From: a virus
Reading direction: 5' to 3' (one strand)
IMG/VR virus record: IMGVR_UViG_3300023109_000032
Span: 1-55,101 of that record
Length of the DNA: 55,101 bases
Part shown: one piece after another, positions 1 through 55,101 of the stretch
Layout: every line of letters starts with the position of its first letter
Position numbering within the stretch: position 1 is the stretch's first letter
The notes under the pieces: generated by a model
What the model saw: the letters and a program-made list of their open reading frames with translations, nothing else
The model's database searches: none
Told to the model about the DNA's origin: nothing
Made by a program: the position numbers and the translations under genes

Positions 1-18
1 AAAGAATCATTAAGATAA
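1..18 (+). CDS. 3' end of an upstream gene (partial)
   Basis: The last five codons (KESLR) and a TAA stop are visible. The stop overlaps the ATG of the next gene as TAATG, so the two genes are probably co-transcribed and translationally coupled. Because the next two genes are Kdo-pathway genes, a third Kdo gene (kdsA or a Kdo-8-phosphate phosphatase) is a reasonable guess, but the fragment itself carries no diagnostic residues. Confidence 0.5.
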   Translation, partial: KESLR

Positions 19-662
19 TGGAAGAATCTATTAAAGAACTTATTCAAAAAGAAATTGAAGCTATAAGAAACATTCCTTTAGATAATAACTATAAAGGTGC
101 AGTTGATTTAATTGAAGGTTGTAATAAATTAGTAACATCAGGGATGGGTAAGGCTGGTCAAATTGCTTTAAACATTTCAACTACATTTAGTTCAACTGGA
201 ACACCATCAGTTTATTTACATCCTAGCGAAGCACAACATGGAGATTTAGGAATTTTACAAAAAGGCGATGTACTACTTTTACTCTCTAATTCAGGAAAGA
301 CTAGAGAAATTTTAGAATTAATACAGTTAGCAAAAAACATATATCCTCATATATACATAATCAGTATAACCGGCAAAAAAGAAAGTGAACTGTGTAAAGA
401 ATCAGATATATGTTTACATATTGGTGATGCTGAAGAAATTTGCCCATTAGGATTAACTCCTACGATTTCAACAACTCTTATGACTGTTATGGGTGATATC
501 TTAGTCGTAGAAACGATGAAAGCAATAGGGTTTACAAAAAAAGAATATTCAAAAAGACATCATAGTGGATATCTAGGCCAAAAGAGTAAAGAAGAATCAA
601 AATATCCACCAGGTAGTTTATTAAATGAATTACCACCATCAGATTATCAATTAGACAACTAA
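18..662 (+). CDS. kdsD: D-arabinose-5-phosphate isomerase, SIS domain only (KdsD/KpsF type)
   Basis: Predicted to convert ribulose-5-phosphate to arabinose-5-phosphate, the first committed precursor of Kdo. The 214-residue protein is a single SIS domain: phosphosugar-binding SGMGKAG (41-47), the family signature HPSEAQHGDLG (68-78) and the second SIS loop SNSGKT (90-95). E. coli KdsD is about 330 residues with two C-terminal CBS domains; those are absent here, as in the single-domain isomerases known from Bacteroides. The gene overlaps its upstream neighbour by one base, and its TAA overlaps the ATG of kdsB, so it sits in a sugar operon. GutQ-like paralogues share the fold, but adjacency to kdsB favours the Kdo role. 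Confidence 0.88.
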   Translation: MEESIKELIQKEIEAIRNIPLDNNYKGAVDLIEGCNKLVTSGMGKAGQIALNISTTFSSTGTPSVYLHPSEAQHGDLGILQKGDVLLLLSNSGKTREILELIQLAKNIYPHIYIISITGKKESELCKESDICLHIGDAEEICPLGLTPTISTTLMTVMGDILVVETMKAIGFTKKEYSKRHHSGYLGQKSKEESKYPPGSLLNELPPSDYQLDN

Positions 663-1372
663 TGAATAAAGTAATTGCAATCATACCAGCAAGATGGGCA
701 TCTACACGGTTACCAGGTAAACCGCTAGCAGATATTAATGGCAAGACAATGATACAGTGGGTTTATGAAGCTGTTAAGAAATCTGATGTAGATAAAGTTA
801 TAGTTGCTACTGATCATGATGATATATTAAATGAAGTAAAAAGATTTGGTGGGGAAGGTATTATGACTAGCACAAAGCATCAAACTGGCACCGAGAGAGT
901 ATTAGAAGCTTATCAGCACTATAAAGATGATTATGATTTAGTAATTAATGTTCAAGGCGATGAGCCAATTATTAATGAAGAAGATATAAATCATCTTATA
1001 GGAGTTTTAAAAAAGAATAAATCTAACATAGCTACATTAGTAGGTAGTATTACTGAAAAACAAAAAGCAGATAGAAATACTGTTAAGGCTATATTAGATC
1101 ATGAAGAAATAGTAATGTTTACTAGAAGCCCTCTTTTTGGATCACCTATTTTTATTAAAAGACATATTGGAATATATGGTTTTAGTAGAGAAATGACAGA
1201 GCGAATTAATAAAAATATAATGATTGAAACCTCAAATGAAATTGTAGAAAACTTAGAACAAATAAGATGGGGTGATAACAGAATTAAATTTAGTTATGCT
1301 TTAGCTGCCGGTTTATATAAAGGAATAGATACACAAGAAGATTTAGATCATGTAAGAACATACTTAAACTAA
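662..1372 (+). CDS. kdsB: 3-deoxy-manno-octulosonate cytidylyltransferase (CMP-Kdo synthetase)
   Basis: Activates Kdo with CTP to CMP-Kdo, the donor for Kdo transfer to lipid A or capsule anchors. The start matches the family closely: IIPARWASTRLPGKPL (7-22) forms the nucleotide-binding loop, followed by VATDHDD, HQTGTERV and VNVQGDEP motifs, and near the C terminus GIDTQEDL, equivalent to the bacterial GVDTPEDL. Length 236, slightly shorter than the usual 245-250. It starts on the A of the kdsD stop, giving coupled translation. The enzyme is cytoplasmic. Host or phage Kdo-transferases would be needed to use the product; none is recognised in this window. Confidence 0.93.
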   Translation: MNKVIAIIPARWASTRLPGKPLADINGKTMIQWVYEAVKKSDVDKVIVATDHDDILNEVKRFGGEGIMTSTKHQTGTERVLEAYQHYKDDYDLVINVQGDEPIINEEDINHLIGVLKKNKSNIATLVGSITEKQKADRNTVKAILDHEEIVMFTRSPLFGSPIFIKRHIGIYGFSREMTERINKNIMIETSNEIVENLEQIRWGDNRIKFSYALAAGLYKGIDTQEDLDHVRTYLN

Positions 1373-1404
1373 ATATGAAAATTTGTATATAATAATAAAT
1401 ACCT

Positions 1405-1635
1405 ATGTTTAAAGTATATCAGAAAATTAGAAGTTGGTTTTTACCAAAACACGTTGGAACTTTCAGTTGGTCTCCAGGGGATTTTGTAAAAGCAAGAAGG
1501 TGGGCGAAGACTCAGCCTCACCCTAGTGTACCACAGTTAACACTCTGGGATTTTGTAGATAGCGGTTGGATTGATTCAGAATATAAATTAAATGAAATCA
1601 ATAAAGTTAAAACAATTAAAGATAAATCCATATAA
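1405..1635 (+). CDS. Hypothetical protein, 76 aa
   Basis: No family recognised. A small soluble basic protein with many aromatic residues (seven Trp) and a lysine-rich C terminus. It is preceded by an AT-rich segment containing AATAATAAATA that could be a promoter, which separates it from the Kdo genes. It is followed closely by the zinc-ribbon gene. Confidence 0.6.
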   Translation: MFKVYQKIRSWFLPKHVGTFSWSPGDFVKARRWAKTQPHPSVPQLTLWDFVDSGWIDSEYKLNEINKVKTIKDKSI

Positions 1636-1644
1636 TTAATAATA

Positions 1645-1902
1645 ATGGAAGGAAAACAAATGAACATTGATTTAGATTCTACACTAGAAATAGTTTGTGA
1701 TGAATGTGGTCATAATGTATTTAGACCAGCTTTCTTTTTAAGAAAGGTAAGTAGATTTATTTCTCCAGATGGTCAGGATAGATTACTACCATTAGATACA
1801 ATGGAATGTAGTAAATGTGGAAATATTAATAAAGAATTTCAGGCATCAACGCCTAAACCTAAAACAAAAATAAAAACAAATAAAGATGGCAAAGACAGTT
1901 AA
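1645..1902 (+). CDS. Small zinc-ribbon protein
   Basis: Contains two CxxC knuckles, CDEC and CSKC, about 35 residues apart, a typical treble-clef or zinc-ribbon arrangement, then a Lys/Thr/Pro-rich tail (KPKTKIKTNK). An internal ATG at 1660 (MNIDLDS) follows GGAAGG at a suitable distance and may be the true start. The 3' end overlaps the next gene by 17 bases. Function unknown; small zinc ribbons like this are common among phage accessory and structural genes. Confidence 0.65.
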   Translation: MEGKQMNIDLDSTLEIVCDECGHNVFRPAFFLRKVSRFISPDGQDRLLPLDTMECSKCGNINKEFQASTPKPKTKIKTNKDGKDS

Positions 1903-2521
1903 AATGGATACTACTGCACCGGGTGTTGTAACCGATCCTAACGAAATCATCAACGAGAACCCTCGTAAGATGAGTGAAATTATTGCAGATAAAAGGGCTG
2001 CATTAAAAAAGAATGAAGAATTACTTAGAGCTCTTCAGAAAAATGAATATGATATTCCTTTTGGTTCCGTAAAACTTTATAAGCAAGTATTAAAGTTTTT
2101 AGAAAAAGAAGCTGATTGGGGTCATACAACTGCAACAGGTTTGATTATGTTATATTCTAACTTAAAAGAACAACAACCAATAACTAGAGATAAAGACTGG
2201 GATGGTGTTATTAAATTAAGAGGTACTAGTATTACTATCTTTTGGACAATGATTACATCAATGAAAGGTAAAGGATTCTTTTCTGCTCGTGACTTTGTAG
2301 AGATGATGGCTGCATTTGGTGCAGATCTTTCTAAGGTTGTTGGAAAAGTTCATGAAGATAACCAAGCTCTTAGAGATAATCATGCTAATATGGCTAAATT
2401 AGATCAAGAAGTTAATAGCCCTGATGTTATTCTCGATGTTGCAATTGACAAATATAATGAAGCAGAAGAAGAGTTAACTAAATTAATGGATGAAGTTGAC
2501 CCAGTTGTAGAAACAGTTTAA
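1886..2521 (+). CDS. Hypothetical protein, 211 aa, helical
   Basis: No recognised family. Predicted mostly alpha-helical and acidic, with no signal peptide; one mildly hydrophobic stretch (GTSITIFWTMITSM) lies near residue 115. The N terminus is Pro/Asn-rich and looks disordered. It overlaps the zinc-ribbon gene by 17 bases and is followed two bases later by another small gene, so all are probably one transcription unit next to the head-protein block. A structural or assembly role is possible but unproven. Confidence 0.65.
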   Translation: MAKTVKMDTTAPGVVTDPNEIINENPRKMSEIIADKRAALKKNEELLRALQKNEYDIPFGSVKLYKQVLKFLEKEADWGHTTATGLIMLYSNLKEQQPITRDKDWDGVIKLRGTSITIFWTMITSMKGKGFFSARDFVEMMAAFGADLSKVVGKVHEDNQALRDNHANMAKLDQEVNSPDVILDVAIDKYNEAEEELTKLMDEVDPVVETV

Positions 2522-2523
2522 GT

Positions 2524-2772
2524 ATGGGATTCCACAAAAGATATATTGATAATGAGCAAGTAGTTCGTTTATTTAATGGTGGTGGAGTTACAAGAGTAAG
2601 GGATTGGTATACACGAGGTGTGGATGCATTAATCACAAGTACCGGCCTGGCTTCACAGGTCGGTTCTATTCTTTCAGATGCCGATTGGGAGCAATTTGGT
2701 ACAGTTAAACAAGATGAGGAAATCATTAAAATAATTCAACAACATTTAGGAGTAGAGGAAATCAAAAAATAA
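2524..2772 (+). CDS. Hypothetical protein, 82 aa
   Basis: Not recognised. Soluble, with a glycine turn (FNGGGVTRVRDWYTRGV) followed by a helix-rich C terminus ending EEIKK. It starts two bases after the previous stop and is the last gene before a new AATAAATAAAG promoter-like sequence. Confidence 0.6.
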   Translation: MGFHKRYIDNEQVVRLFNGGGVTRVRDWYTRGVDALITSTGLASQVGSILSDADWEQFGTVKQDEEIIKIIQQHLGVEEIKK

Positions 2773-2782
2773 CTCCATCCTT

Positions 2783-2801
2783 GTTGAATAAATAAAGAAA
2801 A
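2783..2801 (+). promoter_or_regulatory. Candidate late promoter, AATAAATAA type
   Basis: The 19-base sequence GTTGAATAAATAAAGAAAA recurs exactly at 15937 before another structural-looking gene. It resembles the T4 late promoter TATAAATA in composition and sits 14 bases before the start codon of the first head-protein candidate. Assignment as a late promoter is inference. Confidence 0.35.
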
Positions 2802-2814
2802 TAAACTATTTAAC

Positions 2815-3873
2815 ATGGAACATATTAAAGACTATAAATTATTTAAAGAGTCTCTAGACACTGAACTACTTACCGAGAAATACAGTTCAGATATATTAAG
2901 ACAGTTTGCTGCACAAGACGGCGGTTCAAGATGGAGAGGCGGAATTGCAAAAGATATGCAAAAATTTGCTAATCTTGCTTTAGATAAAATTTCAGATGCT
3001 GATTTTACTACAACTACACCAGAAGCTTATTGGAAAGGTGGAGATGCTAAGAATCCAAATAAAGTAGGATTCTTTGTTGATGCAGATCCAGGATTTATTA
3101 AATGGGCAAAGGCAAACAAGAAATACATGCCAAGCGGATTATCATTAGGTAACATTTCTAAGTATGGAGTAGTACTTTCTGTTATTAGAGGAGGAATTGG
3201 AATGTATCATGGTTTTGCAATGGACAGAGGATCTTCATACAGCAGACATAGAAAAGGAACTGAAGAAAGATATGGAATTCTTGCAAAAGATTATGAAACT
3301 AATTCTTTATATAATGGATGGGAAGGCAGACCTGCAGCTAAAGTAACAAGAAAGAATCTTATCGATGCTGCAACTCGTGTTTATGTTTTAGACTTAGATA
3401 GTTTAAGAGACAAGTATGATGTAAGTGGATTAAAACAAGATCGTGCAAATTCTAAAGCTGGTGCAACTGCACTAAAAACTGCTAAAGACATCAAAAAAGA
3501 AAATCAAGCAAGGTATGATGCTATCTTAACTGATAGAGCTGCAATGACTGACATTGATAAGGCAGTTAAAGATTCGATTGAATTATTAAATCAACATATA
3601 TCCGATGCATTAAAAGATGGTAATATGGATCAATACGGAAACTTTATTATCGGTAAAAGTCCTAGAGGTAGAGATGTAAAAATTGAAGATGGTGCAAATG
3701 CTATCAGAAATATGTTAAATGATTACCAAAGATATAAGGATTACGAAAGACAAAATAAAGAAGCGGCAGCTGATGGTAGAGAAGATAACTATTATGCAAG
3801 AGAAGTAAAAAACTATGCTAAAAGACTTCAAGACTATTCTAAAAATGTAAAGGATAAAAATTACGGTTGGTAA
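2815..3873 (+). CDS. Predicted head-packaged (internal) protein with T4-like leader
   Basis: Begins MEHIKDYKLFKESL and reaches LLTE at residue 22, followed by KYSSD. This mimics the leader of T4 internal proteins (MKTYQEFIAEA), which the prohead protease removes after L/I-x-E. The remaining 330 residues are highly charged and largely helical, with a Gly/Ser/Arg-rich middle (YGVVLSVIRGGIGMYHGF near 123-140) and a C-terminal Lys/Asp/Tyr-rich coiled region. No enzyme motif is recognised. It heads a run of five genes with the same kind of leader. That it is packaged and ejected with DNA is inferred from this leader. Confidence 0.7.
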   Translation: MEHIKDYKLFKESLDTELLTEKYSSDILRQFAAQDGGSRWRGGIAKDMQKFANLALDKISDADFTTTTPEAYWKGGDAKNPNKVGFFVDADPGFIKWAKANKKYMPSGLSLGNISKYGVVLSVIRGGIGMYHGFAMDRGSSYSRHRKGTEERYGILAKDYETNSLYNGWEGRPAAKVTRKNLIDAATRVYVLDLDSLRDKYDVSGLKQDRANSKAGATALKTAKDIKKENQARYDAILTDRAAMTDIDKAVKDSIELLNQHISDALKDGNMDQYGNFIIGKSPRGRDVKIEDGANAIRNMLNDYQRYKDYERQNKEAAADGREDNYYAREVKNYAKRLQDYSKNVKDKNYGW

Positions 3874-3874
3874 T

Positions 3875-4738
3875 ATGAAACATATAAATGAATACTCTGA
3901 ATTTAAAAAATCATTAATCACCGAAAAATTAGCACGAGGGTTAAAGCCACTATTAAAGATAGGTTCAACTATTAATAAAAAGGCTGGTGAAGATGCATTA
4001 CTGGATTTATCTGATAAGTTTGATAGTATAGATGATGAATATGCTGGAACTATAGCAAGTCATTTAGACATGGCTATTGAACTAATGCAAGATGGTTATG
4101 CAGGAGATGCTACTAAAAAATTAAAGCAATTTAATAAAGCATGCAAAGATGTTCTTAATGGAAAAGAAGTTGGTTCAGCTTTTGAAAACGTTAATGAAGC
4201 AACATATAATTCAAAAAATCATATCGGATCTACTTCTGACGGACAAGGTTCTAATGCTGAGATTTATAAAAAAGGAAAAGGATACTATGTAGTTGTCAGT
4301 GGAGAAGCTGATTATGATTTTGATGCAAAGAATGACAAAGAGTTATTGAAAAAGTTAAAAGATAACGAATTTGATTCTACTGATATATTAGAAGTTAATG
4401 AAGCTACTGATATGAATGATCCAGTCTTAATGGCATTTAGAGCAACTCGAAGAGAATTACCTAAATTTAAACCAGCTAAAGCAAAATCACGTAGGTTAAG
4501 CTTTGATAAGTATATGGATTTATTAGATGATCAAAGGTATATAGAACAAGAACTTAGAGATTTAACTGAAGAAATGGCTCAAACACTTAGAGACATGGAA
4601 CAGGAGGCTGAACCGGAAGGTGGCAAGATTGCTGATAAGTATGGTTCTATTATGATGAAGCAAGAAAAAGAATATGCTAAGTTAAAAGCTAAGAAAGAAA
4701 AGATTGATGCTAGGCTTGACAAACATAGAATGGATTAA
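3875..4738 (+). CDS. Predicted head-packaged polyprotein with internal VNEA sites
   Basis: Leader MKHINEYSEFKKSLITE followed by KLARG: I-T-E at 15-17 fits the T4 prohead-protease rule. Two further sites, VNVNEA-type at 106-109 and EVNEA at 174-177, divide the rest into segments of about 91, 68 and 111 residues. The middle segment looks like a small alpha/beta domain (GYYVVVSGEADYDFDAKND), the last is helical and Glu/Lys-rich. It starts one base after the previous stop and its TAA overlaps the next ATG. Interpretation as a precursor cut into several ejected proteins is inference from repeated sites shared with neighbours. Confidence 0.7.
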   Translation: MKHINEYSEFKKSLITEKLARGLKPLLKIGSTINKKAGEDALLDLSDKFDSIDDEYAGTIASHLDMAIELMQDGYAGDATKKLKQFNKACKDVLNGKEVGSAFENVNEATYNSKNHIGSTSDGQGSNAEIYKKGKGYYVVVSGEADYDFDAKNDKELLKKLKDNEFDSTDILEVNEATDMNDPVLMAFRATRRELPKFKPAKAKSRRLSFDKYMDLLDDQRYIEQELRDLTEEMAQTLRDMEQEAEPEGGKIADKYGSIMMKQEKEYAKLKAKKEKIDARLDKHRMD

Positions 4739-5541
4739 TGGAATTTATTAAAAAATATACAGAATTTTTATTAGAAAAGAAAAAGGAGAAAGAATCCTTT
4801 GAAGATAAAATTGAAGGTGATGGATATTATAAAGGTATATCTACAGCAACTGCTCGAGATAAGGTAGATCAAATGGCAAAACAATCTAAGATGTCTGATG
4901 ATGATCCAGATGCTTATAAAGAAATGCCTGGTGATACTAAAGGTAAAAAACTTTTAAAGAAATCTAAACATACAAAGGCATTTGATGATTTATATGCAGA
5001 TGAAGCTTTAGAAGAAATGGTTACTAATGAAGGTGTAATGAGCGAATTACATATAATGATGGAAGAAGCTAAAAACTTTGCTGATTTTAAGAAAAGATTT
5101 TATAAAGAATTTAGCGATAAAGTTAAACCTAACAAAGATTTAGATAGTTGGTTAAAAGATCTTTACTCTGAAGGCCTAGGAGAATCATTAGATGAAAAAG
5201 CTGGCGGAGATCGTGGTCCTATAAAAGGAAAGGGAATTGAAACTGGCCTTAAAAAGAAAGCAGATCAAACTGGAGTATCATTACCTTTATTAAGATTAGT
5301 AATGAGAAGAGGTATGGCTGCATGGAAAAGTGGACATAGACCTGGTGCTGGTCAAGAACAATGGGGTTATGCTAGAGTTAATTCATTTTTAACTAAAGCT
5401 CCAGGTACTTGGGGTAGACCGTTAGATGATCCTAAAAAGAATGGACCTAAAGGAAAATTTGGAGCTGATGCTGATATTGCTAAAGAAGTAATTAAAAAAG
5501 GCGAAGATAAGAAATTAAAAACAACAGGTTTACCTAAGTAA
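4738..5541 (+). CDS. Predicted head-packaged protein with conserved phage GHRPG domain
   Basis: Leader MEFIKKYTEFLLE then a very lysine-rich stretch; L-L-E at 11-13 fits the prohead-protease rule. Possible later sites are VTNEG (95-99) and SLDEK (150-154). The C-terminal domain (about 180-225) contains GMAAWKSGHRPGAGQ then WGYARVNSFL, a motif combination I know from uncharacterised phage virion-associated proteins (DUF5824-like). No catalytic function is assigned. Both ends overlap neighbouring genes by one base (TAATG), so the block is translated as a unit. Confidence 0.7.
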   Translation: MEFIKKYTEFLLEKKKEKESFEDKIEGDGYYKGISTATARDKVDQMAKQSKMSDDDPDAYKEMPGDTKGKKLLKKSKHTKAFDDLYADEALEEMVTNEGVMSELHIMMEEAKNFADFKKRFYKEFSDKVKPNKDLDSWLKDLYSEGLGESLDEKAGGDRGPIKGKGIETGLKKKADQTGVSLPLLRLVMRRGMAAWKSGHRPGAGQEQWGYARVNSFLTKAPGTWGRPLDDPKKNGPKGKFGADADIAKEVIKKGEDKKLKTTGLPK

Positions 5542-6086
5542 TGAAATTTATAAAAGGCTTTACTGATTTTAAAAATGTATCTGAAGAACTTAAGTATCAT
5601 GTAGATAATGGTATAGGTTTAGATGATAGTGTTTTTCGTTTAGGATCTGATGCTCATAGTAAATTATTTGAAGAGGCTAAACAATATTGGGATAAAGGAA
5701 ATCTAGTATTAAAAGGTAAAAGCGGATTTATGGCTAAGAACCTTGAAGTAGGTAAGCAAGCAATTTATAAAGATCGTAAATCTGGAAGAACAAAAGATGT
5801 TAAATTAGATTCACCAGAAAGAGGCGGTAATAGAAAGTTTATTGTTTATCGTAATAGCGGAAGAACTGATAAAGAAACAGGAAAGATTGTTGCAAAAAAG
5901 ATTGAATGGGGAGATCCTAAATTGTCTGTAAAGAATGATGATCCAGGTGCAGCTGCTAGTTTTTGGGCAAGACACCAATGTGATCAAAAGAAAAAGATGG
6001 ATCCAAATAAAGCTGGCTTTTGGGCCTGTTATGGCCCAAGTCTATTTGGTAAGCAATTAGGATTAAAGAGTACTAATCCTTGGTAA
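5541..6086 (+). CDS. Predicted head-packaged protein, 181 aa
   Basis: Leader MKFIKGFTDFKNVSEE belongs to the same MKxIxxFxxF family as its neighbours, although the cleavage site (VSE) is weaker. The C-terminal half has a Lys/Gly-rich beta-like domain with conserved-looking FWARHQC and GFWACYGPSLF segments, including two cysteines. Fold unknown. It is coupled to the preceding gene by a TAATG overlap and followed by a 24-base AT-rich gap containing TAAATAAATAATAAA, a possible late promoter. Confidence 0.65.
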   Translation: MKFIKGFTDFKNVSEELKYHVDNGIGLDDSVFRLGSDAHSKLFEEAKQYWDKGNLVLKGKSGFMAKNLEVGKQAIYKDRKSGRTKDVKLDSPERGGNRKFIVYRNSGRTDKETGKIVAKKIEWGDPKLSVKNDDPGAAASFWARHQCDQKKKMDPNKAGFWACYGPSLFGKQLGLKSTNPW

Positions 6087-6110
6087 ATAAATAATAAAAT
6101 AAAAAAGGTA

Positions 6111-7481
6111 ATGAAAAATTTAAAAAGAATAGATGAAGCCGTAGGTTCTATCCTAGAAAGAAGAGCTTCTGCTGATAGACTTCTTAAAGATGTTGTAAAA
6201 GGAAATACATCTGAAGTAGATGGTATTAAATTATCCAAGGAAATGGCACAAGGCTTTTTAGATTGGTTACAATATTCTACTTATGGTAAAAAGTTTGGAG
6301 CTTTACCTTTTTATAAATTATTTACTGCTGCATTTAATTGGGGATTAGATAGATTTGTTAAAGGTGCTAATACTAAATTAAAAGCTGAATTTAAAGAACT
6401 TAAAGCTAAAGCTAAAGAAATGAGCAAAGCTGAAATGAAAGGTGAATCTTTAGATGAAGCTATTGATTTATTAAAATCTACATGGAGAGGAACTAAAGGA
6501 TGGAATGATGTTGCAAGAGTAATGGATGCAGGATTAATGAAAGCTATAAAGGCAGGTGGTGTACCATTAAGTTATGCTAAAGATTATGTTAAGTCATTAG
6601 AAAGAATGGCAAAAAGAAATGCTAAAAAGTTCTTTGATGAGTATGGTAATTTTAGTGAAGATGATTTTATCGAGGATATTGAATACAATATGGCTAATGA
6701 GAGTAAGGTTAATGAAGCTAAGTTTAGTTTTTCTGAAGATGAAGTAAAAAATGTTGCTGATTTAATAGCAAAGGCAATTGCAAAAGTTGATAAATCTAAA
6801 ACAGCAGTACATGATATGGAATATGATGCAGGTCGTGGAGCCGGCTTTGAAATATCAATGGACGGAGAAAGATATGAAGGTGGTAGCTATGTAGTAAGAC
6901 CTAATGGTGAAGTTTATAATGCTGCAATTGGTAATTCATTTCCTAACGCTGTATATGCAAAGATAGGTGATACTGATATTAGAAAAGTAATGAAAAATAT
7001 TAAAAAGTTTGAATCTGTTGAAGTATCTGAAAACTATGATACAGAACAAAGAAAAGAAATGGCAGCAAAAGGTTTTGCTTTAGCTGATGGAAGTTTTCCT
7101 ATTGCTAATTTAGAAGATCTCAAAAATGCTATCCAAGCTTATGGTAGAGCAAAGGATCAGGCAAAAACTGCTAAATTTATTGTAAAGAGAGCAAAAGCAT
7201 TAGGTGCTGAAGATCTTGTTCCTGATACGGATGACTTTCAGAAATCTTTAGACGAAACGAGTACTTATATTATGGAAGGTAAGGATATAGGATCATGGAA
7301 TCAAGGAGGACTTAAAGGTGATAAAAATGTTTTAATAACTACTTTTGTTGGGCCTAAGGATATTGAAGATTTTGGTCTAGGAAGAAAATGCATGCAAATA
7401 AATGTTGGTATGGATTATATTTCATTGAATCCTGCTGATATTGTAGAGTTAAAGGATATTCTTAAATCTTATAAAGTATAA
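6111..7481 (+). CDS. Predicted head-packaged multidomain polyprotein
   Basis: Leader MKNLKRIDEAVGSILER contains I-L-E near residue 16. Further candidate cleavage sites are SLDEA (113-117), KVNEA (199-203) and the region around SLDE and IMEG (about 377-390). They separate a Lys/Ala-rich helical segment, a helical domain, an alpha/beta domain (204-300), a domain of about 65 residues with ALADGSFPIANLEDLKNA that recurs in many phage structural proteins, and a C-terminal domain of about 66 residues. The domain boundaries coincide with the sites. The ADGSFPI domain is established as phage-associated; packaging and processing are inferred. Confidence 0.7.
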   Translation: MKNLKRIDEAVGSILERRASADRLLKDVVKGNTSEVDGIKLSKEMAQGFLDWLQYSTYGKKFGALPFYKLFTAAFNWGLDRFVKGANTKLKAEFKELKAKAKEMSKAEMKGESLDEAIDLLKSTWRGTKGWNDVARVMDAGLMKAIKAGGVPLSYAKDYVKSLERMAKRNAKKFFDEYGNFSEDDFIEDIEYNMANESKVNEAKFSFSEDEVKNVADLIAKAIAKVDKSKTAVHDMEYDAGRGAGFEISMDGERYEGGSYVVRPNGEVYNAAIGNSFPNAVYAKIGDTDIRKVMKNIKKFESVEVSENYDTEQRKEMAAKGFALADGSFPIANLEDLKNAIQAYGRAKDQAKTAKFIVKRAKALGAEDLVPDTDDFQKSLDETSTYIMEGKDIGSWNQGGLKGDKNVLITTFVGPKDIEDFGLGRKCMQINVGMDYISLNPADIVELKDILKSYKV

Positions 7482-7487
7482 TAACTA

Positions 7488-7826
7488 ATGCCTTGTAAAT
7501 GTAAATCATGTGGCTGTAAAGACCTTACTGAAGAAACGGTAATTTCTCAAATAGAAGATCAAACTAAACCTTTTACACAAGAGGATTATTCTGCTGATAC
7601 TATTTTAAGACATTTTGATAAAGCCGCACCTAATCATTTATATAAATGGCATGCAGACGATGAAGATCGTTATGTAGAATCATTAAATGAAAATGATTGG
7701 AAATTTCAATTTGATAATGAATTACCACAATCAATAGAACCGGGTAAGATTATTTATATTCCTAAAGGATTAATCCATCGCTTAATTAAAGGTTCCTCTG
7801 AATTAAGTATTTCTATTAAATCTTAA
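7488..7826 (+). CDS. Small cupin-like protein with Cys-rich N terminus
   Basis: The N terminus CKCKSCGC could bind a metal. The rest resembles a small cupin-like fold: a first strand region with HLYKWHADDEDRYVE and a second with IEPGKIIYIPKGLIHRLIKG, where PKGLIHRL is the usual second cupin motif containing a metal-ligand His. No substrate can be named. It ends the head-protein operon, just before a strong terminator. Confidence 0.6.
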   Translation: MPCKCKSCGCKDLTEETVISQIEDQTKPFTQEDYSADTILRHFDKAAPNHLYKWHADDEDRYVESLNENDWKFQFDNELPQSIEPGKIIYIPKGLIHRLIKGSSELSISIKS

Positions 7827-7867
7827 CTTAAACCATTTTTTATTTCGCAGTATAATTAATATACATT

Positions 7868-7897
7868 AATAACCACTTTCAGAACTGGTTATTTTTT
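7868..7897 (+). terminator. Rho-independent terminator after head-protein block
   Basis: Perfect 8-bp stem AATAACCA / TGGTTATT around a 10-base loop (CTTTCAGAAC), with a run of six T. It separates the head-protein block from the clp operon. Confidence 0.85.
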
Positions 7898-7919
7898 GTT
7901 ATAATTAAATTATACTAAA
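7896..7919 (+). promoter_or_regulatory. Promoter of the clp operon
   Basis: TTGTTATAATTAAATTATA lies just ahead of the clpC start and closely matches TTGTTATATTTAAATTAAA found at 12736 and 37194 before other first genes of operons. It overlaps the T-run of the terminator. Promoter role inferred from recurrence and position. Confidence 0.5.
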
Positions 7920-7926
7920 TAAAACT

Positions 7927-9945
7927 ATGGGAGAAATTTATCCAGAAGAAGAAGAAAAGCAAAGAAAGCCTAAATTTAAAAAACAGACTTTAGTCTTAGA
8001 TACTTATGGTACTAATTTAAGTAAAAGAGCTATCGAAGGTAAATTAGATCCAGTCATCGGAAGAACTGATGAAATCCTTAGGGTTATACAAATTCTAGGA
8101 AGACGTAGAAAAAACAATCCTGTTTTAGTTGGGGAACCCGGTGTAGGTAAAACTGCAATTGTTGAAGGGTTAGCATTAAAAATGGTAGAAGGAAATGTTC
8201 CTGTATCATTACAAGGTAAAGTTATCTATACTTTAGAATTATCAACAATCGTAGCAGGAACAAAATACCGTGGTCAATTCGAGGAAAGAATGAAAAGTAT
8301 TGTAGATGAGTTAATACTTAATCCACATATTATTGTTTTTATTGATGAATTACATACACTCGTTGGGGCAGGAGGTTCTACAGGATCCTTGGATGCGTCA
8401 AATATTATTAAGCCAGCATTAGCAAGAGGAGAAATTAGATGTATAGGTGCAACTACATTTGATGAGTTTAGAGAAAACATCGAAGACGATGGGGCTTTGG
8501 ATAGAAGGTTTCAAAAAGTTACAGTTGAACCACCAACGATGGATCAAACTATTGAAATACTTTCTAATATAAGACATAAGTATGAAGAGCACCATAATGT
8601 TTCTTATGATGATTCAATAATTGAAATTATTGTTAAATTAGCAGATCGTTATATTATGGATAGGTACTTTCCTGATAAAGCAGTAGATATATTAGATGAG
8701 GTAGGTTCTTATAAACACTTAATTAATATGAAAGTTCCTCAAAAAATCAAAGCATTAGAAGAAAAGTTAATTCAAAAAGAAAATGCTAAGAGGAAGGCTG
8801 TATCACGACAACTTTACGAAGTAGCTGCAAAAGAAAGGGATGCATGCTTAACACTCAAAGAAAGAATTAAACAAGATCTTGCGATATGGAAAGAACAAAT
8901 GGCTGTTAATCAATTAGAGATAACCGAAGATGATGTATTAAAGGTTGTATCTAAATCAACAGGTGTTCCAATTGAAAAAATATCAGATAAAGAAAATAAA
9001 AATTTATTAGGGCTTAATAAACATTTATCATCAAGAGTTATAGGACAAGATGAAGCAGTTAATAAAATTGCAGTAACAGTGCAAAGAAACCGAGTAGGTA
9101 TTAGAAAAAGAAACCGAACAATGGGTAACTTTATTTTCTTAGGACCTACTGGAGTTGGTAAAACTCAATTAGCAAAAGAATTAACAGAATATCTTTTTAA
9201 TAGTGAAGATTCATTAATTAGAGTTGATATGTCTGAATACATGGAACCTCATTCTATTTCTAAATTAATTGGAGCACCTCCTGGATATGTAGGATTTGAA
9301 GGTGGTGGATTTTTAACAGAGCAGGTAAAGAGAAAACCGCATTCTGTTGTATTATTTGACGAGATAGAAAAAGCTCATCCAGAAGTCTTTAATGTACTTC
9401 TACAAATGTTAGATGATGGGCAGTTAACCGATTCTTTAGGAAGGACTGTTGATTTTAGAAATTGTTTAATAATTCTTACTTCAAATACAGGATCTAGAAA
9501 ATTACAAGATTTTGGCCAAGGTATCGGTTTTGAAAGTTCTACTAAAATGGTTAACCAAGCTGAAGAAGAAAAAACTATTTTAAGAAAGGCTCTTAAAAAT
9601 AAATTCTCACCAGAATTTTTAAATAGAATTGATGAGATTGTAGTATTTAATAGATTAACCGAAGATAATGTAATGGATATTTTAACTAAAGAATGTAAAG
9701 AACTTGCATCTAATTTAGAAGAAGTAGGAAATTATATTTTTAAAATATCTAAAGGTGCTAAAACAATAATTCTTAATCAAGGATATGATCCTAAATATGG
9801 AGCAAGACCATTACGTAGAACAATTGAAAGAATGATTGAAAATAAGATATCTGAGCATATTCTTAAAGGAGAATTAAAAGAAGGCGGTACTATTAATATT
9901 AAAAGTACCAAAGGTGAATTAATAATTGACATAACAAATATATGA
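7927..9945 (+). CDS. clpC: ClpC-type AAA+ unfoldase lacking the N domain
   Basis: A double-AAA+ HSP100. Walker A1 GEPGVGKT (69-76), Walker B1 VFIDE (137-141), a short UVR-like linker around [22 protein letters not shown] split across 284-305, Walker A2 GPTGVGKT (406-413), Walker B2 VVLFDE (474-479), and an IGF loop at 533-535 where ClpC docks on ClpP. The N-terminal adaptor domain of ClpA/ClpC (about 140 residues) is missing; a short acidic/basic tail replaces it. Length 672 versus about 810-840 in bacterial ClpC. The gene overlaps mgsA by four bases. It probably works with the phage ClpP encoded downstream, or with host ClpP. Confidence 0.93.
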
Positions 9946-10313
9946 GAATAGCTTTAGTAGCTCATGATGGAAAGAAAGCAGATATGGTTGCTTTTGTTAT
10001 GAAAAGATTAGATTTTTTTAAAAGAAAAGATGTAGAGTTAGTAGCAACAGGAACAACAGGAGGTATGATTGAAAATGCCGGCTTAAAGGTTCAATGCTTA
10101 AACAGCGGACCTTTAGGTGGAGATGCAGAAATTGGCGCAATGGTTACTCGTGGTGAAATGGATGCAGTTATATTTTTTAGAGATCCATTAGACAAACATC
10201 CTCACGATGTTGATATTGCAATGTTAATGAGGCTATGTGATGTTCATAGAATACCTTTAGCTACAAATTATGCATCAGCACATATAATAATTAAATACTT
10301 TAAAAGCAAATGA
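9942..10313 (+). CDS. mgsA: Methylglyoxal synthase
   Basis: Predicted to convert dihydroxyacetone phosphate to methylglyoxal plus phosphate. All family landmarks are present in 123 residues: AHDGKK (7-12), phosphate-binding TGTTG (36-40), SGPLGGD with the catalytic Asp at 61, FFRDPL (78-83), HPHDVD (86-91) and ATNYASA (107-113). The C-terminal tail of the E. coli enzyme is shorter here. The gene lies between clpC and clpP with ATGA overlaps on both sides, so expression is tied to the protease. Why a phage would make methylglyoxal is unknown; relief of phosphate limitation, metabolic diversion or toxicity are options. Confidence 0.92.
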   Translation: MRIALVAHDGKKADMVAFVMKRLDFFKRKDVELVATGTTGGMIENAGLKVQCLNSGPLGGDAEIGAMVTRGEMDAVIFFRDPLDKHPHDVDIAMLMRLCDVHRIPLATNYASAHIIIKYFKSK

Positions 10314-10978
10314 ATTACGGAAAAGAATTTCAAAAATATGCAATGAGTGATCATAATGTTAGTTCATCTAAACTAAATTATTATGAAAAGCAAATTGAAA
10401 ACTCAATGACTCCTTATATTTTAGAGGAGAGAGAAATGAGAGCAACACAGATTGATATATTCTCAAGGTTAATGATGGATAGATTACTTTGGGTTGCAGG
10501 ACCAGTTAATGATGGAATGTCAACAATTGTTCAGGCTCAATTAATGTTCTTAGATAGTGTAGAGAAAAAAGATATTACAATGCATATTGATTCCCCGGGA
10601 GGTTCGGTTAAATCAGGACTCTCTATGGTAGATGTTATGGATTATATCAAATCAGATATAAGAACAGTTAATACTGGAATGGCTGCATCTATGGGATCTG
10701 TTTTACTTGGTGCAGGGACAAAAGGAAAAAGAAGTTCACTAAAACATTCAACAACAATGTTGCATCAATCATCAGGTGGTTTTAGTGGAAACATACAAGA
10801 TGCTGAAATAGATTGGACTGAATGGAAAAAAGTTAATAAAGAACTTTTTGTTCTGTTAGGAAAATACTGTGGCAAAAAACCAGAAAAAGTAGCAAAGGAT
10901 GCAACAAGAGATTTCTGGATGAATTCTGAGGAGGCTCTTAAGTATGGAATAATAGATGAAATTATAGGAGTAAAATAA
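10310..10978 (+). CDS. clpP: ClpP-like serine protease
   Basis: Peptidase S14 of 222 residues. The catalytic triad is intact: Ser127 in GMAASMGS, His152 in TTMLHQSSGG, Asp201 in ATRDFWM. The oxyanion/handle region DSPGGSV (94-100) is typical. The N terminus is about 40 residues longer than mature ClpP, perhaps a propeptide. It overlaps mgsA by four bases. With the IGF-containing ClpC two genes upstream it could form a complete phage ClpCP. A prohead-protease role (as for S14-type phage proteases) is an alternative, given the many predicted processed head proteins in the window. Confidence 0.9.
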   Translation: MNYGKEFQKYAMSDHNVSSSKLNYYEKQIENSMTPYILEEREMRATQIDIFSRLMMDRLLWVAGPVNDGMSTIVQAQLMFLDSVEKKDITMHIDSPGGSVKSGLSMVDVMDYIKSDIRTVNTGMAASMGSVLLGAGTKGKRSSLKHSTTMLHQSSGGFSGNIQDAEIDWTEWKKVNKELFVLLGKYCGKKPEKVAKDATRDFWMNSEEALKYGIIDEIIGVK

Positions 10979-10987
10979 ATATATTAT

Positions 10988-11371
10988 ATGAATTACCACG
11001 AAGACGATAGAGCACAAAGATTATTAGACATATTTCCAGTAAGCGAAGGTCAAGTTAACATATCTTACATAAATTCAACAGATCATATTGTTGCTTGGCA
11101 TAAACACGAAGAGCAAACAGATTATTGGATATGCCTCAAGGGAAGTTTAAAGATAGGATGGGCAACAGAAGAAAATGGTTGTGAATTTAAATATCTGTCA
11201 GATAAAAACCTACAAGTAATGGAAATACCGCCAGGTGTTTATCATGGCTATAAAGCATTAGAGCCAGGAACTATATTAGCATATTATGTTACTAAAAAAT
11301 ATAACCCTTCAGATGAACATAGGGTAGATGTAGGGCATTTTGGTGAAGAATGGAAGGTAGAGAATAAATGA
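10988..11371 (+). CDS. RmlC-like cupin (dTDP-sugar 3,5-epimerase family)
   Basis: A compact cupin of 127 residues with WHKHEEQTDYWICLKGSLKIG and EIPPGVYHGYKAL then a C-terminal YNPSDEHRVD, the pattern of dTDP-4-dehydrorhamnose 3,5-epimerase-like proteins. It is shorter than classical RmlC (about 180), so substrate and activity are uncertain. It would pair logically with the RmlB-type dehydratase at 27237. Its TGA overlaps the ATG of a tiny ORF. Confidence 0.75.
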   Translation: MNYHEDDRAQRLLDIFPVSEGQVNISYINSTDHIVAWHKHEEQTDYWICLKGSLKIGWATEENGCEFKYLSDKNLQVMEIPPGVYHGYKALEPGTILAYYVTKKYNPSDEHRVDVGHFGEEWKVENK

Positions 11372-11442
11372 TTAAAAAATTAATTTTTATAATAAGACTT
11401 ACATTAGCAAAAAGAAAAAGAAAATCAATATGGGATCTATGA
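11368..11442 (+). CDS. Tiny basic-hydrophobic peptide, 24 aa
   Basis: MIKKLIFIIRLTLAKRKRK then SIWDL. It starts inside the stop of the preceding gene and ends inside the ATG of the next (both ATGA), so it bridges the two genes without a gap; this junction structure is the main evidence. A short amphipathic membrane peptide or a coupling leader are both possible. Confidence 0.4.
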   Translation: MIKKLIFIIRLTLAKRKRKSIWDL

Positions 11443-11639
11443 AGAAATTTATTAAATTTTTCTTAATTTGGTATAGTCAACAGATGGCCATACCCTTTTG
11501 GGTTATCGGTCATGTGCATTTACATTTTGCTACTTATCATGACTTATATGAATATAGTTTATCGATTTTTTTACACCTAATGGTAGCTATAGGTTTTTGG
11601 ATAGATTGGAAACAGAACGGAAAAAACATTAATAAATGA
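11439..11639 (+). CDS. Small membrane protein, 66 aa
   Basis: Two hydrophobic segments (FIKFFLIWYSQQMAIPFWVIG and SLSIFLHLMVAIGFWI, each listed partly) separated by a His/Tyr-rich loop with HVHLHF. An in-frame ATG at 11430 exists, but the start at 11439 gives the usual ATGA overlap with the preceding ORF. The TGA overlaps the next gene start. Function unknown. Confidence 0.6.
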   Translation: MKKFIKFFLIWYSQQMAIPFWVIGHVHLHFATYHDLYEYSLSIFLHLMVAIGFWIDWKQNGKNINK

Positions 11640-12712
11640 GATTACATATATTAGGAATTGCAAGAAATGCTTCTACTCCAACACTTACGATGGACCCTTA
11701 TGCAATGATTAGTTATTATACAGCAACATATCTGCATAGAGCAGGCCATGAGGTACATTATTATGGTTATAAAGAATCAACAGTAGAATGTACAAAAAAA
11801 TGGGAATGTGGTAATAAAGAGTTTTTAGAAAAATATTACATTACTAAAGGTTTTGAAAAAACACATTGGAAAAATTCAGATGAAGGCTGCGAAATTTTTT
11901 TTAATAAAGCAAAAGATCATTTATTAAAAAATTATAAAGATGGTGATATTATTATATGTAATTGGAGCCCTTCGGTTGATATTTTAAGAAGATCATTTCC
12001 ACATGCTAAAATAGTAGATGGTAATATTAATCACCGTTCACCTTCACCAGCAACTAACTATCATGTACATTCTTCCATAGCTAACCAACATTTTTTATAC
12101 GGTGCAGCTGCTGAAAGAAAAGGTGATTATGATACTGAAGATCATTGGCAAGATACTGTGATATATCCTATGGCTAATGAATTAAATAACTTTATTTATA
12201 AGAAAGATAAAAAAGATTACTTTTTCTTTATGGGTAGGTTAGGTCTTAATAAAGGTATTCATATTCTTAGAGATCTTGCTGCTCATTTTCCAGATAAAAA
12301 ATTTATTATTGCTGGTCAAGGTTCAATGATTATAGATCTTTTACCTAATATGGAATTTGTAGGGTGTTTAAATGGAGAGGAGAAAAAAGAATATCTTTCA
12401 GATGCTAAAGCAATAATATCTCCATCCACTTATAGCGAACCGTTTGGGCTAACACCAGTAGAGGCAGGATTATCAGGTACTCCTACTATTTGTACTGATT
12501 GGGGTGGGTACACTGAAAATGTATTAGACGGCGTTACTGGTTTTAGATGTACTTATTTTAATGATTTTGTAAATGCTATTAACAATATAGAAACTCTTAA
12601 ACCAGAAGATTGTAGAAAATTTAGTGAAAGGTTTGCGGCAGAAACTTTAATAAAGGATTGGGAAAAATATTTAAATAAAATTAATAGAGTAGGCTGGTAT
12701 GATATTGACTAA
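11636..12712 (+). CDS. Glycosyltransferase family 4 (GT-B fold)
   Basis: Cytoplasmic sugar transferase of 358 residues. The C-terminal donor-binding domain has FFFMGRLGLNKGIHIL, IIAGQGS and the hallmark SEPFGLTPVEAGLSGTP with the E-x7-E pair, followed by GYTENVLDGVTGF. The N-terminal acceptor domain (GIARNASTPTL, then YLHRAGHEVHYYG) is typical of GT4. It overlaps the small membrane gene by four bases and closes this operon. Likely acts on host surface polysaccharide or a virion glycan. Confidence 0.88.
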   Translation: MRLHILGIARNASTPTLTMDPYAMISYYTATYLHRAGHEVHYYGYKESTVECTKKWECGNKEFLEKYYITKGFEKTHWKNSDEGCEIFFNKAKDHLLKNYKDGDIIICNWSPSVDILRRSFPHAKIVDGNINHRSPSPATNYHVHSSIANQHFLYGAAAERKGDYDTEDHWQDTVIYPMANELNNFIYKKDKKDYFFFMGRLGLNKGIHILRDLAAHFPDKKFIIAGQGSMIIDLLPNMEFVGCLNGEEKKEYLSDAKAIISPSTYSEPFGLTPVEAGLSGTPTICTDWGGYTENVLDGVTGFRCTYFNDFVNAINNIETLKPEDCRKFSERFAAETLIKDWEKYLNKINRVGWYDID

Positions 12713-12731
12713 AATCTTTCAGAAACCTATA

Positions 12732-12753
12732 TTGTTTGTTATATTTAAATTAA
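12732..12753 (+). promoter_or_regulatory. Promoter of uvsE
   Basis: TTGTTTGTTATATTTAAATT just before the start codon contains the core TTGTTATATTTAAATTAAA that recurs at 37194, and TTCAGAAACC upstream resembles the TTCAGAATC block of the long promoter modules. Inferred promoter. Confidence 0.5.
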
Positions 12754-12763
12754 ATACAAACAT

Positions 12764-13741
12764 ATGAATCCAAACACTCAACTAGGTTATTGCTGTATCA
12801 ATCTAAATTTGCGACAGATACCTATCACCGTTAATCGAACATGCAGAAAAGCAACTTTTGAATCTAACGGATTATCTCATGTAAGTAATCTTGCATTACA
12901 AAACATTAGAGATCTTGTTGAGATTATTAAATGGAATGAAAAGAATGGATTTAAAGTTTATCGCATGTCATCAAACATGTTTCCTTGGATGTCAGAGTAT
13001 GAGCTTAAAGATCTACCTGACTATCAAAAAATATCTACATTACTTAAAGGTGCTGGTACCCTTTCTAAAAAATACGGACAACGCCTCAGTTTCCATCCAG
13101 GACCTTTCAATGTACTAGGATCACCTAATCCAGTACTTGTAACAAAAACAATCAAAGAACTTAATCAAACGGCAGAGATTATGGATATTATGGGATTAGA
13201 ACAGTCTAATCATTATCCTATTAATATTCACTGCAACGGTGTTTATGGAGATAAGAAGGCTACATTACAAAGGTGGTCAGATAATTACAAAAGACTTTCA
13301 AAATCAGCTCAAGCCAGATTGGTTGTAGAGAATGATGATAAGGCAAGTATGTATTCTGTAAAAGATTTGTATGACGGTATCTTTTCTGAAGTACAAGTAC
13401 CTATTACATTTGATTTTCATCATCATAGATTTCAACCAGGTGGTTTATCAGAACAAGAAGCATTTGAATTGGCAATGACTACATGGCACCATCATAATGT
13501 AAAACCTTTGTTTCATTACTCATCATGCCGAAGAACATTCGAGGATCCAGGTTGTAAAGCTCAGGCCCATGCTGATTTTGTATATGAAAAAATTAATGAT
13601 TATGGCCATGCCGTAGATATAGAAGTAGAAGCTAAAGCTAAAGAAGTTGCTGTATTAAAATACAAAGATGATAATAAATTATTAGAATCTTATTTACCTT
13701 TTGATGTACATATAGACAATCAATTAGTATTAGAAGTTTAA
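12764..13741 (+). CDS. uvsE: UV damage endonuclease (UvdE/UvsE family)
   Basis: TIM-barrel endonuclease that nicks 5' to UV photoproducts. Family motifs in order: LGYCCINLNL at the N terminus, YRMSSNMFPW, LSFHPGPF, NIHCNGVYGDK, RLVVENDD, TFDFHHHR and LFHYSS; His, Glu and Asp metal ligands lie in these motifs. Length 325 fits the family. It provides light-independent repair of phage DNA, sensible for a surface-water virus. It has its own promoter. Confidence 0.93.
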   Translation: MNPNTQLGYCCINLNLRQIPITVNRTCRKATFESNGLSHVSNLALQNIRDLVEIIKWNEKNGFKVYRMSSNMFPWMSEYELKDLPDYQKISTLLKGAGTLSKKYGQRLSFHPGPFNVLGSPNPVLVTKTIKELNQTAEIMDIMGLEQSNHYPINIHCNGVYGDKKATLQRWSDNYKRLSKSAQARLVVENDDKASMYSVKDLYDGIFSEVQVPITFDFHHHRFQPGGLSEQEAFELAMTTWHHHNVKPLFHYSSCRRTFEDPGCKAQAHADFVYEKINDYGHAVDIEVEAKAKEVAVLKYKDDNKLLESYLPFDVHIDNQLVLEV

Positions 13742-13755
13742 CTAAAAACAAAAAA

Positions 13756-14046
13756 ATGATTAAAATTGTTAAAGAAAAACCAATTAAAAGTACCACATCT
13801 GTTGAAGGTATATTAGTACAAGTAACAGGGGGACAATGGTACGGAATTACAATATTTAGACCAGCAAGAAATCCTTGGTTAGGTAGGGCAAGTAAGTCAA
13901 CTACCACAGGAAGAATGGAATTTACTGCAGGAAGTGAAACCTTTCAGATGCAGTTTAAAGAAAAACCAAACTTTGAAGAACTAAAGGAAACTTTAGTAAA
14001 TGTATTAAATGGAGCAGAAGCTGTTAAATGTAAAATTTCTTATTAA
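13756..14046 (+). CDS. Hypothetical protein, 96 aa
   Basis: Not recognised. Beta-rich N-terminal half (SVEGILVQVTGGQWYGITIF) and helical C-terminal end; possibly a small nucleic-acid-binding fold. Follows uvsE by 14 bases and its stop overlaps the next ATG. Confidence 0.6.
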   Translation: MIKIVKEKPIKSTTSVEGILVQVTGGQWYGITIFRPARNPWLGRASKSTTTGRMEFTAGSETFQMQFKEKPNFEELKETLVNVLNGAEAVKCKISY

Positions 14047-14210
14047 TGGGAACGATAATGGAAATGTTTGCATGCCTATTTATTATAGGATTAAGTTTTT
14101 TATTTCATTTAATTGTTTATGAAGATGATTGGGTTGAAAAATGGTATTGGAAAGTTTTAGGTGGTGGTGGCATTCTCCTTTTAGTTTTTGCTGCTATACT
14201 AGGTTACTAA
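14046..14210 (+). CDS. Small two-TM membrane protein, 54 aa
   Basis: Starts on the last base of the preceding stop (TAATG). Two hydrophobic segments, FACLFIIGLSFLFHLIV and GGGILLLVFAAILGY, are joined by an acidic/Trp-rich loop (YEDDWVEKWYWK). Function unknown. Confidence 0.6.
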   Translation: MGTIMEMFACLFIIGLSFLFHLIVYEDDWVEKWYWKVLGGGGILLLVFAAILGY

Positions 14211-14217
14211 AAAAACA

Positions 14218-14263
14218 AGAGTTTATAGTTCAGTTTTCAACAAAATAGTTTATATTTATATTA
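14218..14263 (+). promoter_or_regulatory. Phage promoter module (short version)
   Basis: Contains TTTATAGTTCAG and AATAGTTTATATTTATATTA, the two downstream blocks of the recurring promoter module, but lacks the upstream TTGTTAATAAC block. Immediately precedes the ATG at 14265. Confidence 0.55.
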
Positions 14264-14264
14264 T

Positions 14265-14429
14265 ATGAATAACACAATACAATTTTATTTCAACCAGTAT
14301 ATTAAAAGTTATAAAAGCTTTAATCTGGAATTTTCTGAGTTTATTGCAAGTAAACTTGGCTGTACTGAAGCCCATGCAGTACAATTGATTAAAACATGGA
14401 AAGAAAACAAACAACTAATAAACGCATAA
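14265..14429 (+). CDS. Hypothetical protein, 54 aa
   Basis: MNNTIQFYFNQYIKSYKSFN then a helical segment with SKLGCTEAHAVQLIKTW, resembling a small helix-turn-helix-like or helical bundle. It directly follows a promoter module. Function unknown. Confidence 0.55.
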   Translation: MNNTIQFYFNQYIKSYKSFNLEFSEFIASKLGCTEAHAVQLIKTWKENKQLINA

Positions 14430-14430
14430 T

Positions 14431-14619
14431 ATGAAAAAGGTAATAGGTAATTTTATAGTAGAGCTTTCAGGCGAAAGTTTAATGATTAAAAATTCAAAAG
14501 GTGATTTGTTAAAGGCAGATTCTGTTAAGCCATTTGAATCAGAAGATAAATTTAAAGAACTGTGTACCGGTTTAGAAGAAAAAATTGCTGAAAGAAAAAG
14601 ATTAGGCTTAGCAGTATAA
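14431..14619 (+). CDS. Hypothetical protein, 62 aa
   Basis: A short beta-hairpin-like N terminus (GNFIVELSGESLMIKNSKGD) and a charged helix. Starts one base after the previous stop. Not recognised. Confidence 0.55.
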   Translation: MKKVIGNFIVELSGESLMIKNSKGDLLKADSVKPFESEDKFKELCTGLEEKIAERKRLGLAV

Positions 14620-14635
14620 TTAAACATAGTTTCAG

Positions 14636-14714
14636 AATTGTTAATAACTTTTTGAAAATAATATGAAACTATAGTTCAATTCCCAAGAAATTGTATTATA
14701 TTTATAATATAATT
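14636..14714 (+). promoter_or_regulatory. Phage promoter module (full)
   Basis: Full form: AATTGTTAATAACTTTTTG, then AAAATAA, a spacer, ACTATAGTTCAAT, a spacer, and AAATTGTATTATATTTATAA with TATAATT. The leader AACGGAA lies right before the cca ATG. Seven other full copies occur in the window. Confidence 0.75.
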
Positions 14715-14726
14715 AAATAACGGAAA

Positions 14727-15452
14727 ATGGAACATAAAATATTTGAAGTCGGTGGTTGTGTAAGGGACGAAATCTTAGGAGTTCATACAAAAGACATCGA
14801 CTTTACTTTTGTATTAGATAATACTGATATGACAGTAGAAGAAGGGTGGAACAAAATGTTATCTATCCTTGAATCTGAAGGATTCAAAATATTCTTAAAA
14901 ACACCAGACTGTTTTACTGTAAGAGCTATGTTTCCTAAAGGGCATGAGCATGAAGGTTTAGTTGCCGACTTTGTTATGTCTAGGAAAGAAGTAGGAGTTA
15001 TACCTGGAACAAGAAAACCTATATTAGAATTAGGAACTTTAGAGGATGACTTAATGAGAAGGGATTTTACTCTTAATGCCTTATGTAAAGATGAGAATGG
15101 TAATATCATAGATATGTTTAATGGTGTTATAGATTTAAATAATAGAATCCTTAGAACTCCATTACCTCCAATGAAAACTTTAATGGATGATCCTTTAAGA
15201 ATGATAAGAGGTTTAAGATTTTCCATAACCAAAGGTTTTACATTTGATGATGAATTATGGGAATGTATGCAAGAGCCAGGTTTGTTAAGAAAATTAGAAG
15301 ATGTAGTTTCTCAAGAAAGAATCAGAGAAGAAGTTACTAAAATGTTTAAGCATGATACTCTTAAGAGTTTAAATCTTTTAAGAACTATACCTGGATTAAT
15401 GGAAGTTATATTAAAAGATGGGATGTGGTTAATGCCAACAACTAAAAAATAA
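14727..15452 (+). CDS. cca: tRNA nucleotidyltransferase (CCA-adding / PcnB-like)
   Basis: Class II nucleotidyltransferase of 241 residues. Motifs: GGCVRD (9-14), metal-binding DID (23-25) in TKDIDFTFVL, RRDFTLNAL, and DDPLRMIRGLRF, the base- and tRNA-recognising region. It is shorter than cellular CCA enzymes (about 400), lacking most of the C-terminal body and tail domains, like other phage versions. Encoded tRNA genes for Arg, Gln and Pro lack a full CCA in their DNA, so they need such an enzyme. Driven by a full promoter module. Confidence 0.88.
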   Translation: MEHKIFEVGGCVRDEILGVHTKDIDFTFVLDNTDMTVEEGWNKMLSILESEGFKIFLKTPDCFTVRAMFPKGHEHEGLVADFVMSRKEVGVIPGTRKPILELGTLEDDLMRRDFTLNALCKDENGNIIDMFNGVIDLNNRILRTPLPPMKTLMDDPLRMIRGLRFSITKGFTFDDELWECMQEPGLLRKLEDVVSQERIREEVTKMFKHDTLKSLNLLRTIPGLMEVILKDGMWLMPTTKK

Positions 15453-15455
15453 GAT

Positions 15456-15659
15456 ATGAGATATACTGTAACAATGACAATTTATATAGATGCCGAAAAT
15501 GATAAGCATGCAGTTTCAAAAGCTGAGATGATTACCAAAAGAGAACAGATAAAATACCCGGCACAGAGGTGTGAAATGGAGAAACTTCATTGTACTCCAT
15601 TTGCATCTTTACAAACAAGAGAAGTAAATATTAATAAAATTAAGTATGAAGAAGTATAA
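15456..15659 (+). CDS. Hypothetical protein, 67 aa
   Basis: Short alpha/beta protein beginning with a beta strand (MRYTVTMTIYIDA) and a helix (NDKHAVSKAEMI), a layout often seen in small phage proteins. Two Cys in the second half. It overlaps the SWIM-domain gene by 14 bases. Confidence 0.55.
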   Translation: MRYTVTMTIYIDAENDKHAVSKAEMITKREQIKYPAQRCEMEKLHCTPFASLQTREVNINKIKYEEV

Positions 15660-15945
15660 AATAGAATCACATATGAATATTGCTTTTGCAACATTTAACG
15701 GGCAGAAGTATCTATTTCCAGGATGGATTCCTGTAGAGGATCATATATCATTCGATGATGTAGAAGTAATTAATCCTTATGCAAATGTTAAGGTTGAGGA
15801 GTATCAAATAACTGGATCAAGAGGGGATAAATATACTGTTACTAATAGAAATGGTAAATTTTCATGTAATTGCCCAGCTGGCAAATTTAGAGGATATTGT
15901 AAACATTCAAAGCAAGTTCAAAAAGATCTTAGCTTAGTTGAATAA
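15646..15945 (+). CDS. SWIM zinc-finger domain protein
   Basis: The C-terminal part carries CNCPAGKFRGYCKH with Cys74, Cys76, Cys85 and His87: the CxCx(n)CxH signature of SWIM fingers, preceded by the typical YTVTNRNGKFSC strand pair. SWIM domains bind DNA or proteins. The N-terminal 50 residues form an unassigned beta domain with a FPGWIPV segment. The stop codon lies within a candidate late-promoter sequence. Confidence 0.75.
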   Translation: MKKYKIESHMNIAFATFNGQKYLFPGWIPVEDHISFDDVEVINPYANVKVEEYQITGSRGDKYTVTNRNGKFSCNCPAGKFRGYCKHSKQVQKDLSLVE

Positions 15946-15955
15946 ATAAAGAAAA
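15937..15955 (+). promoter_or_regulatory. Candidate late promoter, AATAAATAA type
   Basis: Identical over 19 bases (GTTGAATAAATAAAGAAAA) to the sequence at 2783, the other site where a structural-looking block begins. It overlaps the stop codon of the SWIM gene. Confidence 0.35.
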
Positions 15956-15966
15956 CAAATATAATT

Positions 15967-16320
15967 ATGTTACCATACGGAATAGCTAAAATTGATGTTG
16001 CAACAGTTACTGATGACAGTGTGCAATTTAAAAGAGATACAGATTTAGGAATTAATATGACTCAGCAAAAGGAGGAAATAGTTTTAGGAACTAAAAACAA
16101 AACACAAGGCCCTATTAAGAAATATCCTATTGCAATATTAGTAACTAAAACTGGTGCAACTGCTGCTGCCCCTGAAACAATTACTGTTTTAGATCAAGTA
16201 GGTAATGAGGTTGTTATGGGTGGAATGGTAACTGGTGTAATAAGACCATTTAGTTTCAGTCAAGTACTAGGAGCCGGTACAACCCCTTCAGTTGGAGAAA
16301 TAACTATTTTTTATAGATAG
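15967..16320 (+). CDS. Hypothetical beta-rich protein, possibly structural
   Basis: 117 residues with alternating Val/Thr/Gly strands (ITVLDQVGNEVVMGGMVTGV) and no signal peptide or catalytic motif; reminiscent of small virion decoration or tail proteins, but not recognised. It follows the candidate late promoter and opens the second head-protein block. Confidence 0.6.
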   Translation: MLPYGIAKIDVATVTDDSVQFKRDTDLGINMTQQKEEIVLGTKNKTQGPIKKYPIAILVTKTGATAAAPETITVLDQVGNEVVMGGMVTGVIRPFSFSQVLGAGTTPSVGEITIFYR

Positions 16321-16356
16321 TTAAGTATTTAAATTTAAAAATAAATAAATTAAGTA

Positions 16357-16545
16357 ATGGAAAAAGCAAAAGAATTATTTGGAAAAGTAGTAAGTTGGAT
16401 TGACTCAAAAGGTTTCTCTGCTTTATTATCATTAGGCCTAGGTGCAGGTCTTTGGGTGTTTGGTTACAAGATATATGCTGGAATTGCATTCGGTGTATTC
16501 TTAACTAGAAACTGGGATCTTTTCAGAGGATGGCTAAAGAAGTAA
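16357..16545 (+). CDS. Small membrane protein, 62 aa
   Basis: Amphipathic N terminus (EKAKELFGKVVSWIDSKG) followed by one long or two short hydrophobic segments (SALLSLGLGAGLWVFGYKIY and AGIAFGVFL) and a basic C terminus. Holin-like in size and topology, but there is no lysis cassette next to it. Overlaps the next ORF by 16 bases. Confidence 0.6.
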   Translation: MEKAKELFGKVVSWIDSKGFSALLSLGLGAGLWVFGYKIYAGIAFGVFLTRNWDLFRGWLKK

Positions 16546-16658
16546 TTAAAAGAAAGAATGAATCATCTCAGTTTATTTTTTGTTACTGGGATGATTATTC
16601 TACTTTACCACAAGAAAGAATTAAGAATATTAAAACGAAAACAAAAATAAGAAAATGA
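16530..16658 (+). CDS. Small basic protein, 42 aa
   Basis: MAKEVIKRKNESSQFIFCYW then DDYSTLPQERIKN and a Lys/Thr/Arg tail. It overlaps the preceding gene by 16 bases and its TGA overlaps the next ATG (ATGA); the matching overlaps at both ends support translation. Function unknown. Confidence 0.5.
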   Translation: MAKEVIKRKNESSQFIFCYWDDYSTLPQERIKNIKTKTKIRK

Positions 16659-17539
16659 AATATATTAAAATTTTAGATTTAAACGAAAGTTTAGATGAAA
16701 AAGTAAACGAAGCAGTAAATGCATCAGGCTATATTAAAGCTGGTAAATTAGGTTACAATGATCAATTTTTAGGAAGAAGATCTTTATCATGGACATTATC
16801 AACTGATTTAGGTTTAAAGGCAGCTGATGAATTCGTTGGTCCGTGGTTAGGATTTGATCATGTATCAATGTATGCTATTGGTAAAAAAGGAGGTACTATT
16901 TTAGATGATGCATTAACCAACAAATACACTTATGAAGAACTCAAATCTGCTGCTGCAAAGTATTTAGGGATTAAAGAATCAGCTGATTTAAATGAAGCTA
17001 AATTTGTAAGTTCATATGATACAAAAGTAAATGATGCCGAAACAGAAAAAGACGTTTTAAAAATATACCCAAAGGCTAAATTCTTTACAGGTAAATTAAC
17101 TCACTTCTTTGGAGAACTTGAACCAAATCTTTTCTTTAAAGCTTATTATCCTAAATATTATAAGGAAGATACTGGTAAAACTGTTAAAGGTGATTTTAAA
17201 ATTACTTCAGTCTATTCTGAAAAAGGTAGAAAATATGTTGAGTTAATGAAAGAATCATTAAATGAAGCAAAGAAATTTAAACCAGGTGATAAATGGTCAA
17301 ATGATTTTGATTATGATGGAATGATGAAGTATGCTTTAACGGTGAATCATAAAACTCCACTAAAAACTCTTCAGAAATTACATGATTCTGCAACTGATGT
17401 AAATTACCATACTCCTTTTTCAGGTTTAGGTAATGCAATTGATTGGATAACTGATGATGGTGTTAATTCACAAGAAGGTAAAGACTTTATGAAACAATTT
17501 CATAATGATATTAAATCTGAAATAAAGAAAATGGCATAA
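16655..17539 (+). CDS. Predicted head-packaged polyprotein, three modules
   Basis: Leader MKYIKILDLNESLDEKVNEA contains LNE, LDE and VNEA sites. Further sites LNEA at 112-115 (ESADLNEAKF) and 202-205 (KESLNEAKKF) split the rest into three segments of about 95, 90 and 89 residues, each of which looks like a separate small domain with its own aromatic core. The repeated ES-x-LNEAK context implies one recognition rule. TAATG overlap with the next gene. Inferred to be packaged in the head and cut by the prohead protease into several ejected proteins. Confidence 0.75.
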   Translation: MKYIKILDLNESLDEKVNEAVNASGYIKAGKLGYNDQFLGRRSLSWTLSTDLGLKAADEFVGPWLGFDHVSMYAIGKKGGTILDDALTNKYTYEELKSAAAKYLGIKESADLNEAKFVSSYDTKVNDAETEKDVLKIYPKAKFFTGKLTHFFGELEPNLFFKAYYPKYYKEDTGKTVKGDFKITSVYSEKGRKYVELMKESLNEAKKFKPGDKWSNDFDYDGMMKYALTVNHKTPLKTLQKLHDSATDVNYHTPFSGLGNAIDWITDDGVNSQEGKDFMKQFHNDIKSEIKKMA

Positions 17540-19017
17540 TGAAATATATTAAATTATTTGAAAAGTTCACTAAGGACTATATGAAAAAAATAGACCTTAG
17601 TGATTTTAAGAAAATCAAAAAAGGTTCTAAGATTTTATACATGGGTGGCCAAGTGGAAGTTTTAGATAATAATGGATATGTTCTTAAACTTAAAGGAGAA
17701 GACGGTAGAACCTTTACTATTAATAAATCTCAATTTGATCACGGAGGAATGATTAAAGAAGTATCTGATGGAAAGAAAAAGAAAAAGAAAAAGGAATTCC
17801 ATCCAGATATGATGTATGAGGCTAAAGGCAAAAAGGTTATAAATGATCTTTATAAAATGGATGCTCAAATTGATTATCTTTCTGATGCTGATGATGCAAC
17901 TAAAAAGATATGGAAAAAGGCAGGAGTTAATCCTAATGATGATAATCAAATTATTCTTTACTCATATGTTAATTCATGGCCTGAAACTAAAAAACTTTTA
18001 GACAAATCAAGAATTAAGTATAAAGAATTAGAAGATCCTAATTCTGCAGGTGAATCTTTTATTGTATTTGATGTTAATGAATCAATTAATGAATTAAGAA
18101 CATCACCAGTATCTGGAACAATGGCTGGTTTTACTACATCGTTAGAAGATAGAAAATATGAATTAAAGAAAGATGTTAAAGGCGCTACTATTGGAAACTT
18201 TTCAAATGTAACACTTCCTAAAGGAACTATTATTTATAATTTACCTGGTGGGGTATTTGCAGATCATTTTGCATTAAAACAAAGGTATACGAGTAGATCA
18301 TCACAAGGTCCACAATATTTTGATAAACCAACCTTTAAAGGTATAATGATTAAACAAACACCTGCTGTCTTATCATACATTGAAAAGAACAGTAAAGTTT
18401 TAGAATCATTTGATACAGAAGACGAAGTAATCAATTTTATAGATGGAATAGTTAACGAAGCTAGTGATCAACAAAGATTAACTCATTTAAGAAAATTTGG
18501 AATTGCACCTAATAACCAACCACAGAATGGTGCTTATATAAAACAAGTAGCAAAACCTGGAAAATTCTTCGTGGATTGGAAAGATGCTTTTGATCTAGGT
18601 GATGTTGCATTAGAGTTTGTAAAATCTGTAGGTAGTATTTCTGAGTTTGATATTATTGATCTTAAGACAATGAAACGCACAGGTAAGCAATTAGATGTTA
18701 AGAAAGGTCAATTAGGAAATTTAAGAACTACTTATGGTGTTAGAGTTAATGAATCTCTTAATGAATTATCATCTGCACAAGATGGTACTAAAGATTCTGA
18801 TGGTAAACATAGACATGAACATCATTTAGAAGAAGATATAGAAGCAATGTGGAAAAAAGCCTATGGTGAGAATTTTAGTTCTCAATATCCAGCAGTTGCT
18901 AAAATTATTAAACAAAGAAAGATTAAAGATAAAAGAGAAATTGCTAGAATATGGCAAGATACTTATGGTGAGGATTTTGAAAAAGAATACCCAGCATTAT
19001 TCCAAAAGTTAAGTTAA
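17539..19017 (+). CDS. Predicted head-packaged polyprotein, five modules
   Basis: 492 residues. Leader MKYIKLFEKF, then an SH3/KOW-like beta domain (about 25-70), a lysine run (79-85) and candidate sites MMYEA (91-95), NESINEL (180-186), IVNEA (304-308) and NESLNEL (404-410). The sites delimit modules of about 90, 122 and 101 residues plus an 80-residue end module. The last contains a two-fold helical repeat: MWKKAYGENF...YPAVAKII and IWQDTYGEDF...YPALFQKL. No enzyme motif recognised. One-base overlaps at both ends. Confidence 0.75.
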   Translation: MKYIKLFEKFTKDYMKKIDLSDFKKIKKGSKILYMGGQVEVLDNNGYVLKLKGEDGRTFTINKSQFDHGGMIKEVSDGKKKKKKKEFHPDMMYEAKGKKVINDLYKMDAQIDYLSDADDATKKIWKKAGVNPNDDNQIILYSYVNSWPETKKLLDKSRIKYKELEDPNSAGESFIVFDVNESINELRTSPVSGTMAGFTTSLEDRKYELKKDVKGATIGNFSNVTLPKGTIIYNLPGGVFADHFALKQRYTSRSSQGPQYFDKPTFKGIMIKQTPAVLSYIEKNSKVLESFDTEDEVINFIDGIVNEASDQQRLTHLRKFGIAPNNQPQNGAYIKQVAKPGKFFVDWKDAFDLGDVALEFVKSVGSISEFDIIDLKTMKRTGKQLDVKKGQLGNLRTTYGVRVNESLNELSSAQDGTKDSDGKHRHEHHLEEDIEAMWKKAYGENFSSQYPAVAKIIKQRKIKDKREIARIWQDTYGEDFEKEYPALFQKLS

Positions 19018-19073
19018 TGGCACCATATTTAATTTTTGCTATTATCTTATGCATATTAATAGATACAATATGA
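19017..19073 (+). CDS. Tiny hydrophobic peptide, 18 aa
   Basis: MAPYLIFAIILCILIDTI. It begins on the last base of the preceding stop and its TGA overlaps the ATG at 19070 (ATGA). The exact junctions suggest real translation, at least for coupling; it could also be a minimal membrane peptide. Confidence 0.35.
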   Translation: MAPYLIFAIILCILIDTI

Positions 19074-19396
19074 AATACATTAAACCACTTAACGAAGGAA
19101 GACCTATGTTCCAAGATACTCCTAATGAGTTTGCTTATTTAGATTTTGCAAAGTGGGCATCAAAAAACAAAGGCGATATTAAAAAAGAACTATCCAATAT
19201 TAATGATGGTACTACATTCTTTATAGCACTTAGAAAACTGTGGATGCGTTGGGCTATGAAATATGCAAAGAATTGGAGTTACTTACATTCTACTGCTGTT
19301 GCTAAAAAAGATTTTGGTAGAGCCTTAGCTGTTATGTTAAAGAAAGATAATTTAATAATTAGAAATCAAGGTAATAAATTAACAGATTTAAAATAA
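19070..19396 (+). CDS. Predicted head-packaged protein, 108 aa
   Basis: Start chosen at 19070, giving the leader MKYIKPLNEG with a candidate L-N-E cleavage at 7-9; an upstream in-frame ATG at 19049 would hide this family leader. The body is helical and basic (KLWMRWAMKYAKNWSYLHST). The start overlaps the stop of the tiny ORF. The next gene begins directly after its stop. Confidence 0.65.
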   Translation: MKYIKPLNEGRPMFQDTPNEFAYLDFAKWASKNKGDIKKELSNINDGTTFFIALRKLWMRWAMKYAKNWSYLHSTAVAKKDFGRALAVMLKKDNLIIRNQGNKLTDLK

Positions 19397-19966
19397 ATGA
19401 ATAACATCCCAACATTTAATGAATTTAAAAACCGAAGATTAGTAAATGAAACTTATGATCTTTTAGAAGGGAGTGTAAGTTATGAAGATCTTAATGATGT
19501 TTTAAATGAAGGAATCTTTTCTTTTATTAAGGGTATATTTATGAACCCTTTTCAAAAAAGAAAGTTAAAAAAGTTAGGGGATGAATTATTTAAAATAAAG
19601 GTTCAGATTCAAAAACTAGAAATAGAAGAAAATGATATTGATAGAATGGAGGATGAATTAAAATCAAAAGATTCTAATTATAGTTCGGATTCTTCTATAA
19701 AGAATGCAAAAACCGCCGAAGATAAAAAATTAAAAGCTTTACAGAATAAAGAAGCGATTATAATTGATCAAATGGATACTGTTGCTGGAGATAATCAAAC
19801 TCTAACTAAGTATGTAAATAAGATAAAGCTAGAAATTAGAATGAAGGCAAATGATGCAACTATAAAAATGGCTGATGCCGAAATGAGTAGAATCTTAAAT
19901 AAGATGCAAAAGAAGGATGCTAAAGAAATTAAAGTACTGGATAAAGAATTGGCTAAGGCGGCCTAA
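19397..19966 (+). CDS. Predicted head-packaged coiled-coil protein
   Basis: Leader MNNIPTFNEFKNRRLVNETY, similar to the minus-strand protein that begins MSKIPEFDKFNET. Candidate sites VNE (16-18), LLEG (22-25) and VLNEG (36-40). From residue 50 onward it is a long, charged coiled coil with regular Leu/Ile spacing and many Lys/Glu/Asp. It ends the second head-protein block. Confidence 0.65.
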   Translation: MNNIPTFNEFKNRRLVNETYDLLEGSVSYEDLNDVLNEGIFSFIKGIFMNPFQKRKLKKLGDELFKIKVQIQKLEIEENDIDRMEDELKSKDSNYSSDSSIKNAKTAEDKKLKALQNKEAIIIDQMDTVAGDNQTLTKYVNKIKLEIRMKANDATIKMADAEMSRILNKMQKKDAKEIKVLDKELAKAA

Positions 19967-20012
19967 TCAAGTTCAACCTGATGAATATGATAACTGGTAT
20001 CCAGATAGATAA
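19917..20012 (+). CDS. Possible overlapping small protein, 31 aa
   Basis: Reads MLKKLKYWIKNWLRRPN then QVQPDEYDNWYPDR, starting 50 bases inside the previous gene in another frame and extending past it. An amphipathic basic helix followed by an acidic Trp/Tyr tail looks protein-like rather than random. No start signal distinguishes it, so confidence is low. Confidence 0.35.
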   Translation: MLKKLKYWIKNWLRRPNQVQPDEYDNWYPDR

Positions 20013-20086
20013 AAGGTTAACATTTATTTAACAATTAATTAATATCAGATTTATAAACAATTCGTAGTTTTTACCATAAATATTAT

Positions 20087-20167
20087 ATGGAAACAAAAAC
20101 TAAACATGATATCTCCTCGGCATTGTATATAGTAATTATGATTATTGTATTTACACTTGCACTTTAA
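20087..20167 (+). CDS. Single-TM micropeptide, 26 aa
   Basis: METKTKHDISSALYIVIMIIVFTLAL: a polar N terminus and a C-terminal membrane anchor. It is preceded by 75 bases of AT-rich DNA ending ACCATAAATATTATATGG, a possible promoter. Function unknown. Confidence 0.4.
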   Translation: METKTKHDISSALYIVIMIIVFTLAL

Positions 20168-20182
20168 TATATAAATTCAACA

Positions 20183-20198
20183 GCCTTGAACGCAAGGC
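20183..20198 (+). other. Hairpin in the leader of the secretome island
   Basis: Perfect 6-bp stem GCCTTG / CAAGGC with tetraloop AACG, 25 bases before the first secreted-protein gene. There is no T-run, so it is more likely a 5' UTR structure than a terminator. Confidence 0.45.
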
Positions 20199-20222
20199 CA
20201 ACTTTCAAAAAAATTTATTAAA

Positions 20223-20843
20223 ATGAAAAAGCTCACCTGGTTGTTAGTGTCTTTGTTTTTGCCTTTTGTTGTTTCTTCTCAGTTATGCGATGTTGAATTA
20301 TTAGATATGGATTGGGATGACCAAATTATAACATTAACTTTAAATGATAATGTTTGTTCTAATTCATCTACTCCTAGTTGGGTACCTTACCCTGATTCTG
20401 TGTATGTAGTACAATTAGGATTAAGTTATGGTGGTACGACTTGTACGATAGCTGCTAATTCTACTAATTTTTATCCACCTCTTGGATTAAATGATACTCT
20501 TACTTATACTTTTAGTGATTGGTCAGATCCTTTTGATTGTTTTGCAAATGCATTTACTTATTATCAAGAAACTTGTATAGTTACAGTTTCAGTAGTAGGA
20601 CCTAATAATTCTATTAACTTAGATATGAATAATGGAAATAATTATATAGGCTTTAATCCTGTATGGGATAACTGTTATGGTGTAGCTAATGTTACTGAAT
20701 TAATAAATGCTAATAAGCAGGTAATAGGTGTGTTTGATTTTCTAGGCCGATATATTCAAAAAGATATAATTGGCTTGATTTCTGGGAAATTATATTTAAT
20801 CAAATATAATGATGGCACCATAAAAAAATTACTAGTTACCTAA
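20223..20843 (+). CDS. Secreted protein with short T9SS-like C-terminal domain
   Basis: Sec signal peptide MKKLTWLLVSLFLPFVVSS with Gln at the predicted +1, then LCDVELL. The body is beta-rich with several Cys (possible disulfides) and YGGTT. The last 45 residues (VIGVFDFLGRYIQ ... GKLYLIKYNDGTIKKLLVT) match the end of T9SS type-A sorting domains, in which G-x-Y-x-[IV]-K and a Lys-rich end are conserved. A relative with the same architecture lies at 44644. Predicted to cross the inner membrane by Sec and the outer membrane by host T9SS. First gene of the island. Confidence 0.75.
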   Translation: MKKLTWLLVSLFLPFVVSSQLCDVELLDMDWDDQIITLTLNDNVCSNSSTPSWVPYPDSVYVVQLGLSYGGTTCTIAANSTNFYPPLGLNDTLTYTFSDWSDPFDCFANAFTYYQETCIVTVSVVGPNNSINLDMNNGNNYIGFNPVWDNCYGVANVTELINANKQVIGVFDFLGRYIQKDIIGLISGKLYLIKYNDGTIKKLLVT

Positions 20844-20891
20844 AGCCCTTTGTATTATGTATCTTAGAGTCACCTTTAAGATATATAATAT

Positions 20892-22088
20892 ATGCGATAC
20901 TTCAAATTATTCATCTTATGTTTTATCCTGGCGATGCCTATCGTCCATGCACAAACTACTACAGTAAACTTGAGGTCACTTAAAACTCACTATGGTGGAA
21001 GCCAATCAGGTCAGATGTATTCACAAAATGCTGACAGTCACATAGAATTTGATGCAATGGTTAATCTTGCTGATGCCGGTACTACACTTTATTTAGATAC
21101 AACGGTAGATATAACAAGTTACCAAGGACCAAGAGGTGGTAATCATACTCCTTATCAACTATGGAATCCACCAAGATGGGGTGGAGCTGGTACTCAAAGA
21201 TATGCAATTATCTATACAGGTTGGTTTAAACCTAATAAAACAGGTACATACGGGTTCAGAACATTCACCGATGACTCACATGAGTTTATGATTAAAGGTA
21301 TTGGTAAAACTAATGATATAGTTACTAAACATTATGGGTGGAATACATGGGCTTATGGTACGGCAACACTAAACAAAAATACATGGTATGAGTTTGAATA
21401 TAGAATACAGAATTTTGGTGGTATAGGTGCTGCAAATTTTCAATATAAAATACCAAGTAGTAATACATACAATCAACTTAGTCCTAATCATCCATTTGCA
21501 GAATGGACTTCTACAGATCCTAACGCGGTACCTATCACGGCGAGTGGTTATATTAAAGGAGCAGAAGAACAAGGTATTGCAGGACAAACTGTTTATCTAA
21601 AGACACAAAATAAAAACCAAGTAGGTTTCTCATATACAACACAAGCAACTACAACAACAGATTCAAATGGATATTATTCATTTAATACTATTTTAAATTA
21701 CAACGATTACGATTTTACAATAGACATCACTCCGACAATAGGAACACTTACAACTTCAGATATTAACTGGTTCCAAGATAGATTACTATCAGATACAGTT
21801 AGTTCTAAAGATTACTGGAGACTTGATGTAAATAATACAGGTTCATTTTCTGCCTCTGACATTTATCTAATGCATCAGAAGAGACAAGGTAACATTTCTA
21901 GTTACCCTGGTGGAGGCCAGGAAATATGGACTACAAATTACTGGCAGCAACCTCATGTATGGGATGCCGTTTCAGTAGACATAGATGATAAATCATTGCT
22001 CTCTGGTTACGGAGCATGGTCCCTCTTTGATTTAGCTAATGGAAATCAAACAACTTTCTATGTAATAAGAGCGGGCCATAAAAACTAA
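20892..22088 (+). CDS. Secreted PA14-like plus dockerin-like protein
   Basis: Signal peptide MRYFKLFILCFILAMPIVHA followed by Gln. Residues about 85-215 resemble a PA14 (sugar/adhesion) domain: IIYTGWFKPNKTGTYGFRTF and DDSHEFMIKG. Next comes a carboxypeptidase-regulatory-like beta domain (GYIKGAEEQGIAGQTVYLK ... DSNGYYSF), then a dockerin-like pair of half-repeats: TTSDINWFQDRLL and DVNNTGSFSASDIYLMHQK, the second matching the DxNxDGxxxxxD calcium-loop layout. The end ENG...TTFYVIRAG resembles the next protein's end. Probably an exported adhesin or part of a cell-surface complex. Confidence 0.75.
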   Translation: MRYFKLFILCFILAMPIVHAQTTTVNLRSLKTHYGGSQSGQMYSQNADSHIEFDAMVNLADAGTTLYLDTTVDITSYQGPRGGNHTPYQLWNPPRWGGAGTQRYAIIYTGWFKPNKTGTYGFRTFTDDSHEFMIKGIGKTNDIVTKHYGWNTWAYGTATLNKNTWYEFEYRIQNFGGIGAANFQYKIPSSNTYNQLSPNHPFAEWTSTDPNAVPITASGYIKGAEEQGIAGQTVYLKTQNKNQVGFSYTTQATTTTDSNGYYSFNTILNYNDYDFTIDITPTIGTLTTSDINWFQDRLLSDTVSSKDYWRLDVNNTGSFSASDIYLMHQKRQGNISSYPGGGQEIWTTNYWQQPHVWDAVSVDIDDKSLLSGYGAWSLFDLANGNQTTFYVIRAGHKN

Positions 22089-22105
22089 AAAATAATTAAA
22101 AACAA

Positions 22106-23200
22106 ATGAAACTAAAAAACATTTTTCTAACACTGGCTTTAGCTATCAGTACAACGACGGTCTTCGGCCAGACTACTGCACCTGATGCAACAAAACCTTA
22201 TGTTATTTTTGATTCAACGTACACTTTAGAATCCACTGGTTCTAGTTCAAACACTGAGTTTGATATTTACTATGATAACACATCTGGTAATGCAGTTAAA
22301 GGTATTCAGTTTTCGTTTAATTATGATAACACGGTATTTGATGAACCAACATTAACATATAACAATACATCCGGCCCTGTTGGATATTTGTCGTATGATG
22401 TTGATTCAACAAACGGAGTAGTAAAAGTAGTATGGGTTTATACTGGAGCATCTACCACTTTCGATGTGGTTACTGGTAATATGTTTACAGTAAATGCACC
22501 TTTTCTATCAAATTACACAAACGGAGCAGTTGCTGATGTAGATTTTACTGCTGATCTTACTGCTTATTATGTAAAAGCTGATGGAACAGATGGAGCTCTA
22601 GGCACACAAGATAATGGTGGTAACTTTATAGAACCGGCATTTGATTATGTAGCAACTATCTTAAATAGTGGAACAAATCCAGCTGAATCTATTCCTGTGA
22701 TTTTACAAAAATCATCTGATGGAAATACTTGGGTAGATGTAACTACAGTAACAACGGCTGCTAATGGAACTGCAACATTTTCAGAAAGCTTAGATCAATC
22801 TTACTGGCAAATTAGACTTAAGATTGCAAGTGGATTAGATGCAACTACGGCACTATCAACTGCAGATGCTAATATGATCGCACAAATTGCTGCAGGAGTA
22901 CAATCAGCTTCTGGTATTCAGTTCTATACTGCAAATCCAAATCAAGCTACTGGAATTACAGCATCGGATTCTTATTTAGTATTCTCTAGATTAGCACAAG
23001 GTAACTTAAGTTACGCTTCTAATCCAGATGTATTGTTCTTTACTGAAGCACAATATAATACTATTAATGGTTCTAGTTCAGATCAATCAAGTTCAATTCC
23101 AGGACTATCAGTATTTTTATCTCCACAAATTAATGGAACTACTACCGGTAACTTCTACCTATTAATCTTAGGTGATGCCAACGGTACAGGTTTAAACTAA
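22106..23200 (+). CDS. Secreted cohesin-like plus dockerin-like protein
   Basis: Signal peptide MKLKNIFLTLALAISTTTVFG then Gln, as in its neighbours. Residues about 35-150 resemble a cohesin-type beta sandwich (TEFDIYYDNTSGNAVKGIQF, FNYDNTVFDEPTL, VVKVVWVYTG). A middle beta domain follows, then a dockerin-like duplication: TALSTADANMIAQIAAGV and GITASDSYLVFSRLAQGN. The second half-repeat and the closing FYLLILG parallel the upstream protein (SASDIYLMHQKRQGN, FYVIRAG), so the two share a C-terminal module. It lacks a recognisable T9SS domain. Confidence 0.72.
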   Translation: MKLKNIFLTLALAISTTTVFGQTTAPDATKPYVIFDSTYTLESTGSSSNTEFDIYYDNTSGNAVKGIQFSFNYDNTVFDEPTLTYNNTSGPVGYLSYDVDSTNGVVKVVWVYTGASTTFDVVTGNMFTVNAPFLSNYTNGAVADVDFTADLTAYYVKADGTDGALGTQDNGGNFIEPAFDYVATILNSGTNPAESIPVILQKSSDGNTWVDVTTVTTAANGTATFSESLDQSYWQIRLKIASGLDATTALSTADANMIAQIAAGVQSASGIQFYTANPNQATGITASDSYLVFSRLAQGNLSYASNPDVLFFTEAQYNTINGSSSDQSSSIPGLSVFLSPQINGTTTGNFYLLILGDANGTGLN

Positions 23201-23201
23201 T

Positions 23202-23939
23202 ATGAGGAGTATACTATTAACATTACTGTTATTACTAACAGCAAGCGCTCAGTCTCAGGTCGTATTTAACGTACCTGAGATTGATGTGCCTGTAAGTGAG
23301 TACATTAACTTGCCTGTAGAAATTGAAACTTCAGGCGAAGATGTTGGTAGTCTAGAATTTGCATTGAACTATAATACTGATTTTTTAGAATTTGTATCAA
23401 TAAGTGTTACAGCTAAAGCACAAGAATGGTTAACCTATACTATGGACTGGGAAGGGGAAACTGTTAGGTGGGGTGGTTATGACGCATCTTTTGGTACCTA
23501 TACGATAAGTAACACTACTGAACTATTCACTTTAAGATTTAGAGTCATTAGTCAAGATTGGGATACTATACCTATTACGATTGGTAGAAAAACAGCAGGT
23601 ACAGAATTAGGCTGGGATATTGAAGTTGAAAATACTGATGGGTATGTTAATAAAAGAATGGCATCATTTGACACCAGACCAATGGATGGAATTTATGGGT
23701 TGGTTTATCCAATCCCAACACGAGGTTTGTTAACTTTTGATCTAACTGTACCAGATAATGGTGATTATGAAATCAGAGTAATAAATTATAATGGAGTAGT
23801 ATACAAAAGACTTAAGAAAAGATTCTTTAGTGGATATGTTTCATTCCAAACAGATTTATCTGATTTAGCACAAGGAATTTATTTGTTGCAAGTAACAAAC
23901 GGTGTGTATGTAAAAACATTCAAAATAATAAAGAAATAA
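23202..23939 (+). CDS. Secreted cohesin-like protein with full T9SS type-A sorting domain
   Basis: Signal peptide MRSILLTLLLLLTASAQS with Gln next. Residues 20-150 form a cohesin-like domain (INLPVEIETSGEDVGSLEFA, LNYNTDFLEFVSI, FTLRFRVI). Residues about 168-245 are a textbook T9SS type-A CTD: VYPIPTRGLLTFDL (standing in for YPNPxxGxLxI), YEIRVINYNGVVYK, DLSDLAQGIYLLQV and the terminal VKTFKIIKK. Predicted to be exported by the host T9SS and possibly anchored at the surface. It starts two bases after the previous gene's stop. Confidence 0.82.
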   Translation: MRSILLTLLLLLTASAQSQVVFNVPEIDVPVSEYINLPVEIETSGEDVGSLEFALNYNTDFLEFVSISVTAKAQEWLTYTMDWEGETVRWGGYDASFGTYTISNTTELFTLRFRVISQDWDTIPITIGRKTAGTELGWDIEVENTDGYVNKRMASFDTRPMDGIYGLVYPIPTRGLLTFDLTVPDNGDYEIRVINYNGVVYKRLKKRFFSGYVSFQTDLSDLAQGIYLLQVTNGVYVKTFKIIKK

Positions 23940-23940
23940 G

Positions 23941-24201
23941 ATGGAAGATAAAAAGGGAGGGTTCTTTTCAGAAATTAAGAATCAAATAGTAACTGGGATA
24001 GGTTTAGTTATAACAGCGGCTTTTGGATTATTGATAGCCAATATGCAATCTATATTTGAGCCTAAAGAAGAAAAAGTAGATCCACCTGTCATGGAGCAAA
24101 GAATCAATACACCAAATAATATAAAAGATACTTTGGTAATAACAAAAACAATAGTTATACCTCCTAAGAAAGAAGAAAAAGAAGAAGAGATATCATGGTA
24201 A
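23941..24201 (+). CDS. Single-TM protein with charged Pro/Lys/Glu tail
   Basis: A polar N terminus (MEDKKGGFFSEIKNQ), one membrane segment (VTGIGLVITAAFGLLIANM) and a disordered periplasmic-looking tail ending PPKKEEKEEEISW. The topology is TonB- or spanin-like, without either family's motifs. It overlaps the CsgG-like gene by seven bases, so it may serve the export system. Confidence 0.6.
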   Translation: MEDKKGGFFSEIKNQIVTGIGLVITAAFGLLIANMQSIFEPKEEKVDPPVMEQRINTPNNIKDTLVITKTIVIPPKKEEKEEEISW

Positions 24202-24899
24202 GAATATTTTTAATTGCATTACTTTTATTTAATCTTACGGCTAATGCTCAAATAGGAAAAACTGAAACTGAAGACTATAAGGCTGGCTTTGAACAAAAAT
24301 CAGACATAGATGAGGTATCAGATTATATGTTAGATTATCAATTACCTATTCAAGTTTTAAATATTGGCTTTACTCCAGAATTATATGAGTTCTATCCAGA
24401 GTTAAGAGAGAATCGAGTAGGTCTTGGTGTAAGTAACATTACTTTGTCTTATTTGGAATGGACAGATAGATTTTTATTTACTGAAGATAAAGAAGAAATC
24501 AAACAAAGAATGGTAAAACAACATAAAGCAGCTGCGAAAGGTATATCCGCAAATGATATTAAAGTTGTAGGTAATGTTGTATTGGCAGAGTATTTTGTTT
24601 ATATAGAAATATATGATTATTCTGTATCAGAGGAAGAAGAAGTTACAGTCAGTGGTGTAAAGACAGTTCTTAAAACTATTATCGGTATGCAAGTAAGATT
24701 TGTTAATGCTGAAACAGGAACAATCTTTACAGGAAGTGGGAGCGGTGAAGCAGTTACAATTAAAAGAAGTCAGATTGGTGAAGATAATGAAGTTAAGTTT
24801 AATAAATCAACAATCGGTATTGCAACTAAGAAAGCTTTGGAAACTGCATCAGCTCGTATCATAAAAAGAATGATTAAGCGTGGAATATTTAAAGAATAA
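24195..24899 (+). CDS. CsgG-like curli/outer-membrane secretion protein
   Basis: Signal peptide MVRIFLIALLLFNLTANA plus Gln; no lipobox Cys, unlike E. coli CsgG. The body matches the CsgG/LpoB fold: YFVYIEIYDY, then GMQVRFVNAETGTIFTGSG, and a C-terminal helix ATKKALETASARIIKRM. CsgG forms an outer-membrane channel that secretes curli subunits; csgG-like genes have been noted in marine T4-like phages, but their role there is unknown. The gene sits between the TM gene and the barrel gene with overlaps on both sides. Confidence 0.72.
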   Translation: MVRIFLIALLLFNLTANAQIGKTETEDYKAGFEQKSDIDEVSDYMLDYQLPIQVLNIGFTPELYEFYPELRENRVGLGVSNITLSYLEWTDRFLFTEDKEEIKQRMVKQHKAAAKGISANDIKVVGNVVLAEYFVYIEIYDYSVSEEEEVTVSGVKTVLKTIIGMQVRFVNAETGTIFTGSGSGEAVTIKRSQIGEDNEVKFNKSTIGIATKKALETASARIIKRMIKRGIFKE

Positions 24900-26163
24900 A
24901 ATTTTAATTCTATTACTGTGTTTACCATTTGCTACTTTTGGCCAATGGTCTTATACATTTACAGATCCTTGTACTTTAAATCAACAAACAATCCAAATGG
25001 GTTCCAGTAATTCTATTGCTTTAAATTATTTTGGTAATGTTCAAACATTTACACAGACAGATTTTACAAATGGTACATTTGACTCATGGATGGATTTAGT
25101 AACACAAGCTAATAGTTCATCACCATGTTCAGGTGTAACACAAGTAATTATGAATACCTCAAATACTATTGCTATTCAGAATACTATCTTAGTCGTTACA
25201 AATGTTATGTCAATATTAGGTGGGGAGATGTTACCTAAAGCAATATCTGCATCAGCAGTTCCAGTTGCAGAAGCTATAGATAATGCAGCAGGTGAAGAAG
25301 AGGAAGAAAAAAAGAAAGGTTCATCTAAAAATCAAAATAGTAATAGCACCAGTTCTGAAAATCAAAACAGTACATCAAGTAATGAAAACCAAAGTAGCAG
25401 TGGAGAAGGCAATGGAGGTGGGGAAACTAATGGTGGAGAAGTGACTGAGGAAGAGGAAACTGAAGGCGGTGCAAATTTGTCATTAGCTAATTCTATTTCT
25501 AATGCATTGGACGGTGGAGATGAAGATAATAAAAATAGAGGATCATTAATTGCATCAGGTGATATTATAGTTATTGATAATAGGGATAATTCAAATGGGC
25601 AACAGTTAAAGGTAGTAGGTTCTATTACACGAGCCAATACAAAACAGAGCAGAATTCAAGGTGCTCTTTTTACATACACATCTGTTACTAATGATTTTAG
25701 TTTAACATTTTACAAATCTTGGATTAACCCTAACAAAACTTTTAATTTAGTAGGGGCCAATACAACGATGACTGATTTTAATCAAAATCATTTTAATACC
25801 ACAACAGCTTTAGAATCATGGAAGTGGGGTAAAATTACAGGTATGGCTGGAGCTAACTTTACATTTGGTAAGTTAGGAAAAAGAAATTTACAAAACTTAT
25901 CAGCTGTTACTGGTGCACATAGAAATTTTAGAATAAGTCCAAGGATTACTACTTCAACATTAATACTAGGTGTTTATTCTCCGTTCACTCAATTCTATGA
26001 AGGTAAGTGGTGGGATTCTGGAATTTTGGTAGTTCCATTTAGTTCATGGGATATTAAGATAACAAAAACTTTTAAATATAATATCAGTTTTACAGGCGTT
26101 TGGCATTCTAACGGTAATGCTTTAAATTATCAAATTTTAACCGGTGGTAAAATAAGATTTTAA
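24880..26163 (+). CDS. Exported protein, probable outer-membrane beta-barrel
   Basis: The only plausible start is GTG at 24880, inside the csgG-like gene; it gives a signal peptide (KILILLLCLPFATFG) followed by Gln. Residues about 145-205 are a low-complexity Asn/Ser/Glu/Gly linker. The C-terminal 200 residues alternate polar and aromatic residues in strands (DFSLTFYKSWINPNKTF, WGKITGMAGANFTFGK, YNISFTGVWHSNGNALNYQ) and end in aromatic Phe (KIRF), typical of outer-membrane barrels. It may be the membrane partner of the exporter. Confidence 0.65.
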   Translation: MEYLKNKILILLLCLPFATFGQWSYTFTDPCTLNQQTIQMGSSNSIALNYFGNVQTFTQTDFTNGTFDSWMDLVTQANSSSPCSGVTQVIMNTSNTIAIQNTILVVTNVMSILGGEMLPKAISASAVPVAEAIDNAAGEEEEEKKKGSSKNQNSNSTSSENQNSTSSNENQSSSGEGNGGGETNGGEVTEEEETEGGANLSLANSISNALDGGDEDNKNRGSLIASGDIIVIDNRDNSNGQQLKVVGSITRANTKQSRIQGALFTYTSVTNDFSLTFYKSWINPNKTFNLVGANTTMTDFNQNHFNTTTALESWKWGKITGMAGANFTFGKLGKRNLQNLSAVTGAHRNFRISPRITTSTLILGVYSPFTQFYEGKWWDSGILVVPFSSWDIKITKTFKYNISFTGVWHSNGNALNYQILTGGKIRF

Positions 26164-26164
26164 T

Positions 26165-26602
26165 ATGAAGAATTTAATTATAACATTAATGTTTTTACCT
26201 ATGCTTTCTTTTTCACAGGAATGTTATACTGTGGCTAAAGTAGGTACACACGTAGAGATGGAAGAAATGAGTAAGAACCGTATTGTTTTCGGAATTAAGC
26301 AAATGGTTGAAGATATTATTTCAGACAAGTATGAATTATGCATGGATGGCAAACCTGTAATAATAGTAGTGAAATCAATCGAAGCTCCAACAACTGGAAT
26401 TGAATTAGGCCCATGGACTAAAGTAAGTAAAAAAACTATTGTGAAGTTACTAATCTATATGGATGGTAAAGAAATTGCAGTAGAAGGAAAAGCTAAATCA
26501 ACAGTTGAGGCAACATTCATAGATCTTAATAATGATAAATTAGACTTTAATAAAACTACATTTTCATCAGCAGTTAAGAAAGCAATCGAAAAAGCTCTTT
26601 AA
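26165..26602 (+). CDS. Small exported protein linked to the CsgG-like gene
   Basis: Signal peptide MKNLIITLMFLPMLSFS plus Gln, then ECYTVAKVG. The body is alpha/beta, ending in STVEATFIDLNN and FSSAVKKAIEKAL, a layout recalling the last strand and helix of CsgG/LpoB-fold proteins, so it may be a distant relative or partner of the gene at 24195. Two cysteines. Last gene of the island. Confidence 0.6.
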   Translation: MKNLIITLMFLPMLSFSQECYTVAKVGTHVEMEEMSKNRIVFGIKQMVEDIISDKYELCMDGKPVIIVVKSIEAPTTGIELGPWTKVSKKTIVKLLIYMDGKEIAVEGKAKSTVEATFIDLNNDKLDFNKTTFSSAVKKAIEKAL

Positions 26603-26607
26603 GATAA

Positions 26608-26624
26608 TCTCACTTCTAGTGGGA
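26608..26624 (+). terminator. Hairpin after the secretome island
   Basis: Stem TCTCACT / AGTGGGA (one G-T pair) with loop TCT, six bases after the last stop of the island and flanked by direct repeats AGATAATCT. It lacks a T-run, so termination is uncertain. The remaining gap to 26790 is AT-rich with no ORF and ends in TAATAATAAATTAG before the next start. Confidence 0.35.
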
Positions 26625-26790
26625 GATAATCTAATTACATATATACATACATAGTATATAACTAATGATGCTAGCACATCCTTAACATCCTTATATGTAG
26701 ATAAAAGAACTGTATGGACTACATAATGTAATTTATTTTATATAAAACAAAATCATTTTATTACATATAATAATAAATTAGATTTTTATT

Positions 26791-27240
26791 ATGAATAATA
26801 CAAAAGGTAAGATAGGATTTACTGCAGGTAATTTTGATATAATACATCCTGGTTATATTTACACATTTGAAACTGCTAAACAGCATTGTGATTATTTTAT
26901 GGTATTTTTACATGCAGACCCTTCATTACACAGAAAAAGTAAATATACTCCAGTGATACCTTTACATGAAAGGTATAAGACTTTAATGTCATTAGAGTAT
27001 GTTGATGAAGTTGTTACTTATGAAAGCGAAGAAGATCTTTTAAAGTTAATAGAATTTTTTAAACCTGATCTTAGAATACTTGGAGATGATTATATAGGAA
27101 AAAGATTTACAGGAGATCATCTGCCAATAGAAGTTATGTATACAACAAGAAGTCATGGATGGTCAACAACTAAATTAAAGAACTTAATAACTCGAATGAC
27201 TATGAAACAAAACCCTGATTTTTTAAAAAATAAGAAATGA
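26791..27240 (+). CDS. Cytidylyltransferase-like nucleotidyltransferase (TagD/RfaE type) with altered HxGH
   Basis: 149 residues of the nucleotidylyl-transferase fold: GFTAGNFDIIHPGYI, VDEVVTYESEEDLLKLIEFF and LRILGDDYIGK, ending in WSTTKLKNLI in place of the canonical ISSTxxR. The catalytic HxGH appears as HPGY (last His to Tyr), which may lower activity or change the reaction. Closest in layout to glycerol-3-phosphate cytidylyltransferase. It overlaps rfbB by four bases, so it likely feeds the same glycan pathway. Confidence 0.75.
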   Translation: MNNTKGKIGFTAGNFDIIHPGYIYTFETAKQHCDYFMVFLHADPSLHRKSKYTPVIPLHERYKTLMSLEYVDEVVTYESEEDLLKLIEFFKPDLRILGDDYIGKRFTGDHLPIEVMYTTRSHGWSTTKLKNLITRMTMKQNPDFLKNKK

Positions 27241-28181
27241 GAATAATTGTAACAGGAGGTTTTGGTTTTATAGGATCTGAATTTGTTAATCTTATTGCTA
27301 GAGAAAACCCAAAGGCTCAGATTGTAGTTGTAGATAAAATGACATATGCTGCAAACCCAAAGAATGTTAAAACTGGAATAGCTCTAATTAAAAAAGATAT
27401 ATGTGATGTGACACCCCACGACTTAGGAGAATATGATTACATAGTACATTTTGCAGCAGAGAGCCATGTAGATAATTCTATAACAAATGGCAAACCTTTT
27501 ATCAGAACAAATGTTGAAGGAACATTTAATCTTTTAGAATGCGCAAAACAAAATAAAACTTTAAAGAAATTTATTCACATTTCAACTGATGAAGTTTATG
27601 GCGATATGGATGATCCTAAATACCACTCAATTTTAGGCATTAAGAAAAGAGCAGACGAAAATGATTCTTTAGAAGGTTCTTCATATTACTCTGCAACTAA
27701 AGCTTCATCAGACTTATTAGTTTTGGCTGCTAATAGAACTTTTGGATTACCTTACATAATTACTAGAACTTGTAATAATTATGGATCACATCAACATAAA
27801 GAAAAGTTTTTACCAACTATCTTAAGATCCATTAAAGAAGGTAAAGAAATACCAGTTTATGGTGATGGTAAAAATGTTAGAGAATGGATTGATGTTAGAG
27901 ATAATGTACGACAATTATATAGTTTAATGTTATCAGATTTAACAAATGAAATATTTAATATAGGAACTGGAGAAACTTATACTAATTTAGATATTATAGG
28001 AATGATCGGAATCATTATGAAAAAACCTGTAAAATTCAAATTTGTAAAAGATAGGCTAGGCCATGACAGAAGGTATGAATTAAACTCTAATAAATTAAAT
28101 CAGTGTGCAGATCATTGGATTGATGGTAAATACAGAACATTAACTAACTTCTTGGAAGAAGAAATTAAAAAATTAAAATAA
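27237..28181 (+). CDS. rfbB: dTDP-glucose 4,6-dehydratase (RmlB family)
   Basis: Extended SDR of 314 residues. NAD-binding GGFGFIG (7-13), HFAAESHVDNS (71-81), catalytic STDEVYGD with the Thr-Asp-Glu triad (117-119) and YSATK (151-155), then TRTCNNYGSHQHKEKFLPT (typical RmlB GPYQFPEK region), REWIDVRDN and a C-terminal GHDRRYELN. Makes dTDP-4-keto-6-deoxyglucose. The usual partner RmlA is not in the window. The RmlC-like cupin at 10988 could act next. One-base overlap with the following gene. Confidence 0.9.
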   Translation: MRIIVTGGFGFIGSEFVNLIARENPKAQIVVVDKMTYAANPKNVKTGIALIKKDICDVTPHDLGEYDYIVHFAAESHVDNSITNGKPFIRTNVEGTFNLLECAKQNKTLKKFIHISTDEVYGDMDDPKYHSILGIKKRADENDSLEGSSYYSATKASSDLLVLAANRTFGLPYIITRTCNNYGSHQHKEKFLPTILRSIKEGKEIPVYGDGKNVREWIDVRDNVRQLYSLMLSDLTNEIFNIGTGETYTNLDIIGMIGIIMKKPVKFKFVKDRLGHDRRYELNSNKLNQCADHWIDGKYRTLTNFLEEEIKKLK

Positions 28182-28438
28182 TGGATAATTGGTTAGATCA
28201 GGCAGTTTGGAATTCATATCAAGTATTAACAGGTATGTATGATTTTGATGGTTTAATAGACCACCTTGAATTAAGAAAGGAAGAAGTTGAAGATCCAGAA
28301 GATGTATCGGTTATGCCGGTATTTTTTATTCCACCTGATAAAGAAGTAGATAACGAAGACATAGATGAAATGATTGCATATTATGAAGACTTGGAGTGTT
28401 ATGAAGAATGTGCAGTATTATTAAAATTAAAAAAATAA
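28181..28438 (+). CDS. Small acidic protein with shared YYEDLExYExCA C-terminal module
   Basis: 85 residues, very acidic in the middle (KEEVEDPEDVS). The C-terminal helix-turn IDEMIAYYEDLECYEECAVL is closely similar to the ends of the proteins at 36234 and 48239, suggesting a common small interaction module. It overlaps rfbB by one base. Function unknown. Confidence 0.6.
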   Translation: MDNWLDQAVWNSYQVLTGMYDFDGLIDHLELRKEEVEDPEDVSVMPVFFIPPDKEVDNEDIDEMIAYYEDLECYEECAVLLKLKK

Positions 28439-28440
28439 AG

Positions 28441-28557
28441 ATGAAAAGAAAAACAGAAATGAAAAATTTCCTATTAAATCATAAAGGAAATAAATATAAA
28501 GCAAATAACATTTTAAGTTTATTGTGGAATTTTGCAACAGGAAAAACAAGTAAGTAA
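28441..28557 (+). CDS. Small basic protein, 38 aa
   Basis: MKRKTEMKNFLLNHKGNKY then KANNILSLLWNFATGKTSK. It lies between two genes with gaps of two and zero bases, which is the main support. Very Lys/Asn-rich; possibly nucleic-acid binding. Confidence 0.45.
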   Translation: MKRKTEMKNFLLNHKGNKYKANNILSLLWNFATGKTSK

Positions 28558-28746
28558 ATGACTAAAGGGCTTATTATATTAGGTGTATTTTTTATACTAA
28601 GTTGGTGTTGGATAGCATATGAAATATGGAAAGCACCCTTAATGCCTGACGACTTTGAATTAAAAGATGAAGATATATGGCCTGCTGATGAATGGCCTGA
28701 TCTATTAGAAGAAGAAGAAGATGAAGAAGATTTTCCAAAAGAATGA
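28558..28746 (+). CDS. Single-TM protein with acidic tail, 62 aa
   Basis: N-terminal membrane segment (GLIILGVFFILSWCWIAYEIW) and an extremely acidic cytoplasmic tail (DLLEEEEDEEDFPKE). Starts right after the previous stop. Unknown function. Confidence 0.6.
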   Translation: MTKGLIILGVFFILSWCWIAYEIWKAPLMPDDFELKDEDIWPADEWPDLLEEEEDEEDFPKE

Positions 28747-28764
28747 ATTGTAATAAATTTAACA

Positions 28765-29079
28765 ATGCCAACAAAAAAGATTAGAACAGAATTTAAAGAA
28801 GCAAGTCTGAAGGAAGTAAGATATGCTATTGTAGAAAATTTCTTTTTTGGATTTAGTGGAGCTATCATTGTTCCGTTCATTGCACTAAGAATGGATGTAG
28901 CAGTACTTATAGGTTATATGATACATTACTTTTATATTAGTAAAGTTATTAACCGACCTAAATACACCACATCATTAGCTAAGTTTATCTTATTCCCTAT
29001 ACCAACAGCGCTTGGTGGATTCACTGGATATAAAGTAGCTTATTTTGTTTCACAATATTTAACAAATTACATACAATGA
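28765..29079 (+). CDS. Membrane protein, 104 aa
   Basis: Basic N terminus, then about three hydrophobic segments (FFFGFSGAIIVPFIAL, VAVLIGYMIHYFYI, FILFPIPTALGGFTGYKVAY). Not recognised. It overlaps thyA by four bases. Confidence 0.6.
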   Translation: MPTKKIRTEFKEASLKEVRYAIVENFFFGFSGAIIVPFIALRMDVAVLIGYMIHYFYISKVINRPKYTTSLAKFILFPIPTALGGFTGYKVAYFVSQYLTNYIQ

Positions 29080-30152
29080 TAGAAGATAAAGATTTTACAA
29101 TAGATGAAAGATACCAGGAGCTGTTACAGACTATTTTAGATTTTAGTAAAGATAAAAAAGATAGAACAGGTACAGGTACAAAATCAATTTTTGGTTATAC
29201 TATCAGGTGGGATATGACTCAAGGGTTTCCTCTTTTAACTACAAAGAGAATGCCAATGAAAACAATTGCCACTGAGCTAAAATGGTTCTTAAAGGGAGAT
29301 ACTAATATTAAGTATTTGGTGGATAATGGGTGTAACATTTGGAACGGTGATGCATATAAGAAATACTCCATGTATGCCGGTAACTTAGAGGAACCAGATT
29401 ACGATGTTCATGTTGAAGACTTACAAGAAAATAGAGTAAGAATTCTGACTGAAAAAGAATTTGTTGAAAGAATCAAAACCGATGATGAGTTTGCTAAGAA
29501 GTGGGGAGAATTAGGTCCAATATATGGAAAGCAGTGGAGAAAATGGGGTAGTGGGGTTTTAGAGGATAAGCACCTAGAACCTATAGACCAAATCAAAGAT
29601 CTAATCAATGAACTTAAAACAAATCCAGACAGTAGACGATTAATGGTTAACGCATGGAATGTTGGTGAATTAGATCAAATGACACTTCCACCTTGCCATT
29701 ACGGTTTTCAGATGTACACAACTGAATTAACATTAGAAGAGAGACAATTAGAATTCTGCCACAGATTAGGTAAAAGCATACACTATGCAAAAAACTTAAA
29801 CCATGCTGATTTAGATTCAGATTATGTACCTAAGAGAAAAATTAGTTTAATGTGGAACCAAAGATCTGTTGATGTATTTTTAGGATTACCTTTTAATATT
29901 GCAAGTTATGCATTACTCTTAAAGTTAATTGCTAAAGAAGTAAATATGGTACCTGATCAACTAATAGGTAACTTAGGAGATACTCATTTATATCTTAATC
30001 ATTTAGACCAAGCAAAAGAACAGCTGAAGAGAGAACCATATTGTTTACCTGAATTAAAAGTAAGTAAAGTAGATATATTAAACGGTGACTTTAATTATGA
30101 ATTACATAGTTATGAAAGTCATCCAAGTATTAAAGCACAATTGAGTAATTAA
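29076..30152 (+). CDS. thyA: Thymidylate synthase (ThyA)
   Basis: Makes dTMP from dUMP using methylene-tetrahydrofolate. Core motifs: DRTGTGTKSIFG (29-40), FPLLTTKRM, catalytic Cys207 in LPPCHYGFQMY, phosphate-binding Arg pair in DSRRLMV, and RSVDVFLGLPFNIASYA. At 358 residues it is longer than E. coli ThyA (264): extra residues lie around 100-150 and about 35 around 220-258 inserted between FQMYT and the RSVDV strand. Works with the dCMP deaminase at 51539 for dTMP supply. Confidence 0.94.
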   Translation: MIEDKDFTIDERYQELLQTILDFSKDKKDRTGTGTKSIFGYTIRWDMTQGFPLLTTKRMPMKTIATELKWFLKGDTNIKYLVDNGCNIWNGDAYKKYSMYAGNLEEPDYDVHVEDLQENRVRILTEKEFVERIKTDDEFAKKWGELGPIYGKQWRKWGSGVLEDKHLEPIDQIKDLINELKTNPDSRRLMVNAWNVGELDQMTLPPCHYGFQMYTTELTLEERQLEFCHRLGKSIHYAKNLNHADLDSDYVPKRKISLMWNQRSVDVFLGLPFNIASYALLLKLIAKEVNMVPDQLIGNLGDTHLYLNHLDQAKEQLKREPYCLPELKVSKVDILNGDFNYELHSYESHPSIKAQLSN

Positions 30153-30154
30153 GA

Positions 30155-30976
30155 ATGGATAAAATAGCATTATTTACAAACGGAGATAAGAATTATTTTT
30201 TAAAAGCCAAAAGGTGTTTTGAAATATTTGAAGAATTTAATCCTGGTGTTTTTGATTTTTATTATGTAACATCTGATACTGAAGCAAAATCATTAGGCAA
30301 CATGAATGTAATTATTCTTAATCCTAATGATTATATTGAAGGGTTCACTGATACTGGTTATGCACCTGAATCATTTCTTTACTATCCTGCTCCTGATATT
30401 TTTTATAAGAAAGGTTATAAATACTCGATGTGTGTTGATGCAGATACTGTATGTTTTAAGAAATTAGATTTTTCTTGGTTAGAAGAAGACTTTGTATATG
30501 CAGGGGCAAAAAGGCTTCGTAATAATTTAGCAGATGAAATTGATGCTTGGTATTTTCTTAATGCCGTTACTAATCCAGAAACTATTAACTTTTTAGAAAA
30601 TACATTTGAATTACAGAATAAAAATAACATTATAGAGATAATGGATGCTGTGTTAATTTTTAATAATAAAAACTATACTAAGCATAACATATATAATAAA
30701 GCTTATTCTCTTTTTAGAAAATGTAAAGATGCAGGCTATCCTATGAGAGATACTGATATACTTTCTGCATTATTGATTTTAGATACACCAAAATCTTTTT
30801 GGAAACATTTACCTCCGGCTTGGAATTGGTATTATGAAGATCCTCGAAATGAATCGAATGGTGGTGATGATGTAAATATTTTACATATGTTAGCAGTAAA
30901 ACCTTGGGATATTACAAGCAAGCATAAAAATAGAGTTTTAAATAAAGGGAAAATGATCTGGAATTACTTAAATTAA
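30155..30976 (+). CDS. GT8-like glycosyltransferase
   Basis: GT-A fold sugar transferase, 273 residues. Metal-binding DxD appears as CVDADTVC after a hydrophobic strand, and the C terminus has ILHMLAVKPWD, equivalent to the HxxGxxKPW motif of GT8. Starts two bases after thyA. Third sugar-transfer gene in the window besides 11636 and 38546; acceptor unknown. Confidence 0.72.
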   Translation: MDKIALFTNGDKNYFLKAKRCFEIFEEFNPGVFDFYYVTSDTEAKSLGNMNVIILNPNDYIEGFTDTGYAPESFLYYPAPDIFYKKGYKYSMCVDADTVCFKKLDFSWLEEDFVYAGAKRLRNNLADEIDAWYFLNAVTNPETINFLENTFELQNKNNIIEIMDAVLIFNNKNYTKHNIYNKAYSLFRKCKDAGYPMRDTDILSALLILDTPKSFWKHLPPAWNWYYEDPRNESNGGDDVNILHMLAVKPWDITSKHKNRVLNKGKMIWNYLN

Positions 30977-30980
30977 AAAT

Positions 30981-31148
30981 ATGAAGAAATTAGCAATTAT
31001 AGGAGGATTAAGCATGATGACAATGGGTGGAGGTTATATGATTCATCACAAACAGTCAATAACACCAAAATTTAATTTAAATCCAAATACATTAGCGATT
31101 GCAAGTGGTGGGTTTTTTGTAGCATTAGGTTTAACATATAGATTTTAA
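30981..31148 (+). CDS. Small membrane protein, 55 aa
   Basis: MKKLAIIGGLSMMTMGGGYM then a polar loop and a second hydrophobic segment (LAIASGGFFVALGLTYRF). The first segment could be an uncleaved signal. The TAA overlaps the next ATG. Function unknown. Confidence 0.55.
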   Translation: MKKLAIIGGLSMMTMGGGYMIHHKQSITPKFNLNPNTLAIASGGFFVALGLTYRF

Positions 31149-31339
31149 TGGGAAAACCAAAACTACCACCTGAACAATATGAGTTCTTTAAAGATAGATT
31201 ATCCACCATCTCACTTATCATGGAAGGGCTTTTGCAGCAACACCCCGTTGCTAAGATAAATCCACAAATTAAAGATCATATATCAGCATCCGTTGATGAA
31301 TTATATAAAGCAGCACAATATATTAGAGAAAACTGTTAA
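31148..31339 (+). CDS. Hypothetical helical protein, 63 aa
   Basis: Soluble helical protein (YEFFKDRLSTISLIMEGLLQ ... DELYKAAQYIRENC). Not recognised. Its stop lies at the edge of the next promoter module. Confidence 0.55.
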   Translation: MGKPKLPPEQYEFFKDRLSTISLIMEGLLQQHPVAKINPQIKDHISASVDELYKAAQYIRENC

Positions 31340-31417
31340 ATTGTTAATAACTTTCTAAAATAACTGCCAAAGTATAGTACAAAACCCATAAAATAGTATT
31401 ATATTTAAATATAATTT
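31339..31417 (+). promoter_or_regulatory. Phage promoter module (full)
   Basis: AATTGTTAATAACTTTCTAA, then AATAACTGCC, GTATAGTAC and AATAGTATTATATTTAAATA. The leader AACGGAA follows, then ATG at 31432. The TTCAG block is degenerate here. Confidence 0.7.
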
Positions 31418-31431
31418 AAAAAACGGAAAAC

Positions 31432-31890
31432 ATGCAAATTACAGAACACAGATCGGAATTAGGAAACGGATTTTCAATTACTCAACAAGTAAAAGGTAAG
31501 CAATACAAATTCCATGCCCATAAGCACGGATTATGCTGGGACAAGGAATATGACTATCAAGTTATTACAAAATGTCAAGCTGGGTTTTTTACTGTATCAA
31601 CAGGAAAATCTAAGTTATGCAATATTGTTACAGGTTATAAGACAAACAAATTGCATACTGTACAACTTAAATCTGAAAGCGGTTTTTATCTAACTGCTCT
31701 TGCAATGAAAGGTGGTAAGTTCTACCTAATAGATAAAGAAATCCTAGAATGTTTAACAGTAGGAGATATTCATTCTAACTTTCCTGCAATGGCTGACTAC
31801 AACCATTGGAAAAACATCGGTTCAAAAACATGGGCAGATCCAGCATACGGAATGTTAGTTAACTCAACAGTACAGTTTCAAAATTGTTAA
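31432..31890 (+). CDS. Hypothetical protein, 152 aa
   Basis: Beta-rich with several His and Cys (YKFHAHKHGLCWDKEYDYQV), no known motif. It has its own promoter module and AACGGAA leader, and its last codons (CAA AAT TGT TAA) overlap the start of the next module. Likely an early, well-expressed phage protein. Confidence 0.6.
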   Translation: MQITEHRSELGNGFSITQQVKGKQYKFHAHKHGLCWDKEYDYQVITKCQAGFFTVSTGKSKLCNIVTGYKTNKLHTVQLKSESGFYLTALAMKGGKFYLIDKEILECLTVGDIHSNFPAMADYNHWKNIGSKTWADPAYGMLVNSTVQFQNC

Positions 31891-31964
31891 TAACTTTTTG
31901 AAAATAACAAGATTTTATAGTTCAGAATCACAAAAAAAGTATTATATTTATACTATAAATAATT
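31882..31964 (+). promoter_or_regulatory. Phage promoter module (full)
   Basis: AATTGTTAATAACTTTTTG, AAAATAAC, TTTATAGTTCAGAATC and AAGTATTATATTTATACT with TATAAAT. Leader AAAACGGAAATT precedes the ATG at 31992. The module begins inside the upstream coding sequence. Confidence 0.78.
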
Positions 31965-31991
31965 AATTAAACAAACATAAAAACGGAAATT

Positions 31992-32870
31992 ATGGCAAAA
32001 GTACAAAAAATCAAATCAAGGCTAACTCAGATTAGCAATGTCAAATATGAGAAAGGATTATTCGAGGCTCATAAAACAAACACACCATTAGATGGGTTAT
32101 TCTCAATTGATGGCGGAGTTCCAAAAGCAACTAACTGGATGGTAGTTGGAGATCCTGGTGTTGGTAAATCTACTGTAACACTAGATATTATTGCAAATGC
32201 AAAAAAGACTGGATCTAAAGTACTATTCATTTCAGCTGAGATGAACCAGGTGGATCTTTACCTTTATGTTAAAAGATATCCTAAGTTCGGAGAATTAGAT
32301 ATATTCTTTCCACAAGAAATAGAAGACAATGAGGATCCGAAACAAGTACTAGAAGAAATCTTATCTGAAGGGTATGATATTGTTTTAACCGACTCCTTTA
32401 TTGAATTACAAGAAACAATCAGAGAATCAGGTAGAATGACCAGAAACAGTTCTGAGAAATACTTATTGGATTTAATGTACCGACATAATCTAGGTGATAA
32501 CAAAGCTAAGAAGTTTACATCTTTCCTTAATATACAACAAGTAAACAAAGGTGGTACATTTGTCGGATCAAATAAACTGAAGCATATGACTACGGGTATG
32601 ATGGAGATAAGGTTCGTAGATGAAAGGGATCAGGAAGAAAGGTATGTTACTTTTTCTAAAAACCGTCGAGGTCATGTAGGAAAACAAATGTATTTTGATT
32701 TAGCTGCATCTGGAGATGTAACTTATGATACTGAAAGGTTCAAAAAAGCTGAAGGTCTAAAGCAATTAAAGAAAGCTGAAAAGGAAAAGATTAAAAAATC
32801 AGGTTTACAATTCGATGCACTATTCGGATTAGATAAAGACAAAGAAGAAAGTGAAACAACAAATAAATAA
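31992..32870 (+). CDS. RecA-fold ATPase (RadA/DnaB/KaiC-like)
   Basis: 292 residues. Walker A GDPGVGKST (53-61), the second-strand VLFISAEMN typical of the KaiC/RadA group, Walker B YDIVLTDS (128-135), a Gln-containing NIQQVNKGGTFVGS motif III, and YVTFSKNRRG. The C terminus is Lys/Glu-rich and disordered. Unlike RadA it has no zinc finger. Probably a recombination or helicase-loading ATPase. The gene is flanked by promoter modules on both sides. Confidence 0.8.
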   Translation: MAKVQKIKSRLTQISNVKYEKGLFEAHKTNTPLDGLFSIDGGVPKATNWMVVGDPGVGKSTVTLDIIANAKKTGSKVLFISAEMNQVDLYLYVKRYPKFGELDIFFPQEIEDNEDPKQVLEEILSEGYDIVLTDSFIELQETIRESGRMTRNSSEKYLLDLMYRHNLGDNKAKKFTSFLNIQQVNKGGTFVGSNKLKHMTTGMMEIRFVDERDQEERYVTFSKNRRGHVGKQMYFDLAASGDVTYDTERFKKAEGLKQLKKAEKEKIKKSGLQFDALFGLDKDKEESETTNK

Positions 32871-32952
32871 ATTGTTAATAACTTTAGAAAAATAACTTAT
32901 AATTATAGTTCAGAAACAGTAAAAATTGATTATATTTATACTATATTAATTA
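32870..32952 (+). promoter_or_regulatory. Phage promoter module (full)
   Basis: AATTGTTAATAACTTTAGAA, AAATAAC, AATTATAGTTCAGAAAC and AATTGATTATATTTATACTA. It precedes the DUF932-like gene. The leader lacks AACGGAA but contains AAAAAAGTACAAATT. Confidence 0.75.
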
Positions 32953-32983
32953 AACAAATAACAAAAACAAAAAAGTACAAATT

Positions 32984-34141
32984 ATGAAAGAATTAACTAC
33001 ATTATCGCCAACTGCATTCGCCGCTAGAAAAGCCGAAGCTGTTAGGAACGAAGTAATGAGAAAAGAAATCAGTTTATCTGAGTTCAATGTAATCGACAAT
33101 ACTCATATCGAGGTTGACGGAGTAAAAATTGAGTTAACACCCTTTGCATTCAAAAGGTTATTGGGTAGGCTAAGAATTCCTACAGCATTTGCTAAAAGGT
33201 TTGAAACAGGTTTTGGATCTGATGGACTAAAGCAATTAGTTCAAATGATGAAAACTATGAAATCATCTAAGAATGATCAAACTGTAACACTGTTGGTTGA
33301 TCCAAGAGCAAAGAAAGTTACTAACATTCTACCTGCAGGATATGCAAGTATTAGTAATGAAGCATTCATTGATTTTGCTGAAGGGTATATCAATCAATAT
33401 GGATTAGAAGTAAAAGACTTCGGATCAGATCCATCAGGTGGAGCTACAATTAACTGTGTATCGCCTAACGGTGTATTCTCAGTACCAGGAATGTCAGATG
33501 AAGTATTTAATACTGGTGTAACATTCAGAAATACTCCAACTCGTGGATTAGAAGTATCACCATATCTAAACCGATTGGTTTGTTCAAATGGAATGACATC
33601 TACATCATTCTCTGAAACATACGGTTTACATGAACTAACTGATAAATCAATCAGAGAATTCAATGATCATATGATTAGCATGGCATCTACAGGATTCCAA
33701 CCTGTAGGATTAGCTGAGAAAATTAAATCTGCAAATAACACTGATGCATCAATTGCTGAAGTACAACGCGCAATGTCCGCTATGTTATCAACTGACAAGA
33801 AAATTGATTATGAATACATGCAAAGGTATTTACCAATTAACCGAGTTATGAAAGCATACTCTGATATTGGAGCTGAGCCATCTACATTTACTACAAAGCA
33901 ATTACAAAATGCTAAATCAGGTTTATCAATCTGGGAAGTAGTAAACGGTATAACAAACTTTGCATCTAATGATCAAAAGTACAATATCGACGATCATAAA
34001 ACAGGTAATCTAATGGTATCAGCAGGAAACCTTTTAATGAAAAAGAATTTTGATACTGAAGCATTAATCCAATTTGATCCATTTGCAACAACTGGGTTAC
34101 TATCGGAAAATGAATCTGCACGTTTAATGGGACAAGCATAA
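32984..34141 (+). CDS. DUF932-like phage/plasmid protein
   Basis: 385 residues. FAFKRLLGRLRIPTAFAKRF, VTLLVDPRAKKVTNIL and RLVCSNGMTSTS resemble DUF932-type proteins of phages and plasmids, whose role is unknown (possibly DNA metabolism). No catalytic motif is evident. Strong own promoter and a strong terminator after it, so it is monocistronic and probably abundant. Confidence 0.6.
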   Translation: MKELTTLSPTAFAARKAEAVRNEVMRKEISLSEFNVIDNTHIEVDGVKIELTPFAFKRLLGRLRIPTAFAKRFETGFGSDGLKQLVQMMKTMKSSKNDQTVTLLVDPRAKKVTNILPAGYASISNEAFIDFAEGYINQYGLEVKDFGSDPSGGATINCVSPNGVFSVPGMSDEVFNTGVTFRNTPTRGLEVSPYLNRLVCSNGMTSTSFSETYGLHELTDKSIREFNDHMISMASTGFQPVGLAEKIKSANNTDASIAEVQRAMSAMLSTDKKIDYEYMQRYLPINRVMKAYSDIGAEPSTFTTKQLQNAKSGLSIWEVVNGITNFASNDQKYNIDDHKTGNLMVSAGNLLMKKNFDTEALIQFDPFATTGLLSENESARLMGQA

Positions 34142-34211
34142 TAGCTAAACCCTACTAAAGGATGAGGTGGTAGTTTAGATTTCCGTTTACCTACTTCCAA
34201 CAATCCGCACA

Positions 34212-34241
34212 GGAGCTCTGTTAACTCAGGGCTCCTTTTTT
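34212..34241 (+). terminator. Rho-independent terminator
   Basis: Nine-pair stem GGAGCTCTG / CAGGGCTCC (one G-T pair), loop TTAACT, then six T. A second, weaker hairpin (CTAAAC ... GTTTAG) lies at about 34145-34176 upstream. Confidence 0.9.
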
Positions 34242-34278
34242 GCTTAACAATATATAATTAAATCAACTAAACTTTCTT

Positions 34279-35100
34279 ATGAAAAACTTACTTAAACTAA
34301 TCTGCATAGTAGTCTTATTTTTCTCAGTTAATAGCTGTGGTGTTCAATGGCAAATCAATTCATATAATCCAGACTATGTTGATGAGAATTACCAAATAGA
34401 AGAGATAAACACAGTAAGTCAATTAAGATGGAAACTTCAAACAGATTGGGTCTTTGCTGACAACTATTACAGATACTTACAAAGACAAAACTACAGCTTC
34501 TTTCATAATCAATTTTATCGCAATAGACTATATAGATATGGATGGCAAAGTCCACATAATTATTGGTTGAATTGGGAATGGAGCTACCACTTCGGTTATG
34601 GCTATAATAACATGTGGAATCAGTATCCTTATTATGGCAATTGGGGATCAAGCTATTGGTACTGGAATCAGTGGAATAACCCGTGGCAATATTCATATAC
34701 TTATGGTCCAAGAACTCAGTATTTAGGGAATGTATATGGCCGTAGATCTTCATATAGAAATCGCTCCTTTATTTCTAATTCTAATAGATCTAGATCCATC
34801 TTAGTCTCAGATGGCAGCACATCTGATAGTCGCACATATTTACCAAATACAGCGTCACCAATACAAAATCAAATTATCCGTAATAACAAACCACGTGTGC
34901 TACCAACCACAAAACCACCAGTAGTTACTAGACCGCCTGTAATAATCAACAAGCCAGTAAGGAACAATCCAATTCGTAATAACAACAGGCCAAGGATCAA
35001 TAGTTCCAGCTCTCGCCCTAATTTTAATCGACCAGTTAGTAGACCAAGCTCTCCAAAAACAACTACTAATTCATCAAGAAAAAGGAATAACCCTAGATAG
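34279..35100 (+). CDS. Lipoprotein rich in Tyr/Trp/Asn/Arg
   Basis: Lipoprotein signal: hydrophobic stretch then SVNSC with Cys20 as the lipidation site. The central region is packed with Tyr, Trp and Asn (YYGNWGSSYWYWNQWNNPW), the last third is Arg/Ser/Asn/Pro-rich and disordered. Similar low-complexity lipoproteins are frequent in Bacteroidetes genomes. Function unknown; a role at the host envelope, for example in blocking other phages, is possible. It stands alone after a terminator. Confidence 0.7.
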   Translation: MKNLLKLICIVVLFFSVNSCGVQWQINSYNPDYVDENYQIEEINTVSQLRWKLQTDWVFADNYYRYLQRQNYSFFHNQFYRNRLYRYGWQSPHNYWLNWEWSYHFGYGYNNMWNQYPYYGNWGSSYWYWNQWNNPWQYSYTYGPRTQYLGNVYGRRSSYRNRSFISNSNRSRSILVSDGSTSDSRTYLPNTASPIQNQIIRNNKPRVLPTTKPPVVTRPPVIINKPVRNNPIRNNNRPRINSSSSRPNFNRPVSRPSSPKTTTNSSRKRNNPR

Positions 35101-35518
35101 TCTGAGACAACCTTATAGTAATCGCGTATACCAGTAATACCATTATATACGCATTGTACTCATATTCCTTTCGGTCTTATCAGTTAATCCGTTCCGGTAG
35201 TCCGATATGCTGAAACTGGCTCATGACTTACGGTTCCAGACAACTATGATATATACTAGCTGAAATGTACCTTTTCTATGGTCCTGTGATTAACTAATAG
35301 TCCCTCTAAGTACTCCTCTCAACTGTAAGTACCCATAAATAGCCTTTTTAGTGGTCAATGTCTAGTAGAGAAATCCAAATCCGCGGGCACATGCTAACAC
35401 CTGACCTAGGGGTCCAGAATCCTACCGAGCTGAATCTGTACTCTGAAGAATCACCTACATGTACTCATAGCACTATAATACTGTACTCCAACAGGAATAG
35501 CCCTGGTACTGGCGAAGC
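35101..35518 (+). other. 418-bp non-coding segment of unusual composition
   Basis: No convincing ORF. Base composition is visibly more GC-rich than flanking genes, and contains many YRTA/TACC/CTAG words and several stops in all frames. An ORF at 35358-35552 exists but runs into the next promoter module and looks spurious. The segment could encode a structured RNA or be a remnant; nothing specific was recognised. Confidence 0.5.
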
Positions 35519-35597
35519 AATTGTTAATAACTTTTTGAAAATAACTGCCTAAGTATGGCCCGAGTCGCGAAAAATTGATTATATTTATATTATAATT
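35519..35597 (+). promoter_or_regulatory. Phage promoter module (full)
   Basis: AATTGTTAATAACTTTTTG, AAAATAACTGCC, GTATGGCCCGAG in the normally TATAGTTCAG position, then AAAATTGATTATATTTATAT with TATAATT. The outer blocks are intact while the middle block is GC-shifted, like the surrounding island. Confidence 0.75.
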
Positions 35598-35612
35598 AAA
35601 AAACAAACTACT

Positions 35613-35813
35613 ATGGCACAATTTAAATTAAAGCAATACATGTTTACCTTCGAAGGTGGAGGTTGGAATACCGTCTGGGCTAAAACTAAAGCCGGCGCCA
35701 TTAAGGCAGCAATGCTCGAGTACAAAGATTCGGATAGTCTGAATCCTCGAAAAGAATCGTTCCATGTAGCAACCGAGGCTGGGCTACAATCAGCAATGAG
35801 CCTCTTCTATTAA
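35613..35813 (+). CDS. Hypothetical protein, 66 aa
   Basis: Short alpha/beta protein (QYMFTFEGGGWNTVWAKTKA ... SMLFY-like end). Codons are clearly more GC-rich than elsewhere (GCC, GGC, CTC, CGA). It follows a promoter module directly. Not recognised. Confidence 0.6.
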   Translation: MAQFKLKQYMFTFEGGGWNTVWAKTKAGAIKAAMLEYKDSDSLNPRKESFHVATEAGLQSAMSLFY

Positions 35814-35836
35814 TCTAATAACTAAAAACGGAAATT

Positions 35837-36232
35837 ATGCAAAGTATTAAACAATTCAACAAGACAAAAATCATTCAACTAAGAAGTTCAATCAATGAGG
35901 CGCTAGACCAGGTAGCTAAAGAATATGGTATTACTATATCAGCTGGCAATTGCTCATTCTCAGGTAATGAGGCTAACTTCAAACTTAAGCTAAATACTAT
36001 TGGAGACAACGGTACTGTTATTACTCGCGAATCTCAGATGTGGGATCTATATAAAAGCAGAACAAACTGTGGCCACCTGAGTATTGGAGATAAGATAACA
36101 ATCCAAGGTAATACTTATACGCTAAGCGGTTACAATACCAGAGCTAGAAAGGCTCCGATTAACTTTACTGATAGTAGAGGTAATGGCTACAAATGTTCTA
36201 TCCAAATGTTGAACCAATACAACTCTAAATAA
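35837..36232 (+). CDS. Hypothetical protein, 131 aa
   Basis: N-terminal helix (IKQFNKTKIIQLRSSINEAL) then a beta-rich domain with GNCSFSGNEANFKLKL and IGDKITIQGNTYTLSGYN, suggesting a small OB- or SH3-like barrel. The leader AAAACGGAAATT precedes the ATG although no full promoter module is present, so it is probably read from the one at 35519. Confidence 0.6.
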   Translation: MQSIKQFNKTKIIQLRSSINEALDQVAKEYGITISAGNCSFSGNEANFKLKLNTIGDNGTVITRESQMWDLYKSRTNCGHLSIGDKITIQGNTYTLSGYNTRARKAPINFTDSRGNGYKCSIQMLNQYNSK

Positions 36233-36233
36233 T

Positions 36234-36485
36234 ATGGACTTACAATATATTGAAAAGGAAGCTGTGCTGGATTTTATCAATGGAATGGATGAGGTTTCGA
36301 CCGACTCCATTCTAGATGATCCAAGTATACAACAACTACTAACTGGCAGTGTACCTCAACAAATCGAAGATCAACCTAATCCTCTAGGTACTATTGAAAG
36401 CTTTCTACAACTGTTTATAGCTAGAGAAGAATATGAAATTTGTGCCGATCTACTCAAGGCCGTTCCAGAGCTAGGTAAATACTAG
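36234..36485 (+). CDS. Small acidic protein with shared C-terminal module
   Basis: 83 residues, acidic N-terminal half with two short helices, and a C-terminal module IESFLQLFIAREEYEICADL closely resembling the ends of the proteins at 28181 and 48239. Starts one base after the previous stop. Last gene before a long non-coding, CTAG-rich region. Confidence 0.55.
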   Translation: MDLQYIEKEAVLDFINGMDEVSTDSILDDPSIQQLLTGSVPQQIEDQPNPLGTIESFLQLFIAREEYEICADLLKAVPELGKY

Positions 36486-37150
36486 GCAAATTATGATGTA
36501 AAAACACTCCTTTTTTGGGTGCAAATACCAGGTCCTCTAGACAGCCGCTCTAGAAGGCCTATATTTGTGTGTATTTTAGGCTATATATGGGCTATATTGG
36601 GCCTCTAGAAGCAGCTAATATCGTCAAAGTTCGTCTAGATGCACCCTATATAGCTCCCTACAGGCCGCTAGTAGCCCTATATTGCCGCTATATTCGTCTA
36701 TAATGGGTATATATGATCATTTGCCGCAACAGTCTTAGAAGTCACGTCCTGTATAGCCGATAGCACCAACCCTTGCTAGCTCACAAATACAACTACTAAA
36801 TCATCAACAACCCTAGTACGGTCTAGACAAGCTATAGGGCCCGCTAGACTACAGTTACCAGCAATATCCATAGTATAGCAACAACACGAGCAACTAGCTA
36901 TATGGTGGTCTAGTAGTGGTGGTAGTCTTGTGGCCATGATCAACTGCGTTGTGGTGGCAAGAGACAATCAAGAGTATCTTTCTCTTAAAGTGTATTTTTC
37001 TCTTAAGCATCTAGAGGTCTACTGGGCGCATGACTTTTACCTGTACAAAAATTTCCAGTCTAGAAAAAGAGCTAGTCCAGATATGTGAACCGATTACTAT
37101 GTCTATTCGGTTCATTTCTAGTCCAGAAAAAAACTAGCCCGAAAAAAATA
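36486..37150 (+). other. CTAG-rich non-coding region
   Basis: About 665 bases without a convincing gene. It contains about sixteen CTAG tetramers, mostly as TCTAGA or GCTAG, against roughly one per several hundred bases elsewhere. Between 36560 and 36720 the words CTATAT and GCCGCT recur in both orientations. At 36978 and 37001 TTTCTCTTAA is directly repeated. Could be a replication origin, a structured RNA or a foreign insertion; none is proven. Confidence 0.55.
37072..37127 (+). repeat. Hairpin flanked by direct repeats
   Basis: Perfect 8-bp inverted repeat TGAACCGA (37086-37093) / TCGGTTCA (37107-37114) with a 13-base loop, flanked three to four bases out by identical direct repeats CTAGTCCAGA (37072-37081 and 37118-37127). 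The symmetry suggests a protein-binding or RNA element. Confidence 0.6.
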
Positions 37151-37192
37151 TGTGTAAAAAAAGTCTTATACTACTTTCAGAGTTAAGGTACA

Positions 37193-37212
37193 CTTGTTAT
37201 ATTTAAATTAAA
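37193..37212 (+). promoter_or_regulatory. Promoter core
   Basis: CTTGTTATATTTAAATTAAA, nearly identical to the core before uvsE (12736), preceded by TTTCAGAG about 20 bases upstream. It lies 22 bases before the ATG at 37235. Confidence 0.55.
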
Positions 37213-37234
37213 CAATAACAATAAAAAAGAAACT

Positions 37235-37387
37235 ATGTTAGAAGCCCTTACTCAAAACTCAACAGATGTGACATCAATCAAACTAGCCCTAGACAACATC
37301 GCGCTATCTCTGCGATTCGTTGTATACATTGGTCTGGTAGTATCCGTGTTGTACTGTGGTAATACTATTAATAACTGGAAGAAGTAA
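37235..37387 (+). CDS. Single-TM small protein, 50 aa
   Basis: MLEALTQNSTDVTSIKLALD then a membrane segment (LRFVVYIGLVVSVLYCG) and a basic end. It is the first gene after the promoter core, and the next gene starts one base after its stop. GC-rich codons as in its island. Confidence 0.55.
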   Translation: MLEALTQNSTDVTSIKLALDNIALSLRFVVYIGLVVSVLYCGNTINNWKK

Positions 37388-37388
37388 A

Positions 37389-37769
37389 ATGAAACTACTG
37401 TTCTGTAATACATGCGAGGATATCGTGAAACTAACAAAGACTACCAGTACCTGCCGTTGTGGCGCGACTGGTGGACATTATAAACAAGACGGACTTAACG
37501 CGGTCTATTACGGTCCTGCTATTCCACTCGGTTTTACTAATAGTACTTTTGTAGATGCTATTCGTAATCAACCTGAGTACGGGGATGGCTACCGTTATAC
37601 TAGTTTTGTTATTCCTAAGGTCTGTCCTACTATGGTCCATATAGATATTGATGATTATGAAGAAGTGGTTGATTACTATTGGGATGACGGGTTTGATGAT
37701 GTAATGGAAGAAGCTGAGTTACAGAAGAAACAAAAGAAATTGAAAAATGTATTTAAAGATGAGGATTAG
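37389..37769 (+). CDS. Zinc-ribbon protein with acidic C terminus, 126 aa
   Basis: Start at ATG 37389; an in-frame GTG further upstream lies inside the previous gene. N-terminal zinc ribbon CNTC (6-9) and CRCG (22-25) spaced as in rubredoxin-like knuckles, then a proline/tyrosine-rich middle and an acidic tail (DYEEVVDYYWDDGFDDVMEE). Not recognised. Overlaps the next ORF by 11 bases. Confidence 0.6.
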   Translation: MKLLFCNTCEDIVKLTKTTSTCRCGATGGHYKQDGLNAVYYGPAIPLGFTNSTFVDAIRNQPEYGDGYRYTSFVIPKVCPTMVHIDIDDYEEVVDYYWDDGFDDVMEEAELQKKQKKLKNVFKDED

Positions 37770-37902
37770 AAAAGGAGTATTAAAGTTCTGTGAGAACTGT
37801 ATTTACGGGATAGGTTGGACTTTTATGGGCGGACTCTGTTGTTTAATTATGGGGGCAATCGGATTCGCGTTCTACCAATTGTTTCTGGAGGTGTTTAGTT
37901 AA
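37759..37902 (+). CDS. Small membrane protein, 47 aa
   Basis: Basic start (MRIRKGVLKF), a CENC motif, and a hydrophobic segment (GWTFMGGLCCLIMGAIGFAFY). Starts inside the end of the zinc-ribbon gene. Unknown function. Confidence 0.5.
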   Translation: MRIRKGVLKFCENCIYGIGWTFMGGLCCLIMGAIGFAFYQLFLEVFS

Positions 37903-37982
37903 CTATGTGCTTCAGATGAAAAATGTGCGACGGATGTGCGACCGCCCTATAAAGAATGCAAGTACTAATAATAAATAAAGAA

Positions 37983-38153
37983 ATGAAAAAAATATTAAAG
38001 TTTATACAAAAAGAATTCTGGCTAACTTTTATGTTAGTCGGTGTAGGTCTATTGACTTGGGCAATAAGTCAAGGCGAAGGATTTGCAGGCCACATCCCAC
38101 TGGCTTGTTTGTTTATATTAGCAGGTGTGGGATTAGAATCAAATAAAAATTAA
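37983..38153 (+). CDS. Small membrane protein, 56 aa
   Basis: Start at MKKILKF preferred over an in-frame ATG at 37956 because AATAAAGAA directly precedes it as in many neighbours. Two hydrophobic segments (FWLTFMLVGVGLLTWAIS and PLACLFILAGVGL). Marks the return to AT-rich composition. Confidence 0.55.
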   Translation: MKKILKFIQKEFWLTFMLVGVGLLTWAISQGEGFAGHIPLACLFILAGVGLESNKN

Positions 38154-38156
38154 TGT

Positions 38157-38345
38157 ATGATCAATAGAGGAAGAGAATGGGATTGGATGGAAGAAGAAGT
38201 TCAAGTAGAGGAAATACTAACAGAAGCCAATGCATACAATCTTAAAGCTGAGGTTAATATTACTGCTATGAAATTTATGAAAGAAGATCCTGAACTTAGT
38301 AAGGTAGCCGCATATCAGATGGCTTACATTGAATGGGTAAAATAA
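38157..38345 (+). CDS. Hypothetical acidic helical protein, 62 aa
   Basis: Charged N terminus with two Trp (REWDWMEEEVQVEEILTEAN) and a helical rest. The ILTEAN segment resembles a prohead-type cleavage context but there is no family leader. Not recognised. Confidence 0.5.
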   Translation: MINRGREWDWMEEEVQVEEILTEANAYNLKAEVNITAMKFMKEDPELSKVAAYQMAYIEWVK

Positions 38346-38351
38346 CAATAT

Positions 38352-38540
38352 ATGACAACAATTAATTATATAGCAATTTATATGTTAGTAGGAATCGTGT
38401 TTTCGGCTGGGTTTGAATATTTAATGGCAAAGCTAGATTCTCCACGAAAAAATGAAACCGATAATTGGAAAAGATTAGTTTGGATTACTGCATGGCCGTA
38501 CTGTGCTCTTATGTTTTTCGTAGGTATGTTTAGAAAATAA
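38352..38540 (+). CDS. Small two-TM protein, 62 aa
   Basis: Two membrane segments (IAIYMLVGIVFSAGFEYLM and LVWITAWPYCALMFFVGMF) joined by a polar loop DSPRKNETDNWK. Unknown function. Confidence 0.55.
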   Translation: MTTINYIAIYMLVGIVFSAGFEYLMAKLDSPRKNETDNWKRLVWITAWPYCALMFFVGMFRK

Positions 38541-38545
38541 AAATT

Positions 38546-39331
38546 ATGAATACAAAACCAAAAGTGTTAAGGGTAGTTATTTCGACTAATAGGACTGAAT
38601 ATTTAAAACAAACATTTGAATCCTGTAATAAAATAGATTACACAGGTTTAGACATGTATCATTTACTAATTGATGATTGGCCTAAAGATAGAAATAATAA
38701 AGAATTTATTAAGTTTGTCATGAGTCATGGTTTTGATGAAGTAATTCTTAATAGAGAAAATAAAGGGATTGCTTGCCAATGGGACAAGATATTTGAAATA
38801 GGTAAAGATTTTGATTATGTCTTTATGCATGAAGATGATATTTTAGTTAGACATCCATTTATGCTAAATCATTTAATTATTTTATTAGAACGAGATAGTC
38901 ATTTATCTCAAGTACAATTAAAAAGAACTAAGTGGTATCATCACGAAAAGGATGTGACGAGTAAAGATGATGACTGGTCATTTGGTGATTTTAGGTATGA
39001 AAAGTTTGATGCAACTCCACATTTTTGGGGTATGATGTCAATTTGGCCTTCATCTGTTTGTAAAGAAAATATCACAGAAGAAACTGGATATAGGTTAGGT
39101 GAAAATATTATTGGATGGTATATGAAAAAAAAATATAGTAAAGAAACCGGTTTAATTAAAACGAAAAAAGGAGATGCTATGATTGAACATATTGGTGAAT
39201 ATACGCGAGGAAAAAAAATAATGCCAGGTGAACCGGGGTGGAAAGAAGAAGTTCATGGCAAGCTAGGAGATTCTGATTATTATTCTAAAGAAGTAGGAAA
39301 TATAAAATATGACAAGAAAATTTCAGAATAA
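38546..39331 (+). CDS. GT2-like glycosyltransferase
   Basis: GT-A-type sugar transferase of 261 residues: N-terminal RVVISTNRTEYLKQTFESC, ENKGIACQWDKIFE, and a metal-binding motif FMHEDDIL in place of DxD. A Trp/His-rich segment (TPHFWGMMSIWPSS) could form the acceptor site. Preceded by a small membrane protein. Likely modifies host or virion glycans. Family placement is by fold pattern, not by a close match. Confidence 0.65.
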   Translation: MNTKPKVLRVVISTNRTEYLKQTFESCNKIDYTGLDMYHLLIDDWPKDRNNKEFIKFVMSHGFDEVILNRENKGIACQWDKIFEIGKDFDYVFMHEDDILVRHPFMLNHLIILLERDSHLSQVQLKRTKWYHHEKDVTSKDDDWSFGDFRYEKFDATPHFWGMMSIWPSSVCKENITEETGYRLGENIIGWYMKKKYSKETGLIKTKKGDAMIEHIGEYTRGKKIMPGEPGWKEEVHGKLGDSDYYSKEVGNIKYDKKISE

Positions 39332-39337
39332 GTTTTT

Positions 39338-39360
39338 ATAGATTATAATTATACTGTAAC
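39338..39360 (+). promoter_or_regulatory. Promoter, variant class
   Basis: ATAGATTATAATTATACTGT plus AAC, nearly identical to 40138, each placed about 20 bases before a gene start. A compact variant of the TATAATTATACTAT core. Confidence 0.5.
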
Positions 39361-39383
39361 AAACAAATTAAAACAAATTAAAA

Positions 39384-39632
39384 ATGAGTCGTTATAATTC
39401 AAGAATGCACGGAGTAACAGAAGATAACTGTAAAGTAGATCTTAACTGGGGTTTTGATCATGTACTAGGTTATTGGTATGATATTATCGAAACACGTAAT
39501 GGTGAAGAAAATGTTATCGAGGAATGGCATTCAGGTATGGGAGGAAGCAGAGGTAAGATGCTAGATTTTTTAATAAAGTATAATTGCCCAGAAAAACATC
39601 GCAGCATGGTAGCATTAGATATGGAATTTTAA
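39384..39632 (+). CDS. Hypothetical protein, 82 aa
   Basis: Polar alpha/beta protein with several Trp/Tyr (DLNWGFDHVLGYWYDIIETR) and a GMGGSRGKM turn. Own promoter. Not recognised. Confidence 0.55.
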   Translation: MSRYNSRMHGVTEDNCKVDLNWGFDHVLGYWYDIIETRNGEENVIEEWHSGMGGSRGKMLDFLIKYNCPEKHRSMVALDMEF

Positions 39633-39643
39633 ATAAAGAAAAA

Positions 39644-39844
39644 ATGGAATTACACCAAGTACCCAACAATAGTAGAATAAAAATAGTTACCAAAGATAAG
39701 GTACCGCCCGGAGCCCCTCCTGTTGAAGAAGGAGAAGAACTTAACTTTAGATCTATAGATGGAATGTATAGTTACTGTACCAGAGACAATGGTGAAGTAG
39801 TACATTTAGTAGCATGGACCGAAGTAGATATCGTGAATGAGTAA
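39644..39844 (+). CDS. Hypothetical protein, 66 aa
   Basis: Start at ATG 39644 (MELHQVPNNSRIK); an in-frame TTG further upstream lies inside the previous gene. Proline-rich loop (KVPPGAPPVEEGEEL) and beta strands with YSYCTRDNGEVVHLVAW, resembling a small SH3-like barrel. Ends five bases before a tRNA gene. Confidence 0.55.
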   Translation: MELHQVPNNSRIKIVTKDKVPPGAPPVEEGEELNFRSIDGMYSYCTRDNGEVVHLVAWTEVDIVNE

Positions 39845-39849
39845 CAGAT

Positions 39850-39938
39850 GCCGCTGTGGTGGAATTGGTAGACACGACAGACTTAAAATCTGTTGAGCAG
39901 TAATGCTCGTGGCGGTTCGAGCCCGCCCAGCGGTACCA
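39850..39938 (+). tRNA. tRNA-Leu (anticodon UAA)
   Basis: 89 bases with long class II variable arm (GAGCA ... TGCTC). Acceptor GCCGCTG / CAGCGGT, anticodon loop CTTAAAA giving UAA, T arm GGCGG-TTCGAGC-CCGCC, and an encoded CCA end. Reads UUA, a frequent codon in this AT-rich genome. Confidence 0.95.
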
Positions 39939-39952
39939 AAAAATAAAAAGAT

Positions 39953-40132
39953 ATGAATAGTAAATTATACAGAGGAAAGGGTTATGTTGGCGGGGTATGC
40001 CAGGGGCTAGGTGAATGGTCAGGAATACCTCCAATCTTATGGAGATTAATTTTTTTGTTTACACCTATACCATCTGCTTTTCTCATGTATGTAGTCTTAT
40101 GGATATTTCTTAAAAAGGGCTTTCAGAATTAA
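39953..40132 (+). CDS. PspC-domain miniprotein, 59 aa
   Basis: KLYRGKGYVGGVCQGLGEW and SGIPPILWRLIFLF plus the hydrophobic SAFLMYVVLWIFL: the whole protein is one PspC domain (consensus xLyRs...GGVcaGLaeyfgidptlvRl...Ylllw). In cells PspC senses envelope stress and controls the phage-shock response or blocks phage-triggered damage. A stand-alone phage copy might dampen the host response. It lies 14 bases after the tRNA-Leu gene. Confidence 0.85.
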   Translation: MNSKLYRGKGYVGGVCQGLGEWSGIPPILWRLIFLFTPIPSAFLMYVVLWIFLKKGFQN

Positions 40133-40137
40133 AGCAA

Positions 40138-40160
40138 ATAGATTATAATTATACTATAAC
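40138..40160 (+). promoter_or_regulatory. Promoter, variant class
   Basis: ATAGATTATAATTATACTAT plus AAC, matching 39338 at all but one base. Followed by the ATG at 40180. Confidence 0.5.
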
Positions 40161-40179
40161 AATTAAACTATAAAATAAT

Positions 40180-40431
40180 ATGGCAGATTTACAAAAAGGA
40201 GATAAAGTAACGTGGGTAGCTGAAATGCAATGTGTACCACACCCTGAAGGAAAAACTGATAGAAAGGGCGAAGTACTTCCAGTATTTAGAGATAAAGATA
40301 TGACTGGTACTATTGTTAATTCTCATTATGACAATAAATTCACCGTAAGACCTGATGGGTATACTACACCTAGAGGAATGGATTCTTATTATGATAAAAT
40401 GGTACCGGGTAAAAAACTTTCAAAGATTTAA
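40180..40431 (+). CDS. Small SH3-like hypothetical protein, 83 aa
   Basis: LQKGDKVTWVAEMQCVP and DMTGTIVNSHYDNKFTVRPD look like the strands of a small KOW/hypervirulence-associated TUDOR-like barrel. No catalytic residues. Own promoter. Confidence 0.55.
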   Translation: MADLQKGDKVTWVAEMQCVPHPEGKTDRKGEVLPVFRDKDMTGTIVNSHYDNKFTVRPDGYTTPRGMDSYYDKMVPGKKLSKI

Positions 40432-40434
40432 TGT

Positions 40435-40656
40435 ATGAGTATTCAAATTAAAACAGAAAAGGAAGTTTGGTGGGCATCAACCAAAGAATATGATCTTGAA
40501 GTAAATGGAGAAAATGTATCAGTAAGAATTGCTGAAACTCCAAAAGAAACTGAATTCTTTGAATGGAATGAAACTACTGGATGGGAACCTGCTGATATTG
40601 ATAGCGGATTAATGAAAGAAGTATATGACGCATGGTCAAACGGAGAAATAGAATAA
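40435..40656 (+). CDS. Hypothetical protein, 73 aa
   Basis: Acidic beta-alpha protein with six Trp (EKEVWWASTKEYDLEVNG, FFEWNETTGWEPADI). Three bases after the previous stop. Not recognised. Confidence 0.55.
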   Translation: MSIQIKTEKEVWWASTKEYDLEVNGENVSVRIAETPKETEFFEWNETTGWEPADIDSGLMKEVYDAWSNGEIE

Positions 40657-40657
40657 A

Positions 40658-40798
40658 ATGAATTGGAAAAAGATAAAAGAAAATAATATGTATAGACAAG
40701 GCAGATCTGAGGAACAAGTAAGAGGAGCTTATATAGGAGCCTTTATTGCAATCATAGGATTGGCTGTTACATTAATTATAGCAGCTTTAACATCATAA
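40658..40798 (+). CDS. Single-TM small protein, 46 aa
   Basis: Basic N terminus (MNWKKIKENNMYRQGRS) and a C-terminal membrane segment (GAYIGAFIAIIGLAVTLIIA). One base after the previous stop, six bases before the tRNA-Arg gene. Confidence 0.5.
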   Translation: MNWKKIKENNMYRQGRSEEQVRGAYIGAFIAIIGLAVTLIIAALTS

Positions 40799-40804
40799 AG
40801 ATCT

Positions 40805-40878
<74 letters not shown>

Positions 40879-40886
40879 CCGCGACT

Positions 40887-40963
40887 CGGGATGTATCTCC
40901 TCAAGCTTATACCTTGTAGAAAGAGTAATTGGTTACATATGAGTTCAAGTCTCATCTTCCCGA
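40887..40963 (+). pseudogene. Degenerate tRNA-like sequence
   Basis: Starts CGGGATG like the tRNA-Pro at 49403, pairs with CTTCCCG (one mismatch), and has an intact T arm ATGAG-TTCAAGT-CTCAT followed by ACC. The 45 bases between match tRNA length, but no normal 5-bp anticodon stem with 7-base loop can be drawn. Either a decayed tRNA or an unusual tRNA-like element. It directly follows tRNA-Arg. Confidence 0.5.
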
Positions 40964-40999
40964 CCTTAATCTAATAAATATAAAAACAAAAACTTAAAT

Positions 41000-41188
41000 A
41001 TGCTAATAATTAAAAAAGGAGAAAAAGATTCAATTGACAAAGTACTAAAACAGTATAAAAGAAAATGTAGAGAAACGCAACTCCTTAAAGATATTAGATC
41101 AAGAAAAGAATTTGTTAAACCTTCAGAAGCTAAGAGAAAGCAAAAACAGAAAGCCATATATCAACAAAAGCAAAATAAACAGTTTTAA
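41000..41188 (+). CDS. rpsU: Ribosomal protein bS21
   Basis: 62 residues, full length for the family: MLIIKKGEKDSIDKVLKQYK, then RKCRETQLLKDIRSRKEFVK and PSEAKRKQKQKAIYQQK. Basic throughout. bS21 sits on the 30S platform next to the 16S 3' end. In Bacteroidetes ribosomes it helps hide the anti-Shine-Dalgarno sequence, with a tyrosine near position 54 contacting it; Tyr54 is present here. A phage copy could exchange onto host ribosomes and change initiation. It follows the tRNA cluster and precedes a promoter module. Confidence 0.9.
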   Translation: MLIIKKGEKDSIDKVLKQYKRKCRETQLLKDIRSRKEFVKPSEAKRKQKQKAIYQQKQNKQF

Positions 41189-41189
41189 A

Positions 41190-41270
41190 AATTGTTAATA
41201 ACTTTTTGAAAATAACGTGAATTTATAGTTCAGAATCCGAAAAAATTGTTTATATTTATATTATAATAAT
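41190..41270 (+). promoter_or_regulatory. Phage promoter module (full)
   Basis: AATTGTTAATAACTTTTTG, AAAATAACGTG, TTTATAGTTCAGAATCC and AATTGTTTATATTTATATTA. Leader AACGGAAC before the ATG at 41289. Nearly the same as the copy at 49492. Confidence 0.8.
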
Positions 41271-41288
41271 TAAAACAAAAACGGAACT

Positions 41289-41729
41289 ATGGCAACATTA
41301 AGAATCTTTACTCAGTACTACGAAAATTACTCGGACTCTCAAACTCCACACTGGAAACCAAAAGGTGGGCAAACATTCATCATCAAAGATATTGAAGGTG
41401 ATATGATTATGTACTGTGATAATCTAACAGAGGTTTGTACAAACCTTGTATCTGCAAAAAGTAATGAACATTACAAATATGAATACAGAGAACATGAAGT
41501 TGACTTTATGGGCGACGAGGAAATCTCTGTCACAGAACTTACCAATGAAATAAGGGATCAGTTTAACAATGAAGGGAAATATGCAACTAATGATATTCCT
41601 GGATTTGAAGGTACATTAGAAAACTTAAATAAACTCTGTGATGATATGATAAGTCATGCAAACAGTGCAGGTACTGTAGTTGAATGTTCTGCTGATTTAG
41701 ATAATGAATGGGCTAATGAATCAGAATAA
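41289..41729 (+). CDS. Hypothetical protein, 146 aa
   Basis: Acidic alpha/beta protein (TLRIFTQYYENYSDS ... EVDFMGDEEISVTELTNEIR), no known motif. Driven by a full promoter module with AACGGAA leader. The next gene starts one base after its stop. Confidence 0.6.
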   Translation: MATLRIFTQYYENYSDSQTPHWKPKGGQTFIIKDIEGDMIMYCDNLTEVCTNLVSAKSNEHYKYEYREHEVDFMGDEEISVTELTNEIRDQFNNEGKYATNDIPGFEGTLENLNKLCDDMISHANSAGTVVECSADLDNEWANESE

Positions 41730-41730
41730 T

Positions 41731-41844
41731 ATGAAAGAAATTAAAAGATACTTAAAGAATATTGAATCTATAGATATTGTAATGATTTTTGCAATCTGTC
41801 TATGTACAACAATGTTAGTATTCACAATAACAAAATGGATTTAG
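41731..41844 (+). CDS. Single-TM micropeptide, 37 aa
   Basis: MKEIKRYLKNIESIDIVMIF then AICLCTTMLVFTITKWI: basic-amphipathic start and one membrane segment. Its end overlaps the start of the phosphatase gene by 10 bases. Confidence 0.45.
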   Translation: MKEIKRYLKNIESIDIVMIFAICLCTTMLVFTITKWI

Positions 41845-42416
41845 ATAACGACATAACCATTAATGTTTTGGAGGAAAAGTTATGGGATCATTATTCCGAA
41901 CTTCCAAATCCTTTATGGTATGCACAACAAGATAAATTAAAAGATATGAAAAAAGACGTAGTAATATTTGACCTCGACGGTACACTTGCTCTTATTGATG
42001 ATAGGAGAAAGCTTGCCACTAAAACAAACGGTAAAATGGATTGGGATACATTTTTTGATCCTGATAATATTAAATTAGACTTACCTAATGATTCGGTAAT
42101 TGAAATGGCAAAAACTTTAGATGCGCAAGGTTTTACTATTGTGATATTCTCAGGAAGGAGTAAAGCCACTAAAGATGCAACAGCTGCATGGTTGGATAAA
42201 CATAATGTTCCATTTAATATAATGAAGATGAGACCGACTGGCCACCCTTGGGCTTTTATGCCAGATGATAAGTTAAAGAAAGGTTGGTTAGATGATATAT
42301 TTCCAGGTGAGAAAAAGGACCGCATACTCTGTGTGTTTGATGATAGAACTAAAGTTGTAAATATGTGGAGAGATAATGGCTTAAGCTGTTTTCAAGTAGC
42401 TCCTGGTGACTTTTAA
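41835..42416 (+). CDS. Polynucleotide-kinase-type 3'-phosphatase (HAD), kinase domain absent
   Basis: Start chosen at ATG 41835 (MDLDND). HAD phosphatase matching the C-terminal half of T4 Pnk/PseT: VVIFDLDGTL with nucleophile Asp46 and Asp48, VIFSGR, the conserved KKGWLDDIF, and CVFDDRTKVVNMW ... CFQVAPGDF, almost as in T4 (IDDRTQVVEMW ... CWQVASGDF). No P-loop kinase domain. Would remove 3'-phosphates from DNA or RNA ends, preparing them for ligation. Confidence 0.85.
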   Translation: MDLDNDITINVLEEKLWDHYSELPNPLWYAQQDKLKDMKKDVVIFDLDGTLALIDDRRKLATKTNGKMDWDTFFDPDNIKLDLPNDSVIEMAKTLDAQGFTIVIFSGRSKATKDATAAWLDKHNVPFNIMKMRPTGHPWAFMPDDKLKKGWLDDIFPGEKKDRILCVFDDRTKVVNMWRDNGLSCFQVAPGDF

Positions 42417-42425
42417 AATAAAGAT

Positions 42426-42713
42426 ATGGAATTTAAAGATTTAAGATTTAAAAAACAAACACACGGTGGTATTGGAACTACTGCAAAATTTAAAGATGTA
42501 ACTATAAGCATTCAGGCCGGGAGCTTTGTGTATAGTACCCCACGAGAAGATGGATTAGACTCCACTGAGTACTGTTCATTTGAAGTAGGAATATTTGAAA
42601 ATACTGGAGATGGCGGTTTTGTTACAAGTAAATATATTGATTGCGGTGAAGAGCTTGTTGCAGGGTGGGTATCAAAAGAAGAAATTGAAAATGTTTTACA
42701 AAAATTAAATTAG
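42426..42713 (+). CDS. Hypothetical protein, 95 aa
   Basis: Beta-rich protein (TTAKFKDVTISIQAGSFVYS, YCSFEVGIFENTGDGGFV), a possible small sandwich fold, with a short C-terminal helix. Not recognised. Confidence 0.55.
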   Translation: MEFKDLRFKKQTHGGIGTTAKFKDVTISIQAGSFVYSTPREDGLDSTEYCSFEVGIFENTGDGGFVTSKYIDCGEELVAGWVSKEEIENVLQKLN

Positions 42714-42718
42714 AGAAA

Positions 42719-43057
42719 ATGAAAATATTACAAAAGATAGCATGGTTAACTAGAAAGTGGAATTTATCAATAAGATTATTTGACTTGCAATTACACGATA
42801 ATCTTAACTCTTGGGGGTTTCATATACTAGCAATTAATTATAATCATTCTGTATATTCACTTTTAGCATTTGAATGTAGATTACCTAACTGTGCAGACGT
42901 TAAACATTTTGTAGTAGACCATGTAGATATTCTATTTTTAAGAAAGCCTCTTAATGATTGGGCTTGTGGCTTGGAAGAAAATGCTATGTGGTCTGGTAGA
43001 ACTCCAACTAAACTAGAAGAGATTATGATTGCTTTGGTTGGTACAATCTTTAAATAA
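42719..43057 (+). CDS. Hypothetical protein, 112 aa
   Basis: Mixed alpha/beta with a hydrophobic middle (WGFHILAINYNHSVYSLLAF) and a few Cys and Trp. No signal peptide. Its stop abuts the next promoter module. Confidence 0.55.
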   Translation: MKILQKIAWLTRKWNLSIRLFDLQLHDNLNSWGFHILAINYNHSVYSLLAFECRLPNCADVKHFVVDHVDILFLRKPLNDWACGLEENAMWSGRTPTKLEEIMIALVGTIFK

Positions 43058-43136
43058 ATTGTTAATAACTTTTTAAACAAAACGTGAAACTATAGTTCAG
43101 AATCTAAAAAAATTGATTATATTTATACTATAATTA
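43057..43136 (+). promoter_or_regulatory. Phage promoter module (full)
   Basis: AATTGTTAATAACTTTTTAA, AAAACGTG, ACTATAGTTCAGAATC and AATTGATTATATTTATACTA with TATAATT. The gene after it lacks the AACGGAA leader. Confidence 0.78.
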
Positions 43137-43148
43137 AAAACAATATAT

Positions 43149-43454
43149 ATGAGCAAGTATCAAGAACTATTACAAAACCCACCAACATTTACAGAACTTT
43201 ATGATAGTGAAAATCTAAGAGAAGTTATTTTTGAAACTATTAGCTGTATGTGTGATAACAGGCACTTCCTAAAATTCAAAAAGAATTCTGACGGTGATTT
43301 TAAAATGAATGGAAATGGACATTCACTTAGCAACTGGTCGATGAAACATACTCCTCATGATATTGAATGGGAAGCTGATGATCAAAATTGGGGAGCGGTT
43401 GTAAATATGATTAATACTGGAACTTCAAAGATATCAACTGTTAAGTGTAGATAA
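43149..43454 (+). CDS. Hypothetical protein, 101 aa
   Basis: Polar protein with a CMCDNRHF cluster and several Trp/His; not recognised. First gene after a promoter module. Its stop overlaps the next ATG. Confidence 0.55.
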   Translation: MSKYQELLQNPPTFTELYDSENLREVIFETISCMCDNRHFLKFKKNSDGDFKMNGNGHSLSNWSMKHTPHDIEWEADDQNWGAVVNMINTGTSKISTVKCR

Positions 43455-43534
43455 TGAATTGTATTAAATGTAAAATTGACGAGGAAGTACCACATGCATT
43501 TAGAAATTGGAAAAATTCAAAAATATATCGATAA
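43454..43534 (+). CDS. Small Cys-containing peptide, 26 aa
   Basis: MNCIKCKIDEEVPHAFRNWK plus NSKIYR, with a CIKC pair that could be half a zinc knuckle. One-base overlaps with the genes on both sides support it. Confidence 0.45.
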   Translation: MNCIKCKIDEEVPHAFRNWKNSKIYR

Positions 43535-44037
43535 TGAAAAATGTTTTATTAGCATCAACCTTTTTAGTGACTATGACAGGATCACAAAGTGAGAATCAAG
43601 AGGTTATGGCAATTCAACCAGAACCAGTGATTGAAATTATAGAGGAAGAAGTTAACCTTATTAATGGAAGGATTGATAACCGAGAAGAACTTATAGAAGC
43701 CATGGCGTTTGTTGAAAGTAGAGGAAACCCTTCTGTGATTGGAGATACTGATTTAGGATCACCTTCAGTAGGCCTCTTACAAATTAGACCTATCATGGTT
43801 AGAGAAGTAAATAGAATTTTAAGAAACCAAGGGTTAGATAAAAAATTCAAATATAGTGATAGAAGTAGTGGAGACAAATCCATTGAGATGTTTAATATAT
43901 GGGCTGATGCTTATCATTTAAATAGTTCATATGAAAAGATGGCCAGAAATTGGAACGGTGGGCCAAAAGGGTATAAGAAACCTGCAACTGCTCATTATTG
44001 GAATAAAGTCAAAAATTATATAAAAACAAATTTATAA
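43534..44037 (+). CDS. Secreted lytic transglycosylase (SLT-like)
   Basis: Start at ATG 43534, which overlaps the previous stop and gives a short signal peptide (MKNVLLASTFLVTMTGS) followed by Gln. The enzyme domain has catalytic Glu61 in MAFVESRGNPSV, GLLQIRP (80-86) and ARNWNGGPKGY near the C terminus, all SLT/goose-lysozyme-like features. It would cleave peptidoglycan in the periplasm, for lysis or for wall penetration. No holin is certain next to it. Confidence 0.82.
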   Translation: MKNVLLASTFLVTMTGSQSENQEVMAIQPEPVIEIIEEEVNLINGRIDNREELIEAMAFVESRGNPSVIGDTDLGSPSVGLLQIRPIMVREVNRILRNQGLDKKFKYSDRSSGDKSIEMFNIWADAYHLNSSYEKMARNWNGGPKGYKKPATAHYWNKVKNYIKTNL

Positions 44038-44040
44038 GAT

Positions 44041-44154
44041 ATGATAAACAAAATAATAAAAAGAATTAAAAAATGGCATGCCTATTGGTCATGGATTGAA
44101 GAGCAGAGATTAAAGGCTGCTGAGCATTCATGTAGTGCAGGCCCTCTAATGTAA
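44041..44154 (+). CDS. Small basic/aromatic peptide, 37 aa
   Basis: MINKIIKRIKKWHAYWSWIE then EQRLKAAEHSCSAGPLM. An amphipathic basic helix with three Trp/Tyr. Follows the transglycosylase by three bases, so a membrane-active helper is possible. Confidence 0.45.
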   Translation: MINKIIKRIKKWHAYWSWIEEQRLKAAEHSCSAGPLM

Positions 44155-44165
44155 ATTTATAAGAT

Positions 44166-44579
44166 ATGGTAAAAGTAAAAGTAGTATATATGAATGGGAA
44201 AGAAACTGAATACGATGTTGATTACCCAAAAGCATACATAGCAAAAATTATGGACAGTGAAAATGACTTAATGCCGGAAAGGAAAGCAGTAAAAGAAATT
44301 TATGCAGGAGATAAACTTATTGCTAAATTTAATAATGGATTTTTAAATGAATTGGTATTAGAAAAACCTAAACCTAAAAAGACTGCAGGTATGGGTAGGT
44401 ATAAAGGTCATACAGTTCCTACGCATGATGACCGCATGCCTAATATAAAAGATAAGGCTAAAGCTGAAGAAGATTGGAATGAATATCAAGCAGAAATTTT
44501 ACATGCTCAAAAAATGTTAAAGGACAATGTATGGGTAACAGACCATACTGGTGGGGACATAGAAATAACTTACTCTTGA
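44166..44579 (+). CDS. Hypothetical protein, 137 aa
   Basis: N-terminal beta-alpha domain (VKVKVVYMNGKETEYDV) and a Lys/Asp-rich helical C terminus. Not recognised. Confidence 0.55.
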   Translation: MVKVKVVYMNGKETEYDVDYPKAYIAKIMDSENDLMPERKAVKEIYAGDKLIAKFNNGFLNELVLEKPKPKKTAGMGRYKGHTVPTHDDRMPNIKDKAKAEEDWNEYQAEILHAQKMLKDNVWVTDHTGGDIEITYS

Positions 44580-44586
44580 AGTTGTA

Positions 44587-44607
44587 AGGTTCTCGAGAGT
44601 TGAACCT
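44587..44607 (+). terminator. Hairpin, possible weak terminator
   Basis: Six-bp perfect stem AGGTTC / GAACCT with a 9-base loop, just after the previous stop. No T-run follows on either strand, so termination is doubtful. Confidence 0.3.
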
Positions 44608-44643
44608 AAACAAAAATTAAGCTCTCTATATAATTAAATAAAA

Positions 44644-45177
44644 ATGAAGATGAAGAAGATTTTAATGATGGTAATAGTTTCGCTTGGACTACAATTACAA
44701 GCACAAACGTTATGTGATTCAAATATGACTTACACAACAGGTTCACAGTATCAATTAGAAATAGCAATTCCACAAACTGGAAATAGTTTACCAACAATGG
44801 CTCCACTATATGCTGTCACTTATGGTGGTCAAACAATGTTGGGTCAAGACAGTTGTTTTGCTGGTCCTTGTACACATACAGTATACAATTACAATCCAAC
44901 TACTGGAATGCCTTATGATACAATTACAACTTGTATTAGTTATACCTTAACAGATACATTAGGTTATGTTGATACGATGAGTTGTTGTTTCAATCAAGTA
45001 TGGGATGGGCAGGCTTGGATGAGAATGTCTATGGGTGGTACTGTTGGTATAGAAGAGTTGTACAATACTGAAAAACAAGACTATAGAATATTTAATGTAT
45101 TAGGTAGACAATTAATAGAAGCTCCAATTGGAGAAATGTATATTCAAAATAGAAAGAAATATATTAAGCTGAGATAG
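44644..45177 (+). CDS. Secreted protein with short T9SS-like C-terminal domain
   Basis: Signal peptide MKMKKILMMVIVSLGLQLQA followed by Gln; then LCD as in the protein at 20223. Six Cys in the body suggest disulfides. The end (YRIFNVLGRQLIEAP ... MYIQNRKKYIKLR) parallels the 20223 protein (VFDFLGRYIQ...) and T9SS type-A domains. It stands outside the main island, just before a bidirectional terminator. Confidence 0.72.
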   Translation: MKMKKILMMVIVSLGLQLQAQTLCDSNMTYTTGSQYQLEIAIPQTGNSLPTMAPLYAVTYGGQTMLGQDSCFAGPCTHTVYNYNPTTGMPYDTITTCISYTLTDTLGYVDTMSCCFNQVWDGQAWMRMSMGGTVGIEELYNTEKQDYRIFNVLGRQLIEAPIGEMYIQNRKKYIKLR

Positions 45178-45191
45178 TAAAAAGCTTTAAG

Positions 45192-45226
45192 ACTAAAAGG
45201 CCACTCATAGAGTGGTCTTTTTTAGT
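45192..45226. terminator. Bidirectional terminator between convergent genes
   Basis: Stem GGCCACT / AGTGGTC with loop CATAG, flanked by ACTAAAA on the left and TTTTTTAGT on the right, so both strands have a stem plus T-run. It ends the plus-strand secreted-protein gene and the minus-strand head-protein trio. Confidence 0.9.
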
Positions 45227-45231
45227 TTAAA

Positions 45232-45657
45232 TTACATTCCTATGTCTTTATGAAGAACTTTCATAAAACCTTTATAAGTATGTTGGCCATACTCATCTCT
45301 TAATATTTGACCAACAGCCAGTGCAAAATCTTCATATGACATGGAGTCATCTATTTTAATCATTGCTTTATCCATTGCTTTTGCTAAAGCTTCAGACTTC
45401 TTAGATTCAAATATATTAAATTTAGACACGTGATTTTCATTTTGAGTTTTTTCATCTTCATGACCTTCTTTCCAATGAGGACTTATAACACCAGGATCTC
45501 TAGTTGGATGAACATCAAATCCTTGTCTTACTGGGCTATCATACGCGTTAGTATCTTTTCCTCCGGCTAAATCATCAAACATATCTTTAAATTGTTTGAT
45601 AGTTCCTTTATAATGTCTAATTGCATTTTCATCTTTATCTTCTTGTGGTGTTTCCAT
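45232..45657 (-). CDS. Predicted head-packaged protein, 141 aa
   Basis: Last gene of the minus-strand trio. Disordered, acidic, Lys/His/Asp-rich N-terminal half; then VSKFNIFESKKSEALAKAMD, where KFNIFESKK resembles the leader motif of the other head proteins but lies internally, about residue 80. The C-terminal helix domain contains SYEDFALAVGQILRDEYG. It overlaps its upstream neighbour by one base. Confidence 0.55.
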   Translation of the reverse strand: METPQEDKDENAIRHYKGTIKQFKDMFDDLAGGKDTNAYDSPVRQGFDVHPTRDPGVISPHWKEGHEDEKTQNENHVSKFNIFESKKSEALAKAMDKAMIKIDDSMSYEDFALAVGQILRDEYGQHTYKGFMKVLHKDIGM

Positions 45658-46112
45658 TACTTTCCGTATTTTTGCTTAAGCTGATGTATCTTAGTTTGAT
45701 ATCCTAATTTTTTTATATCTATTTTGTCTATTGCAATTCTCAGTTGATAATATTCTACACCAAAAGGATCTTCTCTATCTTGTGCAGCTCTGAACCTTTC
45801 AATATTTTGTTGTTCTCTTCTCTTTAATCTTTCAGCAGTTGAATTTGGATTAAATTCATGTTTCTCAGCTTCAACAATTCCATCTTTACCATCCATAGTA
45901 TCATGTACTGAATTTAGATTTTTAACTGAGTCTGAAATTTTAGAATACATCCAAGCATCTAATTGTTGACCCTGTGACATTCTATCTTTAATCATATCAG
46001 CATAATCACCAATTCTTTCTAAGTCAGTTGATGCCATGCTATTAAGATTGTCAATAGTTTTATCATTTTCATTAAAGGATTCAAATCCTGGTATTAAATC
46101 TATACTTGCCAT
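45657..46112 (-). CDS. Predicted head-packaged protein, 151 aa
   Basis: N terminus MASIDLIPGFESFNENDK shares the IPxFxxFNE leader with its upstream gene and the gene at 19397. The body is a charged helical coil with many Met/Asp/Arg/Gln. One-base overlap with the next gene. Role inferred from the leader. Confidence 0.6.
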   Translation of the reverse strand: MASIDLIPGFESFNENDKTIDNLNSMASTDLERIGDYADMIKDRMSQGQQLDAWMYSKISDSVKNLNSVHDTMDGKDGIVEAEKHEFNPNSTAERLKRREQQNIERFRAAQDREDPFGVEYYQLRIAIDKIDIKKLGYQTKIHQLKQKYGK

Positions 46113-46113
46113 A

Positions 46114-46581
46114 TTAAAATGTTGAATTCATGATTAGTTCTGCAATCTCTTGTTCCCATGCTTTTACTGATCTACTACTAATCGCTTTTTGATCGTAAAA
46201 TTCAGCTACGATAAGCTTTGCCAATACTTTTGCTCCAGAAGGTTTATCTTTTCCTTTTATTTGAACCATTGCTTCATTAACTTCACCTTCATTAGTAGCA
46301 GAATAAGATTCATAAGCTTTATCTATTGCTTCATTAATATGTTTCTTAGCTTCTTTAAGATATGAATCGGCTTTATGTTCGTCATTATCATTTTTTTCAT
46401 AAGTATCTGCTTCTTGTGCTATATGATTGGAACATGATTCTACTACACCGGCTATCGGAGTCATACTATAACCTGTTTGTGGTGTTGCTCCACCTAGTGC
46501 AAAATTATTGATTCCCATCTGACCAAAACCTGCTGCTACAATGGTTTCATTAAATTTATCGAACTCTGGTATCTTACTCAT
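46114..46581 (-). CDS. Predicted head-packaged protein with internal VNEA site
   Basis: Leader MSKIPEFDKFNETIVAAG, then an internal EVNEA at 100-104 followed by MVQIKGKDKPS, the same context as in the plus-strand polyproteins; HINEA at 81-85 is another candidate. The N-terminal segment is Gly/Asn-rich and a helical module follows the site. First gene of the minus-strand trio. Confidence 0.62.
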   Translation of the reverse strand: MSKIPEFDKFNETIVAAGFGQMGINNFALGGATPQTGYSMTPIAGVVESCSNHIAQEADTYEKNDNDEHKADSYLKEAKKHINEAIDKAYESYSATNEGEVNEAMVQIKGKDKPSGAKVLAKLIVAEFYDQKAISSRSVKAWEQEIAELIMNSTF

Positions 46582-46652
46582 AATTAGTTTTATATTTGTT
46601 TATATATTTGTAAACAAACTTTGAGTTTGTGCATATAAAAATAAACATAATT
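46582..46652. promoter_or_regulatory. Divergent promoter region with inverted repeats
   Basis: 71 bases between the minus-strand trio and the plus-strand gene at 46653. It contains inverted repeats GTTTA ... TAAAC (46598-46615) and CAAACT-TTG-AGTTTG (46615-46629), candidate operators, plus AT-rich TATAAAAATAAA facing right and TATAAACAAATATAAAAC facing left. Confidence 0.5.
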
Positions 46653-46838
46653 ATGTCAGAATTTTTTAGAACACAGATGGGTCGCAAAATGGTTGATAAG
46701 GATATACCTAAATTGGTAAATGTCTTAGAGAGAATCGCTATTCAATTAGAGCAAAAAAATAAATTAGATGAAAAGCGATTTATTTTAGAAGAAAGAATAC
46801 AAAAGCTTACAATAAAAGAATCAAATAAGAATGCCTAA
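46653..46838 (+). CDS. Small coiled-coil protein, 61 aa
   Basis: Start at MSEFFRTQMG (46653) preferred over an in-frame ATG at 46629 inside the promoter region. A single charged coiled coil (LVNVLERIAIQLEQKNKLDE). Overlaps the next gene by 8 bases. Function unknown. Confidence 0.55.
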   Translation: MSEFFRTQMGRKMVDKDIPKLVNVLERIAIQLEQKNKLDEKRFILEERIQKLTIKESNKNA

Positions 46839-47097
46839 AAAGGATATTACATATAAGCAGTTTATTGCTCACATGGATAAAGGCAATAAAGTTTATATGA
46901 AAAAACCTAGATCATGGCAAAAGGTATGGTTTTGGTGGGAGAGCAAAAAAGAGAAGTGGTTTTTAAATAAAGCATTTGATAAAAGAGAGGATGGTAGGGT
47001 AGAACCAGAGCCTTCAGTATGGATAACTGCAAAACAAATGGAAAGCCACATGGACCACATGGTTAGACAAGGCTATAAATATCATATAGATGAATAA
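46831..47097 (+). CDS. Hypothetical basic protein, 88 aa
   Basis: Lys/Trp-rich (KKPRSWQKVWFWWESKKEKW) with a His/Met helix at the end. Not recognised. Overlaps both neighbours by 8 bases. Confidence 0.55.
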   Translation: MPKKDITYKQFIAHMDKGNKVYMKKPRSWQKVWFWWESKKEKWFLNKAFDKREDGRVEPEPSVWITAKQMESHMDHMVRQGYKYHIDE

Positions 47098-47434
47098 ATT
47101 ATTATTGGCATTTTTGCTGTTCTTTACAGGCCAAGCAGCAATATGGTTTCAAACAAACGGACAATTTGTATGGCCTTGGTTTAAAAAGAACCCATTTACA
47201 GTTTCAGTTTTATTTGGAACTGCAATTAGTTACATATTAATTTATGGCACCAGGTTTATGGTAGAATATTATGATGGCTTATTGTGGCCAGGTAGATTTA
47301 TTGCATTTGGTTCTGGTATTATTTCGTTTACATTTTTAACTTGGTATTTTCTTGGGGAAGGCATTACTACAAAAACTATAGTATCACTGTTCTTAGCCTG
47401 TAGCTTAATAGGCATACAGTTATTTTGGAAATGA
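47090..47434 (+). CDS. Membrane protein, 114 aa, about four TM segments
   Basis: Segments: LLLAFLLFFTGQAAIWF, FTVSVLFGTAISYILIYG, FIAFGSGIISFTFLTWYFLG and KTIVSLFLACSLIGIQLFW. The organisation recalls small multidrug-resistance or EamA half-transporters, but signature residues are not evident. Its TGA overlaps the J-protein start. Confidence 0.55.
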   Translation: MNKLLLAFLLFFTGQAAIWFQTNGQFVWPWFKKNPFTVSVLFGTAISYILIYGTRFMVEYYDGLLWPGRFIAFGSGIISFTFLTWYFLGEGITTKTIVSLFLACSLIGIQLFWK

Positions 47435-48249
47435 AAGATCCATATAACATATTAGGAGTAGATAAAGCTTCATCAGAAAATGATATTAAAAAGGCTTATA
47501 GAAAATTAGCTAAAGAGTATCATCCTGATAAAGCAGAAGGCAATGAAGAAAAATTCAAAGAAATTGCAGATGCATATGAAACTCTAAGTAATCCACAAAA
47601 GAAAAATCAGTATGATCAAATGGCAAATAATCCGTTTGCTGATTTTGGGCATGATTTTACTGGTAGTATGTTTGATGATTTATTAAAGAATCAAAATTTT
47701 GCTGGAGCATTTAATCAAAGATATGGTTACAATACGAAAGGTAGAAATACCACGGGTGTTTTGAGAATAACATTAGCCGATGCTTATTACGGTACGAGCA
47801 GAGATGTTGGTATTGGTATGAAAACTATAAAGGTTGACATCCCACCTGGTATAAGAAGCGGGCAGAAGTTAAGATTAAAAGGATTAGGGCAAAGAGGGCA
47901 AACCGAAGATCTTAACGGTGATCTGATTATGACTATAGAAGTTATTAATGATTCTAATTTTTTTGTCGATAACCAAGGTTTACATACAATAAAGAATATA
48001 ACTCTTTACGATGCTATCTTAGGAGGGAAGGAAAGTATTGATTGCTTTGACAAAACTATAACATTTACAATTCCACCTGGTACTATTAATGGAAAAGTAT
48101 TAAGAGTCAAAGGAAAAGGCTTTCCAGTATACAAGCAATCTACATTTTCTGATTTGCTTATAAGCATTATAGTAGATATACCAATAAACTTAGATGAAGA
48201 AGATAAGAAATTAATACAAAAAATAAAAGATAAACATAATGGAAAATAA
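47431..48249 (+). CDS. DnaJ/CbpA-like Hsp40 co-chaperone
   Basis: Start at ATG 47431 (MKDPYNILGV), giving an ATGA overlap. J domain 1-65 with HPD at 31-33, a short Gly/Phe/Asn region, then two beta-sandwich client-binding domains (VDIPPGIRSGQKLRLKGLG and FTIPPGTINGKVLRVKGKG). There is no zinc finger, so it is the CbpA type. Length 272. It would recruit host DnaK for phage assembly or replication. Overlaps the next gene by 11 bases. Confidence 0.88.
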   Translation: MKDPYNILGVDKASSENDIKKAYRKLAKEYHPDKAEGNEEKFKEIADAYETLSNPQKKNQYDQMANNPFADFGHDFTGSMFDDLLKNQNFAGAFNQRYGYNTKGRNTTGVLRITLADAYYGTSRDVGIGMKTIKVDIPPGIRSGQKLRLKGLGQRGQTEDLNGDLIMTIEVINDSNFFVDNQGLHTIKNITLYDAILGGKESIDCFDKTITFTIPPGTINGKVLRVKGKGFPVYKQSTFSDLLISIIVDIPINLDEEDKKLIQKIKDKHNGK

Positions 48250-48526
48250 TTATGGTAACGGATTTAATGATGACTTTATTAAAAGTTTATTATTAACATT
48301 AGAGCAAACTGATTTTGCAGAGTTTATGAATCTTTCATATGCCGTGATGATGCATAACCCTAGTCAAATATTAAAAAGAAAGGATGCAATGGAATCTAAA
48401 GTAAAAGCAATAGATGGATTAATAAAATATTTTGAAGAAGTTGAAGAATACGAAAAATGTACTAACTTACAAAAACTTAAGCAGTTATTATTTTTAAACA
48501 CATCAGATGATAAAGATAATATATGA
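48239..48526 (+). CDS. Small protein with shared C-terminal YFEEVEEYEKC module
   Basis: 95 residues. The segment AIDGLIKYFEEVEEYEKCTN parallels the endings at 28181 and 36234; a middle helix has FMNLSYAVMMHNPSQILKRK. Starts inside the J-protein gene. The module may be a common helix pair for binding a shared partner. Confidence 0.6.
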   Translation: MENNYGNGFNDDFIKSLLLTLEQTDFAEFMNLSYAVMMHNPSQILKRKDAMESKVKAIDGLIKYFEEVEEYEKCTNLQKLKQLLFLNTSDDKDNI

Positions 48527-48552
48527 GAATAAATAATATAACAAATTAGAAT

Positions 48553-49140
48553 ATGAAAACAAACTTAATTATAACAGATGACTTTTATCAAGATCCTGAT
48601 GAAATTCGCAAGTTTGCACTAAATGAAGAATTTAATGTAAAAGGTAATTACCCAGGACAAAGGACAAAGACTTATCATGATTGGCCAGGCTTAAAAGAAG
48701 GTATTCAAGGTATAGTACAGAATGCTGGTGGTAAAATAACATGGTATGAATCTGAATATACTTCATGCTTTCAATATACAACTAAAAATGATTCTAGCTG
48801 GATTCATCCTGATCATACAACAATGTGGGCAGGTGTTTGTTACTTAACACCTAACGCTCCTACTAGTGGAGGTACTGGATTATTTAGGCATAAAGAAACT
48901 GGGTTAGAGAGACCACCTAAATTAGCAAATGGTAGTCATGATGAAGAATGGTTAAGCAAACACTGTTGGCCACATAGTAGAGATTTTTCTAAATGGGATA
49001 TGACTGCTATGGTAGGTAATGTTTATAATCGCCTTGTTTTATATAGAGGTGATTTATTTCATTCTTCTTTAGATTATTTTGGCGAAGGTCTTAATGATGG
49101 CAGACTATTTCAAACATTCTTTTTTAACACAGAATATTAA
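48553..49140 (+). CDS. DUF6445-like 2OG-Fe(II) oxygenase-type protein
   Basis: 195 residues. Iron-ligand candidates HPDH around 85-88 (H-x-D) and a distal His in YRGDLFHSSLDYFG near 171; the double-stranded helix core is visible in MWAGVCYLTPNAPTSGGTGL. This layout is common in uncharacterised proteins of marine T4-like phages. The C-terminal RLFQTFFFNTEY is typical of the group. Substrate unknown. Confidence 0.72.
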   Translation: MKTNLIITDDFYQDPDEIRKFALNEEFNVKGNYPGQRTKTYHDWPGLKEGIQGIVQNAGGKITWYESEYTSCFQYTTKNDSSWIHPDHTTMWAGVCYLTPNAPTSGGTGLFRHKETGLERPPKLANGSHDEEWLSKHCWPHSRDFSKWDMTAMVGNVYNRLVLYRGDLFHSSLDYFGEGLNDGRLFQTFFFNTEY

Positions 49141-49151
49141 ACTAAACACAT

Positions 49152-49319
49152 ATGAACATTTTAGAATTTATATTTTCATCTTTTTGGCATTTTGCCGGAA
49201 CAGTATTTCTATTACTTATTTTAGTATCATGGAAACCCTTTTCATTAAATAATCAAGGGTTAACTTCAAAGCAATTTGAAAAATTAATTAAAAATCTTAA
49301 AAACAAAAAAGAGGATTAA
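49152..49319 (+). CDS. Single-TM small protein, 55 aa
   Basis: N-terminal membrane segment (FWHFAGTVFLLLILVSW) and a basic helical tail (TSKQFEKLIKNLKNKKED). Six bases before the tRNA-Gln gene. Unknown function. Confidence 0.55.
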   Translation: MNILEFIFSSFWHFAGTVFLLLILVSWKPFSLNNQGLTSKQFEKLIKNLKNKKED

Positions 49320-49325
49320 TTATAT

Positions 49326-49398
49326 TGTGCCTTGGTGTAACTGGCAACACGTCTGGTTTTGGTCCAGAAGAGTAGAGGTTCGATCCCTTTAGGCACAA
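49326..49398 (+). tRNA. tRNA-Gln (anticodon UUG)
   Basis: 73 bases. Acceptor TGTGCCT / AGGCACA, anticodon stem TCTGG/CCAGA with loop TTTTGGT giving UUG, T arm GAGG-TTCGATC-CCTTT. CCA is not fully encoded. Reads CAA. Confidence 0.93.
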
Positions 49399-49402
49399 CA
49401 TA

Positions 49403-49477
49403 CGGGATGTAGCGTAGTCCGGTCATCGCGCCGCGTTTGGGACGCGGAGGTCGCAGGTTCGAATCCTGCCATCCCGA
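49403..49477 (+). tRNA. tRNA-Pro (anticodon UGG)
   Basis: 75 bases, four bases after tRNA-Gln. Acceptor CGGGATG / CATCCCG, anticodon stem CCGCG/CGCGG with loop TTTGGGA giving UGG, T arm GCAGG-TTCGAAT-CCTGC. CCA not encoded. Reads CCA codons. Its 5' end matches the degenerate element at 40887. Confidence 0.94.
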
Positions 49478-49491
49478 CAACACTGTTTCAG

Positions 49492-49573
49492 AATTGTTAA
49501 TAACTTTTTGAAAATAACGTGAATTTATAGTTCAGAACCGAGAAAATTGTATTATATTTATATTATAATAAAT
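49492..49573 (+). promoter_or_regulatory. Phage promoter module (full)
   Basis: AATTGTTAATAACTTTTTG, AAAATAACGTG, TTTATAGTTCAGAACC and AAATTGTATTATATTTATAT with TATAAT, then the AACGGAAT leader and ATG at 49589. Confidence 0.8.
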
Positions 49574-49588
49574 TAAACAAAACGGAAT

Positions 49589-50914
49589 ATGACTGAACTA
49601 ACAAACAACTTCGATTATCTACAATCTTTCATTAATGAAATGAACGATTCATCTTCAGGTAATCATAAAATTGCAACCATTAAAAAGTATGCTGATAACT
49701 CAGAGGAAAACGAGGATAGGGAATTTCTACAAAAGATTTTCTACTATACTTATAATCCTTACTTTAAGTATAATGTTACATCCAAGAATTGCAAAAAGAA
49801 TTTTGATTTACTAGGTCACCCTAATACTTATGGTAGTATTTTTACTTTATTGGATGATTTAAGAAATAGAGTTTGTACTGGTCATACTGCTATTGCAAAT
49901 GTTAACAGATTTATTTTAGAAAACAAACAATACGAAACTCTTATCTACAGCATTATTGATAGAGACCTTAAAATGGGTGCTAATACAACATCAATTAATA
50001 AAGCAGTACACTCAGATTTAATTCCAACATTTAAGGTTGCATTAGCAAATCCTTATAATGTAAAAAGAGTAGATTTTCAAAGTGGAGATTGGTACGGTTC
50101 CAGAAAATTAGATGGAGTTCGATGTATTTGCCGAAAGGAAATGAATACAGTAACATTTTATTCTAGAAGTGGTAAAGAATTTTTAACATTAGATAATTTA
50201 GCAAATGAAATTTCTAAGATAGGTGGTGATTTTATCCTAGATGGAGAAATCTGTATGGTTGATAAAGACGGTAATGAAGATTTCCAAGGAATTATGAAAC
50301 AGATTAGAAAAAAGGATCATCAAATAGATAATCCTAAATTCTTTGTATTTGATTATTTAACTTTAGAGGAATTTGATAATAAGGTTGGAACTAAGCCACT
50401 TACTGAAAGGCTTTCAAATGGATATGATTCCCTCCCAGAAAATATTAATTCAGATATGTTAGAATTCTTACCACAGGAACAATTAACAACAGAGGAACAA
50501 TTTACTGAAATGGCAAAGGATGCTGAAGAGGCAGGATTTGAAGGAATCATGGTTAGAAAGAATGTAGGCTATGAAGGTAAAAGAAGCCATAATCTACTAA
50601 AGGTTAAAAAATTCCATGATGCAGAATATACTGTCCTAGATGCAATCAATGGAAATATCCGATGGACAGAAAACGGTAAACAAATAGAAAGAGAATGTTT
50701 AAGCAGTATTACAATTGAACATAAAGGTTGTAAAGTAAATGTAGGATCAGGATTTTCTAAAGAACAGAGAGAAATGTACTATGAATCTCCACAAGATATT
50801 ATTGGTAAGACTGTAACGATTCAGTATTTCGAGGAAAGTAAAAATCAAAACGGAGGATATAGTCTAAGATTTCCTGTATTAAAACATGTTTATGCTAATG
50901 GAAGGGATTGCTAA
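49589..50914 (+). CDS. ATP-dependent DNA ligase
   Basis: 441 residues. Motif I SRKLDGVRC with adenylated Lys173, motif Ia/III SRSGKEF and FILDGEICM (DGE 218-220), motif IIIa FFVFDYL, motif IV EGIMVRKN, motif V LLKVKKF, then an OB-fold domain. The N-terminal 160 residues form a helical DNA-binding domain. Seals nicks during replication and repair; pairs with the 3'-phosphatase at 41835 and the UV endonuclease. Monocistronic under a full promoter module. Confidence 0.93.
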   Translation: MTELTNNFDYLQSFINEMNDSSSGNHKIATIKKYADNSEENEDREFLQKIFYYTYNPYFKYNVTSKNCKKNFDLLGHPNTYGSIFTLLDDLRNRVCTGHTAIANVNRFILENKQYETLIYSIIDRDLKMGANTTSINKAVHSDLIPTFKVALANPYNVKRVDFQSGDWYGSRKLDGVRCICRKEMNTVTFYSRSGKEFLTLDNLANEISKIGGDFILDGEICMVDKDGNEDFQGIMKQIRKKDHQIDNPKFFVFDYLTLEEFDNKVGTKPLTERLSNGYDSLPENINSDMLEFLPQEQLTTEEQFTEMAKDAEEAGFEGIMVRKNVGYEGKRSHNLLKVKKFHDAEYTVLDAINGNIRWTENGKQIERECLSSITIEHKGCKVNVGSGFSKEQREMYYESPQDIIGKTVTIQYFEESKNQNGGYSLRFPVLKHVYANGRDC

Positions 50915-50987
50915 TCGCAGACACCTTTTAAGTACATCTAATGTGTTCTACATATTTAATTGATAAATAATAAAAGGAAAATTTAAA

Positions 50988-51569
50988 GTGAGGCTATTTG
51001 AAGCAAATAAAAGAAATGCAATTACCATATTTGATGTGGATGATACTCTTGTAGTTACTCGCAGTAAAATTAAAGTTCATAATCCTAAAACAGGTTTTTC
51101 TACTGAACTTACGCCACAAGAATTTAACACATTTAGGAAAAGACCAAATGACAGAATGGACTTTTCAGATTTCCAAAGTTTAGATATTCTTAAAGCTGGT
51201 AAAATTATAGAATGGGTATTCTCTATTTTAAAAAGAACTATACAAAAAGGTAAAGCGGTTGGGATTATTACAGCAAGAGATGATTCAAGACTTATTCAAC
51301 AATTTTTAGCTCATAACGGAATTAATATAAATCCACAATACATATTTGCTATTAACGATACTTCATTAGGATTTAAAGGTTCTACTTCAGAAAAGAAAAA
51401 AGAAGCATTTAGAAAATTCATAGAAATGGGATTTAATGACTTTACCTTTTTTGATGATGATGAAGAAAATATTAAACTTGCTAAATCATTAAGTAAAGAA
51501 CCTGGCATAAAAATGAGAGCCAAATTAATTAAGAGCAAATGGATACCAAAATTCAGCGACTTCAAATAA
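50988..51569 (+). CDS. HAD-superfamily hydrolase
   Basis: Starts with GTG (MRLFEANKRN). HAD motif I ITIFDVDDTLV with Asp16 and Asp18, motif II GIITARDD, Lys in KKKEAFRKFIE and motif IV FFDDDEENIKLA. Possible nucleotidase or phosphatase; substrate unknown. The start RLFEA resembles the head-protein leaders, so packaging cannot be excluded. Preceded by GATAAATAATAAAAGG, a possible late promoter. Overlaps the deaminase gene by 31 bases. Confidence 0.75.
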   Translation: MRLFEANKRNAITIFDVDDTLVVTRSKIKVHNPKTGFSTELTPQEFNTFRKRPNDRMDFSDFQSLDILKAGKIIEWVFSILKRTIQKGKAVGIITARDDSRLIQQFLAHNGININPQYIFAINDTSLGFKGSTSEKKKEAFRKFIEMGFNDFTFFDDDEENIKLAKSLSKEPGIKMRAKLIKSKWIPKFSDFK

Positions 51570-52012
51570 AGATATCTACATTTACAAAGATTTTAGAAAA
51601 TATAAAAAATCTTTCTAATTCATCCACTACTAAAGTAGGTTGTATTGCACTAAGAAAAGATTTTAGCAAAATTGCTAGTTTTGGATATAATGGGTCTTAT
51701 AGCGGTGCTAATATAAATGAAGATACTGGTACTGAAGAAGATAGTCTTGAGCCAGGTGAAAGTGGCTTTATTCATGCTGAGGTAAATATGATAGCTAAGT
51801 TTAAAGAATATGATCCTGAAAATTACATTGTTCTTTTAACTTTATCACCTTGTAAAATGTGTACAAAAATTTTGGTTAATGCAGGATTTAAGCATGTATA
51901 TTGGATAGATAATTATCGTAATCTAGATCACCTACAAATTTTTAAACAATCTAAAATCACACACGGGCCTATATCATGTCTTACTGATGACTACCATCTA
52001 ATCAAAGACTGA
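51539..52012 (+). CDS. dCMP deaminase
   Basis: Zinc-dependent cytidine/deoxycytidylate deaminase of 157 residues: His79-Ala-Glu81 (GFIHAEVN) and SPCKMC with Cys105 and Cys108 form the active site. The loop around GYNGSYSGANINED matches dCMP deaminases. Converts dCMP to dUMP, the substrate of the phage thymidylate synthase. Overlaps the HAD gene. Confidence 0.88.
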   Translation: MDTKIQRLQIKISTFTKILENIKNLSNSSTTKVGCIALRKDFSKIASFGYNGSYSGANINEDTGTEEDSLEPGESGFIHAEVNMIAKFKEYDPENYIVLLTLSPCKMCTKILVNAGFKHVYWIDNYRNLDHLQIFKQSKITHGPISCLTDDYHLIKD

Positions 52013-52037
52013 ATATATAACAAAAAAGTAGACTCCA

Positions 52038-52613
52038 TTGATTTTAGAAGGAATATCATTTAAACTAGCTTTAGACTTCTTTATCTTTTTGAAAAAAAAT
52101 AAAATAACCTCAACTAACATTAAGGTTGATTTTTTTGATAGGGTAAAGCATGAATACATTGACTTTGCAGATGTTACTGCAATGGAAAAGTATTTTCAAA
52201 AAAACTACATACCTCTTGATAATTGTAATTTAGGAGATTTGGTTTCTATTTCATTTTTCTTAGCCGCGAGTGATCTTTATGATTTTAGTACAGAATTTAA
52301 AGCAATAGATGTTACTAATAATTTAAAACTTGAAACAGGCTCTGCGTATGATAGACAAAGAAACTCTGGTAGAAAGGTATTTATAGACAGGCAAGTTCAA
52401 CTAATAAAGAATGCAGTTACTGATTATGTAAAGTATTATTCAGAGCTAAAATATATTTATGTAACTGGAATTTATTCACCATGTTATGCAGTACCTGGTT
52501 GGTCAGAAAACACTTGGTATCTTAAATCATTTAGAGAAGCCTTTACTTCTGTAAAAGACACTTCACAATTCCCATATAATGATATAAAGATTGAAGAATA
52601 TCCACCAAACTAA
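52038..52613 (+). CDS. Hypothetical protein, 191 aa
   Basis: A stop lies three codons upstream, leaving TTG at 52038 (or ATT) as start. Alpha/beta protein with LALDFFIFLKKNKITSTNIK and a C-terminal IYVTGIYSPCYAVPGWSENT. Not recognised. It precedes the fibre gene. Confidence 0.55.
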   Translation: MILEGISFKLALDFFIFLKKNKITSTNIKVDFFDRVKHEYIDFADVTAMEKYFQKNYIPLDNCNLGDLVSISFFLAASDLYDFSTEFKAIDVTNNLKLETGSAYDRQRNSGRKVFIDRQVQLIKNAVTDYVKYYSELKYIYVTGIYSPCYAVPGWSENTWYLKSFREAFTSVKDTSQFPYNDIKIEEYPPN

Positions 52614-52628
52614 AGATATAAGAAAGAA

Positions 52629-52646
52629 GAATAAATAAAAAAATAT
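52629..52646 (+). promoter_or_regulatory. Candidate late promoter, AATAAATAA type
   Basis: GAATAAATAAAAAAATATTT about 10 bases before the fibre start; same core as 2783 and 15937. Late role inferred from the structural gene it precedes. Confidence 0.35.
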
Positions 52647-52654
52647 TTAACTCA

Positions 52655-55101
52655 ATGGCAACGTCATTTAACCTACAAGAATATATTCTTTTTAGAACAG
52701 AAATAAAAAGAGAGCTTACCAATAATGAAGTAGACACTAATTTTAAAATGGTGGCTAATCCTTGGGAAGATACTAGAATATATGAAATAGGAAACATTGT
52801 ATATCATCCGGTAATAGTAGATGATCCCTCAACAACAGGATTAGATCAAGTCTTAGCTTGGTGGAGAGCAAACGTTAGAACTACACAAGGTGTGTTTGAT
52901 ACATTTCAATGGGATATGATTGGAGGTATTGGTTCTGGTAATATTAATATACAAGGCGCGAATAGTTTTGGTAAAATTAAAGTTAACTCTACCGCACCAA
53001 CTGGAGCTTTACAAGCTGGTTTTGATGCATTAGTAGAATCGTCAACTCCTAATGATACTTTTAATTTTATTGCAGGCCAAGGAATACAATTACAATATAA
53101 CCTATCTTCTAAATCAATAAAAGTTGTAAATACATTAGCATCCAATCCAGGTGAAGTAAATATTGGAGAAAATATAGGTCTGGGTGCTACACATCAAGAT
53201 ATCTATTCAGGCAAAGTTGGTGTTAATCTACAATTTTATGGTTTAGATTCAACCAATACTGGAGCGGGAACTGCATTAACTATAAGTACTGATTCCACAT
53301 TACAGAATGTTGTTTACAATTTTGATGAAGGTGAAGTTGACTTAGCTCAATTAAATAGTGGAGCACCAACAATTGGTATGTTATCAAATGTAGCGACCGG
53401 TGCAGATACTCCTGCTGCTAACGGGTATATTTTACAATGGAGTGCTAGTGCTGGTGAATATCAACCAATACCAATAGGTTCATTAGGACAAGTAAATATT
53501 TATGGTAGTGATGGGTCAATAGGTTCTGCTACTAGAATTGTTTCATTAAGTGGGTCTGCAGGCCAATTACAATTTAATAGACTTACTAATACAAAAACAG
53601 GTTTACATATTGATAATACAGCAACAACACATCAATTACAACTTAGAGTTGAAAGTGCTACTGGGAATGCTGCAACTCAATATGCATTAAATTCTGTAGT
53701 AGTAGCAACTGCTGGTATTTATGGTACTGATGGTTCCTTTGGTATTAATTTTGGTGCTACTGGTTTACAGGGGTTGAGCGTTGATGGTTTAAGTATATCT
53801 TCAAATAATGAATTATATGTTCCTCAACTGGCGTCTGATACAATAACAACAGTAGAATCATTTAGGATTCCTTTAGTTGATATAGGTGTTGCAAGTACAG
53901 GTAAGTTTGATTCTGGTGATCAATATGAAGTATCATCGTATTCAACTGATGCACCTAATACTTATTTAAGAGTTTCACAGAAAGGTGAATACTATTTAAG
54001 GTCTGGTAACCAAAGCGGCCAAACAGATTCTAAATCATTTTTAATCGATGTTGAGCATGATTATTCAAATGGATTAATTGATGGGTTTGGTTTATACATG
54101 AATTATAAGACACCTACAAATATTGAAGGTGTTAATATTTTACAGTGGATGGACAAGGCAGACAGTCGTTATATAGGAAACCAAATACAAACAGATATAA
54201 CAAGTGACGATGCTACTAAATACATTGGTTCTAATATATCGCTATCTTATAAGACAGGTTTATCAATTACTGTTGGGGAAATGATATCATTCACAGAGGC
54301 ATCAGCAGGTGGGTCTCCACAAACAATAGGTTTATATTCTAATGTTGTAGATACATTTGCTCAAAATGAACAAGACGGTGAAGCAATTCTAACCAGCTTA
54401 ATTGCTGACAGTGGAACATGGGCTGGTTATTTTGTAGGTTGTGTTAATATAGATCAAGGTGGATTAGTTCTTCCTTCTACAAGTTTTGCAAATAGGCCAT
54501 TATGTAATGATGTAAGTGGTGGAAATATTGATGATAGGATATTATGGATTAATTCTGCAAATGGCCACTTATACAGAGGGACTGTTGATATTGAAGCAGG
54601 AACTGGCGGTAGCTCAACATTAAGCGGTTTAACTGATGTTTCAATTACAAATATACAGGATGATCAATTGCTTGTATATAATAGTTCTACTAATGTATGG
54701 GAGAATGCATCTTTAGCTGCTTATAATTTAAATGCAGTTGGATTATCAAATGGGGCTGTAAGTATCCAATTAAGTGATGGGGCTGCAAGTAGCGATGTTG
54801 ATTTAGTACCTGGTTCAAATATCTCGTTTGTTGTAAATGAAATAACTGATGAAATAACAATCAATGCTGTTGGTGGTGGTGCACAAGGACCACAAGGACC
54901 ACAAGGCCCACAAGGGTCTGGTGAAACTGGAGCAACTGGAATCCAAGGTCCACAAGGTCCACAAGGTCCACAAGGTTCTGGTGAAACTGGTGCAACTGGT
55001 ATTCAAGGCCCACAAGGTCCACAAGGTATTCAAGGTCCACAAGGGTCTGGTGAAACTGGTGCAACTGGTATTCAAGGCCCGCAAGGACCGCAAGGTATTC
55101 A
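52655..55101 (+). CDS. Collagen-like tail fibre or adhesin (3' end outside window)
   Basis: An open frame of 815 codons without a stop. The N terminus ([20 protein letters not shown]) could attach to the virion. Residues about 40-740 are beta-rich and repetitive (Gly/Ser/Thr/Asn/Asp), as in fibres. From residue about 742 (base 54881) a collagen-like Gly-X-Y tract begins: [28 protein letters not shown] and so on, which continues to the window edge. The frame is in phase throughout. Such tracts form triple-helix stalks in phage tail fibres. No signal peptide. Confidence 0.85.
54881..55101 (+). repeat. Collagen-like tandem repeat (GPQ / [11 protein letters not shown] units)
   Basis: DNA repeats of the 9-base unit CCACAAGGT and a longer unit of about 57-66 bases coding [11 protein letters not shown] followed by GPQ triplets, seen three times before the window ends. 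Synonymous changes (GGA/GGT, CCA/CCG) show it is not freshly duplicated everywhere. Likely to vary in length by slippage. Confidence 0.85.

What the first reader, a model, noticed from the sequence alone, without database searches (positions are those of the whole stretch)
2815..7481. Family of head-packaged proteins sharing a T4-like leader (MKxIxxFxxF ... LxE)
Five consecutive genes here, four more at 16655-19966 and two of three on the minus strand at 45657-46581 begin with variants of MKxIxxFxxF and reach an L/I-x-E within about 20 residues. Known T4 internal proteins start MKTYQEFIAEA and are cut after I-A-E by the prohead protease, then ejected with the DNA. The bodies differ completely, so only the leader is shared, as expected for a packaging signal. 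This would mark eleven candidate ejected effectors.
Basis: partly seen in the sequence, partly recalled or inferred. Interest (0 to 1): 0.85.

Follow-up and report, generated by a model that had tools for sequence, protein, structure and literature searches.

The report
Tagged, cut-apart cargo proteins in phages
A marine bacterial virus seems to mark many unrelated proteins with one short tag for loading into its head, and joins several small proteins in a row with cutting sites between them, so it could deliver an exchangeable set of proteins into bacteria along with its DNA.

Summary
The shared leader is real. Relatives carry far more: 40 of 426 gene calls in one 294-kb contig against 0.2 in shuffles. 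Leaders are alike in protein but hardly more alike in codon choice than chance, so the peptide is what is kept. The distal 8 columns, run over 153 T4 gene calls, rank the known internal proteins IPIII and IPII first and second. Four relatives encode a T4-type prohead protease. A T4-like capsid-targeting leader is thus well supported; packaging, cleavage and ejection were not observed.

The larger point was not in the finding: several of these ORFs look like polyproteins. [LIV]NE[AGS] is 12.5 times enriched inside leader proteins. Modules between such sites recur in other genes and orders. DNA homology between relatives breaks at the sites (12 of 23 breakpoints within 12 nt; 2.6 expected). One middle cassette was swapped within 5 bases of two predicted cuts. 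"Eleven effectors" is probably more than 20 modules. Polyproteins are concentrated in the window's own subgroup.

The parts
2815..3873 (+). Leader gene, 352 aa: MEHIKDYKLFKESLDTELLTE|K; one large module also found at the C-terminus of longer proteins in G012 and G011, each time after a site
   Evidence: no PDB sequence match at E<=1
3875..4738 (+). Leader gene and likely polyprotein: MKHINEYSEFKKSLITE|; inner sites VNE|A after residues 108 and 176 (bases 4198, 4402)
   Evidence: DNA homology to G001 ends at 4403
4738..5541 (+). Leader gene MEFIKKYTEFLLE|; DUF5824 module at the C-terminus after SLDE|; the parts are separate or differently fused genes in relatives
   Evidence: Pfam PF19141 2.2e-14
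5541..6086 (+). Leader gene MKFIKGFTDFKNVSE|; conserved 166-aa module in all 16 relatives found; fused behind a nucleotidyltransferase and DUF5824 in Methylophilales phage Melnitz
6111..7481 (+). Leader gene (weak leader MKNLKRIDE|AVGSILE|R) and likely polyprotein of about five modules; inner sites SLDE|A, VNE|A, VSE|N, SLDE|T
   Evidence: DNA breakpoints at 6462, 6717, 7028 beside the sites
16655..17539 (+). Leader gene MKYIKILDLNE|S and likely polyprotein of three modules; sites after bases 16687, 16711, 16996, 17266
16997..17266 (+). Middle module bounded by LNE|A on both sides; replaced by a non-homologous module in relative G001
   Evidence: blastn homology stops at 16999 and resumes at 17261
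17539..19017 (+). Leader gene MKYIKLFEKF (no clear cut just after the leader) and likely polyprotein; sites VNESINE|, VNE|A, VNESLNE|
19067..19396 (+). Leader gene with short leader MKYIKPLNE|G (ORF listed from 19049)
19397..19966 (+). Leader gene MNNIPTFNEFKNRRLVNE|TYDLLE|...LNE|GIF; best leader score in the window
45657..46112 (-). Leader gene MASIDLIPGFESFNE|N (weak score)
46114..46581 (-). Leader gene MSKIPEFDKFNE|T with inner sites INE|A and VNE|A

Best explanation
These genes encode internal head cargo of a T4-type phage, most likely of Bacteroidetes. A leader of about 10-20 residues binds the prohead core (inferred from T4). The phage's gp21-type protease, encoded in relatives, cuts after [LIV]-x-E and frees the body (inferred). 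Several ORFs carry the same kind of site between compact modules of about 100 residues, so one leader brings in a polyprotein that the protease divides inside the head (inferred). The modules leave with the DNA at infection and act early in the host (inferred). Because each module ends at a site, modules can be exchanged by recombination without loss of packaging or release. Shown by sequence: leader, sites, module exchange, protease in relatives. Not shown: packaging, cleavage, ejection, function.
For: Leader excess in every close relative with leave-one-genome-out profiles: G001 12 of 205, G012 24 of 191, G015 40 of 426, G011 12 of 146, G009 12 of 128 gene calls at score >=7; shuffles 0 to 0.2. 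T4 control: IPIII and IPII ranks 1 and 2 of 153, score 16.2 each, next 4.7, which is scaffold gp22; IPI rank 6. Peptide kept rather than DNA: same-codon rate 0.58 vs 0.52 expected (G012), 0.61 vs 0.59 (G015). Peptidase_S77 in 4 of 16 relative records. Of 17 proteins below the leader threshold with two or more [LIV]NE[AGS], three are the protease-scaffold proteins of G001, G012 and G015 and one the major capsid protein of G001, the substrates expected for such a protease. Inner sites: 35 observed vs 2.8 expected in 113 leader proteins; 70 vs 35.3 in 810 others. Alignment ends within 3 residues of [LIV]xE: 83 of 197 vs 25.3 expected. DNA breakpoints: 12 of 23 vs 2.6, binomial p 1.8e-6. Cassette swap. 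L004_9058 joins modules that lie in three window genes, and L006_9938 has two modules of 6111 in the opposite order.
Against: No proteomics. The window fragment holds no head genes, so its own protease is inferred from relative G001 (81-87% DNA identity around ORF 16655). Inner-site excess is strong in WIN (8 vs 0.36) and G001 (11 vs 0.42), moderate in G012 (5 vs 0.78) and G015 (9 vs 1.02), about absent in G011 (1 vs 0.44) and G009 (1 vs 0.2), and nil in W03 (0 vs 1.34). T4 Alt ranks only 22nd, and the full 13-column profile does not single out the T4 internal proteins. T4 IPs are basic; these bodies are near neutral. Leader genes are not clustered at head genes except weakly in G015, and no shared upstream motif was found. 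The leader dialect is all but absent from Tenacibaculum PTm1 (1 of 297), Lak-A2 (0 of 589) and HTVC008M (0 of 183). AlphaFold of ORF 16655 was uninformative (pLDDT 50.6).
Confidence: 0.72

Rival explanations
1. The leader is a capsid-targeting sequence, but the inner [LIV]NE[AGS] sites are only joints of multidomain proteins that stay whole, like the 'polyvalent proteins' described for other phages.
For: Multidomain injected proteins are known (passages of PMC5512222). Recombination at domain borders alone could place breakpoints in linkers. Some relatives lack inner sites.
Against: The joints carry the specific motif and not merely linkers: control motifs show no clear excess at breakpoints ([LIV].K 2 vs 4.2, [LIV].D 2 vs 4.3; [LIV]EN 1 vs 0.5, [LIV]NK 2 vs 1.7). 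The same site precedes a module both behind a leader and inside an ORF. Module order is not kept.
Confidence: 0.17
2. The proteins are core or scaffold components needed to build the head and are cut and stay, or are lost; they are not ejected effectors.
For: T4 IPIII helps head morphogenesis (passages). G001 22041, G012 45462 and G011 93037 sit next to the capsid or protease genes.
Against: 40 of 426 gene calls with unrelated, exchanged bodies fit cargo better than scaffold. Relatives' cargo includes enzyme families: RimK-type ligase, zeta-like kinase, cytidylyltransferase-like.
Confidence: 0.13
3. The leader is a relic of gene duplication or a translation-start element with no protein function.
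For: Many leader genes are adjacent.
Against: Synonymous codons in leaders are almost as mixed as genome codon usage predicts; bodies are unrelated; T4 match.
Confidence: 0.03

Closest known systems
T4 internal proteins IPI, IPII, IPIII and Alt with the capsid targeting sequence (CTS), cut by gp21
   Same: Short N-terminal leader, aromatic residues at the places where T4 targeting residues lie, cut motif [LI]-x-E, unrelated bodies, gp21-type protease in relatives. The match of the distal 8 columns was tested.
   Different: T4 has a handful; here up to 40 of 426 gene calls. Leader usually 13 residues with an extra N-terminal part. Bodies not basic. Inner cut sites and exchangeable modules; no such case turned up in the papers searched.
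Polyvalent proteins of phages and conjugative elements (Iyer et al. 2017, PMC5512222; passages read)
   Same: Several domains in one polypeptide, strong domain shuffling, proposed delivery with DNA and division into units.
   Different: That paper proposes processing by a metallopeptidase domain inside the same protein; here no Pfam peptidase was seen in the 10 scanned window proteins and the joints carry the prohead-protease motif.
phiKZ/SPN3US inner head and ejection proteins (PMC5694885; passages read)
   Same: Many ejected proteins, processed by a gp21-like protease after x-x-E.
   Different: Most processed proteins there have long propeptides, often over 100 residues, and A/S-x-E motifs; here short leaders and [LIV]-x-E.
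Nucleotidyltransferase-DUF5824-(ORF 5541 module) protein of Methylophilales phage Melnitz (QZI94751)
   Same: Bodies of window ORFs 4738 (C-terminal part) and 5541 lie in one 650-aa ORF behind MKKFSEIIE|A.
   Different: Annotated hypothetical; no processing data seen.

Membership tests
T4-type CTS-tagged internal head proteins | N-terminal leader with the residues that govern targeting and processing in T4 IPIII (4, 7, 8, 10) | tested here: met
   Distal 8 columns rank T4 IPIII/IPII 1 and 2 of 153; F7, F10, [LIV]11, E13 of the leader align with Y4, F7, I8, E10 (residue roles from passages of PMC9026906)
T4-type CTS-tagged internal head proteins | Phage encodes a gp21-type prohead protease | tested here: met
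   Peptidase_S77 in 4 of 16 relative records, the four longest, including nearest relative G001; the window fragment itself holds no head genes
T4-type CTS-tagged internal head proteins | Unrelated bodies behind a common leader | tested here: met
   Consensus of 57 and of 40 leader proteins is confined almost wholly to the leader (rows chosen by leader)
T4-type CTS-tagged internal head proteins | Present in virions and cut after [LI]-x-E | not testable with these tools
   Needs virion mass spectrometry
T4-type CTS-tagged internal head proteins | Ejected into the host with the DNA | not testable with these tools
   Needs infection experiments
T4-type CTS-tagged internal head proteins | Basic mature proteins (typical of IPI-III, not defining) | tested here: not met
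   Net charge per residue 0.006 in window leader bodies vs -0.015 in others, p 0.12
Polyvalent proteins (Iyer et al. 2017) | Several shuffled domains in one polypeptide | tested here: met
   Module map
Polyvalent proteins (Iyer et al. 2017) | Own peptidase domain for processing (frequent, not universal) | tested here: not met
   No peptidase family in the Pfam scan of 10 of the 11 window leader proteins; 45657-46112 was not scanned
phiKZ/SPN3US-type inner head proteins | Long propeptides and A/S-x-E cut motif | tested here: not met
   Leaders of about 9-24 residues ending in [LIVF]-x-E

The most novel reading that the evidence does not exclude
T4-type phages of this group load their heads with polyproteins: one targeting leader followed by several small cargo modules separated by prohead-protease sites. 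The protease motif serves at once as the release signal and as the joint at which modules are exchanged between genes and phages, giving a combinatorial cargo library delivered with the DNA.
Probability: 0.6. Interest if true: 0.86.

Novelty: new variant of a known kind. Interest (0 to 1): 0.78.

Why it matters
If right, a short sequence rule lists tens of virion-packaged proteins per genome among uncultured T4-type phages, where nearly all are now 'hypothetical', and gives exact predicted N-termini to check. It also offers a T4-type answer to how one phage can deliver many separate activities at once: modules cut apart in the head rather than by a peptidase carried in the same protein. And it predicts where new cargo can enter, between two protease sites.

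Tried and rejected
Late-promoter link: TATAAATA-like sites and enriched 7-mers upstream of leader genes gave no signal. Clustering of leader genes near capsid and protease genes: not above expectation except G015, 5 vs 2.3. Genome-specific leader dialect: holds for G015 (own-genome profile scores higher in 11 of 12 ortholog pairs) but is mixed in the other genome pairs (88 directed pairs in all), so it is not claimed as general. The full 13-column profile on T4 fails (IPI rank 7, IPIII 14, IPII 15, Alt 108 of 153) because the T4 leader is three residues shorter; the 8-column version was made after seeing this, so it was blind to T4 letters in training but not in design. YerA41 as virion evidence: its RimK-like protein is annotated structural but has no leader, and that proteome lists 63 proteins including replication enzymes (passages of PMC7354516); not used. 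Structures: ORF 5541 model pLDDT 77, no match above Z 2.8 among 1000 aligned solved chains, viral hits only to pT24 and unnamed or uncharacterised proteins; ORF 16655 model poor. More relatives of 16655, 2815 and 6111: only 4, 2 and 2 loci. Literature: searches gave no paper on CTS-tagged polyproteins; that library holds open-licence papers only. Papers: PMC9026906, PMC5694885, PMC7354516, PMC7824862 and PMC5512222 were read as passages found by term search; all others as search listings and abstract starts.

Selection and dropped rows: one search left out proteins under 90 aa and those scoring between -3 and 3. Searches left out near-copies (L005, L009, L011, L017; one search also L008, L015). 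One search used 4 relatives (G001, L003, L004, L006) of 16, and 40 breakpoints were collapsed to 23. A1 took 57 of 65 listed references (8 dropped by eye as doubtful); A2 took 40 proteins of G015 chosen by eye, four of them not in the scored list of 47, so its invariant E13 is partly selected.
Full report
1. What was checked. The window is a 55,101-base linear viral fragment; no head genes were recognised among its listed ORFs. The 11 ORFs of the finding exist. A profile of the 13-residue leader was trained on 54 leaders from five related contigs with the window left out, and applied to 88 window gene calls. Shuffling the N-termini gives 0.1 genes at score >=3 where 9 are seen.

2. Relatives. 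ORF 5541 found 16 loci in viral contigs, at 63 to 97% identity. Four of the 16 records have a T4-type prohead protease and five a gp23-type capsid protein. Many records are fragments. In G001 the protease ORF (573 aa) has a long C-terminal extension and directly precedes the capsid gene; Tenacibaculum phage PTm1 carries the same arrangement annotated 'prohead core scaffolding protein and protease'. The G012 capsid protein's best matches by tblastn are a 462-kb uncultured huge phage, Lak megaphages and Tenacibaculum jumbo phages.

3. The leader in relatives. At score >=7 with leave-one-genome-out profiles: G001 12 of 205 gene calls, G012 24 of 191, G015 40 of 426, G011 12 of 146, G009 12 of 128; shuffles 0 to 0.2. 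Typical leaders are MKHIKLFEQFINE|A (G012) and MKNIPTFEDFVNE|S (G015). The 462-kb huge phage LR756500 has 33 of 640 (null 0.75), typically MKYIKEYEEFLLE|; PTm1 1 of 297, Lak-A2 0 of 589, HTVC008M 0 of 183. Alignments of 57 and 40 leader proteins have a consensus almost only in the leader (rows chosen for the leader).

4. Signal in the peptide, not the DNA. Among leaders of one genome, the same residue at the same place uses the same codon in 58% (expected 52%) of pairs in G012 and 61% (59%) in G015. Recent copying would give near-identical codons.

5. T4 control. The distal eight columns, trained on these phages only, were run over 153 gene calls from 100 kb of T4: IPIII and IPII come first and second (16.2 each), scaffold gp22 third (4.7), IPI sixth (2.4), Alt 22nd. 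The full 13-column profile had not singled out the T4 internal proteins, because their leader is three residues shorter; the eight-column form was chosen after that. A review of T4 head work states that targeting depends mainly on residues 4 and 7 and processing on 8 and 10 of the ten-residue CTS (passages of PMC9026906). In a TYQEFIAE-to-TFEDFVNE alignment these are F7, F10, [LIV]11 and E13 here, among the best-kept columns. The review itself suggests that the CTS may be a general way for T4-like phages to load varied proteins.

6. Inner sites. Beyond residue 40, [LIV]NE[AGS] occurs 35 times in 113 leader proteins (2.8 expected from composition) and 70 times in 810 others (35.3 expected); [LIV]EN[AGS], with the same residues in another order, shows no excess in leader proteins (3 vs 2.9). 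Of 17 proteins below the leader threshold with two or more such sites, three are the protease-scaffold ORFs of G001, G012 and G015 and one is the capsid protein of G001. The excess is uneven: WIN 8 vs 0.36, G001 11 vs 0.42, G012 5 vs 0.78, G015 9 vs 1.02, G011 1 vs 0.44, G009 1 vs 0.2, W03 0 vs 1.34.

7. Modules. Cutting the window ORFs at the sites and searching with iterated HMMs shows modules in new contexts. Module 6111b directly follows a leader in L004_7132 (YTDFINE|A) and is internal in L006_9938, where it comes before 6111a instead of after it. Module 6111d directly follows a leader in G001 77476 (GEFITE|A) and is internal in three other proteins. Module 16655a is the only body of the leader protein G011 73416. 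L004_9058 contains modules that in the window belong to 16655, 17539 and 6111. Ends of local protein alignments fall within 3 residues of an [LIV]xE site in 83 of 197 cases (25.3 expected), against 1 vs 0.5 for [LIV]EN and 2 vs 1.7 for [LIV]NK; [LIV]KE, itself a form of [LIV]xE, is 8 vs 2.5.

8. DNA breakpoints. Between the window and G001, L003, L004 and L006, 12 of 23 breakpoints of DNA homology inside leader genes lie within 12 nt of a predicted cut (2.6 expected; binomial p 1.8e-6); [LIV].K 2 vs 4.2 and [LIV].D 2 vs 4.3. The clearest case is ORF 16655 against G001: 81% and 87% identical flanks, homology ending at base 16999 and resuming at 17261; predicted cuts follow bases 16996 and 17266. 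The middle module of G001 is a homolog of a module of window ORF 17539.

9. Cargo. Window bodies are mostly without family, except DUF5824 in 4738. Relatives' leader proteins match CTP_transf_like, Zeta_toxin/AAA_33 and HD (A1) and RimK ATP-grasp at 1.9e-34 and Thymidylat_synt at 2.6e-10 (A2); individual scans confirm RimK (G015 238020), the zeta-like kinase (G012 125095) and CTP_transf_like (G012 71200), and a poly(A)-polymerase/CCA-type enzyme at G012 137480. Two of these, G015 238020 (MKNRLAYFNEFVINE|A) and G012 137480 (MQLKTFTEFQMITE|A), carry leaders by eye only and score below threshold (-2.7, -19.2). In Melnitz one ORF joins a nucleotidyltransferase-like part (by eye), DUF5824 and the ORF 5541 module behind MKKFSEIIE|A; in Agrobacterium phage Atu_ph07 an ORF starts MKWNDLNE|A and holds an ADP-ribosyltransferase-like part (by eye) and, after VTE|G, the zeta-like kinase.

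10. Reading. The leader as a T4-like capsid-targeting sequence is well supported by sequence. The division of several ORFs into modules by the prohead protease is the best account of the inner sites, the module exchange and the breakpoints, but no cut has been observed. A possible reason for small units is passage through the portal and tail: median spacing of sites in multi-site proteins is 106 residues. T4 Alt (2,049-base gene) is much larger and is ejected, so size cannot be a strict limit.

11. Prior work. CTS-driven packaging is established for T4 (PMC9026906, passages). Multidomain injected proteins are known as polyvalent proteins, with a metallopeptidase domain in the same protein proposed to divide them (PMC5512222, passages). 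What appears new is the scale of leader use and the joint made of the prohead-protease motif. Ten searches of an open-access library found no paper on this, which does not exclude one elsewhere.

Noticed in passing
window 23202-23939: Cohesin-like domain (PF00963 3.8e-9) with a type IX secretion C-terminal sorting domain (PF18962 1.7e-8), next to further signal-peptide-like ORFs at 20223-26602; points to a Bacteroidetes host and to host-type secreted proteins carried by the phage.
   Followed up: partly
window 18-1372: SIS-domain sugar isomerase and CTP_transf_3 cytidylyltransferase side by side, by recall the Kdo pathway pair KdsD/KdsB, suggesting surface-sugar modification.
   Followed up: partly
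window 7927-10978: ClpC/ClpB-type AAA ATPase followed nearby by a ClpP-like ORF at 10310 (by eye); a phage-encoded Clp system just after the leader cluster.
   Followed up: no
window 12764-13741: UvdE UV endonuclease, 2.3e-57.
   Followed up: no
window 52655-55099: Long ORF open at the window end with collagen-like GPQGPQG repeats, probably a tail fibre.
   Followed up: no
window 14727-15452; locus L045:17480-18634: CCA-adding-like ORF without a leader in the window (by eye), while a poly(A)-polymerase-family enzyme in G012 starts with a leader-like MQLKTFTEFQMITE|A.
   Followed up: partly
LR756500 (W03), e.g. 180972-181730: Several leader-tagged proteins of this huge phage look like leucine-rich repeat proteins (by eye).
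   Followed up: no
L082 (Flavobacterium phage immuto), record 113188, 117631, 118632: A different recurring N-terminus (MKKSQLRQIIKE|A; MENFDLKKFLVE|N) that may be another leader dialect; an immuto ORF at record 107131 also joins nucleotidyltransferase-like and adenylyltransferase parts with [LIV]xE between them.
   Followed up: no
G001 18182-19903, G012 43482-45410, PTm1 217853-219547: Prohead protease fused to a long scaffold-like tail that itself carries many [LIV]NE or [LIV]xE sites.
   Followed up: partly

Follow-up and report, generated by a model that had tools for sequence, protein, structure and literature searches.

A putative surface-display cassette with exchangeable sugar-binding heads in large T4-like phages of Bacteroidota

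Phage-encoded type VIII secretion (curli) clusters are known from pelagiphages and from the Methylophilales phage Melnitz, and roles in adhesion, exclusion or lysis have been proposed for them (PMC7029224, PMC9599517, PMC9004378). In Cryophage, genes with type A tails of the type IX secretion system (T9SS), including one encoding a PA14 protein, are found among the variable genes (PMC7468147). Parts of the locus described here have precedents in such phage curli genes and phage T9SS cargo. For the whole, a phage-borne unit of cohesin, dockerin and lectin modules, no published description was found in the openly licensed literature, which agrees with the first-pass annotation of this DNA.

The analysed window is the whole stretch of DNA of 55,101 nt, and its genes at 20892-26602 are labelled g2 to g8 (Table 1). 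All eight consecutive ORFs previously listed at 20223-26602 are present, but the unit starts at 20892 and not, as had been proposed, at 20223. Since sister phage contigs possess the gene at 20223-20843 without the other seven, this gene was ruled out as a member and is regarded as a phage backbone gene. In the sister contigs it is followed by the same right flank, with nothing in between. Compared with the window, the homology of contigs L146 and L147 ends at 20815 and restarts at 26598, the two points being 18 bp apart in either sister contig (blastn). Because 20892-26602 is missing between shared flanks, the seven genes behave as an accessory cassette of about 5.8 kb, and these alignments indicate that it is polymorphic for presence and absence at the same site among sister phages. 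The cassette has about 30 neighbour families upstream and 27 downstream. A T4-like late promoter (TATAAATA) was not found upstream of it, the promoter scan returned sites no more numerous than in shuffles, and no known RNA elements were found nearby. In the backbone gene, a profile search for a T9SS tail gave no match even at an E-value of 1; in this respect just a short similarity to the tail of 44644-45177 was seen.

Table 1. Genes and inferred extent of the cassette; positions refer to the 55,101-nt window, 5' to 3'.
Feature	Position	Strand	Description
Cassette, inferred extent	20816..26597	+	Stretch absent from sister contigs L146 and L147
g2, exported tip protein	20892..22088	+	Signal peptide, PA14-like head, Ig/prealbumin-like domain, dockerin-like foot
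g3, exported adaptor	22106..23200	+	Weak cohesin-like N-terminal region, Ig/transthyretin-like domain, dockerin-like foot with degenerate loop, conserved GDANGTG C-terminus
g4, surface anchor (predicted)	23202..23939	+	Signal peptide, cohesin domain, T9SS type A C-terminal sorting domain
g5, small protein	23941..24201	+	One hydrophobic segment, charged Pro/Lys/Glu tail; overlaps g6 by 7 bp
g6, exported	24195..24899	+	Best conserved among the exported proteins; may adopt a CsgG-type fold (periplasmic/outer-membrane)
g7	24880..26163	+	Signal peptide, small N-terminal domain (YTFTDPC), low-complexity linker, C-terminal 12-strand outer-membrane beta-barrel (predicted)
g8, small exported protein	26165..26602	+	C-terminal half similar to that of g6

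The cassette is widespread, with at least 320 related contigs, and strongly conserved: of 99 non-duplicate carrier loci, 79 contain every module, nearly all others being cut by contig ends. The search for the same gene order in other phages of Bacteroidota, suggested by the first-pass annotation, was positive for many of them. Wherever contigs are complete, g2-g4 accompany g6-g8, with the single exception of L087, which is without g2. Gene order and linkage persist even in contigs with capsid protein identities to Flavobacterium phage immuto (Immutovirus, MW353175) down to 26-27 %, and for unsaturated dS the dN/dS ratio lies at about 0.05-0.22. T4-type gp23 was detected in all seven large carriers tested, and no g6 was found in the remaining 394 of 395 sampled genomes. 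By its carriers, the cassette belongs to large T4-like phages of Bacteroidota as an accessory unit, and the sequences support the earlier suggestion that the exported adhesive, interaction and outer-membrane parts go together, here as a single unit conserved among phages. Phage immuto carries the whole cassette at 10527-16409, with a C-type lectin head instead of the PA14-like one. Its cassette genes were deposited mostly as hypothetical proteins.

Signal peptides were called by a simple N-terminus rule rather than SignalP, and this rule applies to seven of the eight genes of the reported island compared with 4/74 other genes of the window (P = 6.6e-7), as the first reading had it. The eighth, g5, first described as a transmembrane protein overlapping g6, is a short protein with a single hydrophobic segment and does overlap g6. 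Domain assignments were confirmed for g4, where the expected cohesin-like domain (PF00963, 3.8e-9, 37.3 bits against a cut-off of 24.1) and full T9SS sorting domain both exceed curated cut-offs, the latter with TIGR04183 (4.9e-10, 39.2 bits against 23) as well as PF18962 (1.7e-8, 35.0 bits against 27). With a sorting domain above cut-off and a rule-based signal peptide, g4 has the sequence features of T9SS type A cargo. Fusion of g3 and g4 was observed in 62 of the 94 loci with a readable state. The N-terminal region of g3 matches PDB scaffoldin cohesins at E-values of 0.08-0.1 only.

A foot common to g2 and g3 (hhalign 99.5 %, 5e-23) carries the dockerin-like character. In g2, the loop is DVNNTGSFSASD at aa 312-323, and a calcium-type loop is present in 26/27 g2 proteins among the relatives listed, the exception being a mis-assigned g3-g4 protein. 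The calcium loop of g2 bears out the dockerin-like module named in the first-pass annotation; this module lies in g2 rather than in g3, where the corresponding loop of the window is degenerate. Fused forms of g3 with an intact calcium loop occur in L030, L032-L034 and L038. Assignment to dockerin type I takes an above-cut-off match with two calcium loops; the window g2 shows no match to PF00404 and has a single intact loop instead of the two expected, and the best match among 61 g2 relatives is 2.6e-4, in one of the 61. Pfam PA14 (PF07691) likewise has no match in the window g2. Nevertheless, the proposed PA14-like nature of its head is supported by a profile comparison (E = 2.6e-8) with the head of relative L027, which matches Pfam PA14 above cut-off (1.1e-6). 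Among the 61 g2 relatives, Pfam identified Lectin_C in 38, LamG_3 in 11, PA14 in two and GEVED in two. Judged from these sequences, the dockerin-like foot of g2 stays constant while its head can be swapped between C-type lectin, LamG, PA14 and GEVED types. No known sorting signal was found in g2.

A short g5-type ORF lies between g4 and g6 among the loci listed. For g6, an AF2 model of low confidence (pLDDT 52.6) has CsgG (4uv2, E-value 5.6e-4) as its top Foldseek match in the PDB, while among named viral models ERF/RAD52-like proteins rank above CsgG with similar scores. Neither Pfam CsgG (PF03783) nor a CsgG PHROG matched g6, the comparison with the known CsgG profile is limited to 23 columns (probability 9.7 %, E-value 0.0033), and the lipobox cysteine expected of a CsgG lipoprotein is absent from the window g6. 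The CsgG-like exporter previously annotated here is thus retained as a protein that may have a CsgG-type fold, and its membership in the Pfam family is not. LLSC/LFSC-like stretches were seen in a few g6 relatives (L032, L034). The outer-membrane barrel predicted for g7 gains support from an AF2 model with 12 strands at aa 221-424 (pLDDT mostly about 60-80), whose top Foldseek matches are all barrels, namely NanC/KdgM porins, autotransporter barrels and FapF. A signal peptide, 12 predicted antiparallel strands and a C-terminal F accord with this prediction. Identification of g7 as a PorP/SprF T9SS barrel was rejected for want of a Pfam or NCBIfam match, and as CsgF because the N-terminal CsgF-like match is marginal (E-value 0.0097). 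Between g8 and the g6 profile, hhalign gave a probability of 67 % (E-value 5e-5). CsgE was rejected for g8 (E-value 0.19), and a match to ribosomal protein S1 (profile positions 33-81, E-value 9e-5) was judged coincidental for an exported protein. No more than these marginal matches to the CsgF and CsgE partners of type VIII (curli) secretion was seen in the cassette, and 60 genomes from the class of G001 contained neither family.

Based on these features, we consider it rather probable that the cassette serves to expose a carbohydrate-binding protein at the surface of infected cells, with a scaffold anchored through the host T9SS. Expressed during infection, g2-g4 and g6-g8 would be carried into the periplasm by Sec, g5 being excepted as a small membrane protein. 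The host T9SS would then export g4 by means of its type A tail, and g4, anchored at the surface, would present its cohesin. The adaptor g3, which roughly two loci in three encode as one protein with g4, would be seated on g4, and g2 would dock by its dockerin-like foot and present the exchangeable sugar-binding head. A dedicated envelope apparatus could be formed by g5-g8, comprising the membrane protein, the possible CsgG-type protein, the 12-strand barrel and the small partner, which would move the tail-less parts (g2 and unfused g3) across the outer membrane or hold them there. The most likely benefit would be an altered adhesiveness of the infected cell, allowing it to bind neighbouring cells, polysaccharide or particles. 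Aggregation and biofilm formation, named beside superinfection exclusion in the first-pass annotation, would be putative roles as well.

Masking of receptors against other phages would be a nearly as plausible benefit, and a carbohydrate-binding head cannot separate it from adhesion. The same display could thus have superinfection exclusion as its purpose, the heads masking surface glycans or receptors or blocking competitor phages. Head variation as expected in an arms race is consistent with this, as are the glycan-modifying genes of carriers (glycosyltransferases in immuto, KDO and sugar-nucleotide genes in the window) and a secreted non-specific endonuclease directly upstream of the cassette in immuto and L035. 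However, the heads show no connection to phage receptors, and the nuclease adjoins the cassette in some carriers only. We regard exclusion as the main purpose as less likely than not. A pore or envelope device formed chiefly by g5-g8, for timed lysis or nutrient uptake and with g2-g4 as passengers, appears improbable. The CsgG-like fold of the low-confidence g6 model and the g7 barrel would suit it, and a precedent has been proposed for CsgG in phage Melnitz (PMC9004378). Against it stand the company of g2-g4 in complete contigs, L087 without its g2 excepted, and the failure of g6 in CsgG sequence tests; no link to lysis genes was seen.

Phage receptor-binding proteins typically have sugar-binding heads that can be exchanged, and the cassette could on this ground encode virion parts, either tail tips or capsid decorations. 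This is very unlikely because of the Sec signals throughout, the T9SS tail on g4, a distance of 48-98 kb between g6 and the gp23 capsid gene in large carriers, and the lack of the cassette at the corresponding site of sister phages. Further arguments against it are the outer-membrane barrel and, in immuto, the location of the cassette amid replication genes and outside the structural region. Even less credible is a chance run of unrelated small host-derived secreted genes; the gene that opens the reported island does have no relation to the others, but the linkage conserved across divergent carriers already contradicts this explanation. Returning to surface display, a stronger version is conceivable and held only tentatively: a categorically new mobile secretion-and-display system, in which g5-g8 as its own outer-membrane apparatus and the host T9SS together build a cohesin/dockerin scaffold with exchangeable sugar-binding heads that sets the adhesion or phage susceptibility of the infected cell.

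Phages are usually viewed as altering the infected cell from inside. If the proposed display is correct, they would also reprogram its outer contacts by swapping sugar-binding heads on a constant scaffold, with consequences for the way cells aggregate or attach to particles and for how Bacteroidota phages compete with one another. The idea is already amenable to testing, since the cassette is present in a cultured phage, immuto, which grows on Flavobacterium sp. LMO8. Interchangeable heads that share one foot may further offer a set of natural tools for binding glycans and for surface display.

Compared to known systems, the cassette resembles the phage curli clusters as an accessory surface-assembly cluster in T4-like marine phages near replication genes, the cluster of HTVC008M lying close after the gene for the ssDNA-binding protein, and a CsgG-type protein may be common to both. 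In contrast, the curli clusters have clear CsgG, CsgF and curlin-repeat proteins, with E. coli CsgG finding phage curli CsgG at 37-40 % identity, whereas CsgG is unrecognisable by sequence in the cassette, whose cargo consists of cohesin, dockerin and lectin modules and a T9SS tail, and which has a 12-strand barrel in addition. Cryophage shares phage T9SS cargo including a PA14 protein, but the part of its description considered here presents single enzymes or a PA14 protein, each with its own tail, and no cohesin/dockerin scaffold or dedicated envelope genes (PMC7468147). The Pseudomonas amyloid exporter FapF, one of the fold matches, has an N-terminal domain, a linker and a 12-strand barrel as in g7; no sequence relationship between the two was seen, however, and other 12-strand barrels score better. 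Cellulosome-type scaffolds share the anchoring cohesin, the adaptor and the dockerin-bearing tip with a sugar-binding module. The dockerin of the cassette differs in lying below the Pfam cut-off with one intact loop, and the cassette itself is phage-borne, carries no enzymes and has a T9SS tail in place of the known cellulosome anchors.

The first-pass annotation had described eight consecutive genes as one secretome island, and all eight ORFs are present in the window. Its claim that seven of them encode Sec signal peptides held under a simple rule of our own, distinct from SignalP, which asks for a positive N-region, a hydrophobic stretch and small cleavage-site residues. The rule is passed by 7/8 island genes and, in the rest of the window, by 4 of the 74 genes considered (hypergeometric P = 6.6e-7). 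The unit itself, however, has to be reduced to the seven genes g2 to g8, here called the cassette. The first gene, used as query, retrieved three sister phage contigs (protein identity 77-87 %) that carry its homologue without the other seven. In L146 and L147, this homologue is followed directly by that of the window gene right of the island; DNA homology with the window ends at 20815 and restarts at 26598, and 18 bp separate the blocks in each sister contig. In L148, the seven genes are likewise missing after the homologue. Judged from these alignments, this site thus occurs both with and without the cassette, through either gain or loss. The sister contigs are short, and the cassette could lie elsewhere in their genomes. 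A hairpin is located 3' of the last cassette gene in the window and 3' of the first-gene homologue in the sister contigs. This arrangement suggests a cassette position between a gene and that gene's terminator. In other carriers, the ORFs flanking the cassette belong to about 30 families on the upstream side and about 27 on the downstream side (counted mechanically, with spurious ORFs possibly among them), and this variety fits a mobile unit.

A search with g6 alone found 37 viral loci, and a profile search yielded at least 320 confirmed relatives; 80 of these went into the locus set. The proposed check for the same unit in other phages was positive, as the g2 foot, g3, g4, g6, g7 and g8 occur together in 79 of 99 non-duplicate loci. 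Most of the remaining 20 are cut by contig ends, and one locus (L087) lacks g2 but retains the rest. Of the relatives with a name, Flavobacterium phage immuto is the best. All seven large carriers examined contain a gp23 capsid gene of the T4 type, 48-98 kb from g6. Among 395 sampled genomes of the class of the single MAG hit, g6 was found in that MAG only, on a contig that looks like phage sequence because gp23 is also there. Between immuto and locus L030, g6 is 73 % identical and the capsid proteins only 27 %, whereas the values for locus L018 are 62 % and 70 %. This reversal hints at exchange between lineages, but g4 does not follow the pattern. Pairwise dN/dS of about 0.05-0.22, for pairs with unsaturated dS, indicates purifying selection on the cassette genes.

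The cohesin and T9SS sorting domains claimed for the island are both located in g4, where the cohesin domain and a T9SS type A tail exceed the curated Pfam and NCBIfam cut-offs. The other domain names are weaker, since no Pfam or NCBIfam match above a curated cut-off was obtained for the g2, g3, g6, g7 and g8 proteins themselves. In g2, a changing N-terminal head precedes a constant C-terminal part. The heads (n=61) that Pfam identifies include Lectin_C (38), Laminin_G_3 (11), PA14 (2) and GEVED (2), and the window head matches a PA14-bearing relative (L027) at E = 2.6e-8. The constant part of g2 recurs as the same module at the C-terminus of g3 (hhalign 99.5 %, E = 5e-23). The loop of this module in g2, D-x-N-x-x-G/N-...-D, is that of dockerins and occurs in 26 of the 27 g2 proteins listed, the exception being a mis-assigned fused g3-g4 protein. 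In the window, Dockerin_1 remains below the Pfam cut-off. Stand-alone g3 genes have a degenerate loop, and five of the listed fused forms an intact one. Towards its N-terminus, g3 shows a resemblance to scaffoldin cohesins, but only at E ~0.1. In 62 of 94 loci, g3 and g4 are fused into a single ORF of about 630 residues, which suggests joint action of the separate proteins.

In the loci listed, g4 and g6 are separated by a short ORF of the g5 type, which encodes a single hydrophobic segment. The predicted outer-membrane barrel was recovered for g7, whose model shows a low-complexity linker followed by 12 antiparallel strands (whole-model pLDDT 56, most strands higher) and has outer-membrane barrels as best fold matches. 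The CsgG-like label of g6 is less secure. CsgG is its best PDB fold match (E 5.6e-4) and CsgG profiles align with it over a short stretch, but the model is poor (pLDDT 52.6), no CsgG family model was matched, and in the comparison with viral models ERF/RAD52-like proteins come close to the top. A recombination protein is made less likely by the signal peptide, and g6 is possibly CsgG-like. In its C-terminal half, g8 resembles the corresponding half of g6 (probability 67 %). Positions 33-81 of the g8 profile also match the RIxxGIKQ region of ribosomal protein S1 (E 9e-5), probably by chance.

About ten window proteins begin with a motif like MKxIxxFxxFxxSL..E, also seen in L040. These N-termini are reminiscent of those that target T4 internal proteins to the capsid, and the proteins are possibly a large set packaged in the head.

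Cassette genes and other features (window coordinates unless a locus is named; L002, phage immuto; L035 and L040, other loci with cassette relatives)
Feature	Position	Strand	Evidence or remark
First island gene	20223-20843		
g2	20892-22088	+	
g3	22106-23200	+	
g4	23202-23939	+	
g5	23941-24201	+	
g6	24195-24899	+	
g7	24880-26163	+	
g8	26165-26602	+	
Gene right of island	26791		
SIS-domain sugar-phosphate isomerase and CMP-KDO-synthetase-like cytidylyltransferase, side by side	18-1372		PF01380, PF02348
Glycosyltransferases	11636 and 30155		
Nucleotide-sugar epimerase/dehydratase	27237		
Proteins with MKxIxxFxxFxxSL..E start	2815-6086, 16655-19966		
Same	45657-46581	-	
ClpA/B-like ATPase and ClpP-like protease genes close together, methylglyoxal-synthase-like gene between	7927-10978		Read from sequence, no domain scan
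UV-endonuclease UvdE in a phage	12764-13741		PF03851, 2.3e-57
Exported protein far from cassette	44644-45177		Short T9SS-like tail resembles first-gene tail (35 % over 48 residues)
Secreted non-specific endonuclease immediately upstream of g2	L002 9935-10513		PF01223, 1.1e-25
Same	L035 5191-5769		Assigned only by near-identical N-terminus to L002 gene
Extra signal-peptide gene amid cassette genes	L035 11232-12020, L040 13507-14328		Barrel-like by eye; two distant carriers

The anatomy of the cassette fits a scaffold on the infected cell, for which we infer the pairing, export route, timing and benefit. In such a scaffold, g4 would be anchored by the host T9SS, g3 would serve as adaptor, g2 would provide an exchangeable sugar-binding tip, and g5-g8 would form an envelope apparatus. 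As to the benefit, adhesion of the infected cell and exclusion of other phages are both plausible. The secreted nuclease adjoining some cassettes and the phage glycan genes, among them the isomerase, cytidylyltransferase, glycosyltransferases and epimerase/dehydratase of the window, keep exclusion a serious candidate.

Phage-borne surface assembly is known from the curli clusters of pelagiphages and Melnitz (PMC7029224, PMC9599517, PMC9004378), and curli genes have been reported for a T4-like virus that infects marine Bacteroidetes (PMC7198788). Phage T9SS cargo has been reported in Cryophage (PMC7468147). Compared to these, the cassette combines the themes of surface assembly and T9SS cargo and adds a cohesin/dockerin-like scaffold and a barrel of its own. 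It fails the defining sequence tests of curli. There is a fair chance that the cassette represents a new kind of system.

Follow-up and report, generated by a model that had tools for sequence, protein, structure and literature searches.

Large viruses of Bacteroidota (flavobacteria and kin) carry a gene set that appears to build a sugar-binding coat assembled from parts that snap together, joined by the same plug-and-socket domains, dockerin and cohesin, that hold bacterial cellulosomes together. We analysed a 55,101-base viral record from IMG/VR, hereafter the window, in which two adjacent secreted proteins (F1 and F2) share a homologous C-terminal module that we identify as a divergent dockerin, and the next gene (F3) encodes a cohesin followed by a T9SS sorting tail. 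Most likely, infected cells display a T9SS-anchored cohesin scaffold into which a lectin-dockerin protein plugs, making the cell adhesive, although binding, pairing, surface display and benefit are inferred. We found no published phage cohesin-dockerin system among the open-licence papers searched.

Domains of the adjacent secreted proteins

The first-pass annotation had proposed a dockerin-like module at the ends of F1 and F2 and cohesin-like domains in F2 and F3, which could bind one another. The shared module was confirmed. F1 contains TTSDINWFQDRLL, DVNNTGSFSASD, SASDIYLMHQKRQGN and FYVIRAG, and F2 contains STADANMIAQ, TASDSYLVFSRLAQGN and FYLLILG. The annotation had given one spacer length before QGN for both proteins, whereas it is 5 residues in F1 and 6 in F2. 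Profile-profile comparison of the two C-terminal modules with hhalign gave a probability of 97.2% and E 3.5e-11 over 129 columns (an earlier run gave 7.9e-12 over 113 columns), indicating that the likeness is not chance. All three domain assignments hold once relatives are used, and the proposed binding is plausible. The annotation did not recognize the setting, namely a phage with swappable lectin heads, a T9SS anchor, and fusion of F2 and F3 in relatives. The features are listed in Table 1.

Table 1. Positions of the described features in the window, or in the phage loci L017 and L106 (our labels) where indicated.
Positions	Strand	Feature	Length
20892..22088	+	F1, secreted lectin-X-dockerin protein	398 aa
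20961..21539	+	F1 N-terminal predicted PA14-type sugar-binding domain with the DD pair (TDDSHEF)	residues 24-216
21543..21758	+	F1 X-like domain (CNA-B / carboxypeptidase-regulatory type)	
21681..22085	+	F1 dockerin-like C-terminal module (first helix 21750-21788, then calcium loop, second helix and FYxxxxG end)	
21825..21860	+	F1 calcium loop DVNNTGSFSASD	
22106..23200	+	F2, secreted cohesin-X-dockerin protein	364 aa
22181..22645	+	F2 predicted cohesin domain	residues 26-180
22793..23197	+	F2 dockerin-like module, degenerate loop NPNQATGITASD at 22934-22969	
23202..23939	+	F3, cohesin (about 23265-23582) plus T9SS type A sorting tail (about 23703-23936)	
23941..24201	+	F4, short protein with one hydrophobic stretch, function unknown	86 aa
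24195..24899	+	F5, exported protein, possibly (weakly) a CsgG-like outer-membrane channel	
24880..26163	+	F6, exported protein with an outer-membrane-barrel-like C-terminus	
26165..26602	+	F7, small exported protein, C-terminal part weakly like F5	
20223-20843		Secreted protein directly upstream of F1	206 aa
2815, 3875, 4738, 5541, 16655, 17539, 19049, 19397	+	ORFs beginning with a similar peptide	
46114	-	ORF beginning with a similar peptide	
L017, 8582-12271		Phage protein with PA14, many repeats and its own T9SS tail, no dockerin	1229 aa
L106, 8105-9373 and 9377-10381		Two tandem F1 genes with different heads	

The cohesin of F3 matched Pfam PF00963 at E 3.8e-9 (37.3 bits against a curated cut-off of 24.1), and its sorting tail matched PF18962 (E 1.7e-8) and TIGR04183 (E 4.9e-10), both above cut-off. 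The start of F2 has no Pfam cohesin hit in the window's own protein, but Pfam detected Cohesin in 7 of 21 relatives (best 7.4e-5). The AlphaFold model of this region had good confidence, its best Foldseek matches were cohesins (E from 1e-6), and structural comparison gave a VIA Z of 14.2 to the type I cohesin 3ul4_A, with 140 residues aligned at an rmsd of 2.8 Å.

The dockerin identity of the shared module was less apparent from single sequences. Searches of the PDB with the single F1 and F2 sequences gave nothing useful, a profile of the F1 module alone hit no dockerin in the PDB, and a comparison with one CelS dockerin aligned only the loop. Dockerin_1 (PF00404) was matched at 12.9-15.3 bits in 5 of 10 modules, including the F1 of the window (14.7 bits, E 0.036), below the curated cut-off of 22.9 bits. 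However, of 34 diverse 70-residue cores, 22 matched Dockerin_1 at E 1 or better (best 2.3e-5), compared with 6 for the next family, EF-hand_6. A profile of these cores against 177,635 PDB sequences gave 18 hits at E 10 or better, of which 12 were dockerins. The two top hits (9sf8 and 9sf9, E 0.001) are not annotated as dockerins, but named EF-hand proteins such as calmodulin were absent, so the match is not just the calcium loop. Furthermore, a separate profile of the fused F2-F3 protein described below hit dockerin 4uyp_B in exactly this region (columns 244-309, E 0.018), cohesin 6kg8 at 402-537 (E 0.0025), a transthyretin-like fold at 179-228, and T9SS tails at the end. The AlphaFold models of the dockerin regions were poor (pLDDT below 50), so the fold of the module is not shown.

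One of the two calcium loops of a canonical dockerin is kept. In 47 of 47 F1-type modules, loop positions 1, 3 and 12 are D, N and D, position 5 is D or N in 40 (T in the window), and position 8 is always hydrophobic. The ligands of the first loop are missing, and only its helix with an invariant Asp remains. We therefore call the module a divergent one-loop dockerin. In F2, the clade in which F2 and F3 are fused keeps D1 (16 of 28), while the clade with separate genes has N1 (12 of 28). In the window's clade, the F2 loop has N at position 1 and A, T, S or N at position 5, so it may not bind calcium. The loss of the first loop and the degenerate F2 loop in the window's clade could also suggest that the modules have lost binding. 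We consider this unlikely because of the invariant loop residues in F1-type modules, because cohesins are always encoded with them, and because of the distance comparisons presented below.

The window's F1 carries a predicted PA14 fold at its N-terminus. Foldseek matched the model of this domain to the PA14 sugar-binding adhesins Flo5, Flo1, Epa and Marinomonas PA14 (E 1.8e-5 to 1e-4), with a VIA Z of about 11. The overall model is poor (mean pLDDT 44), but residues about 103-200 of this domain are its confident part. The window protein itself has no Pfam PA14 hit, although Pfam detected PA14 in 4 of 15 relatives (best 4.9e-7). The following X-like domain matched SdrD_B (E 2.6e-5) and CarboxypepD_reg (2.1e-4), both below cut-off, and these families were found in 10 and 7 of 15 relatives, respectively.

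Gene set, fusion and head exchange in related phages

The window also contains ClpB-like, DNA ligase, UvdE and thymidylate synthase genes and is related to the cultured Flavobacterium phage vB_FspM_immuto (160 kb, host Flavobacterium sp. LMO8, Baltic Sea), which has F2, F3 and F5 at 50-62% identity and the same gene set as gp013-gp019. F1 is equivalent to gp013. The immuto record names gp013 'lectin C-type' and gp015 'cohesin domain-containing', whereas gp014, gp017, gp018 and gp019 are hypothetical. The F1 module was found in 116 viral contigs, of which 80 were kept. Plasmids held no F1 relative, and a scan of 84,980 genomes with the F2 alignment found a single 10.9 kb contig (JAAEPJ010000011.1), in a MAG of a phylum with just three genomes in that collection, which is probably a phage contig binned with it.

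Profile searches revealed three gene orders, F1-F2-F3-F5-F6-F7, F23-F5-F6-F1-F7 and F23-F5-F6-F7-F1, where F23 stands for F2 and F3 as one protein. Incomplete sets are contiguous runs of these orders, and those inspected end at a contig or locus end. F23, found in about 31 diverged phages, is about 630 residues long and consists of a cohesin, an X-like domain, a dockerin, a second cohesin and a T9SS tail. Of 27 proteins scanned, 15 of which are fused, Por_Secre_tail was detected in 15 and Cohesin in 13. The fusion supports F2 and F3 working in one complex. The F2 dockerin keeps a better loop in the fused phages, where the link to F3 is already covalent, so its job is not simply to hold F3.

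F1 carries interchangeable heads. Of 59 distinct F1 proteins, 24 have a C-type lectin with both EPN and WND motifs, 11 have PA14 with the DD pair, 20 have GEVED, and 4 have others. Pfam confirmed Lectin_C, PA14, GEVED and LamG in members. In the window's clade the head precedes the X-like domain, whereas in the clade of immuto it is inserted inside it. On the F5 tree of 45 phages, the head type changes at least 9 times, although some branches are weak, while the split or fused arrangement changes once. L106 has its two F1 genes on one scaffold set. In L017, the PA14 domain is 63% identical to that of the window's F1 but sits on a protein with its own T9SS tail, as if the dockerin replaces the anchor. 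The secreted protein directly upstream of F1 in the window ends in GVFDFLGRYIQKDIIGLISGKLYLIKYNDGTIKKLLVT, which looks like a T9SS tail, though no Pfam T9SS hit was reported.

To examine which cohesin F1 uses, we compared evolutionary distances by a mirror-tree approach. After removing F5-F7 distances, the distances of the F1 module follow those of both cohesins (partial r 0.47 for F2 and 0.37 for F3). Within the fused clade they follow the cohesins (0.30, 0.31) but not the F2 dockerin or the tail (-0.05, -0.09), and within the split clade the order is reversed, with the F3 cohesin and tail ranking higher (0.46, 0.39). Because distances are not independent, this is only suggestive and does not choose between F2 and F3.

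The F1, F2, F3, F5, F6 and F7 families have N-terminal hydrophobic cores in nearly all members (for example, 56/59 F1, 51/55 F5 and 55/55 F7) against 18% of other ORFs. F4 has BLAST homologues in 12 distinct relatives of the window's clade. F5 has a lipobox in 15 of 55 relatives, and one member matched CsgG (PF03783) in Pfam at E 0.0016. However, F5 gave no PDB hit, and profile comparison with CsgG of E. coli, HTVC008M and Melnitz was not significant, leaving this assignment weak. The 51 distinct F6 homologues end in F (28), L (20) or I (3), an aromatic or aliphatic residue as in outer-membrane barrels. F7 shares a C-terminal stretch with F5 (hhalign E 6.4e-5, probability 64%), suggesting distant paralogues, whereas CsgE for F7 was not supported. 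An export role of F5-F7 is a guess from these traits and from gene order.

Possible roles and known systems

With somewhat better than even confidence, we favor the explanation that F3 is the anchor, whose T9SS tail should send it to the outer surface, F2 is a link with a cohesin at one end and a dockerin at the other, and F1 is the head, a sugar-binding domain plugging into a cohesin of F2 or F3, probably with calcium. Because the head would be held by a plug rather than covalently, phages could exchange lectin types on one scaffold. F5, F6 and F7 are probably envelope parts that help export or assemble the proteins lacking a T9SS tail. The likely benefit is that infected cells stick to glycans on sister cells or algal particles, keeping new hosts near the burst, as proposed as sibling capture for other phages (PMC7029224). 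However, a 2022 study of the curli-pore phage Melnitz saw no clumping of infected cells (PMC9004378), although no cohesin or lectin was described in that phage.

Alternatively, the lectin of the same surface complex could cover the host's surface glycans so that competing phages cannot adsorb, with head swapping following the glycan types of different hosts. In immuto the cassette lies after polymerase, SSB, recombinase, helicase and RNR genes, among replication rather than virion genes, which is compatible with early expression, and the repeated head switches would fit. Masking would, however, not need a separate T9SS-anchored scaffold, and head types do not follow the phage tree closely, making this possible but unlikely. 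Less likely still, the dockerin might be an export handle, by which F1 binds the T9SS-tailed cohesin in the periplasm and is carried through the T9SS channel, then released or kept. F1 and split-clade F2 have signal peptides but no T9SS tail, while F3 has one, and the PA14 relative in L017 carries its own tail instead of a dockerin. This would leave the co-conserved F5-F7 without a role, but it can also be combined with the favored explanation. Decoration of the virion, for example by glycan-binding fibers added after lysis, seems the least probable. Phage decoration may often use Ig-like and lectin domains, but the signal peptides, the T9SS tail on F3 or the fused protein, and the position among replication genes in immuto point to the cell envelope. 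A more speculative possibility, also unlikely, is a viral cohesin-dockerin fiber, with the F3 cohesin at the base, repeated F2 subunits joined head to tail as the shaft, and the F1 lectin at the tip, which would be a pilus-like adhesive filament put up by a virus on its host.

Cohesin-dockerin assembly is known from cellulosomes and some bacterial surface proteins. Cellulosome systems such as Clostridium thermocellum CipA/SdbA and Acetivibrio ScaA-ScaB share the cohesin fold, the dockerin-type calcium loop, an X-like domain beside the dockerin, a cohesin-plus-dockerin adaptor, an anchored cohesin and a dockerin-borne functional head. Here, the parts are phage-encoded, the heads are lectin-type domains rather than mainly enzymes, the anchor is a T9SS tail, the dockerin has one intact loop and a conserved C-terminal extension ending in FYxxxxG, and the chain is short, with only one or two cohesins per scaffold. 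No glycoside hydrolase family was listed among the 42 F1 and fused proteins scanned, and we do not regard the set as a cellulosome. Phage-encoded T9SS cargo has been reported as a unique occurrence for Cryophage, comprising an endoglucanase, GH39 and a PA14 protein with T9SS tails (PMC7468147). There the sorting domains are carried by the cargo genes themselves and the paper mentions no cohesin, whereas here the lectin carries a dockerin and the tail is on a separate cohesin. Yeast flocculin Flo5 and the Marinomonas adhesin PA14 share with F1 the predicted PA14 fold and the DD pair expected of the calcium-dependent sugar site, but F1 is phage-encoded and attached through an X-dockerin module. 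A phage version with exchangeable lectin heads would show that lytic viruses rebuild the outside of their host during infection, and would give phages a modular way to change which glycans an infected cell sticks to.

The curli-pore cassettes of pelagimyophages and Melnitz (PMC7029224, PMC9004378) are also phage cassettes of exported proteins. Those of HTVC008M and Melnitz lie next to the phage SSB gene, as the cassette here lies among replication genes in immuto. They have clear CsgG (37-40% identical to E. coli), and no cohesin, dockerin or T9SS parts were reported. Elsewhere in the window, several unrelated ORFs begin with a similar peptide (MKYIKLFEKF, MEHIKDYKLF, MKHINEYSEF, MEFIKKYTEF and the like), reminiscent of the capsid-targeting sequence of T4, and may encode proteins packed into the head.

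Follow-up and report, generated by a model that had tools for sequence, protein, structure and literature searches.

The locus and its genes

The 55,101-bp virus record analysed here (IMG/VR record IMGVR_UViG_3300023109_000032, the whole of which is referred to below as the window) contains, at positions 20892-26602, a run of seven ORFs on one strand, in which successive genes either overlap or are separated by gaps of no more than 48 bp. ORFs are named below by their start positions, and the features of the region, together with a secreted protein encoded upstream of it, are as follows.

20223-20843, + strand: secreted protein upstream of 20892; a doubtful member of the module, with a tail that resembles a type IX secretion system (T9SS) stump by eye only
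20892-22088, + strand: adhesin slot, 398 aa, with a signal-peptide-like start, a PA14/GLEYA-like front, an X-type module and a dockerin-like end
21192-21443, + strand: PA14/GLEYA-like stretch of the adhesin, aa 101-184, below Pfam cut-offs
21543-21758, + strand: X-type (Ig/prealbumin-like) module of the adhesin, aa 218-289, sub-threshold in Pfam
21825-21860, + strand: dockerin-type EF-hand loop of the adhesin, aa 312-323, by pattern match
22106-23200, + strand: adaptor, 364 aa, signal-peptide-like start, cohesin, X module and dockerin-like part in that order (AlphaFold model, Foldseek, VIA)
22190-22636, + strand: cohesin fold of the adaptor, aa 29-177 (VIA, 3ul4_A)
22637-23005, + strand: X module and dockerin-like helices of the adaptor, about aa 178-300 (model; VIA, 4fl4_I)
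23202-23939, + strand: anchor, 245 aa, cohesin plus T9SS type-A sorting domain (profile matches)
23265-23585, + strand: cohesin domain of the anchor (PF00963, above cut-off)
23703-23936, + strand: T9SS type-A C-terminal sorting domain of the anchor (PF18962 and TIGR04183, above cut-offs)
23941-24201, + strand: small membrane protein with one hydrophobic segment, overlapping the next gene; clearly related genes are confined to the closer loci
24195-24899, + strand: CsgG-fold protein, signal-peptide-like start, no lipobox cysteine (structure model, Foldseek, VIA)
24880-26163, + strand: partner protein with a signal-like start, a Cys-containing N-terminal part, a low-complexity linker and a conserved C-terminal part
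26165-26602, + strand: small exported partner protein, 145 aa, signal-like start

An N-terminal hydrophobic segment was found in all eight ORFs from 20223 to 26165, as against 6 of the 77 other listed ORFs, using a heuristic rather than SignalP; in 23941 it is a membrane segment and not a signal peptide.

The anchor and its sorting domain

It had originally been predicted that the product of ORF 23202 carries a T9SS type-A C-terminal domain, that two smaller secreted proteins (20223 and 44644) end in shorter versions of it, and that the phage thereby places cargo on the cell surface using an export system of its host. The profile search proposed at the same time bears out the first of these points, since both T9SS type-A profiles match: PF18962 (Por_Secre_tail) scores 35.0 bits (curated cut-off 27) over aa 168-242, and TIGR04183 scores 39.2 bits (cut-off 23) over aa 168-245, the sorting domain thus lying at the very C terminus of the protein (aa 245 of 245). 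The start of the protein is signal-peptide-like as judged from a hydrophobicity heuristic, with the site before a Gln, and a search of the whole record showed this to be the only T9SS tail present. The tail is not a product of chance, because it is kept in relatives (exactly one in each of 50 records; see below). Taking the profiles, the conservation and the signal-like start together, the 23202 product is best read as phage cargo for the host T9SS. As regards a translocon encoded by the phage itself, SprA_N matched none of 28 records (that of the window and those of 27 relatives), in a search that was run without a responding control.

The same cannot be said of the two smaller proteins. Neither 20223-20843 nor 44644-45177 matched any T9SS family as a whole protein at E values up to 1, nor any NCBIfam T9SS model at E values up to 10, whether whole proteins or C-terminal fragments were used; the stump-like ends are apparent by eye only, and T9SS tails in these proteins were rejected for want of a profile match, so that the idea of T9SS cargo is supported for 23202 and unsupported for the other two. 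Both products are signal-peptide-like and both have viral relatives. The product of 44644-45177 belongs to a family of small secreted proteins found at 26 viral loci, which corresponds to no known family and has a conserved Gly-Arg in its C-terminal block.

What had gone unremarked in the original prediction is the domain at the start of the 23202 product, where aa 22-127 match the Pfam cohesin family with 37.3 bits against a cut-off of 24.1. The main point of the present analysis, as these assignments indicate, is that the cargo is a putative cohesin anchor within a conserved multi-gene surface-display module.

The adaptor

The Pfam cohesin score of the adaptor 22106 is weak and sub-threshold, and its assignment comes from structure prediction. 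An AlphaFold model built from 51 sequences has a mean pLDDT of 87.7, and the best solved structures found for it with Foldseek (E 1.7e-7) are 4fl4 and 3kcp, which according to their descriptions are pieces, interacting scaffoldin or multimodular, of the cellulosome of Clostridium thermocellum and which we take to be the cohesin-X-dockerin trimodule of CipA. In VIA comparisons, residues 29-177 of the model superpose on the cohesin 3ul4_A with Z 14.9 and rmsd 2.7 over 139 residues, and residues 26-296 on 4fl4_I with Z 14.0 over 228 residues; the rmsd of 8.8 in the latter case is as expected if the angles between the domains differ. No T9SS tail was found in the adaptor by profile search.

The adhesin slot

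The C-terminal parts of 20892 and of the adaptor are homologous. The front end of 20892 gave GLEYA at E 0.011 and PA14 at E 0.016, both under the cut-off, and no lectin match in Pfam beyond these sub-threshold stretches; in the adhesin of a relative (L046) PA14 does exceed its cut-off (29.0 bits against 24). The X-type module behind it scored 24.8 bits with SdrD_B (cut-off 29.7) and 22 bits with CarboxypepD_reg (cut-off 32.3). No T9SS tail was found in 20892, nor is one among the Pfam families of the 46 adhesin-slot proteins compared.

The dockerin-like character of the C-terminal end depends on a calcium loop of dockerin type, which is present in 40 of the 46 adhesin-slot proteins as against 4 of 4600 shuffles (the pattern having been written after viewing the sequences) and which, among the 85 ORFs of the window, occurs in 20892 only. 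Dockerin_1 itself was reached at E<=0.01 in two of the 46 proteins, L028 scoring 15.3 bits, under the cut-off of 22.9, and there is one clear calcium loop as compared with the two EF-hand repeats of dockerin type I.

Pfam families matched by the 46 proteins include Lectin_C (29 proteins), Laminin_G_3 (8), GEVED (5) and PA14 (2). Laminin_G_3 is named after a lectin/glucanase superfamily; aside from this one, none of the 10 Pfam families matched is an enzyme family. On these domain assignments the front end of the adhesin is swapped between phages, the alternatives being C-type lectin, laminin-G, PA14 and GEVED. The clearest case is that of the L020 and L028 adhesins, in which the last 115 aa are 97% identical and the fronts 36%; this is one of four such pairs among 394 pairs with a CsgG-like identity of at least 75%, so that within the sample such front-end swaps are infrequent among close relatives.

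Retroelement-driven variation of the lectin was considered and rejected: a search for reverse transcriptase (PF00078), in which the controls responded, found it in none of 27 records, some of which may be fragments, and the swapping is therefore not a known form of retroelement-driven diversification. In one relative (L042, 4494-6770) there are two tandem adhesin-slot genes, both of which match the adhesin profile.

The CsgG-fold protein and its partners

For 24195, a model built from 55 sequences (pLDDT 73.6) gave CsgG chains as all of its first 18 Foldseek matches, the best at 5.6e-7. VIA comparison with CsgG chain 4uv2_P gave Z 12.1 and rmsd 3.2 over 152 residues, the first structure other than CsgG being 7rxu, at Z 9.9. 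Sequence methods gave no such result: there was no Pfam CsgG match at E<=10, hhalign comparison with E. coli CsgG, alone or together with two phage CsgG sequences, was not significant, and PDB profile searches returned no CsgG. Nor is there a lipobox, no Cys being present near the signal cleavage region. As modelled, 24195 is a CsgG-fold protein and not CsgG proper, the likeness having emerged in fold comparison only. A scan of genome contigs for a cellular source of the CsgG-like gene produced 58 candidate stretches, none of which was confirmed, in a pattern scan that may miss distant relatives.

An identity of 24880 and 26165 with CsgF or CsgE found no support in hhalign comparisons with the E. 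coli proteins, and no curlin repeat was found among the Pfam matches of the module ORFs. Pfam and PDB searches with 24880 gave nothing meaningful. One might guess that its C-terminal part forms an outer-membrane barrel; the number of amphipathic strands at the C-terminal end of the family lies within that of shuffles (seven members tested, z 0.0 to 1.4), and F is the last residue in 31 of 53 members.

Conservation and linkage

As a control on linkage, the co-occurrence of the CsgG-like gene and the cohesin-T9SS anchor was examined in both directions. A CsgG-like profile found 181 viral relatives, of which 80 were kept and 50 of their records tested; every one of the 50 contains exactly one T9SS tail (49 over the cut-off) and a cohesin (again 49 over the cut-off). 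A survey of gene content covered 79 of the 80 loci (L013 being left out), and in the 50 with enough flanking sequence the adaptor, the anchor and genes like 24880 and 26165 were each present without exception. The adhesin was recorded in 49 of these 50; in the remaining one, L093, a 564-aa ORF matches the adhesin profile and was excluded by a length rule. Adaptor and anchor are fused into a single ORF in 25 of the 50 loci, from which it follows that they can be made as one chain. In the reverse direction a search from the anchor found 170 viral relatives, of which 80 were kept, and CsgG-like and 24880-like genes were both present in all 69 loci that have at least 2.5 kb downstream. The same gene order is seen around the anchor in 13 of its close relatives from viruses, some of them truncated by contig ends. 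These counts do not represent independent events, because many contigs are common to both searches and some are near-identical.

This co-occurrence marks the module as a fixed feature of T4-like phages. In one contig, L079 (IMGVR_UViG_3300021963_000811, from 7946), a TGA breaks the cohesin-T9SS gene, which may be due to decay of this copy or to a mistake in assembly.

Viruses carrying the module

A search of 50,697 phage records for isolates that carry the module led to the immuto phages, which infect Flavobacterium sp. LMO8 (four records), and to no others. Flavobacterium phage immuto is T4-like, having Gp20, Gp23 and a prohead protease, and a T4-type Gp23 major capsid protein was found in 17 of 27 related records tested. 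The module lies at 10.5-16.4 kb in immuto, beside replication and nucleotide genes, and the annotated baseplate, tail, capsid and terminase genes are found from about 82 kb on. Fifteen of the 85 ORFs of the window match immuto (bases 1-150000), six of them being module genes. The genes gp13-gp19 of vB_FspM_immuto are a direct syntenic relative of the module in the window, with a C-type lectin (57.3 bits) where the window has the PA14/GLEYA-like domain; the record annotates the cohesin and omits the T9SS tail, the CsgG fold and the dockerin-like ends.

Other features of the window

A short N-terminal motif (Met, then Ile-x-x-aromatic-x-x-Phe with acidic residues) is common to ORFs in 2815-6086 and 17539-19017 and to those at 16655, 19049, 19397, 45657 and 46114, a loose pattern having caught five clear cases. 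It resembles the capsid-targeting peptides of T4 internal proteins, and these ORFs possibly encode many injected internal proteins. At about 53000-55101 there is collagen-like Gly-X-Y coding sequence, which apparently runs off the end of the window, the last bases reading as repeats of G-x-x. At 18-1372 a SIS-domain sugar isomerase adjoins an ORF that by eye resembles CMP-KDO synthetase, and remodelling of host surface sugars is a possible role for the pair; a KdsB scan gave a single match, at 36%, in a Bdellovibrionales MAG, and is uninformative as to host lineage.

Relation to known systems

Phage T9SS cargo as such is not new. As far as the accessible text of the reports goes, Cryophage cargo comprises an endoglucanase, a GH39 and a PA14 protein (PMC7468147), and a BACON/T9SS protein has been described for crAss-like phages (PMC6949934). 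Like the present module, these phages have genes with T9SS type-A sorting domains, one of those of Cryophage being a PA14 gene; the difference is that in the excerpts seen these are single cargo genes (enzymes, PA14, BACON), whereas in the module there is one tail per record and it is on a cohesin anchor.

The cellulosomal CipA trimodule (4fl4, 3kcp) has the same domain order as the adaptor, as modelled, and is its best structural match. Cellulosomes carry dockerin-bearing enzymes, whereas none were seen in the module, the cargo of which has lectin-type domains instead; in addition the module is viral in origin and, unlike the cellulosome, its anchor would use the T9SS of a Gram-negative host.

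The curli-pore clusters (CsgF, CsgG) of pelagimyophages and of Melnitz (PMC7029224, PMC9004378) likewise belong to T4-related phages and encode a CsgG-type protein within an envelope cluster near replication genes. The module differs from them in that its protein is too far removed for Pfam CsgG, in having no CsgF or CsgE match and no curlin repeat, and in being coupled to cohesin and T9SS. In HTVC008M (L097) and Melnitz (L098) the curli clusters are close to a single-stranded-DNA-binding gene, a position resembling that of the immuto module. The phage CsgFG clusters have been connected in print with 'sibling capture' (PMC7029224) and with lysis (PMC9004378), both as proposals.

No description of a cohesin-dockerin phage module was found among the literature matches listed, which are mostly open-access, nor was an account of such a module met with among the Immutovirus papers listed, PMC11500664 included.

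A proposed surface-display complex

From the evidence described above, ORF 23202 probably encodes the part that anchors to the cell surface a lectin display complex made by the phage and built like a cellulosome. We know of no virus-encoded cohesin-dockerin display system described before. In the scheme proposed, the Sec-type signal starts recognised by the heuristic would take the module proteins to the periplasm, and the C-terminal domain of the anchor, as its profile matches suggest, would then direct it through the host T9SS to the outer face of the outer membrane, the normal site of attachment of T9SS cargo. Judging from the domains present, the anchor cohesin would hold the dockerin-like end of the adaptor, the cohesin of which would in turn hold the dockerin-like end of the adhesin. 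Having no T9SS tail, adaptor and adhesin would have to leave by some other route. The always-present CsgG-fold protein 24195, acting with 24880 and 26165, is a natural candidate for their export route, the alternative being that they ride out bound to the anchor. Once outside, the swappable lectin-type domain of the adhesin may bind glycans on the surface of the infected cell itself or on that of its neighbours.

As to what such a complex would be for, masking of receptors against further phages seems the most likely use, a choice to be taken as tentative. A close second, somewhat unlikely in its own right, is retention: the same complex would hold neighbouring host cells or particles so that progeny find hosts. 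GLEYA and PA14 domains are known from adhesins, and the window adhesin is GLEYA/PA14-like, if sub-threshold; the lectin, laminin-G, PA14 and GEVED front ends found in the slot would all suit such a use. Capture has already been proposed for the pelagimyophage curli genes in the available part of PMC7029224, but no clumping was reported for Melnitz, a methylophage with curli genes (PMC9004378), though that is another system. We consider it improbable that the complex serves nutrition or habitat by binding polysaccharide for the infected host. The classic role of cohesin-dockerin systems is in polysaccharide use, which would favour such a function, as would the endoglucanase and GH39 among the Cryophage cargo (PMC7468147, as far as its accessible text goes); the adhesin-slot proteins, however, matched no enzyme among their 10 Pfam families, Laminin_G_3 aside.

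If 24195, 24880 and 26165 were the working core, forming an outer-membrane pore that times lysis or uptake, the cohesin proteins would serve only to gate or localise it; the modelled CsgG fold of 24195 is consistent with this, and a lysis or pinholin role has been proposed for phage CsgGF (PMC9004378, in the portion available). However, a lysis pore needs no interchangeable lectin, cohesin scaffold or T9SS tail, and in immuto a holin and a lysozyme are annotated elsewhere in the genome, so that this too we regard as unlikely. Phage receptor-binding proteins do use lectin-type domains, and one could imagine the module proteins to be virion components (fibres or decorations) made from Bacteroidota-type domains, but the signal-peptide-like starts and the T9SS tail, together with the position of the immuto module at 10.5-16.4 kb, far from structural genes (82 kb on), make this very unlikely. 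Least credible of all is host sequence caught by chance, or assembly contamination, with no viral role. Cohesin, dockerin and T9SS tails are indeed cellular domain types, but this reading is already contradicted by the presence of the module in a sequenced phage isolate (immuto); in addition there are 170 to 181 viral relatives, depending on the search, a T4 major capsid protein is present in 17 of the 27 records tested, and the genome-contig scan confirmed no relatives.

Returning to the display complex, the reading in its fullest form is that a widespread group of T4-like Bacteroidota phages build a cellulosome-style assembly on the infected cell, in which a T9SS-exported cohesin scaffold carries an exchangeable dockerin-bearing lectin and a CsgG-type pore exports the tail-less parts, altering what the cell binds; we would put the chance of this being correct at a little under even. 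It would join two published and unexplained observations, phage T9SS cargo and phage CsgG pores, in one testable assembly, for which a cultured phage-host pair is at hand in immuto and Flavobacterium sp. LMO8. The module is also a source of cohesin, dockerin-like and T9SS parts that are distant from the clostridial ones in use. If the proposal is true, lytic phages would remodel the outside of the infected cell with a modular, swappable binding complex, and in doing so would exploit an export route that is limited to their host group.
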